DNA from: Desulfomonile tiedjei
Lineage (GTDB): Bacteria; Desulfobacterota; Desulfomonilia; Desulfomonilales; Desulfomonilaceae
Direction: 5' to 3'
DNA length: 43,521 nt
Assembly: GCA_016218715.1 (NCBI GenBank)
Contig: JACRDG010000100.1
Span: 1-43,521 of the forward strand
Positions 1-43,521 of this stretch are shown here, one piece after another. The first letter of the stretch is position 1; each line of letters starts with the position of its first letter. Below the pieces are notes generated by a model. It did not search any database. It was not told the origin of the DNA and worked only from the letters and a program-made list of their open reading frames with translations. Made by a program: the position numbers and the translations under genes.

Positions 1-431
1 ACCACGAGGAGGCGGCAAGCCTGGCTTTCAGTTTCAAGCGTCCGGTTCTCCTGACCACAGGATCGCGGAACCTCATGCCTTATGTGAAGGCGTCTCGGAA
101 GAGCGGGATCGGTCTCGTCGTCCGGGTCTTGCCGTATCCCGACTCGGTGGAGGCATGTCGCGAGGCCGGTGTCAGCGATGACTGCGTGATCACGGGCCGC
201 GGTCCGTTTTCCGTCGAGGAGAACCTTGAGATCATCCGTCGATTCTCCATCGGCGCGATCGTCACCAAAGACAGCGGAGTGGCAGGTGGCGTTCCCGCCA
301 AATTGGAGGCAGCCGAGAGGACCGGCTGCAAGGTCGTCGTCGTCCGCAGACCGATAGAAACGGCATCGCCGGAGTACCACCACTTCTCCGAGCTGCTGCA
401 GGAAATCATCGCAGCATCCAGCGTGGAATAA
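1..431 (+). CDS. cobK: Precorrin-6A reductase (CobK/CbiJ family), 3' part only
   Basis: The reading frame is already open at the left edge (first full codon at base 3), so the N-terminal part lies outside the window. About 142 residues are present. Visible family features are the segment VLLTTGSRNL, the block GPFSVEENLEIIRRF, and VTKDSGVAGGVPAKLEAAER followed by a VVVVRRP strand near the C-terminus. These fit precorrin-6A reductase, which reduces precorrin-6A (cobalt-precorrin-6A in the CbiJ branch) with NADPH in corrin ring synthesis. An ATG at 75 exists but is inside the conserved domain and is not the start. The next gene, a NikL-like metal-uptake protein, fits a cobalamin context. The aerobic and anaerobic versions cannot be told apart from this fragment; an anaerobe would use CbiJ. 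Confidence 0.85.
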   Translation, partial: HEEAASLAFSFKRPVLLTTGSRNLMPYVKASRKSGIGLVVRVLPYPDSVEACREAGVSDDCVITGRGPFSVEENLEIIRRFSIGAIVTKDSGVAGGVPAKLEAAERTGCKVVVVRRPIETASPEYHHFSELLQEIIAASSVE

Positions 432-498
432 AACCGACCGGTCCTCGGGAGTTTGCAGTGTCCACGATCACCTGGACGGGTAACCAGGAGGAAAGGGA

Positions 499-1182
499 AT
501 GTCAGCCGGAAGCCGATCCTCATTCATGATTCGTATCACGCTGACGTCGCTCGCAGTGTTGACGCTCCTCTCCGCGTCCGTGGCAGTATCGAGCGGGCAT
601 GGCGTAAACGTGTTCGTGTACGTCGAAGGGGACAGCATCATCGCGGAAGGATATTTCAGCAAGAGCGCCAAAGCCAAAGACTGCATTGTCGAAGTGTACG
701 ATTTTCAAGGAAAGAAGCTCCTGCAAGGGAAGACCGACGATCAGGGGGTCTATGCGTTCAATATCGCGGACCTGCCGCAGTTCACGGGCGATCTGAAGTT
801 TATCCTGCACGCGGGACAAGGCCACCAGGCGGAATTCACCTTGGCCGCTGCAGACCTTCCCGCGAGCGCGCGAACAGGTGCGGACCCGGTCCCCGCTGTG
901 GAGAAAACCACCCGGGAAGAACCCTCAAGAAAGAGCGATCGGGAAGCTAAACGAGGCAGCACGGCCGTCGATGCGGATCAGTTCGCCCGGCTCGTGGAAG
1001 AAGCAGTGGCAAGGGAAGTGCAGCCCGTGGTGAAGATGCTCGGGAACCAGCAGAAACTCCTGCTCGAACTTCAGCAGCGCGGGCCGGGCCTGCGCGACGT
1101 CGTGGGAGGGATCGGCTGGATCTTCGGGCTCGTCGGGGTCGCCGCCTATCTGCTCAGCCGCCGCCCCCGCGAAAAGCCCTGA
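499..1182 (+). CDS. NikL/CbiL-like membrane-anchored nickel/cobalt uptake accessory protein
   Basis: This 227-residue protein has an N-terminal hydrophobic signal segment (about residues 10-33), a beta-rich extracytoplasmic region, a linker of charged and Pro/Ala residues (about 120-165), a short coiled segment and one C-terminal transmembrane helix (about 203-220) ending in Arg/Lys-rich RRPREKP. After the signal segment it reads HGVNVFVYVEGDSIIAEGYF, closely resembling NikL-type subunits of ECF nickel/cobalt transporters, in which a His just after signal cleavage is thought to help bind metal. The ATG at 499 has AGGAGG at 486-491, seven bases upstream; an in-frame ATG at 526 has none. It follows the cobK-like gene by 67 bp. 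No ECF permease or ATPase gene is visible, so partners must lie elsewhere. The family call comes from motif recognition only. Confidence 0.68.
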   Translation: MSAGSRSSFMIRITLTSLAVLTLLSASVAVSSGHGVNVFVYVEGDSIIAEGYFSKSAKAKDCIVEVYDFQGKKLLQGKTDDQGVYAFNIADLPQFTGDLKFILHAGQGHQAEFTLAAADLPASARTGADPVPAVEKTTREEPSRKSDREAKRGSTAVDADQFARLVEEAVAREVQPVVKMLGNQQKLLLELQQRGPGLRDVVGGIGWIFGLVGVAAYLLSRRPREKP

Positions 1183-1195
1183 ATGCGAGCCGATG

Positions 1196-2353
1196 TCAGG
1201 CCCAGGCGGCGCGGACTTGTCTGACGACCTCTTCGTGGAAAGCCACTACGTCATCCAGGGTGGAGCAGGTACGTGGGGGGATGCGGTCGAGAGACTCTAT
1301 GACGATTCGAGGTATCTGCCTGAAGGGGATTCGGTCCGCGAGGAATAATTCCACAGCCACTTCGTCCGCGGCGTTGAGGGTGATGCACTCGGCGGTTCCG
1401 CCGGATTCGAGAACCTGCTGGGCCGCTCTCAGGAGTGGGAATTTGTCGTAATCCGGTTCCTGAAAGTTGAGCGTTGCCAGACGCGGAAAACTGACCGACG
1501 GGGCTCCGGAATCGACACGTTCCGGATAAGCCAGCGCATAGCTGATCGGAATTCGCATGTCCGTGGCGCCGAGTTGCGCGAGGATCGAGCCGTCATTGAA
1601 CTCCACCATCGAGTGAACAATGCTCTGCGGATGAATCACCACTTCGATCCGGGACGCGGGAACGTCGAAGAGCCATCTCGCTTCGATGACCTCGAAACCC
1701 TTGTTCATGAGCGTCGCGGAATCGATGGTGACTTTGGGTCCCATTTTCCAACGGGGGTGATCGAGGGCCTGCGCCCTGGTCACTCGATTCATATCCGCCA
1801 CCGGCATGTCACGGAACGGGCCGCCTGAAGCGGTGAGGATTATGCGTCTGATGTCGGCTGCGCCATTCCCCTGGAGGGCCTGGAAGATCGCGGACTGCTC
1901 CGAGTCCACCGGGAGGAGATTCACCCCCGTTTGAGCCACGGTCTCCATGAAGAGAGCGCCGGCCATCACCAACACTTCCTTGGTCGCGAGAGCAATGTCC
2001 TTCCCTGCCTGGACAGCGGAAAATGTCGGGAGCAGGCCCGTGCTGCCCGGCAATCCCACCACCACTAGTTCGGCCTCGGGAGCTGTTGCCGCAACGCGCA
2101 GCCCCTCGATCGAATGGCCGATCCATGGTTTGGCGGGAAGATCCGCGAGAGCCCGGTTCAACCGAGCTGCCATTTCAGCATCGCCGACCGAGACCATGGA
2201 AGGGCTAAACTCTCTGATCTGCCGTTCCACCACTTCCAGATTGGAGCCGGCAGCCAACGCGACTACCCGGAAACGACCAGGGTGCAGACGCACGATTGCC
2301 AGGGTCTGCTCGCCGATCGATCCGGTGGAACCGAGGATTGAGATGCCTTTCAT
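1196..2353 (-). CDS. dxr: 1-deoxy-D-xylulose 5-phosphate reductoisomerase
   Basis: A full-length 385-residue IspC/Dxr, the second enzyme of the non-mevalonate isoprenoid pathway, converting deoxyxylulose 5-phosphate to methylerythritol 4-phosphate with NADPH and a divalent metal. The N-terminal nucleotide-binding motif GSTGSIGEQTL, the metal/substrate region VDSEQSAIFQAL, the SGGPFRD loop, HPRWKMGPKVTIDSATLMNK and HPQSIVHSMVEF are all present. The ATG overlaps the stop codon of cdsA by four bases (ATGA at 2350-2353), indicating translational coupling. It is the last gene of the rpsB operon here and converges on the NikL-like gene with a 13 bp gap. No U-tract terminator is obvious between them. 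Confidence 0.97.
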   Translation of the reverse strand: MKGISILGSTGSIGEQTLAIVRLHPGRFRVVALAAGSNLEVVERQIREFSPSMVSVGDAEMAARLNRALADLPAKPWIGHSIEGLRVAATAPEAELVVVGLPGSTGLLPTFSAVQAGKDIALATKEVLVMAGALFMETVAQTGVNLLPVDSEQSAIFQALQGNGAADIRRIILTASGGPFRDMPVADMNRVTRAQALDHPRWKMGPKVTIDSATLMNKGFEVIEARWLFDVPASRIEVVIHPQSIVHSMVEFNDGSILAQLGATDMRIPISYALAYPERVDSGAPSVSFPRLATLNFQEPDYDKFPLLRAAQQVLESGGTAECITLNAADEVAVELFLADRIPFRQIPRIVIESLDRIPPRTCSTLDDVVAFHEEVVRQVRAAWA

Positions 2354-3165
2354 AGCGGGACAGCAGATCCACTGACAAAGATGAGGAAATGGTAGGTTGC
2401 CGGAAACGCGAATATGAGCGCATCCGCACGATCCAAAACGCCGCCGTGGCCCGGGAGGACGACGCCATAGTCCTTTATGCCGAGTCTCCTCTTAATGGAC
2501 GACGCGGTCAGGTCGCCCAAAACATCGGCTACCACGAGGATCAGCGTCAACCAGAAAAGGAGTCCTACCGTGGGGAGCCCGGGAACGATCAGCTTCATGA
2601 CGATCATTCCTGCAAGCCCGCCTGCAAACCCTCCGACGATCCCTTCCAGCGTCTTGGCCGGGCTGACGTGGGCGGAAAACCGGTGCTTCCCGAACGAGCG
2701 TCCGGCAAAATAAGCACCCGCATCGGCCAGGGAAACTACCACCAGCACCACAAAGACCCACGCTATTCCAAGGTACAGACGCGACAGGAGCAGTGCGTGA
2801 CCGAGCGGCACCGCCACATACATGAGGACCAGTATCATCTGAGTTTCGGACTCGATAGTGTTCTCGATCACATTGTACAGGAACAGGTGGAGCAGCAAGA
2901 CCGCCAGCGGCAACCACACCACCGCAGTCCAAACGAACCTCAAGGGAAAGGCGTAGAAAGCCAGCACCAACAGCAACCCGAGGACCACTGTCAACGCGTT
3001 GCTGGGGAACCGCTTGAGGCCGCTCAGATTCGTGGAGAGCTCCCAGATAGCTGTCCCGCCAAAGACCGCAACCAGCAGCGCCACAGCGGGTACGCCGCCA
3101 TAGATCAATCCGGGTATAAGGATCGCGGCGAGTACCGCGGCGGTCGCAATACGAGCACCCAGCAT
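2350..3165 (-). CDS. cdsA: Phosphatidate cytidylyltransferase (CDP-diglyceride synthase)
   Basis: This 271-residue polytopic inner-membrane protein makes CDP-diacylglycerol from phosphatidate and CTP, the precursor of the bacterial phospholipids. Several hydrophobic helices run through the sequence. The C-terminal family signature is clear: SIKRRLGIKDYGVVLPGHGG followed by VLDRADALIFAFP, with the conserved Ser, Lys, Arg, Lys, Asp and Gly-His-Gly-Gly residues. Its ATG shares one base with the uppS stop (TGATG) and its own stop overlaps the dxr start, so it is translationally coupled on both sides. It supplies substrate for serine-phospholipid synthesis, which relates it to the decarboxylase gene near 38.2 kb, although that gene is in a different operon. 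Confidence 0.96.
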   Translation of the reverse strand: MLGARIATAAVLAAILIPGLIYGGVPAVALLVAVFGGTAIWELSTNLSGLKRFPSNALTVVLGLLLVLAFYAFPLRFVWTAVVWLPLAVLLLHLFLYNVIENTIESETQMILVLMYVAVPLGHALLLSRLYLGIAWVFVVLVVVSLADAGAYFAGRSFGKHRFSAHVSPAKTLEGIVGGFAGGLAGMIVMKLIVPGLPTVGLLFWLTLILVVADVLGDLTASSIKRRLGIKDYGVVLPGHGGVLDRADALIFAFPATYHFLIFVSGSAVPL

Positions 3166-3920
3166 CAGCCAGCCCTTTCTCCAGCGCCAAGCTGCTCTGC
3201 TATCATTCCGAAGCGGCGCTGCCTCCCGGTGAACGCCTTCACTGCATCCAGGAAGGCCTGATCGTCAAAATCAGGCCAGAGCACGTCAGTGAAGTAGAGT
3301 TCAGTATACGCACACTGCCACAGCAGAAAGTTGCTGATTCGCATCTCTCCTCCGGTACGAATCAGCAGATCCGGGTCGGGCAGCCCCTGGGTATAGAGAT
3401 TCCGAGAAAACGCATCCTCGGTGATAGAACTTTCGTCCAATTCCCCCATCTTCACCGCGTGGGCGATCGCTTGCGCCGCGGCCAGGATCTCCTGGCGGCC
3501 GCCATACGAGAGGGCAATGCTGAGAACCAGCGATTGGTTGTCACGAGTCTTTTCTTGTCCCGCCTCTATCCTCGTGCGCAGGCGTGCGGGGAGACGGGTC
3601 AGGTCGCCGATGGTGCGGAAACGGATGTCGTTCGCGTGGAGTTCGTCCAGTTCCGACTCCAGGAACTGGCCGAGGAGCTTCATCAGGCCGGAGACCTCGG
3701 CTGACGGCCTTTGCCAGTTCTCGGTGGAGAATGCGTAGAGGGTCAGGAACTCGATTCCGTGGCGCCGGCAGAATTCCACGGCCCTGCGGACGGACTTCGC
3801 ACCTTGGCGATGGCCTTCCAGCCGGGGGAGAAATCTGCGGTGAGCCCAACGGCCGTTGCCGTCCATAATGATCGCAACGTGACGGGGCCAATCAGGCGGG
3901 CGCTCTGACGATGAACTCAA
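3165..3920 (-). CDS. uppS: Isoprenyl transferase (undecaprenyl diphosphate synthase)
   Basis: UppS elongates farnesyl diphosphate with isopentenyl units in cis to give the C55 carrier lipid used in cell-wall and polysaccharide synthesis. The N-terminal pyrophosphate-binding motif IIMDGNGRWAHRR, the segment LTLYAFSTENWQRP, the substrate helix with ALSYGGRQEI and the C-terminal DLLIRTGGEMRISNFLLWQ-type block are intact. The frame is open further, to a TTG at 4004, but that start has no ribosome site. A TTG at 3918-3920 has AGGAG six bases upstream and gives 251 residues, the usual family length, so I chose it; no in-frame ATG precedes the MDGNGRW motif. The gene is coupled to cdsA by a one-base overlap and follows frr by about 107 bp. 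Confidence 0.93.
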   Translation of the reverse strand: MSSSSERPPDWPRHVAIIMDGNGRWAHRRFLPRLEGHRQGAKSVRRAVEFCRRHGIEFLTLYAFSTENWQRPSAEVSGLMKLLGQFLESELDELHANDIRFRTIGDLTRLPARLRTRIEAGQEKTRDNQSLVLSIALSYGGRQEILAAAQAIAHAVKMGELDESSITEDAFSRNLYTQGLPDPDLLIRTGGEMRISNFLLWQCAYTELYFTDVLWPDFDDQAFLDAVKAFTGRQRRFGMIAEQLGAGERAG

Positions 3921-4027
3921 GAAGTTCTCCTGGAGAAAGGTGGTCGGAACGGTCAGGGTTTGAAGATCGGACGCCTGCCGGGCCTGCCGACGAAGAAAGT
4001 CCAAAGCGCAAGCAGAGGGCCAGGAGA

Positions 4028-4585
4028 TCAGATTTCCATGATCTCGGCTTCCTTTTCAGCCATTATGCCGTCCACCTTGGTGATGAACTCGTCGGTGGCC
4101 TTCTGAACTGTCTCCTGAGCCCGGTGCAACTCATCTTCGGAGATCTGCTTCTCCTTTTTCATCTCCTTGAGCAGTTCATTGGCGTCTCGCCTGTGATTGC
4201 GCACCTGGACCTTGAACTCCTCTCCCATCTTCCGCACGACCTTGACCAGCTCCTTGCGACGTTCGTTGGTGAGCGGAGGGAGGACGATGCGCACGATCTT
4301 GCCATCGTTGGAGGGGTTCAATCCCAACTCGGATTTGAGGATCGCCTTTTCGATATCCGGCATGGCCTTGGAATCCCATGGCTGGATCGCGATTTGCCGC
4401 GGCTCGGGAATGGAAAGATTCGCCAGCTGGTTTATCGGAGTAGGGCTCCCGTAATAGTCGACCATGATCCCGTCCAGGAGCGCTAGCGAGGCTCGCCCCG
4501 TTCTTATTCGCTTGAGATCTTTCCTCAAGGCCTCGATGGATTTTTCCATGGAGGCTTTCAACTCTTTGTTCAGATCCTCGATCAT
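4028..4585 (-). CDS. frr: Ribosome recycling factor
   Basis: A complete 185-residue RRF, the cytosolic factor that, with EF-G, splits post-termination ribosomes. The family features are continuous: an N-terminal helix with [18 protein letters not shown], the beta-domain segment [20 protein letters not shown], the PWD(S)[10 protein letters not shown] stretch, and the C-terminal helices beginning [13 protein letters not shown]. The ATG is preceded by GAGAGGAAGC. The gene lies between pyrH and uppS in the usual order. The 190 bp between pyrH and frr show no gene and no convincing terminator, so read-through from the rpsB promoter is likely, with a local promoter possible. Confidence 0.98.
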
Positions 4586-4775
4586 AGCTTCCTCTCGGAA
4601 TTGTTTACCGAACCCTGTGGAGTCACGGCCGGTGAGCAGTTCGTCTCACTTCGGGGAAAAGACCGTTGTGGGAGCTTTCCGGGATGCAGAAACCCCAGCG
4701 CACCTTTCCAGCGGTCTTGAAGAATGCCTCCCCCGGTTCGACGCCCCTGAGCGCATGCCAGTCAGGCTCGTCCGT

Positions 4776-5492
4776 TCAGGCTATGGTGGTGCCGATCTTT
4801 TCTCCGTTCAGGGCCCGTACCAGGTTGCCGTCCTCGTGGAGATCGAGAACGATAGTTGGTATCTTCTTCCTGCTGAGAATCTCGATGCTCGTTGCGTCCA
4901 TTACCCCAAGCCGTTTCTCGAGAACCTCTTGCGGGCTGATGGACGGAAAAAAGACCGCGTCCGGGTATTTCTTCGGGTCTTTGTCAAAGACCCCCGGTAC
5001 CTGGGTGGCCTTTACCACCACGTGCGCGTCGATTTCAACCGCTCTGAGGGCCGCGGCGGAATCCGTCGTGAAGCAGGGGTTTCCCGTGCCTCCCCCGAAG
5101 ATTACCACAAACCCTTGGCTCAGGTAAGAAAGGGCCTTCTCCATTCCAAATACTTCCATGAAGGCCCCCACCGGAAATGCCGATAGACACCGGGCTGAAA
5201 CTCCGGCCCGTTCCAGAGCCGCGCGCAATGCCAACGCGTTGAGGAGCGTCGCGATCATGCCCATGTGATCCCCCACAAGCGGGGGGACTCCAAGGGAATC
5301 GGAACTGACGCCGCGGAGGATGTTTCCCCCGCCGATCACAATACCGAGTTCATGGCCATCCCTGGCGGCACGAGCGATCTGGCCGGCTACCCAGTCTATC
5401 TTTCCCCGGTCCAGTCCGAACCCATGCTCCCCGGCGAGGGCTTCTCCCGATATTTTCAATACCGCGCGGCGGTACGGTCCGGTAGTCTCCAT
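4776..5492 (-). CDS. pyrH: Uridylate kinase (UMP kinase)
   Basis: PyrH phosphorylates UMP to UDP with ATP and is a hexameric cytosolic member of the amino-acid-kinase fold. The N-terminal RAVLKISGEALAG, the glycine-rich GIVIGGGNILRG loop, the GDHMGMIATLLNALAL segment, VIFGGGTGNPCFTTDSAAAL and the C-terminal VLDLHEDGNLVRAL region with the final GT(T)I are all seen. The ATG at 5492 gives 238 residues, the family norm, and begins four bases after the tsf stop. A longer frame from a TTG at 5528 would overlap the end of tsf and adds a non-conserved tail, so I rejected it. Confidence 0.97.
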   Translation of the reverse strand: METTGPYRRAVLKISGEALAGEHGFGLDRGKIDWVAGQIARAARDGHELGIVIGGGNILRGVSSDSLGVPPLVGDHMGMIATLLNALALRAALERAGVSARCLSAFPVGAFMEVFGMEKALSYLSQGFVVIFGGGTGNPCFTTDSAAALRAVEIDAHVVVKATQVPGVFDKDPKKYPDAVFFPSISPQEVLEKRLGVMDATSIEILSRKKIPTIVLDLHEDGNLVRALNGEKIGTTIA

Positions 5493-5496
5493 GTCT

Positions 5497-6096
5497 CTAC
5501 TGATTCTCGCCCAGTTGGTACCGTACAAACCGGCGGACCGTGATGTTCTCGCCGATCTGCGCGATCTTCTCCTTGATCATATCGGTGACGGTCCGGTCCG
5601 GGTCTTTGACGAAATTCTGATCCATGAGGCAGTTGTCACTGTAGAATTTCTTCAGCTTCCCTTCCGCGATCTTTTCCAGGAGCTTGTCCGGCTTCCCCTG
5701 CTCTTTCGCCTGGGCCATGTAGATCTCTTTTTCCTTTGCGATCACGTCCGCGGGCACCTCTTCAGGGGTCACCCACTGGGGCGCGGATGCAGCGATCTGC
5801 ATGCACAGGTCCTTAAGGAGATCGGCAAACTGGTCGGTCTTGGCCACAAAGTCGCTTTCGCAGTTGAGTTCCAGGAGTACGCCTATCTTTCCGGTCATGT
5901 GGATATACGAGCCGATTCGCCCCTCAGATGTGGCGCGACCCTCACGCTTGGCGGCCTTGAGCGCACCTTTTTTCCGGAGGTGTTCGACCGCTTTCTCGAG
6001 GTCTCCATCGGTTTCCACCAGGGCATTCTTGCAGTCCATCATTCCCAGACCGGTTTTTTCCCTGAGTTCTTTAACTGCCTGTGCTGATATTGCCAT
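5497..6096 (-). CDS. tsf: Translation elongation factor Ts (short form)
   Basis: EF-Ts is the nucleotide exchange factor for EF-Tu. The product is 199 residues, the short form that lacks most of the dimerisation and C-terminal extension found in E. coli. It opens with MAISAQAVKELREKTGLGMMD, followed by CKNALVETDGDLEKAVEHLR, GRIGSYIH and LELNCESDFVAKTDQF, all core signatures that contact EF-Tu. The frame extends to 6171, but the ATG at 6094-6096 has AGGAGA eight bases upstream and begins at the conserved N-terminus, so I used it. It sits between rpsB and pyrH, 114 bp after rpsB. Confidence 0.97.
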   Translation of the reverse strand: MAISAQAVKELREKTGLGMMDCKNALVETDGDLEKAVEHLRKKGALKAAKREGRATSEGRIGSYIHMTGKIGVLLELNCESDFVAKTDQFADLLKDLCMQIAASAPQWVTPEEVPADVIAKEKEIYMAQAKEQGKPDKLLEKIAEGKLKKFYSDNCLMDQNFVKDPDRTVTDMIKEKIAQIGENITVRRFVRYQLGENQ

Positions 6097-6210
6097 CGGG
6101 TCTCTCCTAACGCCGGAATCGACGATCAGTTTCGGGCCCGCACCGCGACCGGTGCGAGCCATGCGGTTCAAATTGGTCTGTCCGTGGTGTGATCTGAGAA
6201 AGACGGAACG

Positions 6211-7101
6211 CTACGCGCGACCTGGTTCTTCTTCATGCCCTGAGTCGGGCTCAACTGCACCCGCCTCAGGGGCCTCGGCACCCTCTTCAACGGCCGGGGG
6301 ACTTGCGGGACTTGCAGCCGCAGCGTCCGATTCAGCGGGCTCAGAGGCTGCCTCTCCTGGCTCTTGTGGCCAAGGAGCTCCCGGAGCTTCGCCCACGTCT
6401 TCTTTCAATGAAGCCTCGTACATCGACCTGCCGTCCAGACACGCGTCTGCGATCTTCGCGGAAAAGAGGCGAATCGCCCTGATCGCGTCGTCGTTTCCGG
6501 GGATCACGTAATCAATTTCATCCGGGTCGCAATTGGTGTCGACGATGGCGACGATGGGTATATTGAGCTTGTTGGCCTCTCTGACCGCAATGTTCTCCTT
6601 CTTGGGGTCGACCACGAAGATGGCTGTCGGGATTTTGCGCATCTCGCGGATACCGGCGAGGTTCTTGTTCAACTTGTCCTGCAGCCGTGCAAGATTGAAG
6701 AGTTCCTTCTTGGTATAGTTGGTCTCCTTAGGAGCATCCAAAATCGCGGTAATCTGGTTGAGTCGGTCGATACTGTGCTTGATGGTGGAAAAGTTGGTCA
6801 GCATCCCACCGAGCCAGCGCTGATTGACATAGTATTGCCCGCATCGGGCTGCTTCCTCGAGAATTGCGTCCTGGGCCTGTTTCTTGGTCCCGACGAAGAG
6901 CACGCTCCCGCCGTTGGCCACGGTATCCTGCACGAAGGAATAGGCCCTCTTGAACAGGCGGACGGTCTTCTGCAGGTCGATGATGTAGATCCCGTTTCTT
7001 GCCCCGAAGATGTACTGTTTCATCTTGGGGTTCCACCGCCGTGTCTGATGGCCGAAATGCACGCCGGCTTCCAGCAACTGTTTCATGGTCACGAGTGACA
7101 A
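6211..7101 (-). CDS. rpsB: 30S ribosomal protein S2 with an acidic Ala/Glu/Pro-rich C-terminal tail
   Basis: S2 is a structural protein of the small ribosomal subunit. The core (about residues 1-230) is canonical: [56 protein letters not shown] and [17 protein letters not shown]. After residue about 233 comes a 60-residue low-complexity tail rich in Ala, Glu and Pro. The best start is TTG at 7099-7101: AAGGAG lies eight bases upstream and the encoded [13 protein letters not shown] matches S2 starts in related bacteria; the ATG five codons in has no properly placed site. It is first in the operon, about 90 nt from the predicted promoter. Confidence 0.97.
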
Positions 7102-7142
7102 AATCTCTTCTCCTTTTCGGGTTATTCCTCCATCCCTTAAGA

Positions 7143-7161
7143 CGCCCTCTGCCCGAGGGCG
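7143..7161 (-). promoter_or_regulatory. Short perfect hairpin in the rpsB leader
   Basis: A perfect 7 bp inverted repeat (CGCCCTC at 7143-7149 and GAGGGCG at 7155-7161) with a five-base loop lies between the predicted rpsB promoter and its start codon, about 40 nt upstream of the TTG. There is no following T-run, so it is not a plain terminator. S2 represses its own operon through leader RNA in some bacteria; a similar role here is only a guess. Confidence 0.35.
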
Positions 7162-7195
7162 ACCCGATTTCGTGGGATGTGCGAGTTAACCACAA

Positions 7196-7224
7196 ATTAT
7201 TGAACGATCCCGGATCAAATGCAA
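7196..7224 (-). promoter_or_regulatory. Sigma-70 promoter of the rpsB-tsf-pyrH-frr-uppS-cdsA-dxr operon
   Basis: Read on the minus strand, TTGCAT (7224-7219) and AATAAT (7201-7196) are separated by exactly 17 bases. This lies in an A/T-rich patch and would start transcription near 7189, about 90 nt before the rpsB start codon. No better pair was seen in this interval. Confidence 0.65.
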
Positions 7225-7519
7225 GCCAAAAAGAAAACCAACCGAAACTTCGCGGTGATAGGCCCCAGAACAACGTTCATGGCACCGCGCAAAGCACTGG
7301 GCAAGGGGGGGCAGGCAGCCGCCTCCGTCAGTACAAGAAACAAGTATAACGCCAATGAAGCCCTGACGTGACTCCTCAGTGCCGCAGAGGAGAGGAGGCG
7401 CGCACCTTGGCCGATACCGGGAACTTGAGTGCCCGTCCGTGTGGCATCCTCAATCGCAAACTGGTATAGTTCCCATCGAAGAATCGACTCTCGGGCCACA
7501 GGCACGTTCAGGAGATAGC
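7225..7519. other. Divergent intergenic region between rpsB and the acyl-CoA synthetase
   Basis: No gene is convincing in these 295 bases. The region separates the left-facing ribosomal operon from the right-facing synthetase gene. The only sites I can support are the rpsB promoter just inside its left border and the AGGAGA ribosome site at 7510-7515. A promoter for the synthetase is expected but none matches consensus well. Confidence 0.5.
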
Positions 7520-9160
7520 ATGCTTAATCCGGGAAAGAGTTATGAAGAAGTGTACGGGTCCTTTAGCTGGCAGGTTCCTGCCTCGTACAATATCGGGGTG
7601 GATATCTGCGACAAGTGGGCCCACGACCGGGATCGCCTTGCGCTCATCTATGAAGATCAGCAAGGCCGGATTTCCACGTACACCTTCGAGCTGCTCAGCA
7701 GGCTGTCTAACCAACTCGCCAACGGCCTTACCGCGCACAGGGTCGTGCAGGGGGATCGCATCGGGATCCTGCTCGGGCAGAGCCCGGAAACGGCCTTGAC
7801 CCATGTGGCAGCGTATAAGATCGGCGCCATTGCCATACCGCTCTTCACCCTGTTCGGGACCGACGCATTGGAGTATCGCCTTTCAAACAGCCGCGCGGTT
7901 GCGGTGGTAACGGATGATGCCAACGTACACAAGATTCTGGAGATCCGGGACAAACTTCCCGATCTGAGGCTAGTCGTCGTAGCCGGCCCCGAGAAACGGG
8001 AAGGGACGGTCTCCTTCCAAGAGCTGATCGACAGGGGTTCCAGCGCGTTCGAGCCGGTGCGCACGGGACCCGACGATCCTGCCTTGATCATCTACACTTC
8101 CGGCACCACGGGTCCACCCAAGGGCGCTCTGCACGCGCATCGGGTGGTTCTCGGGCACCTTCCGGGAGTGGAATTCCCGCACAACTTCTTCCCCAAGCAG
8201 GGAGACCTCTTCTGGACCCCAGCGGACTGGGCGTGGATCGGGGGGCTTATCGACGTTCTCTTTCCCAGTTGGCACCACGGCGTGCCGGTGGTCGCTCATC
8301 GTGCGCGGAAGTTCGATCCGGAGGAAGCGTTTCACTTTATCGCGCGGCATGGGATTCGCAATGCATTCATGCCACCCACCGCGCTGAAGCTGATGCGGCA
8401 GGTAAAGGACCCGCGAAGTCGTCACGATTTTCAGATGCGGAGCATCGGGAGCGGCGGAGAAACGCTCGGCGTCGAGCTGCTGAAATGGGGCAAGGACGTG
8501 ATGGGGGTTACCATCAACGAGTTCTACGGCCAGACCGAGGTCAACCTCGTGGTGGGGAACTGTGCTGAGATCATGGAGATCAGGCCCGGGTCGATGGGAA
8601 GGCCGATTCCGGGTCACATCGTGGATGTGGTGGATACAAGCGGTTCGCCCGTGCCTGTGGGCCAAACCGGCGAAGTGGCCATCAAACGCCCCGATCCGGT
8701 CATGTTTCTCGGGTACTGGGCCAACCCGCAGGCCACAGAGGAGAAGTTCGTCGGAGACTGGTGTCTTACCGGCGACATGGCGCGCAAGGACGAAGACGGG
8801 TACCTGTGGTTCGTGGGGCGGAAAGACGACGTGATCACCAGCGCGGGGTATCGTATCGGACCTGCGGAGATCGAAGATTGCCTCTTGAAACATCCGTCGG
8901 TGAGCATGGTCGCGGTGATCGGCAAGCCGGATGAGGTGCGCACCGAGATCGTCAAGGCCTTTATCGTGCTCAAACCCGGCGTATCCGCGGATCCGACCCT
9001 GGAAACCGAGATCAAGAATTTCGTGAAGGTACGGCTCGCCGCGCATGAATTCCCACGAGAGATCGAGTTCGTGAGCGAACTCCCCCTCACTGCCACGGGA
9101 AAGATCATGCGCAAAGAGCTGCGCAAGCTCGAGGTTCAGCGTCAAGCGAAATCAGAGTAA
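7520..9160 (+). CDS. Acyl-CoA synthetase, AMP-forming (acetyl/medium-chain type)
   Basis: A 546-residue adenylate-forming enzyme that activates a carboxylic acid to its CoA thioester through an acyl-AMP intermediate. Motifs in order: the phosphate loop YTSGTTGPPKGALHAH, the FYGQTEVN motif (A5), a TGD with following hinge (A7/A8), and near the end PLTATGKIMRKEL, whose Lys (about residue 528) is the catalytic lysine of the adenylation half-reaction. The general pattern is that of acetyl-CoA-synthetase-like and medium-chain synthetases rather than the long-chain FACS type found later in the window. The ATG at 7520 has AGGAGA ten bases before it and starts at the alignable N-terminus; the frame runs further upstream without a ribosome site. 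It appears monocistronic, and the substrate cannot be read from the sequence. Confidence 0.88.
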   Translation: MLNPGKSYEEVYGSFSWQVPASYNIGVDICDKWAHDRDRLALIYEDQQGRISTYTFELLSRLSNQLANGLTAHRVVQGDRIGILLGQSPETALTHVAAYKIGAIAIPLFTLFGTDALEYRLSNSRAVAVVTDDANVHKILEIRDKLPDLRLVVVAGPEKREGTVSFQELIDRGSSAFEPVRTGPDDPALIIYTSGTTGPPKGALHAHRVVLGHLPGVEFPHNFFPKQGDLFWTPADWAWIGGLIDVLFPSWHHGVPVVAHRARKFDPEEAFHFIARHGIRNAFMPPTALKLMRQVKDPRSRHDFQMRSIGSGGETLGVELLKWGKDVMGVTINEFYGQTEVNLVVGNCAEIMEIRPGSMGRPIPGHIVDVVDTSGSPVPVGQTGEVAIKRPDPVMFLGYWANPQATEEKFVGDWCLTGDMARKDEDGYLWFVGRKDDVITSAGYRIGPAEIEDCLLKHPSVSMVAVIGKPDEVRTEIVKAFIVLKPGVSADPTLETEIKNFVKVRLAAHEFPREIEFVSELPLTATGKIMRKELRKLEVQRQAKSE

Positions 9161-9263
9161 TTCCCACTCACATTGAAGCACTTGCCAGAACAATTGTCCG
9201 ATCAACGAGATGCCGACGAGGGGTAAGCTTTCGGGGGGAGGAACCCGACCCCTCGGAATTACC

Positions 9264-9839
9264 ATGGCAAGACAAGCCACCATGAACGCACAGTCCGATG
9301 AAGATCTCATTCAAGCCCTCGGAAACGGTGACGAGAACGCCCTGCGGGTTCTGGTGGATCGCCACTCAGCCGCCATTTACCGCTTTTCCATACGGTTTAC
9401 CGGTGACGAATCGCTCGCGCAAGACATCGCCCAGGAGGTATTTCTGCGTCTTTATCGCCACGCCCGCAGATTCGTACCCGGAACTCTTTTTAAGACCTGG
9501 TTGTTCACGATCGTGAGAAACACCAGCATCGATCTGGCTCGATCGTACACGTACCGAAAGGCCTATTCGCTGGACGAGTATTCCCAGGAGCCTGAGAGAA
9601 CGCCCCCTCTCGACGCGGACCCAGACCCGGAAGAGAGGTATTTATCCGAAGAGTCAGCCCATCGGGTGGCCCAGGCCGTTCAGTCCCTCCCGGAGAAGCA
9701 ACGGACCGCGGTGATCCTCCGCTATTACGAGGGCCTGTCCGCGAGAGAGATTGCGGGAATCATGCGATCGACGGTCGCATCGGTGGAGTCCCTCCTCGTT
9801 AGGGCCAAACGCAGCCTATTGAAATTGCTTGAATTATAG
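9264..9839 (+). CDS. RNA polymerase sigma factor, ECF (RpoE-like) family
   Basis: A small sigma-70 family protein of about 191 residues carrying only regions 2 and 4. Region 2 is seen in FSIRFTGDESLAQDIAQEVF and LRLYRHARRF, with the following TWLFTIVRNTSIDLAR segment contacting the -10 element. Region 4 is seen in LPEKQRTAVILRYYEGLSA and the helix-turn-helix REIAGIMRSTVASVESLLVRA. A variable acidic linker lies between them. The start is uncertain: ATG codons at 9210, 9264 and 9282 are in frame and none has a strong ribosome site; a GGGGGAGGAA at 9235-9244 lies about 19 bases before the second. The next gene encodes a zinc-type anti-sigma factor, so activity is probably held in check by it. 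Likely targets are its own operon and the RND genes downstream. Confidence 0.93.
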   Translation: MARQATMNAQSDEDLIQALGNGDENALRVLVDRHSAAIYRFSIRFTGDESLAQDIAQEVFLRLYRHARRFVPGTLFKTWLFTIVRNTSIDLARSYTYRKAYSLDEYSQEPERTPPLDADPDPEERYLSEESAHRVAQAVQSLPEKQRTAVILRYYEGLSAREIAGIMRSTVASVESLLVRAKRSLLKLLEL

Positions 9840-9900
9840 TTTTTCCTAAATCGCCCGCCGGGTTTTCGAACGTCCTCCGTATAAGTTTGAGGAGACGAAA

Positions 9901-10377
9901 ATGAGCTGTCGCAAATGGCAAATCCAGATCTACCGATTGCATGAAGGGGAACTGGATCGGGAATCTGAAGCCGCTCTTCTGCAGCATCTCGGGACGTGCG
10001 CCTCTTGCCGGGCAGACGCTGAAAGGTTTTCTCAAATCGACCGTGTCTTGCAGCGCGTGCCTGAGCCCTCCATGCCTCCTTTCCTGGCGGAGAGGATCGT
10101 CACCCGCGTCATCGAGCAGATACGAGAAGATTCGGCGCAGAGCACCTTGCGGCGGTTCTTTGGCTCTTTTGCTTACTTCAGGCCCGCCGTGGCGGGGACC
10201 ATTCTCATTCTGGGTATTGGGCTTGGAGTTTTGACAGGGCTGAATTTGTCTCCTTCGATAAACACAAGGTCCGCAGGTTCCTCTTACGACGTTCTCACTC
10301 TGGCCGGAATCGAAGGCGGAGGGAGCGATTCCTCCTTAGATTTCATATGGACCGACGCCGACGGAGGCGGGCGATGA
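9901..10377 (+). CDS. Anti-sigma factor with N-terminal zinc finger (ZAS/zf-HC2)
   Basis: This 158-residue protein carries the anti-sigma zinc motif HX3CX2C as HLGTCASC (about residues 25-32), with an additional Cys at residue 3, in a small helical cytosolic domain. A single transmembrane helix (about residues 98-118, PAVAGTILILGIGLGVLTGL) follows and a short periplasmic tail ends the protein. This is the usual layout of membrane-bound anti-sigma factors that bind an ECF sigma factor and release it on an envelope signal. The ATG has GAGGAGA just upstream. Its stop codon overlaps the start of the periplasmic sensor gene by four bases (ATGA at 10374-10377), so the two are coupled. Confidence 0.88.
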   Translation: MSCRKWQIQIYRLHEGELDRESEAALLQHLGTCASCRADAERFSQIDRVLQRVPEPSMPPFLAERIVTRVIEQIREDSAQSTLRRFFGSFAYFRPAVAGTILILGIGLGVLTGLNLSPSINTRSAGSSYDVLTLAGIEGGGSDSSLDFIWTDADGGGR

Positions 10378-10883
10378 ACAGAACGCACCTGATATACTTG
10401 CTTATCTTTTCACTCGCTCTCAATGGAGCTGCTGCCGCCACAATCGCATTCCACCAGTTGACCGGCCACGTCCAAGCCGAAGGGGCGTCTTTTGCGCAGA
10501 AGCCGGTCGCGGATTTTCTTAGGGAAAACCTGGGTCTTACGAACGAGCAGACGAGCCGTGTTCTTGAGCGCATCGACCGCACCAAGGCTCAGTCGATCAG
10601 GCTGAGAGATCTGATGTCTCTCCGTCGGACGGAAATGGTGAGCCTCATCTCCACCGTTCCCGTTGACCGGACAGCCGTGGAAGCCAAGATCAGTGAAATC
10701 AACCATATTCAGGGACAGCTGCGAGTCATGGCCGCTGGAACGATAATTGGAGTGACTGAGTCTCTGCCCCCTGATGCGAGACAGAAGTTCGGAGCCTACC
10801 TTCGGGAGCGAGGCCGCCTTTGCGACGGGTGCGTTCCCGGACCAGGGAAGGGTTTGTTCCAAGATCCCAAACCGGAAACATGA
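10374..10883 (+). CDS. Periplasmic CnrX/Spy-like sensor (Metal_resist-type)
   Basis: A 169-residue protein with one N-terminal hydrophobic signal or anchor segment (about residues 5-25), followed by a helical domain. The segment LRENLGLTNEQTSRVLERID contains the LTxxQ pattern of the CpxP/Spy/CnrX family, and later helices are rich in charged residues. Near the C-terminus it has a CDGC pair (LCDGCVPG), which could bind metal or form a disulfide. In the Cupriavidus Cnr system a protein of this family senses metal and, with the anti-sigma factor, controls the sigma factor CnrH. The same three-gene arrangement here suggests a sensor role. I chose the ATG at 10374, overlapping the anti-sigma stop, over an Arg-rich upstream extension. 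Confidence 0.75.
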   Translation: MNRTHLIYLLIFSLALNGAAAATIAFHQLTGHVQAEGASFAQKPVADFLRENLGLTNEQTSRVLERIDRTKAQSIRLRDLMSLRRTEMVSLISTVPVDRTAVEAKISEINHIQGQLRVMAAGTIIGVTESLPPDARQKFGAYLRERGRLCDGCVPGPGKGLFQDPKPET

Positions 10884-10954
10884 GGTCCTGCCTCATGTTG
10901 CGGCGGAAATGGCCAGGAACCCACCCTGTCTTGAAAGCGTGATGGCTCATCCCG

Positions 10955-10982
10955 AAAATGACATGATTGGGGTCAGGTCCAG
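10955..10982 (+). repeat. Possible remnant of a dispersed repeat containing GGGGTCAGGTCC
   Basis: The intergenic stretch between the sensor and pump genes contains AAATGACATGATTGGGG followed by TCAGGTCC. I recall similar strings as intergenic repeats near IS200-like (REP-associated) transposase genes in many bacteria. No second copy was found in this window, so the call rests on recollection alone. Confidence 0.25.
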
Positions 10983-11011
10983 CCGGAGTGCGGGTCAGAA
11001 GGAAGTGAATT

Positions 11012-14000
11012 GTGTGGATTGTTAAGCTTGCATTAAGTCGTCCCTACACCTTCGTGGTCGCGGCACTTGTGCTCTTGTTGCTCACTCCGTTCGTGCTGAT
11101 TCGCACGCCGACGGACATCTTCCCGGAGATCAACATCCCGGTGGTTAGCGTGGTCTGGTGGTACAACGGTCTGAGCGCCAAAGAAATGGAGGAGCGCGTC
11201 GTCTACAACCACGAGCGCATGATCAGCACCCTGGTCAACGACATCGAGCATATCGAGTCCACCTCGTACAAGGGTGCCGGTGTGATCAAGGTGTTCCTCC
11301 AGCCCGGCGCCTCGGTGGAGGCGGGAGTAGCGCAGATCACGGCCACGGGGCAGACCATTCTGCGTCTGCTCCCGCCCGGCTCGACCCCGCCTTTCATCAT
11401 CAAGTACAATGCCGCGAGTGTTCCGATCCTTCAGTACAGCATGGCTAGTAAGAAGTTCTCCGAGCAGGAACTGCAGGACATGGCAATGAACCGCGTGAAG
11501 GTCGGCCTTTCAACCGTGCGAGGCGCTTCCGTGCCGTATCCGGCCGGCGGCAAGGCGCGGGTCGTTGCCGTCGACATGGATCTTGCGTCCCTGAAGGCCA
11601 AGAACTTGGCCCCGCAGGATGTCGTCAATGCCTTCAATGCCCAGAACTTCGTCCTTCCCAGCGGATCGGCTAAAATCGGCCCTACCGAGTACGATGTTTC
11701 GATGAACAGCAATCCGAGGGTGCTCGCGGAACTGAATGACCTGCCCGTCAAAACGGTCAATGGCGCCGTGATCCGCGTTGGCGACGTTGCGCACGTGCAT
11801 GACGGGTATCAACCTCAGCAAAACGTCGTTCGATTGGACGGGGTTCGCGGGGTGCTGCTCACCATCCTTAAGACTGGATTGGAATCGACCCTCAGTGTTG
11901 TGGACGGCGTGAAGAAGGCCATGCCGCGAATTCTGAGCGATCTGCCACCCGAGGTGGAAGCAAAGGAATTCGCCGACCAATCGCTTTTTGTCCGCGCGGC
12001 CGTAAACGGTGTGGTAAGAGAAGGGGTGATCGCCGCGGCGCTGACCGCTGTGATGATTCTCCTCTTCCTGGGTTCCTGGCGCAGTACCTTCATCATAGCA
12101 CTCTCGATACCTCTGTCAGTGCTCAGCTCGCTTGCCCTGCTCAGCGCCCTGGGCGAAACCATTAACCTCATGACGCTCGGTGGTCTTGCATTGGCCGTCG
12201 GGATCCTGGTGGACGATGCGACGGTTGAGATCGAAAACGTCCACCGGCAAATGGCGCTGGGCAAGCCCAACGTCCAGGCGATCCTCGATGGGGCCCAGGA
12301 GATCGCTCTGCCCGCGTTCGTCTCGACGCTTTGTATCTGCATTGTGTTTGTACCGATGTTTTTCCTCACGGGGGTTGCACGCTATCTCTTTGTGCCCCTG
12401 GCCGAAGCGGTCGTGTTCGCCATGCTGGCAAGCTACGTGCTCTCGCGGACCCTCATCCCCACCTTGGTCATGTGGTTTTACCGCAACATCGAGTATCGCG
12501 GCCACGCAGCCGATCCTCTCTCGGTCGCGCTTTGGCTGCGCCCGTTTGTGGCAGTGCAAATCCGTTTTGAGAACGGCTTCGCTCGATTCCGGGAAGGCTA
12601 CCGCAACCTTCTGGGCACGGTTTTGGCACATCGGTCTCTCTTTGTGATCCTTTTCATGGCGTTTTGCGCCGGCACGTGGCTTCTCGTTCCGCAGCTCGGT
12701 CAGAACTTCTTCCCGTCCGTCGATGCGGGCCAGTTCAGGCTGCACCTTCGCGCCCCCGGCGGAACGCGCATCGAAGAGACCACCCGGCTCGTGGACCGGG
12801 TTGAGGCTGCGATTCGAGAGGAAATTCCCGCTGCGGAGCTTGGCGGCATACTCGATAACATCGGCATTCCCAGCGGCGGCATTCCACTCGCCTACATCGA
12901 CAATGGTCTCTCGGGAACCGGTGATGCAGACATTCTCGTTTCGCTCAAGCACGGCCATGGGCCCACGGACGGTTACGTGCGCCGCCTGCGCACTCGGCTC
13001 AACCGCGACTTTCCGGGATCGACCTTCTACTTCCTCCCCGCCGACATCGTAAGCCAGACGATCAATTTCGGGCTTCCGGCTCCCTTCGATATTCAGATCG
13101 TGGGGCGCGATCGCAGCAAAAGCCGGGCAGTCGCGGCGGGCCTCGTTGAGAAAATCCGCCGGGTGCCTGGTGCTGTCGATGTGCGCGTGCAGCAACCGGC
13201 CGACCAGCCGGAGTTTCACTTCGCAGTCGACCGAACCAAGGCATCGCAGATCGGCCTTACCGAGCGCGATGTGGCCAACTCGGTGCTTCTTAGCCTGAGC
13301 GGCAGCAGTCAGGTGCAGCCAAATTACTGGCTTAACCCGAACAACGGGATTCAGTATCTCGTGAACATCCGGGTGCCGGAGTATCCGATAGATTCCCTTG
13401 CCGCGCTCTATGCGATCCCGGTAAGTGCCAACCGGCCCGAAAAAAAAGACGCCCAGATTCTTGCCAACCTCGCCTCCTTCGAGCGTGCGAACGGATCTCC
13501 TATTTTTTCCCATTACAATGTGATGCCGGTCGTCGACGTTTTTGGCGGCGTGAGCGGTCGCGACCTGGGCGGCGTGCTGCGAGACATCAATCCGCTCATC
13601 GAACAGGCAAAAAAGGAACTGCCGAAGGGGAGCTTCATCATGCTGCGCGGTCAAGCGGCTACGATGCACTCCAGCTTCACCGGCCTCGCCATCGGGTTGG
13701 TGATGGCAGTGGCTTTCATCTACCTGCTTCTCGTCGTAAATTTCCAGAGTTGGCTCGACCCGTTCATTATAATCACGGCGCTCCCGGGAGCACTCGCCGG
13801 AGTCGTGTGGGGACTCTATCTCACACTTACCACATTGAGTGTTCCCGCATTGATGGGGGCAATCATGAGCCTCGGGGTTGCGACCGCAAACTCTGTGCTG
13901 GTAGTGACCTTCGCACGGAACAATCTCCGGCAAGGCCATGACGCTTTGACTTCGGCCTGGGAGGCCGGTGTCGGCCGACTGCGCCCGGTGCTCATGACCG

Positions 14001-14215
14001 CGCTGGCCATGATCATTGGTATGCTCCCCATTTCGCTGGCTCTGGGCGAAGGCGGCGAGCAGAACGCTCCGCTCGGCATAGCGGTGATCGGCGGTCTGAT
14101 TCTCGCCACTGTCGCGACGCTCTTCTTCGTGCCCGTGGTGTTCAGCCTGCTGCATCGGAGCACACCGAGCGGTCCGTCGTCCGAGGGGCTCAGTTTGACC
14201 AAAACCAATGACTGA
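11012..14215 (+). CDS. RND efflux pump, inner-membrane permease subunit (HAE1/AcrB-like)
   Basis: A 1067-residue RND transporter with the usual duplicated layout: TM1 at the extreme N-terminus (IVKLALSRPYTFVV), a large periplasmic loop, TM2-6 (about residues 333-490), TM7 (about 540-560), a second periplasmic loop and TM8-12 at the C-terminus. In TM4 the paired aspartates of the proton relay are present (VGILVDDATVEIENVHR; D401 and D402), which marks a drug/hydrophobe-type (HAE) rather than a CzcA-type metal pump. In TM10 the position of the AcrB Lys940 appears as Ala (SLGVATANSVLVV). The start is GTG at 11012, with AAGGAAG upstream. The adaptor gene follows by 12 bp, an order (pump then adaptor) opposite to acrAB. 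No outer-membrane channel gene is nearby. Confidence 0.93.
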   Translation: MWIVKLALSRPYTFVVAALVLLLLTPFVLIRTPTDIFPEINIPVVSVVWWYNGLSAKEMEERVVYNHERMISTLVNDIEHIESTSYKGAGVIKVFLQPGASVEAGVAQITATGQTILRLLPPGSTPPFIIKYNAASVPILQYSMASKKFSEQELQDMAMNRVKVGLSTVRGASVPYPAGGKARVVAVDMDLASLKAKNLAPQDVVNAFNAQNFVLPSGSAKIGPTEYDVSMNSNPRVLAELNDLPVKTVNGAVIRVGDVAHVHDGYQPQQNVVRLDGVRGVLLTILKTGLESTLSVVDGVKKAMPRILSDLPPEVEAKEFADQSLFVRAAVNGVVREGVIAAALTAVMILLFLGSWRSTFIIALSIPLSVLSSLALLSALGETINLMTLGGLALAVGILVDDATVEIENVHRQMALGKPNVQAILDGAQEIALPAFVSTLCICIVFVPMFFLTGVARYLFVPLAEAVVFAMLASYVLSRTLIPTLVMWFYRNIEYRGHAADPLSVALWLRPFVAVQIRFENGFARFREGYRNLLGTVLAHRSLFVILFMAFCAGTWLLVPQLGQNFFPSVDAGQFRLHLRAPGGTRIEETTRLVDRVEAAIREEIPAAELGGILDNIGIPSGGIPLAYIDNGLSGTGDADILVSLKHGHGPTDGYVRRLRTRLNRDFPGSTFYFLPADIVSQTINFGLPAPFDIQIVGRDRSKSRAVAAGLVEKIRRVPGAVDVRVQQPADQPEFHFAVDRTKASQIGLTERDVANSVLLSLSGSSQVQPNYWLNPNNGIQYLVNIRVPEYPIDSLAALYAIPVSANRPEKKDAQILANLASFERANGSPIFSHYNVMPVVDVFGGVSGRDLGGVLRDINPLIEQAKKELPKGSFIMLRGQAATMHSSFTGLAIGLVMAVAFIYLLLVVNFQSWLDPFIIITALPGALAGVVWGLYLTLTTLSVPALMGAIMSLGVATANSVLVVTFARNNLRQGHDALTSAWEAGVGRLRPVLMTALAMIIGMLPISLALGEGGEQNAPLGIAVIGGLILATVATLFFVPVVFSLLHRSTPSGPSSEGLSLTKTND

Positions 14216-14227
14216 AAAGGTGTCGCC

Positions 14228-15433
14228 ATGTTTTCCAAGCAAAACGACTCAACGGGACCGGTGAATACTTCGGAACCGACGGCGTCGAACCGGAGATCTT
14301 CGGCCAAGTTCTCATTTGCGGCAGCCGTTATTGTAGTGCTGATCGTCACCGGCGTGGGGGCCGGACTCATACCGCGGTCTCGCCACCAAACCGAGTTGCG
14401 CGCCGAGACGCTGGAAATGTCCGTTCCCACGGTCACCGTCGTCTCACCAAAGCCGGGCCAATCCACATCTAGCTTGCCGCTGCCTGCTGAAATCAAACCG
14501 TGGGTCGAAGCGCCGATTTATGCACGGGCCAACGGTTACCTCAAGCACCGGTTGGTGGACATCGGCACTCACGTCGACGCGGGGCAACTCCTGGCCGAAA
14601 TCGACACACCCGAACTCGACCAGGAGCTCGATCGCGCCCGAGCGCTGCTGGCGCAGGCTGAAGCAGCCTTCGAACTTGCCAGGACCACTTCAGCCCGTTG
14701 GGCCGGCCTCTCAAAGTCTGGCGCAGTGAGCGACCAGGAAAACGAGGAGAAACAGGCTGACCTCAAACTCAAGGCTGCCACCGCCGAGTCGGCCCGCGCT
14801 GAGGTGCGACGTCTGGAGAAACTCAAGTCATTTACCCGTCTGTCGGCTCCTTTCGGCGGGACTATAACGGTTCGCAATATCGATGCGGGCGATCTCATCG
14901 TAGCGGCCGGCGGCAAAGAACTCTTTCATCTGGCTCAAATGCATAAACTTCGGGTGTTCGTGCAGGTGCCCCAGGTGATGGCCCGGAGCGTACGCTCCGG
15001 CCAGGCAGCGGACATGACCCTTCCTGAGCAGCCTACTCGCGCGTTCACCGCGAAAGTAATCCGTACCGCGGGGATGATAGCGTCGGATTCGCGGACCCTA
15101 CTGGTGGAACTTGAAGTGGACAACTCGAACGAGGAGATTTTGGCCGGCAGCTATGCTCAGGTGCGATTCACCGAAGCCAAAATAGAGGCCGCTCTGACGC
15201 TTCCGGCGAACACGGTCCTGTTCGGCGCCAAAGGTCCTCAGATTGGAGTTGTGCAGGACGATGGTAAGGTTGACGTACGCACAGTGCAGCTTGGCCGCGA
15301 CTTCGGGCAGATGATCGAGATACTCACCGGCGTGAGCTCGAACGACCGAGTCATCGTAAACCCCTCCGCATCCCTGGCGAGCGGAGCAACGGTGTCCATG
15401 AGCGAAACCGTCGATACGAAAAAACGCCCCTGA
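14228..15433 (+). CDS. RND efflux periplasmic adaptor (membrane fusion protein)
   Basis: A 401-residue adaptor of the HlyD/AcrA type. After a cytoplasmic stretch of about 30 residues it has one transmembrane segment (about 31-50, FAAAVIVVLIVTGVGAGLI). It then shows a biotinyl-lipoyl half-motif (ARANGYLKHRLVDIGTHVDA, AGQLLAEIDTPEL), an alpha-helical hairpin (about 125-200, Ala/Glu/Arg-rich) and the returning lipoyl strand (LSAPFGGTITVRNIDAGDL). Beta-barrel and membrane-proximal domains complete the protein. It lacks a lipobox and so is probably held by its N-terminal helix. It starts 12 bp after the pump gene with AAGGTG upstream, so they form one operon. The tripartite complex would need a TolC-like channel from elsewhere in the genome. 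Confidence 0.9.
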   Translation: MFSKQNDSTGPVNTSEPTASNRRSSAKFSFAAAVIVVLIVTGVGAGLIPRSRHQTELRAETLEMSVPTVTVVSPKPGQSTSSLPLPAEIKPWVEAPIYARANGYLKHRLVDIGTHVDAGQLLAEIDTPELDQELDRARALLAQAEAAFELARTTSARWAGLSKSGAVSDQENEEKQADLKLKAATAESARAEVRRLEKLKSFTRLSAPFGGTITVRNIDAGDLIVAAGGKELFHLAQMHKLRVFVQVPQVMARSVRSGQAADMTLPEQPTRAFTAKVIRTAGMIASDSRTLLVELEVDNSNEEILAGSYAQVRFTEAKIEAALTLPANTVLFGAKGPQIGVVQDDGKVDVRTVQLGRDFGQMIEILTGVSSNDRVIVNPSASLASGATVSMSETVDTKKRP

Positions 15434-15605
15434 ATGTAGGCTGTTGACTGCTACACGGGTGGCACGCGACAAACGTCCTGCCTACCGTGCCTGAGGCGTG
15501 TGCCCTATTGCGCGGTGAAGTCCTTATTACCCCATCTCATATATGCGGCCGCGGATTTCTGTGGCACCCGCTTTGTGTTCGTCACTGCGGCCTCACTGGC
15601 CGTAT

Positions 15606-15677
15606 TGGAGGGACAGGCATCTTGCCTGTCATTTCCCCATGGACCGGCAAGATGCCGGCCCCACTGAACAGCCACAA
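15606..15677 (+). repeat. Dispersed palindromic repeat, copy 1
   Basis: Between the convergent adaptor and acyl-CoA synthetase genes lies an inverted repeat with perfect 11-base arms, GGCATCTTGCC (15616-15626) and GGCAAGATGCC (15646-15656), separated by 19 bases, with partly matching flanks. A related copy in the same orientation lies at 43450-43520; similarity continues past the palindrome to the shared AACAGCCA. A second imperfect copy in intergenic DNA marks this as a repeat family. It may also serve as a transcription end for either gene. Confidence 0.75.
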
Positions 15678-15717
15678 CAGAGCCTCCAAGCGAGACCGTA
15701 TTTATGAAAACGAGTGC

Positions 15718-17541
15718 TTAGCCCTTGTACATGGCTCGAATCAGATCTCCGAATTTCTCGTTGATGTATTTTCTCTTCACCTTCATGGTGGGAGTGACCT
15801 CGCCGTCCTCTTCGTACAGCTTTTTCGGGACGATGGTGAACTTCTTGACGGTCTCCACGTGAGAAAGCCCCTTGTTCACCTCCTGCACTTCTCGATCGAT
15901 AAGCTCGATGATCTCCGGACACTTCGTGAGGCTCTCGTAGGTGGTGAAGGGTATCTTGTGATCCTGGGCGTATTGGACGACGTTCTCTTCGTCAATGACG
16001 ATGAGGGCTGCGAGGAATTTCAGCCGGTCGCCCACGACGATGGCGTCATTGACGTACGGGCTGAATTTGAGCTGATTTTCTATGTTCTGGGGCGCGATGT
16101 TCTTGCCGCCCGCGGTAATGATAAGGTCCTTCTTCCGGTCCGTGATCTTCAGGTATCCCCGATTATCGAGCTCACCAACGTCGCCTGAATGCAGCCAGCC
16201 TTCGGTCAGGGTTTCCGCGGTGGCATCCGGGCTGTTGTAATAGCCCATGAAGACGTTCCCGCCCTTGACCAGGATCTCGCCGTCCTCCGCGATGCGCACC
16301 TCCACGCCAGGCAAAGCAGGCCCCACATTGGAGAGTTCGATGTTGTCTCCCTGATGAATGCAGGTCGGGCCGGAGCCCTCGGTCTGGCCGTACACCTCTC
16401 GCAAGGGGACGCCGATACCGTGGAAGTAGCGCAGCACATCCGGCGAAATGGGTGCGGCTCCGGAGACCGCCAGTCGCACCCGATCGAATCCGAGGCGCTC
16501 CCGAAGCTTGTAGAAGACGAGGAGGTTCACGAGGAATCGCATCAGCCGAAGCCATGCAGGAACGCTCTTGCGCTCGAAACGGACCTGCCCGTACTTCTTG
16601 CTGACGGTCTCGGAGAGTCCGTAGACCACCCGCTTGAACCATGTGGCATTGGCAATCCGAATCCGTATGCCGGAATGGTATTTCTCCCAGATCCTGGGAA
16701 CCGCAAAGATCACCGTTGGCGACACCTCGCGGAAGTTGTCCATGACCGTGTCCGGGCTCTCCGTGAAGTTGACCGTGTATCCGAACCGAATCGGCAGGAA
16801 AACGCTGAACATGCGCTCCGCGATGTGGCTGAGCGGCAGGAAGGAGAGCAGTTCGTCGGCCGGTTCGAGAGGAATGGCCGTTCCGATGGACCACGTGGTC
16901 CAAGTTATGTTGCGGTGCGAGAGCATGGCTCCCTTTGGCGGCCCCGTGGTTCCCGAGGTGTAGATGATCAGGGCCATGTCGTCGGGATCTGTATGGGCAA
17001 CCATGTCGCCAAAAAGACTCGGTTCTTTCGCTTCCAGATCCCGGCCCATCTCCAGGAGTTCTTCGAAGGTCATGACCATAGGATCGGAAAAGCTCCGGAG
17101 TCCCTTGGGGTCTATGATTACGATTCGGGTCAGCTCCGGTGTCTGGTCCCTCAACGTTAAAGCCTTGTCGAGCTGCTCCTCGTCTTCGGCTATGAACACC
17201 TTTGCGCCGGAATGGCCGACGACGTACTCACATTGCTGGGCCGCGCTGGTGGTGTAGATCCCGACGGTAACCGCGCCGATCGCCATGGTGGCCAGGTCAG
17301 AATACAGCCACTCAGGCCGGTTTTCACCGATGACGGCCACCCGGTCCCCTCGCCCGACCCCCAGGGAAACGAGGCCGAGGCAGGTGAGACGGACATTGTC
17401 GAGATACTCCTGCCAGGTGATGTCTCGCCAGATTCCCAGGTACTTGTATCGCATGGCCACCTTGTCCGGGTGCCGCGATACTCGTTCCCGGAACATCTTC
17501 GGCATCGTGGAGTATTCTTCCGTGATCACGTGGTCCTGCAA
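15718..17541 (-). CDS. Long-chain-type acyl-CoA synthetase (AMP-forming) of the liv operon
   Basis: This roughly 607-residue adenylate-forming enzyme has the FACS-type layout: N-terminal domain starting near PDKVAMRYKYLGIWRDITW, the P-loop YTSGTTGPPKGAMLSH, PLSHIAERM, AVPRIWEKYHSG, the VYGQTEGSGP motif, the hinge SGDVGELDNRGYLKITDRKK and the C-terminal motif with PTMKVKRKYI. It converts a fatty, aromatic or other organic acid to its CoA ester. The gene is last in an operon with five Liv-type ABC genes, so its substrate is probably what that transporter imports. The start is ambiguous: a GTG at 17580 has no ribosome site, while a TTG at 17539-17541 has AAGGA seven bases upstream and fits homologous N-termini better. 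Confidence 0.9.
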   Translation of the reverse strand: MQDHVITEEYSTMPKMFRERVSRHPDKVAMRYKYLGIWRDITWQEYLDNVRLTCLGLVSLGVGRGDRVAVIGENRPEWLYSDLATMAIGAVTVGIYTTSAAQQCEYVVGHSGAKVFIAEDEEQLDKALTLRDQTPELTRIVIIDPKGLRSFSDPMVMTFEELLEMGRDLEAKEPSLFGDMVAHTDPDDMALIIYTSGTTGPPKGAMLSHRNITWTTWSIGTAIPLEPADELLSFLPLSHIAERMFSVFLPIRFGYTVNFTESPDTVMDNFREVSPTVIFAVPRIWEKYHSGIRIRIANATWFKRVVYGLSETVSKKYGQVRFERKSVPAWLRLMRFLVNLLVFYKLRERLGFDRVRLAVSGAAPISPDVLRYFHGIGVPLREVYGQTEGSGPTCIHQGDNIELSNVGPALPGVEVRIAEDGEILVKGGNVFMGYYNSPDATAETLTEGWLHSGDVGELDNRGYLKITDRKKDLIITAGGKNIAPQNIENQLKFSPYVNDAIVVGDRLKFLAALIVIDEENVVQYAQDHKIPFTTYESLTKCPEIIELIDREVQEVNKGLSHVETVKKFTIVPKKLYEEDGEVTPTMKVKRKYINEKFGDLIRAMYKG

Positions 17542-17628
17542 CGCATAATCCTTTCCAACAAAGGAGGTTCTCCGGTACACGAAAATGTCACTTCGTCTGC
17601 GAAAGACAGCCGCAAGAAGCGAGCCGAC

Positions 17629-18393
17629 TCATCGCCAGCGCTTCTTCCTCTTGTAGCGCTGATACCCCTTCACCGAGGTCTCCGTGTTCATGCCGAGGTA
17701 GAACTCCTGAACGTCCTCATCCTCCATGAGCTTTTCCGGGGGACCTTCCAGCACGATCCGCCCCGTTTCCATGATGAACGCGTGGTGAGCCACGCTGAGC
17801 GCCTTGCGGGCGTTCTGTTCCACGAGGAGGATCGTGGTCCCGTCCTCGTTGATGGACCGGATGATGCGGAAAATCTCGCTAACGAGCAGGGGCGACAGAC
17901 CCAGAGATGGCTCGTCGAGTATCATGAGGCTCGGCCTCGACATGAGCGCTCTGGCAATGGCCAGCATCTGCTGTTCCCCTCCGGAGAGAGTGCCGGCCTG
18001 CTGTTTGACGCGTTCCTTCAGGACGGGGAAGTAGGAGAAGACGCGGTCGAGGTCTTGATCGATGCCCCTGTCTCTCCTCGTGTATGCCCCCATCATGAGG
18101 TTCTCTTTGAGCGTCAGCTCCGGGAAGACTTCCCGACCTTCGGGAACGTACGCGATTCCAAGACGCACGATGTGTTCCGTCTGCATCCCGTCGATACGCT
18201 CGCCCTTGAACCAGATGGAGCCCTTTTCCGGCTGATCGTCCAGGTACCCCATGATGGTCTTGAGCGTGGTGCTCTTGCCCGCGCCGTTGGCTCCGAGAAT
18301 GGCCCGGATCTGCCCTTCTTCCACGGTCAGGGAGAGTCCGCGCACCACCATGACTTTGCCGTAATAGATTTCTACGTTCTTGGTTTCAAGCAT
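17629..18393 (-). CDS. livF: Branched-chain amino-acid-type ABC transporter ATPase LivF
   Basis: A 254-residue cytosolic ABC ATPase. It has Walker A GANGAGKST (about residues 34-42), a LivF-typical AYVPEGREVFPELTLKENL segment, signature LSGGEQQMLAIARALM, Walker B LMILDEPSLGLSP and the H-loop region LLVEQNARKAL. The Q of the E-Q-N segment and LGLSP are characteristic of LivF rather than LivG. A basic tail (YKRKKRWR) ends the protein. It pairs with LivG to power import through LivH and LivM. It lies 70 bp after livG. A weak GAGG is the only ribosome-site-like sequence before the ATG. Confidence 0.95.
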   Translation of the reverse strand: MLETKNVEIYYGKVMVVRGLSLTVEEGQIRAILGANGAGKSTTLKTIMGYLDDQPEKGSIWFKGERIDGMQTEHIVRLGIAYVPEGREVFPELTLKENLMMGAYTRRDRGIDQDLDRVFSYFPVLKERVKQQAGTLSGGEQQMLAIARALMSRPSLMILDEPSLGLSPLLVSEIFRIIRSINEDGTTILLVEQNARKALSVAHHAFIMETGRIVLEGPPEKLMEDEDVQEFYLGMNTETSVKGYQRYKRKKRWR

Positions 18394-18463
18394 GACGATC
18401 GGCCGTGCAACCTCGCTGCAACATTGCGGAGCTGGTATGGGAAGCTTGTTTCATCTCTGTTTC

Positions 18464-19234
18464 TCAGTCCCGTCCAAGGTATGCTTCGAGCACTCCCGGA
18501 TGGTTTCGGACCTCTTCAGGCATCCCCTGAATGAGTTTCACGCCGAAATTCAAAGCCAAGATTTCGTCCGAAACCGTCATCACCAGGTTCATGTCGTGCT
18601 CGACCATTACGATGGACACGTCAAAGTCGTCCCGGATGTCCCTGATCCAGAACATCATATCGCGCTTCTCTTCCTGATTCATCCCGGCAGACGGTTCGTC
18701 CAGGAGCAACAGGGTCGGCTCCATGGCGAGCGCTCTCCCGAGTTCCACAAGCTTTCGGGTGCCGTACGGGAGGGCCGCGACGGGCACATTCCTGGCGGAT
18801 TCTATTTCCAGGAATTCTATGATTCGTTCGACACGCTCCCTATGGGCAGATTCCTCCTTGGCAGCGGGGGAATGCTTTCCCAGGAGCAAGGCTCCCGTGA
18901 GTATGCCGGTCCTCATGTGCATGTGGCGGCCGAGGAGCAGATTGTCCATGGTCGAGAGATGAGCGAACAGCTCGATATTCTGGAACGTGCGGGCGACTCC
19001 CATTCGGGCGGTCTGATGGGGCCGCTTCCCGATGAGATCCTGCCCGTTGAACAGGATTCGGCCTTTGTGTGGGCGATAGATCCCGGTGACACAGTTGAAA
19101 ATAGTCGTCTTTCCTGCGCCGTTGGGGCCGATGATGGAGAAGATCTTCCCTTTCTCCACAACCATAGAGACCCCACTGAGCGCAGCGATTCCACCGAACG
19201 ATATCCACAAGTCCTCTATGGAGAGAAGAGCCAT
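18464..19234 (-). CDS. livG: Branched-chain amino-acid-type ABC transporter ATPase LivG
   Basis: A 256-residue ABC ATPase with Walker A GPNGAGKTT, the LivG-typical VARTFQNIELFAHLSTMDNL, a degenerate signature region ALPYGTRKLVELGRALAME, Walker B LLLDEPSAGMNQEE and VMVEHDMNLVMTVSD. The replacement of LSGGQ by PYGTRK is common in this family. The ATG is preceded by AGAGG. It forms a heterodimeric ATPase with LivF. The 129 bp between livK and livG contain a strong hairpin, described separately. Confidence 0.95.
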   Translation of the reverse strand: MALLSIEDLWISFGGIAALSGVSMVVEKGKIFSIIGPNGAGKTTIFNCVTGIYRPHKGRILFNGQDLIGKRPHQTARMGVARTFQNIELFAHLSTMDNLLLGRHMHMRTGILTGALLLGKHSPAAKEESAHRERVERIIEFLEIESARNVPVAALPYGTRKLVELGRALAMEPTLLLLDEPSAGMNQEEKRDMMFWIRDIRDDFDVSIVMVEHDMNLVMTVSDEILALNFGVKLIQGMPEEVRNHPGVLEAYLGRD

Positions 19235-19303
19235 AAAACCTCTACGCGTGGGTGCAAATTCAACCTATGCCCTGATATTCAGGGGGTGGGCTGTCAGCCC
19301 GCA

Positions 19304-19338
19304 GGGAGGAGACTCTGTTTGCAGAGACGACTCCTCCC
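19304..19338 (-). other. Strong intercistronic hairpin between livK and livG
   Basis: Two nested perfect stems are visible: GGGAGGAG (19304-19311) with CTCCTCCC (19331-19338), and inside it CTCTG (19313-19317) with CAGAG (19322-19326), with a four-base loop. It lies 25 bp downstream of the livK stop codon on the transcript. There is no U-run. Such a stem commonly protects the upstream message or partly ends transcription, which would give more binding protein than ATPase. Confidence 0.6.
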
Positions 19339-19363
19339 CGCTGGGACATCGTTACAACAAGCC

Positions 19364-20551
19364 CTATTTCCCTTCCGGGTAGGTCAGCCAGTCCGAGATC
19401 TTGAGTGCCTGGCCTTGAGGTCCGCACTTGGAAAGGAAGACTGACTTCATGCCCTGATGATCTTGGGGAGTGAAGGTGCAGTCATGTCCGATCCAGTCGT
19501 TCCAGTGCTGAATCGTTTCCATGGCCTTGACGAACGTATCGGGGTTCAGGTCTTTCCCTGCCCGGCGCAGGCCCTCCACCATGGGTTCCACGAACATGAA
19601 ACCGGCGATGAAGAAGACCCCGGTATTCTGCTCGTTGGCTGCGAACTTCTTCTGGGCCTCCAGATATTTCTTCACCTTGGGATTGTCCATGTCGAGGAAG
19701 TTTGCGTAGATGACCCCTTCCCACAGCCCCTTGGTGAGCTTGTACATCAGGGGAGCGTCGGAGAGAGTCGAGCTTGCTATCCACTGCGGCTGAAAACCCG
19801 CAGCCTTGGCCTGACCCAGAATGGTGGCCGCATGCTTCGGCAAGACCCACAGGATCACCGCGTCCGCACCGCTCTCCTTGAGCTTCAACGCATGGGACTT
19901 CAGATCGGTATCGGTCACTTCCACGGGTACTTCAGCCGCCAGCTTGATGCCTTTCTTGTCCAGATACTTCTTCGCGCCTTCAAGCCCTTCCTTCCCGTAA
20001 TCGTCGTTCTGGTAGAAGAAGCCGATCTTCTTCAGATTGAGCTTTTCCGTAGCGTATTGGGTAAGGACATAGGCTTCGTCCGTGTAGCGGGGATACAGGG
20101 CAAACAGGTACTTCTGGAACGGCTCGGTCCAGTGCCGCGACCCTGTGGCGGGACCGACCCAGGGGACCTTGTTCTCCATCAGGTAGTCACGTACGGCCAT
20201 GCCGGGCGACGTGCCTACGCCGCACGCAACACCGAATACACCGATGTCCTCCACGAATTCCTTGGCGATGGCCTTGGTCTTCGCCGGCTGGTACGCGTCG
20301 TCCCGGAGGACGTACTTGATTTTGCGGCCGTTGATACCGCCTTCTTCGTTGATCATGTCAAAATAGACCCCGCTGCCTCGGGCCACCGCGCCCCAGAGCG
20401 CGGCCGGACCGGTCTGGGGACCCCATTGACCGATGATGATCTCCGTATCCGTCACCCCCCGGACCTTTTCCGCAGCGGAGACCGCGCAGAAAGCTCCAGC
20501 CAGAAGCACGAGACAGACCATCGACACCGAAATCACGAGACTTTTCTTCAT
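19364..20551 (-). CDS. livK: Periplasmic substrate-binding protein (LivK/Peripla_BP_6 family)
   Basis: This 395-residue type I periplasmic binding protein captures the substrate for the LivHMGF importer. It begins with a clear Sec signal peptide (MKKSLVISVSMVCLVLLAG, cleavage near AVSA-AE). The mature start GVTDTEIIIGQWGPQTGPAA is the first strand and ligand-binding loop typical of the family; GGINGRKIKYVLRDD and the IGFFYQNDDYGKEG second-domain entry follow. The ATG at 20551 has GGAGGAGA just upstream; an upstream extension to 20632 lacks one and would displace the signal peptide. Sequence of this subfamily does not allow amino acids, aromatic acids and other carboxylates to be distinguished; the acyl-CoA synthetase in the operon favours an organic acid. 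Confidence 0.93.
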   Translation of the reverse strand: MKKSLVISVSMVCLVLLAGAFCAVSAAEKVRGVTDTEIIIGQWGPQTGPAALWGAVARGSGVYFDMINEEGGINGRKIKYVLRDDAYQPAKTKAIAKEFVEDIGVFGVACGVGTSPGMAVRDYLMENKVPWVGPATGSRHWTEPFQKYLFALYPRYTDEAYVLTQYATEKLNLKKIGFFYQNDDYGKEGLEGAKKYLDKKGIKLAAEVPVEVTDTDLKSHALKLKESGADAVILWVLPKHAATILGQAKAAGFQPQWIASSTLSDAPLMYKLTKGLWEGVIYANFLDMDNPKVKKYLEAQKKFAANEQNTGVFFIAGFMFVEPMVEGLRRAGKDLNPDTFVKAMETIQHWNDWIGHDCTFTPQDHQGMKSVFLSKCGPQGQALKISDWLTYPEGK

Positions 20552-20615
20552 ATTCTCTCCTCCTTCATGTGACCGGTAATCTTTGAAGGCTGAAAACAGA
20601 GATTCCGGCGCCGCG

Positions 20616-21494
20616 TCAGACCTTCCGTTCAAAGTGTCTCACAAAAAGCCCGGAAGGCTTCACACACAGGATCAACACAATGACGCCGAATGCCACGACT
20701 GATTTGAACTCCAGCGATACGTATCCGCCGAAGAAATTTTCGATGAGGCCGAGAAGATACCCTCCCAATGCCGCTCCGGGGAGGCTGGTCATGCCGCCGA
20801 GCACGGCGCCGGCAAAACCCTTGAGCATGGGGTCGAGCATCATGTTTGGATCGAGGGTGGAGATCGGAGCGATCAGCATCCCCGCGACCGCACCGGTCAC
20901 CGAACTGAGTCCCCAGGTGAAGGAGAGGACTCGACGCGTCGGGATGCCCATGGCCTTGGCCGCGAAATGGTTTTGCTGGACAGCCTTCATGGCCACTCCC
21001 AGCTTCGTGAACCGAAAGAACAGGAAGAGCAACAGCATGAGCACGAGGCTCGTCACGAAGGTCCACAAGTTGATTTCCGTGATCATGACGCCGCCCGGAC
21101 TGATCCCCGAGTACTCCGAAAAAGGGACCGGGAACGGATTCTGGTTGGCTCCCCACTTCCAGCCCGCGAGCCCGTAGAGAATCATTTCCGCGCCCAAGGT
21201 GATGACGATCAACCCGAGGATGGACGGGTCTTTGGCCGGCCGCAGGAAGGCAACTTCGAGGATCATCCCGAGCACCAGAGCAAAGAGCAGCGTAATCCCC
21301 GCGGTTGGCCAGAAGCCCAGGTTGTAGGTGTTCATGAGGCTATAGGCCACGAAGGTGGAAATCATGGCCATCTCGCCCTGAGCAAAGTTCGGGACTTCGG
21401 AGGTCTTGTAGATGATAACCATCGCGAGGGCCACAAGCGCATAGCAGGCCCCGATGGACAGCCCCCCTATGACCAGATCGAAGAAGAAATTCAT
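20616..21494 (-). CDS. livH: Branched-chain amino-acid-type ABC permease LivH
   Basis: A 292-residue integral membrane permease with about eight hydrophobic helices. LivH-type features are the N-terminal LVIGGLSIGACYALVALAMV, NFAQGEMAMISTFVAY near residue 36 and the cytoplasmic ATPase-contacting loop MKAVQQNHFAAKAMGIPTRR, followed by FAGAVLGGMTSLPGAALGGYL. It makes the transmembrane pore with LivM. The ATG has AGGAGAGG some 8-13 bases upstream. The gene ends 64 bp before livK and begins 99 bp after livM. Confidence 0.94.
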   Translation of the reverse strand: MNFFFDLVIGGLSIGACYALVALAMVIIYKTSEVPNFAQGEMAMISTFVAYSLMNTYNLGFWPTAGITLLFALVLGMILEVAFLRPAKDPSILGLIVITLGAEMILYGLAGWKWGANQNPFPVPFSEYSGISPGGVMITEINLWTFVTSLVLMLLLFLFFRFTKLGVAMKAVQQNHFAAKAMGIPTRRVLSFTWGLSSVTGAVAGMLIAPISTLDPNMMLDPMLKGFAGAVLGGMTSLPGAALGGYLLGLIENFFGGYVSLEFKSVVAFGVIVLILCVKPSGLFVRHFERKV

Positions 21495-21593
21495 CTTTGC
21501 TTGCCTCTCCTGCTCGCCGCTGGCCCAGCATGCGGCCTCGGCATTGACCTCCGCCTTGTTCGTTGTCGAGTCCCTGAGTTCCCCATGCCCGTT

Positions 21594-22643
21594 TTAAAAC
21601 GGCCACATCCTCCAGTAGCGCTTGCAGCGCAGGTAGATGCCGTGCACGCCGAGCGGCTCGAATACTACGATCCCGATCATAATGGCCCCGAAGACGATGC
21701 TCTGGATATTCGGCAATCCCTCGGTGGTGAAATACCGCTTCGAGATTTCGATGAGAAAAGGCCCGATCAAGGGAGCCTCTTGAATGATCTGAAGCTTGAG
21801 TTGCAAGTACGTGAGGAGCGCTGCTCCCAGGATGGAGCCCATGACCGAGCCGAGACCGCCTACGATAATCATGGCAAGAAAGGTGATGGAAAGGATCAGG
21901 TTGAAGCTCCCCGCTGATACGTGCTCCAGAGCGAAAGCCATCAACGCGCCGGCCACGCCGGTGTAGAACGCGCTCACCGCGAAGGCGAGGGTCTTGTACC
22001 AGCTGATGTTGATTCCCATGGCCTCGGCCGCGATTTCACTGTCTCTGATCGCCACGAAGGCGCGGCCGACGCGCGTCTTCATGAGATTGACCGCGGCCAG
22101 AGTAAGGACCACTGCCACGATCATGATCACGCCATACTGTCTCGGACCGGTATCGGCAATAAACCCGAGGAAGGACATCTTGGGGGCGTGAATGCCCATG
22201 TGGCCACCGGTGAAATCCGAGTGGCCGATCATTTGCGTGACGGCCATGCCGAATCCCAGCGTTGCAATGGCCAGATAAGGCCCTTCCAGTCTCAGCGAAG
22301 GCAGCCCCAGAAGGAAACCGAAGAAGGCCGCGATCAACCCCGCCGCGGGCAAAGCCAGAACAAAGGGGAGCCCGGCCTTAACCATGAGCAGAATGCAACT
22401 GTAGGCTCCAATGGCGAAGAATCCCGCGTGACCGAGCGAGATCTGGCCGGTGTACCCGACCAGGATGTTCAGTCCGATGGCAACGATTGCATGGATGGCT
22501 ATAAGGTTGAGCACGTACAGGGCGTAGTCCCCGACGAGAAAGGGGATGGACGCGAGCGCGGCGAGGAAGAGAACCGTCAGCGCCAGTGCCGTGTTCGTCT
22601 TGAAGAGCTCCACGTCCTCATAGTAGTGCCGTTTCATGTCCAT
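21594..22643 (-). CDS. livM: Branched-chain amino-acid-type ABC permease LivM
   Basis: A 349-residue membrane permease with about nine or ten hydrophobic helices, partner of LivH. Typical features are LNILVGYTGQISLGHAGFFAIGA near residue 60, the loop VGRAFVAIRDSEIAAEAMGINISWYK that couples to the ATPases, and IVGGLGSVMGSILGAALL. The start at 22643 (MDMKRHYY) and an ATG two codons later are both possible; neither has a strong ribosome site. It is the first gene of the liv operon, and a predicted promoter lies about 110 bp upstream. Confidence 0.94.
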   Translation of the reverse strand: MDMKRHYYEDVELFKTNTALALTVLFLAALASIPFLVGDYALYVLNLIAIHAIVAIGLNILVGYTGQISLGHAGFFAIGAYSCILLMVKAGLPFVLALPAAGLIAAFFGFLLGLPSLRLEGPYLAIATLGFGMAVTQMIGHSDFTGGHMGIHAPKMSFLGFIADTGPRQYGVIMIVAVVLTLAAVNLMKTRVGRAFVAIRDSEIAAEAMGINISWYKTLAFAVSAFYTGVAGALMAFALEHVSAGSFNLILSITFLAMIIVGGLGSVMGSILGAALLTYLQLKLQIIQEAPLIGPFLIEISKRYFTTEGLPNIQSIVFGAIMIGIVVFEPLGVHGIYLRCKRYWRMWPF

Positions 22644-22751
22644 GGCATGAACCCCGAGTGCTGCAATGCCTGACCCTCCGCACTGACTTGTCGTTTAGGG
22701 AACCGTACTAACAGCCGCATGAAATCCAATAGGGATCGCGACAAAGGCAAT

Positions 22752-22781
22752 GGAATACCAAAGAGAGGCCTCCAATGTCAA
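22752..22781 (-). promoter_or_regulatory. Predicted promoter of the liv operon
   Basis: On the minus strand a perfect TTGACA (22781-22776) is followed after 18 bases by TATTCC (22757-22752), which is preceded by TGG and so resembles an extended -10. Transcription would begin about 100 nt before livM. The -10 is weak by consensus. Confidence 0.4.
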
Positions 22782-23041
22782 GAAATTCTCTTGGCATGAG
22801 GGAGCGGTCGTTCACGTCAGTGAACTGGGTTGTGAGAGCGACTTCCGTCTGCCGAAAGCGTTATGGGCGGCACACGGGAACTGTCAGGAACTATCGCAGG
22901 CAACCCTGCCGTACCGCGGCCGAACTTTCTTTCCATCCTCAACCCAATTTGACTCACTTGCCAATCCTCGACAAGCGATTGTGGTATGCCTTTGCTTTCC
23001 GCGACGGCCGCTGGGAAAGGTCGCCCGCGGACGGGAAGTCC

Positions 23042-23070
23042 TTGACAACCAGGGGTGTCAAAGATAAAAA
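23042..23070 (+). promoter_or_regulatory. Predicted promoter of the giant kinase gene, with an overlapping dyad
   Basis: A perfect -35 TTGACA (23042-23047) is followed after 17 bases by TAAAAA (23065-23070), about 70 nt before the kinase start codon. The -35 hexamer is one arm of a dyad, TTGACA-8 bases-TGTCAA (23042-23061), with 16 of 20 positions symmetric. The second arm fills the spacer, a position where a bound repressor would block polymerase. Confidence 0.5.
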
Positions 23071-23140
23071 TGTGAGTGGAACGGCTGTGAGTTGGGTTAA
23101 ATCTATTTGAACCTTCTACTGTGTAGTTCGGCTTCATCAC

Positions 23141-26100
23141 ATGATTACCTTCTCGGGGTACCAGGCTCTCCGCAGGATCTATGAAAGCCCGAGTTCGATC
23201 ATCTTTCGAGCTCGCAGGGACGAAGACGGCCTTCCCGTCATCCTGAAACTGCTCAAAGAAGCCTATCCGAGCCCTGGCGAAATCATCAGGTACAAGCAGG
23301 AATATCAGATCACGTGTTCCCTGGCGGACGTGCCGGGGGTCATCGGGGTGTACGATCTGGAAAAGCACCGGAACACGCTATTCATGGTTCTGGAAGACTT
23401 CGGCGCGGAATCTCTCAAGATCCTTGCGGATCTGAATGCATTTGGACTGAGGCAGACCCTGGAGGTCGCCATAGAAATTGCCGGGATTCTGGGAGACGTT
23501 CACGCCGCCAACGTCATACACAAGGACCTGAACCCCTCTAACGTCGTTTTCAATCCGTCCACCGGGCAGATCAAACTGATCGATTTTGGGATTTCCGTGG
23601 TTTTGACCAGCGAAGATCCGACGGTAAAGAGCCCGGACGCTTTGGAAGCCACCCTGGCTTATATTGCTCCGGAGCAAACCGGCAGGATGAACAGGTCGGT
23701 GGACTATCGGAGCGATTACTATTCCTTCGGCGTGACGCTGTACGAACTACTGACCGGAAAGCTCCCCTTCGAGGCGACCGACGCGATGGAGCTGGTCCAT
23801 TGCCACATCGCCAAGCAGCCGATCGCACCCGACAAGATCAGTCCGAATGTGCCGAAGGCAGTCTCGAACGTGATCATGAAGCTCCTGTCCAAGAACGCCG
23901 AAGACCGATATCAGAGTGCGTCGGGAATAAGGGCCGATCTGGAAACGTGCCTGAAAAGCCTTGAATCGACCGGGCGAATCGAACCATTCGACGTGGGACG
24001 GCGTGATATTCCCGAGAGATTTGAGATTCCGCAGAAGCTGTACGGCCGGTCGGCTGAAACCGAAACCCTGATGCAGGCGTTTGAGAGAGCGCGCGCGGGC
24101 CGCAAGGAACTGATCCTCGTGTCGGGAGTTCCCGGCATCGGCAAGACTTCCCTCGTCAGGGAAATATACAAGCCCGTAACCAGTCATAACGGCTATTTCA
24201 TCTCCGGAAAATTCGATCAGTATCAGCGAAACGTTCCGTACTTGGCTGTGGTCGAAGCTTTCCGTGACCTGGTGCGCCAACTCCTGACGGAACGTCGGAG
24301 CGAGCTGGCTGCCTGGAAAGGCAGCCTCTTGGATGGACTGGGGCCTAACGGTCGAGTAATCACGGATGTGATTCCTGAAATAGAGTTGATCATAGGACCT
24401 CAGCCGCCGGTCCCGGACCTCGGGCCGGTCGAGGCGCGCAATCGATTCAATGTTGTCTTCCAGGATTTTCTCCGCGTGTTTTGCCGGGCCGAACGTCCTC
24501 TTGTGGTGTTCTTGGACGATCTGCAATGGGCGGACACGCCCTCGCTGACCTTGTTGGAACTCATGATGACGGACTGGCGGACCCGATCCCTCTTTGTCAT
24601 CGCGGCGTACCGTGACAACGAAGTCGGCCCCGGGCATCCCCTGATGATGACCCTCCACTCGATGCGCGACCGCCAGGTCATCATGAACCAAATTGTTCTC
24701 GTACCCTTGGGGATAGAGCAGATTAGCGAACTGGCCTGCGACACGCTTCGTCGGGATGGAGAATCAGCACGGCCGCTGGCCGAACTCGTTTATCAAAAGA
24801 CAGCGGGAAATCCGTTCTTCGTCAAGGAATTCCTGAAATCACTCGCTACAGATGGGTTGGTGGAGTTCGATCACAAGGCAGGCCAGTGGACGTGGGACCT
24901 CAAGCGTATCCAGGAACAGAACATTACCGATAATGTGGTCCACCTGATGGGACGGAGGATTCTCCAACTTCCCCAGGAGACTCAGGAGGTCTGCAAGCTG
25001 GCCGCGTGCTTGGGCAGTCAATTTGCGTTGGATGGCTTAGCCGTCGTCCGTCAGCAAACGGAAAAGGAAGCTTTGTCCGCTCTGTGGGCAGGCGTCCAAT
25101 CGGGTGTGATCCTGCCCATCGGCGATGCGTACAAGTCGATCCAATTGGATGTTCCCGAGTCGATTCCTGCGTCGAAGATCGAATTCAAATTCTCTCACGA
25201 TCGTATTCAACAAGCGGCCTATTCCCTTATTCAGGAAGGGGAACGACCCGCAGTTCACCTGCTGGTGGGCCAGTTGTTGCTCAGACATACTCCTCCGGTT
25301 CAACGAGAGGACAAGATATTCGACATCGTCAATCAGTTGAACGTCGGTATTCCATTAATTGAGGGCCAGGAGGCTCGCTACGAATTGGCGGAGTTGAATC
25401 TCCTGGCAGGATCTAAGGCCAAAGCCTGTGCCGCGCATGAACCCGCGTTCAATTATCTGAGCAAAGGCATTAGCCTGATCGGAGAAGGCGGTTGGGATCG
25501 GCGCTATGAGCTGGCGCTGAAGCTCCACGTGCAGGCCGCCGAGGTGGCCTGCCTGATCGGGGATTACGAATCTCTGGACGAGTTAGCCCAGATCGTGCTT
25601 CAGCGAGCAACAACCCTTATGGACCGGGTGCATGTGTTTGAAATCGAGATTCAGGCCGAAGCCGCGCAGAACAGACCGAAGGAGGCGGTCAATATCGCCC
25701 TGGATGTCTTGCGAATGCTTGGCGTGGACCTGCCGCGGAACCCCAACAAGCTGCAGGTGCTCCTCGGCCTGGCCCGACTGAAGCTCGCGCTATTGGGAAA
25801 GCGAATCGAAGACTTGAACGACTTGCCTGAAATGACCGACCCGAGCAAACGCGCAGCCTTGAAGATTTGCTCGCGGGTGAGCAACGCTGCCTATTTTGCA
25901 GCACCTGACCTTGCTGCGCTGCTCATCTTCAAGCGGGTCGAGCTGTCCGTTCGTTACGGAAACTCTCCTGACTCGGCGATTGCGTATGCAGCATACGGAC
26001 TCCTGTTGTGCGGAGCACTGGGGGACATCGAGTCGGGGTACCGATTTGGGCAGGTCGCACTGAGACTGCTGGAACGGTTCGGAACCCCGGAAATCGCTGG

Positions 26101-28435
26101 GAGAGTGCTCTTTTGTGTATACAGCCTGATCGTCCACTGGAAGGAGCACCTGCGCAATACGCTGGAGCCTCTGCGTCAGGCCTACCAGAAGGCACTCGAG
26201 ACCGGAGACCTCGAATTTGCCTCCATTTCTGCAGTGCTGCGTTGCCACTATGCGATGTTGGTCGGCTCCGAACTGTCCGGGCTTTCCCGTGAAATTCTGT
26301 CGTACAGCGAAGCCATGCGTCAAATCAAACGCGAGCCTGAACGTCACCTGAACGAGATGATGCGACAGGTTGTCCTGAACTTGATGGGCGAGGCTGAGAA
26401 TCCATGCCGTCTCATCGGCGAGGCATACGACGAAGAAGAAATGGTGAAGACCCATCTCGAAGCGAGCAACAGGACACACCTATGCCATCTCTACATTTAT
26501 AAAATGATGTTGTGTCTGCTGTTCGACGAGCCCCTTGAAGCCCTTGCCCACGGTCAGACCGCGTGGCAGTACATGGATGCTGCCAGGAGCCTTCCGTCTC
26601 TCCCGGGAGTGTACTATTACCTTTCGTTGACAAGGTTGGCATTACTACATTCCGGTGATGACGGATCAAAGAGGCGCACCCTTCGCGAGGTGGCGGCAGC
26701 TCAGAAGAAGATGCGGAAATGGGCGCATCATGCCCCGATGAACTGGCTTCCGAGGTTTTTGTTCGTTGAGGCCGAACGCGCCCGAGTGACGGACCAGGAG
26801 GCTCGCGCCATTGCCCTCTATGACCGGGCCATCGAAGTGGCCAAAGAGCACGAGTACCTCATCGAAGAGTCGATGGCCAATGAAGCGGCTGCGAAATTTT
26901 ATCTGGCAAAGGGTAGGATCCGGGTCGCTCGGTCCTACATGGAAGAGGCCCGTTACTGTTACGTGCGCTGGGGAGCCAAGGGCAAAGTGCGCCACCTGGA
27001 TGAAAAGTACCGTGAACTGCTCAGCGCAACGTACGAGAATGAGGAGCTGCCCAGCGAGGATGCCCGCCACGCGACTACGGCAACCACGGGCGAGCGCCAC
27101 CCCGATCTGGACCTGACCGCAGTCGTGAACGCTTCTCAGGCCATCTCCGGCGAAATAGTCCTGGAAAGATTGATCGACAAGCTCATGACCCTCGTGATCA
27201 AGACCGCCGGCGCCCGGAGAGGATGCCTCATTCTGGAATCCGGGGGCCAGTGGCTTCTTGAGGCCGAGGGATCCGTCGAGCAGACCGATATCACGGCCCT
27301 GCAAGGGATCCCGGTGGAAGGATGCGGCAAACTGCCGGCATCTATCATCAACTACGTCGCCCGCACCCAGGAGAGTCTCGTTCTCAACGACGCCTCGCGG
27401 CAAGGGCAGTATTCTTTCGACCCGTACGTGGTGGAGAGCCGGTGCAAATCGATTCTCTGTGCTCCGTTGATACGTCAGAGCAGGCTGATGGGCATTCTCT
27501 ACCTCGAAAACAACCTCGCGGAAGGGGCGTTTACCCCCGCTCGCCTGGAAATACTCGGATTGCTCTGTTCTCAGGCGGCAATCTCGTTGGAGAACGCACG
27601 CCTGTATGAACGCGAGGAAGACTATTCACGGACCCTGGAATCCAAAGTAGCCGAGCGAACCCAGGCGCTGGAACAGGCGATGCAAGATTTACGCGTCGCC
27701 AGGGATGCAGCGGAGACGGCAAGCCGGGCCAAGACCGAATTCCTGACCAATATGAGCCACGAACTTCGAACACCGCTGAACTCCATCATCGGTTTTTCCG
27801 AGCTTCTCGAAGACCAGACTTTTGGACAGTTGAACCCGAGACAGAAGGTGTTCATCGGCAATGTCTGGGCGAGCGGGCGCCATCTGCTCGAGTTGATAAA
27901 CGACCTGCTGGACCTTGCCAAGGTGGAGTCCGGCAAGATGGAACTCCAGCTTTCCACCGTGTGCATCGGCGACCTGCTCAAGGGAAGCCTGGCCATGATG
28001 AGAGAGACGGCCCTGAAGCATCAACTGAATACCCAGCTGATGATTGTAGCGGGCGTAGAGGGCTTGAGTCTTGTTGCCGACGGGGTGAAGCTCAAGCAGA
28101 TCGTATTCAACCTGTTGTCCAATGCGGTGAAGTTCACGCCGGATGGCGGCTCGATCGTCGTCGCGGCCCGACAGGAGGCTGATAAGCTCGTGATAAGCGT
28201 GTCGGATACAGGGATTGGGATCAAGGCGGAAGATCAGGAGCGGATCTTCCGAGAATTCGAGCAGTTGGACGGTTCGAACGGGCCAAAACAAGAAGGAACG
28301 GGCCTGGGGCTTGCGTTGACCCGACGACTGGTCGAACTGCATGGGGGGCAGGTATGGATAGAAAGTGACGGGCCAGGCAAAGGAAGCAGGTTTAGCTTCA
28401 GCATACCCCTTATAATTGATAACCAACTGGAATGA
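23141..28435 (+). CDS. Trifunctional Ser/Thr kinase - AAA ATPase - GAF - histidine kinase (HstK-like)
   Basis: A 1764-residue cytosolic signalling protein with no membrane segment. Residues 1-270 are a protein kinase domain: ATP lysine in VILK (K36), catalytic loop HKDLNPSN (D129, N134), DFG (D148-G150) and APE (176-178) are all intact. From about 300 an AAA_16-type ATPase begins after YGR, with Walker A GVPGIGKTS (329-337) and a VVFLDDLQWAD Walker B. Residues about 640-1310 are helical and repeat-like, probably TPR-type. A GAF domain follows (about 1335-1485), then a coiled coil, the histidine box MSHELRTPLNSIIGFSEL (H1540), the N box LLSNAVKFTPDGG and the G1 box SDTGIGIK (near 1687). This is the architecture of cyanobacterial HstK proteins. 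It lacks a receiver domain. The ATG at 23141 has no clear ribosome site. The sigma-54 response regulator gene that follows is the likely partner. Confidence 0.93.
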   Translation: MITFSGYQALRRIYESPSSIIFRARRDEDGLPVILKLLKEAYPSPGEIIRYKQEYQITCSLADVPGVIGVYDLEKHRNTLFMVLEDFGAESLKILADLNAFGLRQTLEVAIEIAGILGDVHAANVIHKDLNPSNVVFNPSTGQIKLIDFGISVVLTSEDPTVKSPDALEATLAYIAPEQTGRMNRSVDYRSDYYSFGVTLYELLTGKLPFEATDAMELVHCHIAKQPIAPDKISPNVPKAVSNVIMKLLSKNAEDRYQSASGIRADLETCLKSLESTGRIEPFDVGRRDIPERFEIPQKLYGRSAETETLMQAFERARAGRKELILVSGVPGIGKTSLVREIYKPVTSHNGYFISGKFDQYQRNVPYLAVVEAFRDLVRQLLTERRSELAAWKGSLLDGLGPNGRVITDVIPEIELIIGPQPPVPDLGPVEARNRFNVVFQDFLRVFCRAERPLVVFLDDLQWADTPSLTLLELMMTDWRTRSLFVIAAYRDNEVGPGHPLMMTLHSMRDRQVIMNQIVLVPLGIEQISELACDTLRRDGESARPLAELVYQKTAGNPFFVKEFLKSLATDGLVEFDHKAGQWTWDLKRIQEQNITDNVVHLMGRRILQLPQETQEVCKLAACLGSQFALDGLAVVRQQTEKEALSALWAGVQSGVILPIGDAYKSIQLDVPESIPASKIEFKFSHDRIQQAAYSLIQEGERPAVHLLVGQLLLRHTPPVQREDKIFDIVNQLNVGIPLIEGQEARYELAELNLLAGSKAKACAAHEPAFNYLSKGISLIGEGGWDRRYELALKLHVQAAEVACLIGDYESLDELAQIVLQRATTLMDRVHVFEIEIQAEAAQNRPKEAVNIALDVLRMLGVDLPRNPNKLQVLLGLARLKLALLGKRIEDLNDLPEMTDPSKRAALKICSRVSNAAYFAAPDLAALLIFKRVELSVRYGNSPDSAIAYAAYGLLLCGALGDIESGYRFGQVALRLLERFGTPEIAGRVLFCVYSLIVHWKEHLRNTLEPLRQAYQKALETGDLEFASISAVLRCHYAMLVGSELSGLSREILSYSEAMRQIKREPERHLNEMMRQVVLNLMGEAENPCRLIGEAYDEEEMVKTHLEASNRTHLCHLYIYKMMLCLLFDEPLEALAHGQTAWQYMDAARSLPSLPGVYYYLSLTRLALLHSGDDGSKRRTLREVAAAQKKMRKWAHHAPMNWLPRFLFVEAERARVTDQEARAIALYDRAIEVAKEHEYLIEESMANEAAAKFYLAKGRIRVARSYMEEARYCYVRWGAKGKVRHLDEKYRELLSATYENEELPSEDARHATTATTGERHPDLDLTAVVNASQAISGEIVLERLIDKLMTLVIKTAGARRGCLILESGGQWLLEAEGSVEQTDITALQGIPVEGCGKLPASIINYVARTQESLVLNDASRQGQYSFDPYVVESRCKSILCAPLIRQSRLMGILYLENNLAEGAFTPARLEILGLLCSQAAISLENARLYEREEDYSRTLESKVAERTQALEQAMQDLRVARDAAETASRAKTEFLTNMSHELRTPLNSIIGFSELLEDQTFGQLNPRQKVFIGNVWASGRHLLELINDLLDLAKVESGKMELQLSTVCIGDLLKGSLAMMRETALKHQLNTQLMIVAGVEGLSLVADGVKLKQIVFNLLSNAVKFTPDGGSIVVAARQEADKLVISVSDTGIGIKAEDQERIFREFEQLDGSNGPKQEGTGLGLALTRRLVELHGGQVWIESDGPGKGSRFSFSIPLIIDNQLE

Positions 28436-28448
28436 AGAGTCATTTTCT

Positions 28449-28476
28449 TTGCTTGCACGTGCTTCCCAGGTATACT
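28449..28476 (+). promoter_or_regulatory. Predicted promoter of the sigma-54 response regulator gene
   Basis: TTGCTT (28449-28454) and TATACT (28471-28476) are separated by 16 bases in an A/T-rich patch just after the kinase gene. It would give a leader of about 160 nt. The -10 is good and the -35 is poor. If used, the regulator can be expressed apart from the kinase. Confidence 0.4.
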
Positions 28477-28643
28477 AAAATAGTTCAAAGTAGTGTAACA
28501 GCTTCGGCATTCCAGCAACTTCACCCCACTAAACGTCCTGAGAGGCATTGATGTAAAGGGGAGTCGACCAAACGGAGGGTTACGGCACGATGCCGGTCAC
28601 CCTTCCTCATGGATGCGGCTCGCTCCCGAGACGAGGACGATTC

Positions 28644-30431
28644 ATGGAAACGCCAAAACGTATCCTCGTTGTGGATGACGATCGGAACAATCTCGATCTC
28701 CTCGGTTACAGACTGGAGTCATTGGGGTACGAGCCGAAACTCGCTGACAACTGCGCCGAAGCGCTGGCCAAGCTTGAATCGGGGGTGGACCTGGTCCTCC
28801 TCGATGCCGTCATGCCGGATATGGACGGATTTCAGCTCGCGAAGGTAATTCGCGACGACCCCCGTTTCAGCGATATTCCCATCATTATGGTGACCATTCT
28901 CTCGGGGAAGGGAGACCGACTTCGCGCAGTGGAATCGGGAGCCAACGATTTCATTGCCAAACCCATTGACGTGCTTGAGCTGCAGGTTCGGACCGCAGCA
29001 CTCCTCAGGATGAAAGAAGCTCAGGATGCCGTCAAGCGCCACCGAGCCGAGTTGGAGACAGAGGTGGAGCGGCGCACCGCAGCACTGAGCGAAAGCGAGG
29101 CCCGCTTTCGCACTGTCTTCGAGGCGGCTCAGGACTACATGTTCGTAAAGGACAATGAGCTCAGGTACACGCATGTCAACGCGGCCATGACGAAAGCGGT
29201 CAACGCGGAGGAATCATCCATCATCGGGAAGACCGACGAAGACGTGTTCGGCGACGACTATGCACGGCAGGTCACAGACCTGGAGTACCGTGTGCTCAGG
29301 GGACAGGCGATTGAAACAGAACACACCTTGACGTGTGGCGGCCTGGAAACGAACGTGAGTTTCATGAGATTCCCCATGCGAGGAGCGGATGGCCGGATAA
29401 CCGGGATCTGCGGGATCGGCCGAGACATCACCGACCGCAGCCAGAGAGAATCCAAGCCAAGGGCAGAGGCCGAACGCTATCCTTCCCCGGCCATGAGAGA
29501 TACTTTGGAACAGATCTGTCTCGTGGCCAAGACTGACAGCATCGTGCTCTTTCTCGGGGAAAGCGGCAGCGGCAAAGACTACTTGGCCCGTTGCCTCCAT
29601 CAGTATTCCCACCGGGCATCAGGCCCTTTTTTCGCCATAAACTGTGCGGCACTGGCGCCCGAGCTGGTCGAGTCTGAGTTGTTCGGCCATGAACCCGGTG
29701 CGTTCACGGGATCTCAACGGAGAAAGCGCGGACTCCTGGAACTGGCCGAGGGTGGCACTTTGCTGCTGAACGAAATCGGGGAGCTGCCGATTCGACTCCA
29801 GTCCAAGCTGCTCACATTTCTGGATACCCAATCGTTCGTTCGGGTGGGCGGAGAACGGGATATCTCCGTAAATGCCAGAATGGCTGCGGCAACAAATCGG
29901 GAACTCAAGAAAGAGGTTGAGCTGGGAACCTTTCGCGAAGACCTCTTCTACCGTTTGAACGTGTTTTCGATTCGCGTTCCTTCGTTGCGTGAACGGGTCG
30001 AAGACCTGCCCCTGCTTGTCTATGAGCTCGTGGCAGCGCTCACGAAGAAGATGGGGCTGTCCAACGTGCCGACAGTCGAGATGACCGCAATCGATGCGCT
30101 GACGGGCTACACGTGGCCTGGGAATGTCCGAGAGCTGAGTAACTTGCTGGAAAGGGCGTTAATCATCTCCGACAAGAAACGGATTACGGTGCGCGACCTG
30201 GGAATGCCGGCAAAGATGGAGTTCAAGAGGACTCATGAAAACGACATCTCATTCGTAGTGAGTCTATCCGAAGCTGGTTCGCTCCACGACCTACTTCTGG
30301 AAACCAAGCGCCGGTGCGTGACCGAAGGACTCAAGGTCTCTCGCGGCAGTATCAAAGGCGCAGCTCATCTTCTGGGAATTTCCCGCGACTCTTTTGTGCA
30401 CCACATGAAATCTCTCGGAATCCGTAAGTGA
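28644..30431 (+). CDS. Sigma-54-dependent response regulator (REC-PAS-AAA-HTH)
   Basis: A 595-residue NtrC-family regulator with an added PAS domain. Receiver (about 5-120): acidic pair VDDD, phospho-acceptor LLDAVMPDMDGF (D54) and IAKPID. A coiled segment leads to PAS (about 150-265, FEAAQDYMFVKDNELRYTHVN). The AAA domain (about 285-515) has Walker A GESGSGKD (305-312), the sigma-54 contact loop GAFTGS (352-357; usually GAFTGA), Walker B LLLNEIGE (N376 where Asp is usual), FREDLFYRLNVF with arginine finger, and WPGNVREL. A Fis-like helix-turn-helix ends the protein (GSIKGAAHLLGISRDSFVHH). The ATG at 28644 (METPKRILVVDDD) has GAGGA upstream; the frame opens at 28590 but the extra residues do not belong to a receiver. 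It should switch on sigma-54 promoters when phosphorylated, probably by the upstream kinase. Confidence 0.93.
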   Translation: METPKRILVVDDDRNNLDLLGYRLESLGYEPKLADNCAEALAKLESGVDLVLLDAVMPDMDGFQLAKVIRDDPRFSDIPIIMVTILSGKGDRLRAVESGANDFIAKPIDVLELQVRTAALLRMKEAQDAVKRHRAELETEVERRTAALSESEARFRTVFEAAQDYMFVKDNELRYTHVNAAMTKAVNAEESSIIGKTDEDVFGDDYARQVTDLEYRVLRGQAIETEHTLTCGGLETNVSFMRFPMRGADGRITGICGIGRDITDRSQRESKPRAEAERYPSPAMRDTLEQICLVAKTDSIVLFLGESGSGKDYLARCLHQYSHRASGPFFAINCAALAPELVESELFGHEPGAFTGSQRRKRGLLELAEGGTLLLNEIGELPIRLQSKLLTFLDTQSFVRVGGERDISVNARMAAATNRELKKEVELGTFREDLFYRLNVFSIRVPSLRERVEDLPLLVYELVAALTKKMGLSNVPTVEMTAIDALTGYTWPGNVRELSNLLERALIISDKKRITVRDLGMPAKMEFKRTHENDISFVVSLSEAGSLHDLLLETKRRCVTEGLKVSRGSIKGAAHLLGISRDSFVHHMKSLGIRK

Positions 30432-30912
30432 TAAACACCTATTCGATCCTGGCGATCGGTGATATTCCCTGACGCATACCTCATGGCATTTCAGTCGGTT
30501 AAGTGCTGATGCCCCGCCGCTAAGTGTTTTCCACCTGTTGGTCCGGTCCGGCAACGGCGCCGCGGAGACATGCCGTTACCCCCTGCCACGATCGTTCATC
30601 CTCGCAAATCCGCCCCTCAAGCCATTCCGGTTCGGCGCAGACGCGCTTGGCACAGAAGATGCTTATACCAATGCGCGATCAAAGAAGTAGTCCTGCTGAT
30701 GGGCGCTCCTGAGAGGTCTCCGGAGCGTAGTCAGGCTGTGCCGTCCGCAGCGGAGGAGACCTTCCAGGAAAAGCCCTTGGTAAGCTCCTCTAGTATTACC
30801 TGGTTAAAAGCGCATTAATCTCATAAGGACAGCAGCAGCTTCCGGCACGTGCGACTAACGCTCGATAAAGCTCGTGGCAGCTGCTGAACCTGAGCCATGA
30901 GAGGGGGAAGCC
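30432..30912. other. Intergenic region after the response regulator
   Basis: No gene is supported in these 481 bases; the short open frames have no ribosome site or recognisable product. One inverted repeat is visible, AGGTCTCC (30714-30721) with GGAGACCT (30755-30762), enclosing 33 bases. Its role is unknown; no T-run follows. Confidence 0.4.
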
Positions 30913-31110
30913 ATGAGAAACAGAAACCCCGTGTGCCATTATCCGCCGTGTAGCTATGCTGCCGGCGCCGCCTATGTCGCAGACCGCAGCGAGATGCTCG
31001 ACCTGATAGGTTTCTGCGAACCCTCGGACGCGAAGCGCGGTGCCGGTACGGAGGGACACGATCTGGAACACGACTTTGAGGACGAGCTGCTCCTGGTTGC
31101 CACAGGTTAG
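30913..31110 (+). CDS. Small protein of unknown function (65 residues)
   Basis: I do not recognise this frame. It encodes 65 residues with two early cysteines (CHYPPC), no transmembrane segment and an acidic stretch near the end (HDLEHDFEDE). Support for translation is an AGGGGG ribosome site six bases before the ATG and the position 39 bp upstream of a well-supported small membrane-protein gene on the same strand. It may equally be chance. Confidence 0.35.
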   Translation: MRNRNPVCHYPPCSYAAGAAYVADRSEMLDLIGFCEPSDAKRGAGTEGHDLEHDFEDELLLVATG

Positions 31111-31149
31111 CGGTTCCAAACCACCGGACTTCACAGGAGGATAAGGAGA

Positions 31150-31476
31150 ATGAAAACGAGAGACATGCATGCGAGAGTGGTTTCCGAAGCCGCCGGATCC
31201 GCAGCGATGATCTGCTGGTTGCTGATCGTCGGACCTGTCGGCGCACTGATAATGCTGGTCGTGGCCTACGCCATGGTGCTTGGAAATACCGTGTGGATTG
31301 CAGCGTGCGTATTGCTGTTGCTGTCTCCGCTCGCGCTGACTCTTGCGTGGGGAATTCTGGCCTGGCCGGCACTCCTGAAAAGAGACGAAGCTGAAGAACA
31401 TAAGGTTCTCACTCCGTTTGCTCGGCCTTGGCCGCAGCGCGGGCACTCTTTGGCGGGCCAGAGGTCTCTCAAGTGA
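31150..31476 (+). CDS. Small membrane protein with two transmembrane helices, unknown function
   Basis: A 108-residue protein with two strongly hydrophobic segments (about residues 16-43, AAMICWLLIVGPVGALIMLV, and 47-72), a charged loop RDEAEEHK and a basic C-terminal tail. No family is recognised. AGGAGG and a second AAGGAG lie directly upstream of the ATG, so translation is likely. A perfect 13 bp hairpin follows 46 bases after the stop codon, marking the end of the unit. The gene lies just before the large PKD protein, but that gene has its own leader and no functional link is shown. Confidence 0.65.
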   Translation: MKTRDMHARVVSEAAGSAAMICWLLIVGPVGALIMLVVAYAMVLGNTVWIAACVLLLLSPLALTLAWGILAWPALLKRDEAEEHKVLTPFARPWPQRGHSLAGQRSLK

Positions 31477-31522
31477 GGGGCAGAGCCGCGCCATGCCGGT
31501 GTGCATGTAGGCGAGTGATTTT

Positions 31523-31554
31523 GGGGAGAACCTTTTCTCAGAAAGGTTCTCCCC
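31523..31554 (+). terminator. Probable terminator hairpin after the small membrane protein
   Basis: A perfect 13 bp stem, GGGGAGAACCTTT (31523-31535) with AAAGGTTCTCCCC (31542-31554), and a six-base loop. The downstream bases are AGCTTATTT rather than a solid T-run; on the other strand a short A-rich CAAAATC follows, so direction is not certain. Confidence 0.6.
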
Positions 31555-31912
31555 AGCTTATTTCATCTGAAAAGAATCGATATGAATTTCGCACTTGTCA
31601 GAGACGTCGTCACAGTAATAGAATCGCGCTTAAGAAACAGCCCTCAGCATGGTGAACATCAGGAAACAGGGGATGTGCGGTTGCGCGCGTATTTCGGTTT
31701 CTGGGCTCTGGGCTCTTCAGCGAGATATGTCGAGAGCGTCATCGTTGCAACTGCTTCATTGAGGCTTCGACTTATCCCCTCCGGCTGCCCCCCGGGTCTT
31801 TCAACAGGCGCACCTACCTCCCGGCATCCAGGACTATTTGCGCGACCAGCCGGCGGGGCGGCTCGTGAAGCAGCCACAAGCGTCCCGACGCAACCGAACC
31901 AAGGAGGGGAAC
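31555..31912. other. Leader region of the PKD protein gene
   Basis: About 360 bases without a supported gene. A TTGTCA (31595-31600) followed after 15 bases by TAATAG (31616-31621) is a possible but poorly spaced promoter. The large frame downstream is open from 31838 but the residues before 31913 look non-coding. Nothing else was seen. Confidence 0.35.
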
Positions 31913-34900
31913 ATGTCGAGCGATCAGATTTCTCGCACCATCATTGGCGAGATCGTTGTCATTCCCACCGAGGCCTTGCCGGGCCAGAGCGTCCTGGTAG
32001 AGGTTCTGTCCCCCGAGGGTCGGTCGTACGACAACGCCGAGATTCCGCACGTGTCCATAAACGGTGTGTTGGGGTCGCGACAGTATCTGCAGTTTCCACG
32101 CCCCGGGATCCGGACGGTTTACGTCGTCGCGAAACGCGACGACAAGGTTGAAAGAGAGGCAGTTCGCGTCGTAGTCAAGGCGATGCCCGATCTGGAGATG
32201 GACGAACAACCAGGCGAGGCCGAGCTGAAGGCAGTGCGCGGCCGTGTCGCCGGCCTGCCGCTGCTCCATGCGGCCACGTCCAACGACGAGGCGTATCGTG
32301 TAGCGTTTTCACTGGGCGGATGGTCCCCTTTCAACCACGGCCTCTCGAGGCGCCGCCCTGTTATCAAGAGAGCTGTCGCGCAAGGCTCCGCGGTCGATCC
32401 AGAATCGACCGGCATGCAGCCGGAGGTCTCAGCGGCATCTGACGTGGAAGGCAGCGAACAGCCCCGGGGTGCAAACGAATCGTTGGCACTGCATCCAGTC
32501 ATGGTGTGGACGGGCAAGACAAAGCACATTCCGCTCGACGCCAAGCCGCTTCGAAATTCGGAGGACCAACTGATCGGCCACGCGACGGTGACAGGACCGG
32601 TCCCGGCGACCCGGGTGCCAGCCCTCCGCAGCGCCGAGGAATCGACCGATACGCCGCTCTATCACTGGGACTTTGGTGACGGGACCACCATGACGACGTG
32701 CAACGCCCGCGTCGAGCACGACTATGAGCAGGCGCTGGACCCGAGCCGCGAACATCAGCAATTCGACGTGAGGCTAAGCCTGCGAAAGCCGGATGGGAGC
32801 ACCGATGAGGCAGTCCGTACCCTTACGGTCTTCAACGCGTACGCCATGTGCAAGAAACGCGGAATAATCGTGCCCCGAACAGAGCAGCAATTTTACGCAC
32901 AGGTCAACGGGTTTGGGTTTTCAGCAAAACTGCTTGTCACTAACGTGGAGAACATTCCATTGACGCTGACCCATACGCGCCTCCGCGTTGTTGCAGCGGA
33001 GCCCGATCGTACGAGTCCGCTCGGTCCGGTCGAAGTGGTCGATCCCCCCATTGTAATTCCCGCGGCCGGGAAAGCCGAGATTCCAATTTCCATGCCGTTC
33101 AGTCGGGTCCCCAAGAAGTCGGCAGGTTTCACGGTCCATTTCTTTGGTAATGCAGAGACCGGCGAAGCCATCCGAGTCGAGGGAACGTTCGACACTCGGG
33201 CCAAGGATCGGGCTTCCGATGCAGTGACCATCGGCGACGTCTCCATCGGCCATGTGCCCGGGTTCGAGCACGTCCTTGAAACGGCCGGGGCTGCCGGCGA
33301 ATCACGGACCTGTAGTGCCGAACGCCCAAGCCCGGCTGACCCCATTGCGGCCAACCTTCGTTGCCGAAACTTCACGTGCGAGGAAGTCAATCGGATCGTC
33401 CTCGGAGCCGATGCCGAGCGTCTGCGCTGCTCTGTGAGTGCATTGACTGAACCGGCGGATGCGTGTGCCGCATCTCCGGCCCCGCCTGTCGAAGGGGCCG
33501 AGTGTGACCCGGACAACCTTCCCGAGTTGACGCAGGATCAGCTCGATGAAGGATGGGTCTGCCAGGCAGTGCCGGAGGTGCGAACCGTCACTACCCCCGC
33601 GCGTTTCCTGAACGCGCTGAAAGGAGACATCATTCTATCTCCGGGAGGTGAAAGCTTTGTGGGAGGACTGCTGCGTCAAGTGGACCCCCCTCAGAAGTAC
33701 GGTCATTGCGGTATCATGACCCGCAACTACGATCAAGTTACCCACTCCACGGCAAGTGAAGAACGACTGTTCGCTTTTCTCAATGGTCCAGTGCAGGGCT
33801 TGCCTGTATTGATAGACGGCTTTGAGCCCAATGCCTTGAAATACATGTGGCCTGGCGTCGTCACGCAGACGATAGACGATTCAATCTTTGGCGGGTCGAT
33901 GACCGACCCGGACACGGGGACGCCATACGACATCTGCGCCTTCTCCGCGGGGCCTCAAGGCGCGGATTTCAACGGGCAATGGACGATCGTCCCACCGCTC
34001 GTCGTCAAACCGGATCCGCTCCTCGAGACACCCGAAATACGAGCCAAGCTGCATGAAGTGGCGGACGAGGCTTGCTCCCTCGCTGGCCAGAGCCACTACC
34101 GGTTGTACTGTTACACCGATCCGACCATAGCCCAGAATCCACAGCACGTGGCTCCGCCCGAGGCTGGCTGGGCTGCCGGAACATTTCCCAGTGCCTGCTC
34201 CTGCTTCCTCTGGATGACCCTGAAGCGTCAAGGACTTCAGCTTGAAGGCCCCGATCTCGAAGGGGGCGATGTGGCCGGCGGAGCTGAAGTGGGACCGACA
34301 ACTCCCGACGGGCTCTATCATTACACTGCTGCGGAGAGGCTGGCAGGCGCATTATGGCTCAAGGAACAAGTAACACGCAGGGTAGAGCGCCACCTTGAGG
34401 AAAAGCTCGGGATTCCCGCTCAGCTCTTGAATTCGTTCGCCAAGATATCGGAACACGTCAGCAATCAGATGCTCAATACTCTCGCGAGCGATTGGGCGGA
34501 CGATGCGGCCAAATACTCGCAGGCTTGGCACGGTCCCGAAAACGCCAAGGACATCGACACCGTAAGTCCCGAAAACGCCCTGTTTTGGGATTCCCCGGCA
34601 ACTGCCGGCCTGTATGGCTGGGCGGTTCCTCTTTCATATCGCCAGAGCCGGCAAGAAGAAGTCACCGTTCACCGCTGGAAGAAAGTTCAGGCCAAGGGCA
34701 ACCTGTCGGGGTACGTGCGGTTTCAAGGGAACCCGGTCGCAAAGGTCCTCGTCCAGGTCTATGATGGAAAGAGCGATTTCACCGATGTTAATGGGCACTA
34801 CCGGATTGCCGGAATACCGTTCGGCCCGTACGTAGTAAAAGCGTTCAAGGAAGCGCTGAACGGCATTTCCGCCGGCGCGAGCTGTGCATTTGCCCTCGAC

Positions 34901-35353
34901 CAGCAAGACATGACACTTGACATCACACTTGCGTCGCCGGAGGCAGACTTTCGCAGGGTACAAATGTTCGCTCACATCACGACCACGGACGATGAATGGT
35001 GGCGTCCCGACGAGCATGCTTCAAAAGATTACTTCGAGGAAGTGCAGGTAGGCCAGTTGAATCCCCAGAAAGCCGTCTACTTTGAGCAGCGGATGGGAGG
35101 CGAAATCAGAATCGAATTACGGCTCCAAATCGACTGGCAGGCGGGTGGAGCCATACAGGTCACGCCAATTGCCAAAATGTTCCAGGGTCCGACCGATAGC
35201 ACCAATGACTTGGACGACGAAGAGAATGCTCTGCCGTTTATCGTGCCCACGGACGAACAAGCGTCAGGGCAGATCCATCTCTACAACAACGAATTCTGGA
35301 ACGGGGACACATCGGTGATCACCTTTACGGCAGTCAATCTCGTCCAGCCCTGA
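31913..35353 (+). CDS. Large multidomain protein: PKD domain, probable permuted papain-like hydrolase, carboxypeptidase-regulatory-like domain
   Basis: This 1146-residue protein is not a named family to me. An N-terminal beta-rich region (1-240) is followed by a PKD domain centred on WDFGDG (252-257). After a further beta domain comes a Cys-rich linker (about 465-540, at least six Cys). Then GDIILSPGG (from 571) and YGHCGIM (H598) come before SACSCFLWMTLKRQG (C762, C764). This is His first, Cys later, each in an NlpC/P60-like context (CSxF), the order of circularly permuted papain-like enzymes such as YiiX. Residues about 929-985 (LSGYVRFQGNPVAKVLVQVY, TDVNGHYRIAGIPFGPYVV) resemble a carboxypeptidase-regulatory-like domain; the last 150 residues are unassigned. 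No signal peptide is visible although such domains are often exported. The ATG at 31913 has AAGGAGGGG upstream. Catalysis is inferred, not shown. Confidence 0.8.
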   Translation: MSSDQISRTIIGEIVVIPTEALPGQSVLVEVLSPEGRSYDNAEIPHVSINGVLGSRQYLQFPRPGIRTVYVVAKRDDKVEREAVRVVVKAMPDLEMDEQPGEAELKAVRGRVAGLPLLHAATSNDEAYRVAFSLGGWSPFNHGLSRRRPVIKRAVAQGSAVDPESTGMQPEVSAASDVEGSEQPRGANESLALHPVMVWTGKTKHIPLDAKPLRNSEDQLIGHATVTGPVPATRVPALRSAEESTDTPLYHWDFGDGTTMTTCNARVEHDYEQALDPSREHQQFDVRLSLRKPDGSTDEAVRTLTVFNAYAMCKKRGIIVPRTEQQFYAQVNGFGFSAKLLVTNVENIPLTLTHTRLRVVAAEPDRTSPLGPVEVVDPPIVIPAAGKAEIPISMPFSRVPKKSAGFTVHFFGNAETGEAIRVEGTFDTRAKDRASDAVTIGDVSIGHVPGFEHVLETAGAAGESRTCSAERPSPADPIAANLRCRNFTCEEVNRIVLGADAERLRCSVSALTEPADACAASPAPPVEGAECDPDNLPELTQDQLDEGWVCQAVPEVRTVTTPARFLNALKGDIILSPGGESFVGGLLRQVDPPQKYGHCGIMTRNYDQVTHSTASEERLFAFLNGPVQGLPVLIDGFEPNALKYMWPGVVTQTIDDSIFGGSMTDPDTGTPYDICAFSAGPQGADFNGQWTIVPPLVVKPDPLLETPEIRAKLHEVADEACSLAGQSHYRLYCYTDPTIAQNPQHVAPPEAGWAAGTFPSACSCFLWMTLKRQGLQLEGPDLEGGDVAGGAEVGPTTPDGLYHYTAAERLAGALWLKEQVTRRVERHLEEKLGIPAQLLNSFAKISEHVSNQMLNTLASDWADDAAKYSQAWHGPENAKDIDTVSPENALFWDSPATAGLYGWAVPLSYRQSRQEEVTVHRWKKVQAKGNLSGYVRFQGNPVAKVLVQVYDGKSDFTDVNGHYRIAGIPFGPYVVKAFKEALNGISAGASCAFALDQQDMTLDITLASPEADFRRVQMFAHITTTDDEWWRPDEHASKDYFEEVQVGQLNPQKAVYFEQRMGGEIRIELRLQIDWQAGGAIQVTPIAKMFQGPTDSTNDLDDEENALPFIVPTDEQASGQIHLYNNEFWNGDTSVITFTAVNLVQP

Positions 35354-35373
35354 AGGTGCCGCACAGGAGGAGT

Positions 35374-35403
35374 TCGGGGGGATGCTTTGCCGCGTCCCCC
35401 CGA
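35374..35403 (+). terminator. Probable terminator hairpin after the PKD protein gene
   Basis: A perfect 9 bp GC-rich stem, TCGGGGGGA (35374-35382) with TCCCCCCGA (35395-35403), and a 12-base loop, 20 bp past the stop codon. It lies between convergent genes, so it could act in either direction. No T-run follows. Confidence 0.5.
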
Positions 35404-35553
35404 GGCCCGAGCCCGGCCCGAGCACCGGCCGAATGGGCATAATTCCGAGAACCCTCTCCCTTGTGTACGAACGCGCGCGATCATGGGGAGTATGGCCACG
35501 CACCTCTCCCGGCCCGTGGCGGTCAACTCGCCCCGTCTCCACCGCGGGCGCCA

Positions 35554-37980
35554 TCACGAATTTGTGGTGACGTCGCCGTACATCTTCCAGGTTTCGGCGA
35601 ATGCCGCATCAAAAGAGCGACTCTCCGCATACTGTCGAGCCGCCTGACCCATTCTCTTCAACGCCGCAGGTGCTGCCACCAAGTCTTTCAAAGCTGTCAA
35701 GAAGCCGGCTTCATCGTTTCCTTGCACGACCAACCCTGTCTCTCCGGCAACCATGTTCTCCTGCGGCCCGCCTTGGTCGGTGACGACCACCGGCAAACCG
35801 GAAGCCTGCGCCTCGAGGACTACATTGCCGAACGTGTCCGTGGTGCTCGGAAAAACGAAGAGATCGCAGGAGGCATAGATGGGGGCCAAAGAATCTGCTT
35901 CCAGATAGCCAGTGAAGAGGCACGGCGTCCCTTCGAGGGCTTCTTGCATTACTTGCCGGTACGGTCCGTCTCCGACGATCACGAGAGACACGTCCTTGAC
36001 CGTTTCAACGAGGCGCCTGAAGACGTTCACCAGCAGAGGCAGATTCTTTTCCTTCGAAACCCTCCCGACGTACACCAGTTTGGTTCGATAGTCCCGTCCA
36101 AAGGAGGCGTCCACTATTCCATTTCTCCTGGCAGGATGAAACCGCTGGGTGTCCACGCCGCGCGGGAAAATGCGGATCCGGCCCGGACTAAGTCCGCGGC
36201 GGTTCAGTTCGTGCGCAAAGGCTTTCGACGGCACGAAAACACAGTCCATCTGATCATAAAACCAGAGCACATATTTCCACACCAGCTCTTCCATATCGGC
36301 ATCCTCGGTGAGGAGGCGAGCATACTCGGGCAAGGCCGTATGGTACGTCCCGATGACGGGGAGCTTCAGTATGCGGGCCGCCGCCAGGGCAGCCAGCCCG
36401 AGAGGTCCCGGCGTGGCCGCATGGATGTGCGTAAAGTCGTGTCGATAGCAGTAATCCACCACCTCCAGAAAGGGCGGATAGAATAGCTTCTGTTCAGGGT
36501 AAACCGGGACATCATAGACGCCGATGGGCTCAAAATGATGCATGCCGTTGCCATTGACACTCCCATTCACCTGGCAGCTCAGTACCGTGTAACTGACTCC
36601 CATTCTCTTCGAGGCGGCAATCTGCTTCTTCAGGGATTCCGCGACCCCGTTCACTTCGTGGAGCGTATCGGTGAAGTGGGCAACGCGGATACCGTCGTGG
36701 GGGTTTCTCGATGTTGATTGGTCGACCTGAAAGCTTCGGGCCACGGAGCGGCTAAATCTCCTCTCTTCCGAGAAGGTGGAGAATGCCACAAAATAAGGGG
36801 CCAGGACGAAATACAGAGCCCCAGCAGAGCCCAGGGAGTCGAAGATGTTGAAAAGGTTCGCGCCCGCGAGGCTATCCACGACATGATGCGCGAATCGCCC
36901 CATCACCGAGTTCGACAGATCATTCACAAAGTGAAACCACCTCTGGTCGAGGTCATGCTTATCGCCCCCGTTGCGGGCGAGATCCGACAACTGGGGGTCC
37001 AGGCCGATCATCTTGTGGGTTTCATCCCGGAGCAGACTCAGTATGTTGCTGTCCTGCCCCTGGTTGCTTCGAAACCCGTTCCTACCGACCCAGAGAAGGT
37101 CAAACAAACTCCAGTTTCGCGTGTCGCGCGTGCGATTGGTTTGAAGGAACCCGTCAAGGAGCTTGAACGCTATCTCGGTGTGTGCGAACCGGTTCAGATT
37201 GAGCTTGTTCTCATAGAATCGATACGCGACGCTGTAGATGGTTCTGGCGAGTGTTTGCGGTGTGGAAGGCTCTCCCACGACACGGCATCGTCTCTCGACA
37301 ACCCCTCGAAAGAAGCCGACCCGATCGTGCTCCCCCTCCACTTCCGTGTAGCGCCGGGCAATGGTGAGGCCTCCGTGATCGTCCGACCCACCCGAGAGGT
37401 TTTTTTCCCACGGAGACTTGAAAGCAGGAACAATGCCGTGTTTCTCGCTCAACCGATCGATCGTGGCTGGAGTGAGGTGTCTGAGGATGTTCTGAAGCAG
37501 CTGATTCTGCAACTCGCTGCGCGCTCCATTCAATTCGAAACACTCGAAAAGGAGGAGCGCCGTCTCGAAGCGATCGATCGTGAGCTTGCGATTCACGGAA
37601 TAGAGAGGATGCGCCAAAACGTGGACGATACGCCGCTCGTTCAGATACTTGCACAGGTCAAACACATTCTCGCGGACTTTCTGAATATCTCGATGAATCG
37701 CCTCGTCGATGTCGTACACCAGCACATGGAGCTTGCACTGATCGTGGGGAAAATATGTCGTCACTTCTTCGCTGATAAACACGTCCGGCAGATGAGCAAT
37801 TTCGAGACATCCGTCAATCGTGTTGTGGTCAGTTAAGGTGACCAGCCCCATGCCCTTCTGCCTCGCCGCTCTAAAGACTTCCATTGGCTCCGTGAAGCTT
37901 TCAGGGCAGCTCAACTGCTTGAGAATCCATTCACTGGGCCGTTTCGAGTGTTTGGAATGCACGTGCAGATCGACTTTCAT
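35554..37980 (-). CDS. PHP-domain phosphoesterase fused to a GT4 glycosyltransferase
   Basis: An 808-residue fusion. Residues 1-250 form a PHP domain with the metal-binding set DLHVHS (H6, H8), TLTDHNTIDG (D51, H52), SEE (E71/E72), LHVLVYDI (H85), VLAHPL and SDDHGG, so it is probably an active metal-dependent phosphoesterase. A roughly 170-residue helical linker follows. From about 425 a GT-B glycosyltransferase of family GT4 begins (VAHFTDTLHEVNGVAESL), with the donor-binding LVYVGRVSKEKNL, LVIVGDGPYR and the EX7E-type region TDTFGNVVLEAQASGLPVV. The GT part resembles glycosyl-diacylglycerol and phosphoinositol-type transferases. AGGAGG lies eight bases before the ATG. It is the last gene of a methyltransferase-Psd unit, which suggests action on a membrane lipid. 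The acceptor is unknown. Confidence 0.9.
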   Translation of the reverse strand: MKVDLHVHSKHSKRPSEWILKQLSCPESFTEPMEVFRAARQKGMGLVTLTDHNTIDGCLEIAHLPDVFISEEVTTYFPHDQCKLHVLVYDIDEAIHRDIQKVRENVFDLCKYLNERRIVHVLAHPLYSVNRKLTIDRFETALLLFECFELNGARSELQNQLLQNILRHLTPATIDRLSEKHGIVPAFKSPWEKNLSGGSDDHGGLTIARRYTEVEGEHDRVGFFRGVVERRCRVVGEPSTPQTLARTIYSVAYRFYENKLNLNRFAHTEIAFKLLDGFLQTNRTRDTRNWSLFDLLWVGRNGFRSNQGQDSNILSLLRDETHKMIGLDPQLSDLARNGGDKHDLDQRWFHFVNDLSNSVMGRFAHHVVDSLAGANLFNIFDSLGSAGALYFVLAPYFVAFSTFSEERRFSRSVARSFQVDQSTSRNPHDGIRVAHFTDTLHEVNGVAESLKKQIAASKRMGVSYTVLSCQVNGSVNGNGMHHFEPIGVYDVPVYPEQKLFYPPFLEVVDYCYRHDFTHIHAATPGPLGLAALAAARILKLPVIGTYHTALPEYARLLTEDADMEELVWKYVLWFYDQMDCVFVPSKAFAHELNRRGLSPGRIRIFPRGVDTQRFHPARRNGIVDASFGRDYRTKLVYVGRVSKEKNLPLLVNVFRRLVETVKDVSLVIVGDGPYRQVMQEALEGTPCLFTGYLEADSLAPIYASCDLFVFPSTTDTFGNVVLEAQASGLPVVVTDQGGPQENMVAGETGLVVQGNDEAGFLTALKDLVAAPAALKRMGQAARQYAESRSFDAAFAETWKMYGDVTTNS

Positions 37981-38003
37981 TCTCCAGTCCTCCTGGGGAA
38001 GCG

Positions 38004-38016
38004 AACAATGATTGTT
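38004..38016. promoter_or_regulatory. Short perfect dyad upstream of the PHP-GT4 gene
   Basis: AACAAT-G-ATTGTT is a perfect palindrome with six-base arms in an otherwise GC-rich spacer, about 24 bases before the PHP-GT4 start codon. Nearby, AGCGGA (38038-38043) and TCCGCT (38049-38054) form a small hairpin. These may be an operator or an RNA structure; no promoter hexamers match well. Confidence 0.3.
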
Positions 38017-38178
38017 TTGGCTATCCTCGAACGACGGAGCGGAAACGGTCCGCTATCCGTAGCAAAACAGTGGAGCACGGCGATCGGGGCGCCGCATCTT
38101 CATTCTCTTATCCCGACAGCGTTGATTCGTTCACGCTATGGCAAATTGTGGTGCGAAATCCGATTTTCCACTGTGGAT

Positions 38179-38865
38179 CTACTCCACGAGGACCGATTCG
38201 CCTGCATAGACCCTGTCACCTTCTCTTACTTTGACGTTCATGGTGCTCCCGTGAGGAAGGACGAGGTCAACCTGTGAGCCTATCCGGATCATTCCGAACA
38301 CTTGCCCCGTGGAGACCCGCTCCCCTTCATCCACGTAGCTGTCGATACCGTTTACGCTATGCGCGGCAATCTGGACCACGTAGTATGAACATTCTTCGTC
38401 CTTGAACGTCCCGGTTATCCGCGTGACGGTGCGTTCGTTTTCGACTATGTGCTCGCTTCCCTGATAGTAAGGAGGCATTCCCAACACGCTTCTCAGGTGC
38501 ATCCGGCTCATGTAACGATTTCCGCTCTTGGAAGGATGGTGACGGATAAAGTCAACTGTTCCCGAGAGGGGGACCCGGTTGTAGTGCACGTTAAAGGGAC
38601 TCATGAACACCCCGATGACGAGCCTTCGATCTGAGAGATCTTCTTTAAGGATGTCCGGGATCGTCAGGGGAACGTCCTGTTTGACGGAAAAGACCGTCTC
38701 GTGCGGTTCCGCGCTCTTGACGTACACTACGGTTCCGTCAGCCGGGCTCACGAGAGCGTTATGAGCCGGTATCACGCGATGAGGGTTGCGGAAGAACCAA
38801 ACGTATCGCCACAACAAAAACAGTCCGGCACCGACGCAGAGCATCGAGATGGCGATAACCCTCAT
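38179..38865 (-). CDS. psd: Phosphatidylserine decarboxylase proenzyme (short, Psd-A type)
   Basis: Psd converts phosphatidylserine to phosphatidylethanolamine using a pyruvoyl group formed by self-cleavage. The product is 228 residues, the short bacterial/archaeal type. It has one N-terminal membrane segment (about 3-22), then WFFRNPHRVIP, VSPADGTVVYV, GVFMSPFNVHYNRVPLSG and the cleavage motif GMIRIGSQVDLVLP, where cleavage between G196 and S197 would give a 32-residue alpha chain. The ATG at 38865 overlaps the methyltransferase stop by four bases (ATGA), so I used it instead of an upstream extension to 38979. No phosphatidylserine synthase (pssA), which often accompanies this type, is in the window, so a related phospholipid substrate is possible. 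Confidence 0.93.
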   Translation of the reverse strand: MRVIAISMLCVGAGLFLLWRYVWFFRNPHRVIPAHNALVSPADGTVVYVKSAEPHETVFSVKQDVPLTIPDILKEDLSDRRLVIGVFMSPFNVHYNRVPLSGTVDFIRHHPSKSGNRYMSRMHLRSVLGMPPYYQGSEHIVENERTVTRITGTFKDEECSYYVVQIAAHSVNGIDSYVDEGERVSTGQVFGMIRIGSQVDLVLPHGSTMNVKVREGDRVYAGESVLVE

Positions 38866-39581
38866 GCGAGTTGCTCCCAGGCCTTGGGGTCCAGAACCCG
38901 GATGAGAGCCACGCCGGAAGCGAAAGGAAAATCTACGATCTGGAACGCCTCTTTTGCTCCAGCGATCACTTTGAGCCAACTCTTGACCCCCGCATGATGA
39001 AGCAGCTCGCGGAAATAGATGTTGGTGTCATGGAGAAAGACATAGGAATTTTTCCGCGAGACTCGCACAACGTTGACGAAGTCCTTTTTGACATCCTCAT
39101 AGGTGTGGCTGCCGTCGATGAACGCGAGGTCGATTTTCGGCAGTTTCTTTTTCTTATAGTCTGCAAAGAGGGCTTCGCTCGTCATCTGATAATGAGTTAC
39201 AATGCCTTCCACGCCGAACTTTCTCCAATGTGCTTTCACTTTTTCCGGGTCGTCCCACGTTCCTCGGCCGCCGATGGTCTTCAGAGGACCGTCTCTCAGC
39301 AGGGAGTACGAGGGATCGATGAAGGTCAATTGTCCTGACCCGTTGTCTCTCACGGCCAAAGCAAAACAGATGACACTGAACCCGTATCCGGATCCGATGA
39401 TCAGGATATGTTTTGGCCTCAGTGCCCGAGCCATCGCGTAATAGATGAACCCGAAGCCCAAGTTGAGATTGTGAGGATCTTCGTGGTGACCGAACGGCTT
39501 GGCATCCCGGAAGATGCTTTGAATCATGTTTTCACTCAGGCTGAAATCTGGCTCGTACGGTTGCGCGGTGATCGCCTTCAT
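38862..39581 (-). CDS. Class I SAM-dependent methyltransferase (Methyltransf_24-like)
   Basis: A 239-residue protein with a Rossmann-type methyltransferase core. ILIIGSGYGFSVICFA (from about residue 58) is the SAM-binding motif I, LTFIDPSYSLL the acidic strand 2 motif, and LAFIDGSHTYEDVKKDF the family-typical motif with metal/catalytic Asp-Gly-Ser-His. VFLHDTNIY follows. The pattern is that of the cephalosporin-hydroxylase/Methyltransf_24 group, often acting on sugars or small molecules. The ATG at 39581 has GGAGG ten bases upstream; the frame opens at 39635 without support. It is the first gene of the unit and is translationally coupled to psd. Which substrate it methylates, lipid head group or another, is not known. 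Confidence 0.82.
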   Translation of the reverse strand: MKAITAQPYEPDFSLSENMIQSIFRDAKPFGHHEDPHNLNLGFGFIYYAMARALRPKHILIIGSGYGFSVICFALAVRDNGSGQLTFIDPSYSLLRDGPLKTIGGRGTWDDPEKVKAHWRKFGVEGIVTHYQMTSEALFADYKKKKLPKIDLAFIDGSHTYEDVKKDFVNVVRVSRKNSYVFLHDTNIYFRELLHHAGVKSWLKVIAGAKEAFQIVDFPFASGVALIRVLDPKAWEQLA

Positions 39582-39986
39582 TGCAATAATCCCTCCCACG
39601 GATAATCGGATGATCGGGCTGCACGGGGTGAGCATGCCTTTCCTGGGCCACCGTCGGCAGGAACCTGATTTCCTGACGAGGGTGCTCCAACGAAAACAGC
39701 CTCCCTTGGAAGACTTTATAAGCTCCGGTTAATTACGATGATATTAGGAATCGGATAATTCCACGTTACGCTGCAAGGTTCCTCTCCGAAATGAGTTCTC
39801 AGAGGGCGCGAGCTGCGGCAGCCTGTTCTAACGGGAAACTAACTTGACACTGCAGGTACCCTCATACAAACTTGTTAATGTAGCCGCTTGCTGCTCGTCG
39901 GACCGCATTCAGCGTCCACGATGCAACGCGGTGCGCTCCGCGCTGGGTATCGGTAGAGATGTTCGCTAACCGAGGGGGAGAGAATC
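39582..39986. other. Divergent intergenic region with an A/T-rich core
   Basis: No gene is supported in these 405 bases. A minus-strand TATAAA (39720-39715) with no matching -35 could serve the methyltransferase operon. A plus-strand promoter candidate is listed separately. Confidence 0.4.
39844..39872 (+). promoter_or_regulatory. Possible promoter of the coiled-coil membrane protein gene
   Basis: A perfect TTGACA (39844-39849) is followed after 17 bases by CAAACT (39867-39872), which matches the -10 consensus at only three of six positions. Transcription would begin about 110 nt before the start codon at 39987. Confidence 0.35.
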
Positions 39987-40334
39987 ATGGGATTACCGTT
40001 GTGGCTCGTGACGGGGTGCGCTGCTCTGGTCGGCTTGGCGGTGGGGTATTGGCTGGCTGGTACCGATCGCGAGAAGCTGAGGAAGGCCGCAGCGGCTAAA
40101 GTCAAGGAAGCGGAAGACCGCGCGCGGGCTTTGGACGAGAAGGAGCAGGCCTTGTCACAAAAGGTGCAAGAGGCGGAGGAAACAGAGCATACATTGACCG
40201 AACGTCTCAGAGATTTGGAGCACCGGCAGCAAGCTGTCGTGGAGAAGCAGGCACGTTCGCCGATGAAGGGGAAAAGGAAGGCTGCAAAAGCTAAGAAAGG
40301 TCATCCCGAAAAAACCCCACCAGAGTCCGCGTGA
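39987..40334 (+). CDS. Small membrane-anchored coiled-coil protein with Lys-rich tail
   Basis: This 115-residue protein has an N-terminal transmembrane helix (residues 3-24, PLWLVTGCAALVGLAVGYWL), a highly charged Ala/Glu/Lys/Arg coiled coil (about 28-88) and a strongly basic tail rich in Lys and Pro. I do not recognise a family; the design resembles other short anchored coiled-coil proteins such as YtxH- or YhcB-like ones, without convincing identity. GGGGGAGAG lies just upstream of the ATG at 39987, which supports translation. It is followed after 95 bp by the Rieske-like gene on the same strand. Confidence 0.7.
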   Translation: MGLPLWLVTGCAALVGLAVGYWLAGTDREKLRKAAAAKVKEAEDRARALDEKEQALSQKVQEAEETEHTLTERLRDLEHRQQAVVEKQARSPMKGKRKAAKAKKGHPEKTPPESA

Positions 40335-40429
40335 GTAATGAATTGCAGAGAAAGCATATCCGGACTATGATGACTGGCACCAAGTTGATTCACGTGTGCA
40401 GGCGGCTGGGCCGCCCATGAGGAAACGCC

Positions 40430-40837
40430 ATGTCGTGGATCGTTGATTTGCTAAAGGCCTTCGGCGGCGTGTGTCGGACTGCGGCTCTGGACGCCACGAT
40501 GTGGACGGTCCAAGGTTCTCAAATCACCGTTAACCTCAAAGACGTGCCGGAACTGCAGAAGCCTGGCGGAGCGGTCTTTCTCAAAGGCGGAGCTTTAAGG
40601 ACACCCGTACTCGTGGTGAAAAGACCGGACGACGGGTATCTGTGCGTTGAAAACCGCTGTACGCACATGGGGCGCAAACTGGACCCGGAACCGGACGGAA
40701 CGACGCTTCGCTGCTGCAGCGTGAGCCATTCCACCTTCGACTATCAGGGGAACGAGTTGACCGGACCGGCGAAAGGGCCGATCCGAGTTTATCCGTCTCA
40801 ACAAGTGGGCAGTGACCTCGTAATCAGTTTGGAGTAG
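40430..40837 (+). CDS. Rieske-like protein with an irregular second ligand motif
   Basis: A 135-residue protein with a Rieske fold. The first cluster motif CTHMGRKLDPEPDG (C77, H79) is normal. The second, canonically CxxHGxxFD, reads CCSVSHSTFDYQG: aligning on the C and FD puts Ser (S99) at the usual His position and a His (H100) where the Gly normally is. The spacing is therefore C96-x3-H100, or C95-x4-H100. Whether a [2Fe-2S] cluster binds is unclear. The N-terminus has no signal peptide. The remaining beta strands (VLVVKRPDDGYLCVEN, GPIRVYPSQQVGSDLVISLE) are typical. AGGAAA precedes the ATG. Its stop codon directly abuts that of the convergent PilZ-type gene. A partner oxidoreductase is not evident. 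Confidence 0.8.
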   Translation: MSWIVDLLKAFGGVCRTAALDATMWTVQGSQITVNLKDVPELQKPGGAVFLKGGALRTPVLVVKRPDDGYLCVENRCTHMGRKLDPEPDGTTLRCCSVSHSTFDYQGNELTGPAKGPIRVYPSQQVGSDLVISLE

Positions 40838-41392
40838 TCACGGTCGCGGATCGGTGGCCTCGGGGCGCAGGGCACGGATGATTTCTTGCAGCTCAGTGAG
40901 GCTTCCGCGCATGAGTTTCGCAACCCTGAATCCGGCCGCGCTCTCCCAGCGGTCTTCCCTCTTTTCTATCCAGCGGCAGACCCCCTCGAACACAACGGGC
41001 TCAACCCGAAAAAAGTCGTCCGCGGGTATTATCAACGTCCTTATCTCGTGCATCTTCGCCTTCAGCCCGCGCGTACCCACGCCGTCATCCGAGATGTCGT
41101 AGACAAGTCCTGCATTTTCCGGCTCTTCCGCGTCGGAAATAGGGAGCATGAATTCGAGTTGTTTTCTGGAGCGTATGCGCAGCTCAGCCACCATTTCCGG
41201 GAGGTTGAGTTGTCCGCTGGCTATTCTGATGAGTTCCCTGAAGCTGATGACTTCCGCGTTCACGAGATTTCTGAATAACGTGCCGAGTCCCCGAGGGGTC
41301 AACTTGTACTTCTCCATCAAGTCGAGGTCGGCCATCCCGGACCGCAGATCGTTCAAGAAATCTTCTTTCCGTACTTCCCCCTTGGGCGACAT
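40838..41392 (-). CDS. PilZ-type c-di-GMP-binding protein with an N-terminal helical domain
   Basis: A 184-residue cytosolic protein. Residues 1-60 form a helical domain with KEDFLNDLRSGMADLDLMEK and YKLTPRGLGTLFRNLVNA, which looks like a small helix-turn-helix-like module seen in deltaproteobacteria. From about residue 70 a PilZ-like barrel follows: an Arg-x3-Arg pair in RIRSR and DISDDGVGTRG matching DxSxxG. GFRVAKLMRGSLTELQEIIRAL ends the domain with the usual helix. By family knowledge these residues bind cyclic di-GMP. The family call is by motif only. Stop codons of this gene and the Rieske gene are adjacent with no spacer. Confidence 0.65.
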   Translation of the reverse strand: MSPKGEVRKEDFLNDLRSGMADLDLMEKYKLTPRGLGTLFRNLVNAEVISFRELIRIASGQLNLPEMVAELRIRSRKQLEFMLPISDAEEPENAGLVYDISDDGVGTRGLKAKMHEIRTLIIPADDFFRVEPVVFEGVCRWIEKREDRWESAAGFRVAKLMRGSLTELQEIIRALRPEATDPRP

Positions 41393-41500
41393 GGTTCGCT
41401 CCTCCCTGTGGCAGTCGATTCCAGCATACCACGGGCAGTATTGCAGGTGCCAACAATAATGTCAGGTTGGACGGCCGGCGGCCTGGGCGGCTCCATCACC

Positions 41501-42838
41501 TTACCCCATTTGGCCGTTCTGGAAACTGGCGTAGGTCGAGCCGCCGCATGGCAACACCCAGAGTGTGGCCTGCCGAGGCGCTTTTGAGGCTGCCCAGGAG
41601 ATCATCTCCTGCACTGCGGTATAGCTTCGGCAAAGCCCCATTTTCCGGCCGATGTCAGGAGGGAGTTTGGGACTGTCGCTGAATACCGCAAGGTGGTTGC
41701 GCCTGAGCATCTGTAGACCGAAATGACCGATGAACACCTCTTCGACCGGCTCGCCCTGCTTGACCTTCTTCACCAGCGGCAGGACGCGATGCTTGCCGAT
41801 GACCTTGAGCAGCGTCCTGGTAACTGTGTACGGCAGGGTCTTCTTTGCGAGGGGAATCTCTCCCAATCCGTGTTCGCAGCGTATGCACCCCATCATCACG
41901 CCGCCGGGTTTGCTGGCCCAAAGAGAGTTGCCGAGGCATTTGACCGACTGCCGCAGGTCCAGATCCATGGGAAACGAGTTGGTGAGCACTGCGTCAGCCT
42001 GTTCGGGAACGTCGAGCCGAACCAATTCCTGCACGAAAGCCTCACCTGCCCGGTGCGCTTGTATCGGGTCGCCGCAGAAGAAGCGCGTGGGGCGGGCTTG
42101 CTCGTTCATGGCCGCGTTGACAATGAAGACCTCGCGGCGTAGCAGGCCTGCCACTTCTTCCAGGTCGAGACGCATGGGGGAGTTGTCGGCACGCTGGCCC
42201 ACATAGTCGAAGTGGTCGGGATCGACCCCTTGCAGGTGGTTCGTGCCTATGGTCTCGGCACCCGCGCACCCCGGGAGGAGCATCTTGAGCCCACCGCCGA
42301 ATCCAGCCAGAAGGTGCGGCTCCAACGCACCGAGGCAGACGATGAGGTCCGCTTCCAGGAGGAGCTTGTTCAGGAAGGCATGCGTGCCGCGTGAGGTCGT
42401 GCCCAGGTCCGCGAGTCCGTTCGCATCGTACGCGTCGTGGCAGCGCCAGCCGAAGCGGTTCATGATGTCCCCGCCCAGCTTCCGTTCGACTTCTTCCGTA
42501 CGGCTCGCCCGGTGAACTCCGGTGGCGATGAGGATGTCGATGTCCTGTTCCCGGACGCGGGCAGCAGCCAGTTCGGCCAGAACCGGATTGATGAACTCTC
42601 TGACAGGCGTGGGCCGCGAGTGGTCGTCCATCACGAGTACGACCTTGCGGCCGGAAAGGTCCCGTGAACCGAGCTTCTCCGCACCGATCGGGCTTGCCAG
42701 CGCTTTCGCGACGGCTTCTTCGAGATTTGGGGGAGCGTCGAGGCTTCTCGGCTTAAGTTCCCCGAGAACACGCCAGGTTTCAGGGATGCGGACCGGCAGA
42801 ACGGCCGTTCCCCATGGCAACTCGACTATGTGGTCCAT
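41501..42838 (-). CDS. LarA-family nickel-pincer racemase/epimerase, substrate unknown
   Basis: A 445-residue protein of the DUF2088/LarA superfamily, which uses a nickel pincer nucleotide to racemise or epimerise 2-hydroxy acids. DDHSRPTP (71-78) carries the DxxRP motif, ATGVHR gives H109, EPHLLAGFGGGLKMLLPG gives H175 and K185, and TNH gives H201. These match the Lactobacillus enzyme residues H108, H174, K184 and H200 almost in position, so all cofactor ligands are present. The substrate side differs and cannot be read. No larB, larC or larE cofactor genes are nearby. AGGAGG lies six bases before the ATG. A cupin gene is divergent, separated by 125 bp, and may share regulation. Confidence 0.87.
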   Translation of the reverse strand: MDHIVELPWGTAVLPVRIPETWRVLGELKPRSLDAPPNLEEAVAKALASPIGAEKLGSRDLSGRKVVLVMDDHSRPTPVREFINPVLAELAAARVREQDIDILIATGVHRASRTEEVERKLGGDIMNRFGWRCHDAYDANGLADLGTTSRGTHAFLNKLLLEADLIVCLGALEPHLLAGFGGGLKMLLPGCAGAETIGTNHLQGVDPDHFDYVGQRADNSPMRLDLEEVAGLLRREVFIVNAAMNEQARPTRFFCGDPIQAHRAGEAFVQELVRLDVPEQADAVLTNSFPMDLDLRQSVKCLGNSLWASKPGGVMMGCIRCEHGLGEIPLAKKTLPYTVTRTLLKVIGKHRVLPLVKKVKQGEPVEEVFIGHFGLQMLRRNHLAVFSDSPKLPPDIGRKMGLCRSYTAVQEMISWAASKAPRQATLWVLPCGGSTYASFQNGQMG

Positions 42839-42892
42839 GGAAACCTCCTACAGGATACGGGGCGCGGAACGGGGGGTGCCGCGGCCGCTTCG

Positions 42893-42921
42893 TTGTCATT
42901 CAGGGCTCAACAGAGTATAAA
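42893..42921 (+). promoter_or_regulatory. Sigma-70 promoter of the cupin gene
   Basis: TTGTCA (42893-42898) and TATAAA (42916-42921) are separated by exactly 17 bases, each matching consensus at five of six positions. Transcription would begin near 42928, about 36 nt before the start codon. It lies in the divergent spacer shared with the LarA-family gene. Confidence 0.7.
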
Positions 42922-42963
42922 AGTCCGGTCCAGGGAGACATCGTTCCGAGCGAGGAGGAGCCC

Positions 42964-43383
42964 ATGATAGCACTGAAGTCGAGTGAAATAGAAGAGCAGA
43001 AGATGGAATCGATCCCGTACAAGGGAAAACCCCAGAAGGCGGTCAACGTCGGTATTCGGTGGCTTTCCAAGGGAGACGTAGACGCCACAGGCGCGGCAGG
43101 GTACGGCCTGCGCCTCTTCACCATCGGGCCGGACGGGGACATCCCCATCCACAGCCACTTCTACGTCCAGACCATGTACATCGTGTCCGGCCGGTTCGAG
43201 TGCTACGGTTTCGATCCCGAAACCGACAAGGTGACGCAAACCGCGGTCGTCGGACCCGGCGACGCGGTCTTTGTCCCGAGCAACGAGCCTCACGGCATGC
43301 GCAACCTCAGCTCGACCGAAGAGGCGACCTTCCTCTGCTGCATCTGCAACGTGTATGAAAAAGGGTGTGAGAAGAGCGCCTAG
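42964..43383 (+). CDS. Single-domain cupin protein
   Basis: A 139-residue cytosolic cupin. Motif 1 appears as GDIPIHSHFYVQTMYIVSGRF, with HxH present but Gln where the usual metal-binding Glu is expected. Motif 2 is GDAVFVPSNEPHGMRN, with the third His. The three His still allow metal binding. No catalytic activity can be assigned; small cupins of this kind are sugar or carboxylate enzymes, or sensors. The ATG at 42964 has GAGGAGGAG upstream; a longer frame from 42814 has no support and would overlap the promoter. It faces away from the LarA-family gene and follows its own strong promoter. Three Cys lie near the C-terminus (FLCCICNVYEKGC). Confidence 0.85.
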   Translation: MIALKSSEIEEQKMESIPYKGKPQKAVNVGIRWLSKGDVDATGAAGYGLRLFTIGPDGDIPIHSHFYVQTMYIVSGRFECYGFDPETDKVTQTAVVGPGDAVFVPSNEPHGMRNLSSTEEATFLCCICNVYEKGCEKSA

Positions 43384-43449
43384 TGTGGCATGTTGGTGAC
43401 AGCTTGGAGCACTGTTGCCCCGAATACGGTGACGCATTTCGGGGACCTT

Positions 43450-43521
43450 GGTGGGACAGGCAAATTGCCTGTAATTTCCTGATGGACCGGCAAGATGCCT
43501 GTACCACCCAAACAGCCAGAA
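43450..43521 (+). repeat. Dispersed palindromic repeat, copy 2 (right edge)
   Basis: The element GGGACAGGCAAATTGCCTGT followed by TGGACCGGCAAGATGCCTGT and ending in AACAGCCAGAA is a second version of the repeat at 15606-15677, in the same orientation. The right arm is identical at its core (GGCAAGATGCC, 43489-43499), while the left arm differs at two bases (GGCAAATTGCC, 43459-43469). It may continue past the window. Confidence 0.7.

What the first reader, a model, noticed from the sequence alone, without database searches (positions are those of the whole stretch)
31913..35353. PKD + permuted papain-like + carboxypeptidase-regulatory-like protein without a signal peptide
The combination is not one I recognise. 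H598 (GHCGIM after GDIIL) precedes C762 in a CSxF context, the reverse of normal NlpC/P60 order but right for YiiX/permuted papain-like enzymes. Extracellular-type domains (PKD, carboxypeptidase-regulatory-like) without an export signal suggest an unusual secretion route or an intracellular role. A Cys-rich linker of about 75 residues lies between the PKD and catalytic regions.
Basis: partly seen in the sequence, partly recalled or inferred. Interest (0 to 1): 0.62.

Follow-up and report, generated by a model that had tools for sequence, protein, structure and literature searches.

The report
Unannotated permuted papain-like multidomain enzyme
A large bacterial protein with no export signal carries an active-site pattern like that of a little-understood family of enzymes thought to act on fatty-acid bonds, joined to surface-type modules in a combination found only sporadically in the genomes searched.

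Summary
In detail: ORF 31913-35353 (+, 1146 aa) has H598, C762, weak PKD and carboxypeptidase-regulatory-like matches and no signal peptide. A colinear relative (53% identical over catalytic and helical parts) and an 800-aa relative occur in two genomes of an actinobacterial class; H598 and C762 are invariant in the three. Pfam and NCBIfam give no papain-like match. A profile of the three matches 19 members of PF05708 (peptidase C92, YaeF/YiiX-like permuted NlpC/P60): score 47.7, best of 200 column shuffles 23.0. At relaxed settings it pairs GD571-572, H598, Y729 and C762 with YiiX GD24-25, H49, Y115 and C128; the third triad residue (E64) pairs with C675 here and D in both relatives. The Cys-rich linker is mostly not conserved. 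Two AlphaFold jobs failed (pLDDT 29, 37), so the H598-C762 distance is untested. Most likely an unannotated branch related to C92, acting as cysteine acyl-hydrolase or transferase; substrate inferred. The missing signal peptide is shared by the relatives, and one solved enzyme of the kind is also called likely cytoplasmic. New variant of a known kind.

The parts
31913..35353 (+). gene of the whole protein, 1146 aa, ATG start
   Evidence: colinear relative P0004
31902..31907 (+). AGGAGG, ribosome-binding-site-like, 5 bases before the ATG
   Evidence: read in the sequence
31940..32188 (+). residues 10-92, conserved N-terminal segment (Ig/PKD-like by eye only; no family match)
   Evidence: conserved in P0004; no Pfam match for residues 1-226
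32621..32836 (+). residues 237-308, PKD-like domain with WDFGDG
   Evidence: Pfam PKD_4 E 5.7e-5 at 237-274, PKD E 0.022 at 244-297, both below cut-off; conserved in P0004
32837..33202 (+). residues 309-430, further conserved segment of unknown family
33311..33562 (+). residues 467-550, Cys-rich linker; only C531 and C550 recur in P0004
33590..34327 (+). residues 560-805, permuted NlpC/P60 (C92-like) catalytic region
   Evidence: hhalign against PF05708 members
33623..33628 (+). G571-D572, GD motif (pairs with YiiX G24-D25)
   Evidence: GD in P0004, GH in P0005
33704..33706 (+). H598, proposed catalytic His (pairs with YiiX H49)
33743..33745 (+). H611, invariant in the three relatives; alternative third residue of the triad
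33935..33937 (+). C675, pairs with YiiX E64 (third triad residue); D in both relatives
   Evidence: relaxed hhalign settings
34007..34009 (+). K699, pairs with the invariant R90 of the C92 rows
   Evidence: relaxed hhalign settings
34097..34099 (+). Y729, proposed catalytic Tyr (pairs with YiiX Y115)
   Evidence: relaxed hhalign settings
34196..34198 (+). C762, proposed nucleophile (pairs with YiiX C128)
   Evidence: relaxed hhalign settings
34328..34687 (+). residues 806-925, conserved segment, mainly helical in a poor model, ending FWDSPxxxGLYG
   Evidence: conserved in P0004 and P0005 and in the Streptomyces remnant; no Pfam match above cut-off; model
34703..34852 (+). residues 931-980, carboxypeptidase-regulatory-like domain
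   Evidence: Pfam CarboxypepD_reg E 3.8e-5, below cut-off; P0004 E 2e-7, also below
34952..35344 (+). residues 1014-1144, C-terminal module that also occurs alone as a 140-aa protein on a Tolypothrix plasmid
   Evidence: tblastn E 4e-7, 34%

Best explanation
The protein is a multidomain member of an unannotated branch related to peptidase family C92 (YaeF/YiiX-like permuted NlpC/P60). C762, at the start of a helix, is the nucleophile. H598 activates it. Y729 supports the scissile carbonyl. A weakened third position (C675, with H611 as a candidate substitute) orients the His. By analogy with other permuted NlpC/P60 enzymes it cleaves or transfers an acyl group on a lipid or lipidated substrate, while the PKD, carboxypeptidase-regulatory-like and C-terminal modules bind or position that substrate. 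Supported by computation: homology to C92 and the assignment of His and, less firmly, of Tyr and Cys. Inferred: enzymatic activity, acyl or lipid substrate, binding role of the flanking modules. Not known: whether it stays in the cell or leaves by a route without a signal peptide.
For: H598 and C762 are invariant in the window protein and both intact relatives, and in 22 of 22 rows of a joint MAFFT alignment with 19 C92 sequences. The profile of residues 556-805 with two relatives against 19 C92 members gives score 47.7, Prob 91, E 1.1e-6 for that single pair; 0 of 200 column shuffles reach it (best 23.0) and the reversed profile gives 14.3. The N part alone (556-655) scores 34.3, 0 of 250 shuffles reaching it; the C part alone (656-805) scores 25.0, 1 of 250 shuffles reaching it. 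The relaxed alignment pairs GD, H, Y, C, S, W and a downstream P with YiiX. Lipid or acyl action of permuted members: YiiX holds what is interpreted as a fatty acid in a hydrophobic pocket (PMC3142127, Results parts 1 and 2 of 3 and the Discussion); Tox-Act1 is a phospholipase (PMC12994826, passages including one of the abstract); LnsA is a permuted-type component of lipoprotein N-acylation (PMC7387801, start of abstract and passages).
Against: No Pfam or NCBIfam papain-like model reaches the protein, and the Pfam C92 model finds nothing in the window's genome. At hhalign's default setting only 39 columns (GD to just past H598) are aligned; the extension to C762 appears only at relaxed or global settings. 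Against YiiX or YaeF alone the three-row profile gives Prob 0.4 and 0.7; against the five YiiX-like rows Prob 6.7, against the other 14 Prob 16.5; P0004 alone gives Prob 16.5 and P0005 alone 3.0. MAFFT of the window region with nine phage C92 rows, without the relatives, pairs H598 but not C762, and two further row sets pair H and C but not Y729. The third triad residue is C here rather than E. The GD motif is GH in one relative. Both AlphaFold models are poor and Foldseek with the second gave no meaningful match. Nothing near the gene points to lipid metabolism; the only possible link among the 16 window ORFs scanned is an AMP-binding enzyme 23 kb away.
Confidence: 0.6

Rival explanations
1. 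A peptidoglycan or peptide amidase like canonical NlpC/P60 enzymes, acting on the envelope after leaving the cell by an unknown route, with the PKD and other modules binding the surface.
For: Same superfamily; PKD and carboxypeptidase-regulatory-like modules are usual in exported proteins (established knowledge, not tested here). H611 follows H598 by 13 residues, close to the +12 spacing of the second His in canonical BcYkfC (H291, H303 in PMC3142127).
Against: The residue order is permuted, and permuted members have a hydrophobic, lipid-type pocket (PMC3142127). No signal peptide seen in three of three intact members. The profile was not compared with canonical NlpC/P60.
Confidence: 0.17
2. 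A catalytically dead or strongly altered papain-like domain used as a binding or scaffold module.
For: The third triad position is C675 instead of an acidic residue; GD is GH in one relative.
Against: H598, Y729 and C762 are kept over large divergence (57% and 40% identity in the region). PPPDE1 has Phe at the third position, and LRAT mutants suggest that the third residue may not be essential (PMC3142127).
Confidence: 0.15
3. A toxin or effector delivered to other cells by a contractile or other system that needs no signal peptide; this is a delivery claim and is compatible with the main one.
For: No signal peptide seen in intact members; sporadic distribution and a decayed copy on a Streptomyces plasmid; a permuted NlpC/P60 phospholipase effector is known (PMC12994826).
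Against: No injection-system or immunity gene recognised among the 16 window ORFs scanned; the rest of the genome was not searched for such systems. PHROGs and PADLOC give nothing for P0001. Neighbourhoods differ between relatives.
Confidence: 0.12
4. The resemblance to C92 is chance and the region has another fold.
For: No curated model detects it; the models are unusable; the significance rests on profile comparison with one family, chosen because of the hypothesis.
Against: 0 of 200 shuffles reach the score; the two halves match separately and in the right order (0 of 250 and 1 of 250 shuffles reach them).
Confidence: 0.05

Closest known systems
Peptidase family C92, PF05708 (E. coli YiiX, YaeF), and B. 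cereus BcPPNE; permuted NlpC/P60
   Same: Order GD - His - Tyr - Cys-Ser, Trp five residues after the Cys as in YiiX, downstream P; profile match well above shuffles
   Different: Not detected by the Pfam model; third residue C or D instead of E; R90 replaced by K; about 60 more residues than YiiX between the His and the E64 position (several other C92 rows also carry inserts there); part of a 1146-aa protein with PKD-like, carboxypeptidase-regulatory-like and new C-terminal modules
Tox-Act1 and related permuted NlpC/P60 effectors (PMC12994826, passages)
   Same: Permuted His-Cys core
   Different: No injection cluster or immunity gene recognised near the window gene; not compared at sequence level
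LnsA of Staphylococcus aureus (PMC7387801, passages)
   Same: Distant permuted NlpC/P60 relation reported by profile search in that paper
   Different: LnsA works with a partner protein in lipoprotein N-acylation; no such partner recognised here; not compared at sequence level

Membership tests
Peptidase C92 / YaeF-YiiX-like permuted NlpC/P60 | Match above the curated cut-off of PF05708 | tested here: not met
   No PF05708 match for P0001 or P0002, none at E 0.01 in the genome
Peptidase C92 / YaeF-YiiX-like permuted NlpC/P60 | Invariant His and Cys in permuted order, His before Cys | tested here: met
   H598 and C762 invariant in 22 of 22 rows and paired with H49 and C128 (relaxed settings); one alignment without the relatives failed to pair C762
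Peptidase C92 / YaeF-YiiX-like permuted NlpC/P60 | Catalytic Tyr before the Cys | tested here: met
   Y729 paired with Y115 at relaxed settings; invariant in the three relatives; two MAFFT row sets did not pair it
Peptidase C92 / YaeF-YiiX-like permuted NlpC/P60 | Acidic Glu as third residue (E64) | tested here: not met
   C675 in the window protein, D in both relatives
NlpC/P60 superfamily (cluster II of PMC10318531) | GD motif on strand 1 | tested here: met
   G571-D572; GH in one relative. That GD is characteristic: PMC10318531, passage
NlpC/P60 superfamily | Papain-like fold with His and Cys in contact | tested here: inconclusive
   AlphaFold pLDDT 29 and 37; Foldseek no meaningful match
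Permuted NlpC/P60 enzymes | Hydrophobic S1 pocket, acyl or lipid substrate | not testable with these tools
   needs a structure or an assay
PKD domain | Match above Pfam cut-off | tested here: not met
   PKD_4 23.5 bits against cut-off 27; WDFGDG motif present
Carboxypeptidase-regulatory-like domain | Match above Pfam cut-off | tested here: not met
   24.4 bits against cut-off 32.3; relative P0004 31.7 bits

The most novel reading that the evidence does not exclude
A separate, so far unnamed family of permuted NlpC/P60 enzymes, with an altered triad and built-in PKD-type and other modules, that works without a signal peptide (inside the cell or injected) on acylated substrates and spreads sporadically between phyla by horizontal transfer.
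Probability: 0.3. Interest if true: 0.55.

Novelty: new variant of a known kind. Interest (0 to 1): 0.4.

Why it matters
Functions of bacterial YaeF/YiiX-like permuted enzymes are poorly understood (stated in PMC7387801, passage). A branch that curated models miss, with a substituted third residue and fixed large flanking modules, gives a test of which residues are needed and shows that the permuted core is also used in large modular proteins without a signal peptide.

Tried and rejected
In 395 same-phylum genomes the 5 matching genomes other than the own one had only short weak matches (two PKD, two carboxypeptidase-regulatory, one frame with stops); rejected. In 394 genomes of the actinobacterial class the third matching genome, G627, has a 53-residue match (E 6.8e-4) whose place I judged unrelated after reading the ORFs around it; rejected by judgement. 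Searches with the three-row profile gave 0 of 297 in the phylum of an Acidobacteriota genome, 0 of 297 in the phylum of G106 and 0 of 219 Streptomyces, and only the already known genome among 35 and among 3 order members; the tool warns that the three empty answers hold no positive control. Plasmid hits dropped as relatives: an S8 peptidase of Streptomyces cadmiisoli (E 8e-3) and a Cupriavidus fragment. Phages: no match for P0001 and P0005, one at E 9 for P0002, one at E 0.6 for the C-terminal module. Viral contigs: no relative for P0002, A4 or the C-terminal profile A15, nor for YiiX alone. PDB by sequence: P0002 gave 2 matches at E 0.5, profiles A4 and A15 none. Two AlphaFold jobs failed; Foldseek on the second gave 8 matches, all with E of 6 or more. 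PHROGs and PADLOC gave nothing for P0001, P0004 and P0005. The Rfam scan of 30400-35700 gave nothing. C92 rows: of 59 matches and 30 loci I used 17 loci; L054 and L057-L068 were left out as shorter or weaker matches, most of which end before the Cys. Considered and rejected: that the missing signal peptide by itself shows a new secretion route; that the Cys-rich linker is a functional hallmark. I did not find the combination in print in my searches, which cover only the held open-access papers; the 2003 paper that I recall as defining the superfamily is not held. The phylum of the window's genome was not identified.
Full report
What was checked. The ORF at 31913-35353 on the + strand encodes 1146 residues. 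H598 lies in GHCGIM, 26 residues after D572 of GDIIL, and C762 in CSCFLW. Pfam matches are weak and below the curated cut-offs: PKD_4 (237-274, E 5.7e-5), PKD (E 0.022) and CarboxypepD_reg (931-980, E 3.8e-5); NCBIfam gives none for the whole protein. AGGAGG stands 5 bases before the ATG. Before M1 the frame is open for 50 codons without a hydrophobic stretch by eye, and the largest 19-residue hydropathy in the protein is 1.45, not that of a clear membrane helix.

Relatives. A search of 99 related genomes found only the own one, and in 395 genomes of the phylum only 5 others, with short weak local matches. In 394 genomes of the class of Nonomuraea two hold true relatives: G467 (E 5.3e-98, 53% identity over query residues 4-374 of 375) and G444; a third match was rejected. 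The G467 gene (L029 6503-9934, P0004, 1143 aa) is colinear with the window protein over its whole length, 38% identical overall; the G444 gene (L030 7076-9478, P0005, 800 aa) lacks roughly the first 500 residues. A decayed copy lies on a Streptomyces sp. NBC_00158 plasmid, in several frames; I could not recognise the His and Cys segments in it by eye. The C-terminal module (1014-1144) occurs alone as a 140-residue protein on a Tolypothrix sp. PCC 7910 plasmid (34%, E 4e-7) and aligns with that of P0004. Further profile searches found no new relative: 0 of 297, 0 of 297 and 0 of 219 genomes, and only the known ones among 35 and 3. The family is rare and sporadic in what was searched.

What is conserved. 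Across the three intact proteins H598, H611, Y729, C762, S763 and W767 are invariant. Of the seven Cys of the 467-550 linker only C531 and C550 recur in P0004, which has 8 Cys in all against 16. Residues 1-92, the PKD and a further segment of about 309-430 are conserved between the window protein and P0004, with 32% identity over the N-terminal part. P0005, unlike the other two, has a more hydrophobic stretch in its helical part (19-residue hydropathy 1.84 at residue 443).

The papain-like assignment. PF05708 (C92) was sought in 185 genomes of the class of Thiomicrorhabdus; 49 have a match. Of the 30 loci returned, 17 stretches, plus E. coli YiiX and YaeF, were aligned (19 rows; D25, H49, E64, R90, Y115 and C128 of YiiX invariant); the other 13 loci, shorter or weaker matches, were left out. 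The three-row profile of the catalytic and helical parts matched this alignment with Prob 81; cut to residues 556-805 it gave Prob 91, score 47.7, E 1.1e-6 for the one pair. The best of 200 column shuffles scored 23.0 and the reversed profile 14.3. Residues 556-655 alone scored 34.3 (0 of 250 shuffles reach it), residues 656-805 alone 25.0 (1 of 250 reaches it). The window sequence alone gave Prob 42, P0004 alone 16.5, P0005 alone 3.0; against subsets of the C92 rows the profile gave Prob 6.7 and 16.5, and against YiiX or YaeF alone 0.4 and 0.7. The signal thus depends on pooling rows. By default only 39 columns around GD and H598 are aligned; at relaxed settings the alignment runs on and pairs G571-G24, D572-D25, H598-H49, C675-E64, K699-R90, Y729-Y115, C762-C128, W767-W133 and P780-P181. 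A joint MAFFT alignment of 22 sequences puts H598 and C762 in its only two invariant columns. Without the two relatives, MAFFT with nine phage C92 rows pairs H598 but not C762; with them and other row sets it pairs H and C but not Y729.

YiiX's four catalytic residues are H49, E64, Y115 and C128 (PMC3142127, Results part 2). The dyad is matched, the Tyr is matched at relaxed settings, and the third polar residue is not kept (C here, D in both relatives). H611, 13 residues after H598, is an alternative third residue. The same paper says that PPPDE1 has Phe there and that LRAT mutants suggest that this residue might not be essential.

Structure. AlphaFold on three rows gave pLDDT 29, on seven rows pLDDT 37. 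Both show strands at GDIIL and HCGIM with a helix between, and a helix beginning just after C762 or five residues after it, in the order expected, but the models are not usable and Foldseek found nothing. The H598-C762 distance remains untested.

How it most likely works. From the family, C762 attacks an acyl carbonyl, H598 activates it and Y729 supports the carbonyl. Permuted members are tied to lipids: a fatty acid interpreted in YiiX and a hydrophobic pocket in three structures (PMC3142127), phospholipase activity of Tox-Act1 (PMC12994826, passages), and lipoprotein N-acylation with LnsA (PMC7387801, passages). An acyl or lipid substrate is thus the best guess, not a result. [quoted passage not shown] the modules here may serve a like purpose.

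The missing signal peptide. None is seen in the three intact members. BcPPNE is called likely cytoplasmic, so the catalytic part gives no reason to expect export; YiiX and YaeF do begin with a hydrophobic stretch (read by eye). The PKD and carboxypeptidase-regulatory-like parts are what makes the case unusual. Whether the protein stays inside or leaves by a route without a signal peptide is open.

Neighbourhood. Sixteen window ORFs were scanned with Pfam, the gene itself included. Next to the gene are a sigma-54 response regulator, a very large Ser/Thr kinase/histidine kinase hybrid and a glycosyltransferase with a weak PHP match; farther off are a permease, an efflux pair, an AMP-binding enzyme, a methyltransferase and a lactate-racemase-like gene, and several ORFs without a match. 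The relatives have other neighbours. No shared neighbour was recognised.

Verdict. It is an unannotated, divergent branch related to C92: a new variant of a known kind.

Noticed in passing
window 23141-28435 +: 1764-aa protein with Ser/Thr kinase, AAA_16 ATPase, GAF, HisKA and HATPase domains in one chain, followed by a sigma-54 response regulator with PAS at 28590-30431.
   Followed up: no
window 35554-37980 -: 808-aa protein with a glycosyltransferase family 4 C-terminal half and a weak PHP match (E 0.082) at its N-terminus.
   Followed up: no
window 31521-31556 +: 16-pair hairpin with a 4-base loop, terminator-like, in the 1.5-kb gap before the gene (the scan found 7 terminator-like sites against 5.3 expected).
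   Followed up: no
L030 9833-17248 -: Beside the 800-aa relative: a four-repeat hemopexin protein and two proteins of 1187 and 359 aa without a Pfam, PHROGs or PADLOC match at the limits used.
   Followed up: partly
P0005 (L030 7076-9478 -) about residue 443; L024 about 6360-6450: The helical part of the 800-aa relative, and by eye of the Streptomyces remnant, holds a hydrophobic stretch that the window protein lacks; perhaps a membrane contact.
   Followed up: no
L024 about 5990-7230: Decayed copy of the family on a Streptomyces sp. NBC_00158 plasmid, with a DNA/RNA non-specific endonuclease gene about 2 kb away.
   Followed up: partly
L036 about 3001-3120: Cupriavidus sp. KK10 plasmid holds a 38-residue stretch 60% identical to the very end of P0005, inside an otherwise unrelated-looking frame, perhaps a gene remnant.
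   Followed up: partly
L070-L082: Relatives of YiiX-like (C92) proteins are encoded on 13 environmental viral contigs, four of them only by short weak matches.
   Followed up: no
L017 3341-3763 +: The C-terminal module as a stand-alone 140-aa protein on a small Tolypothrix plasmid; weak match to phrog_9451 of unknown function.
   Followed up: partly
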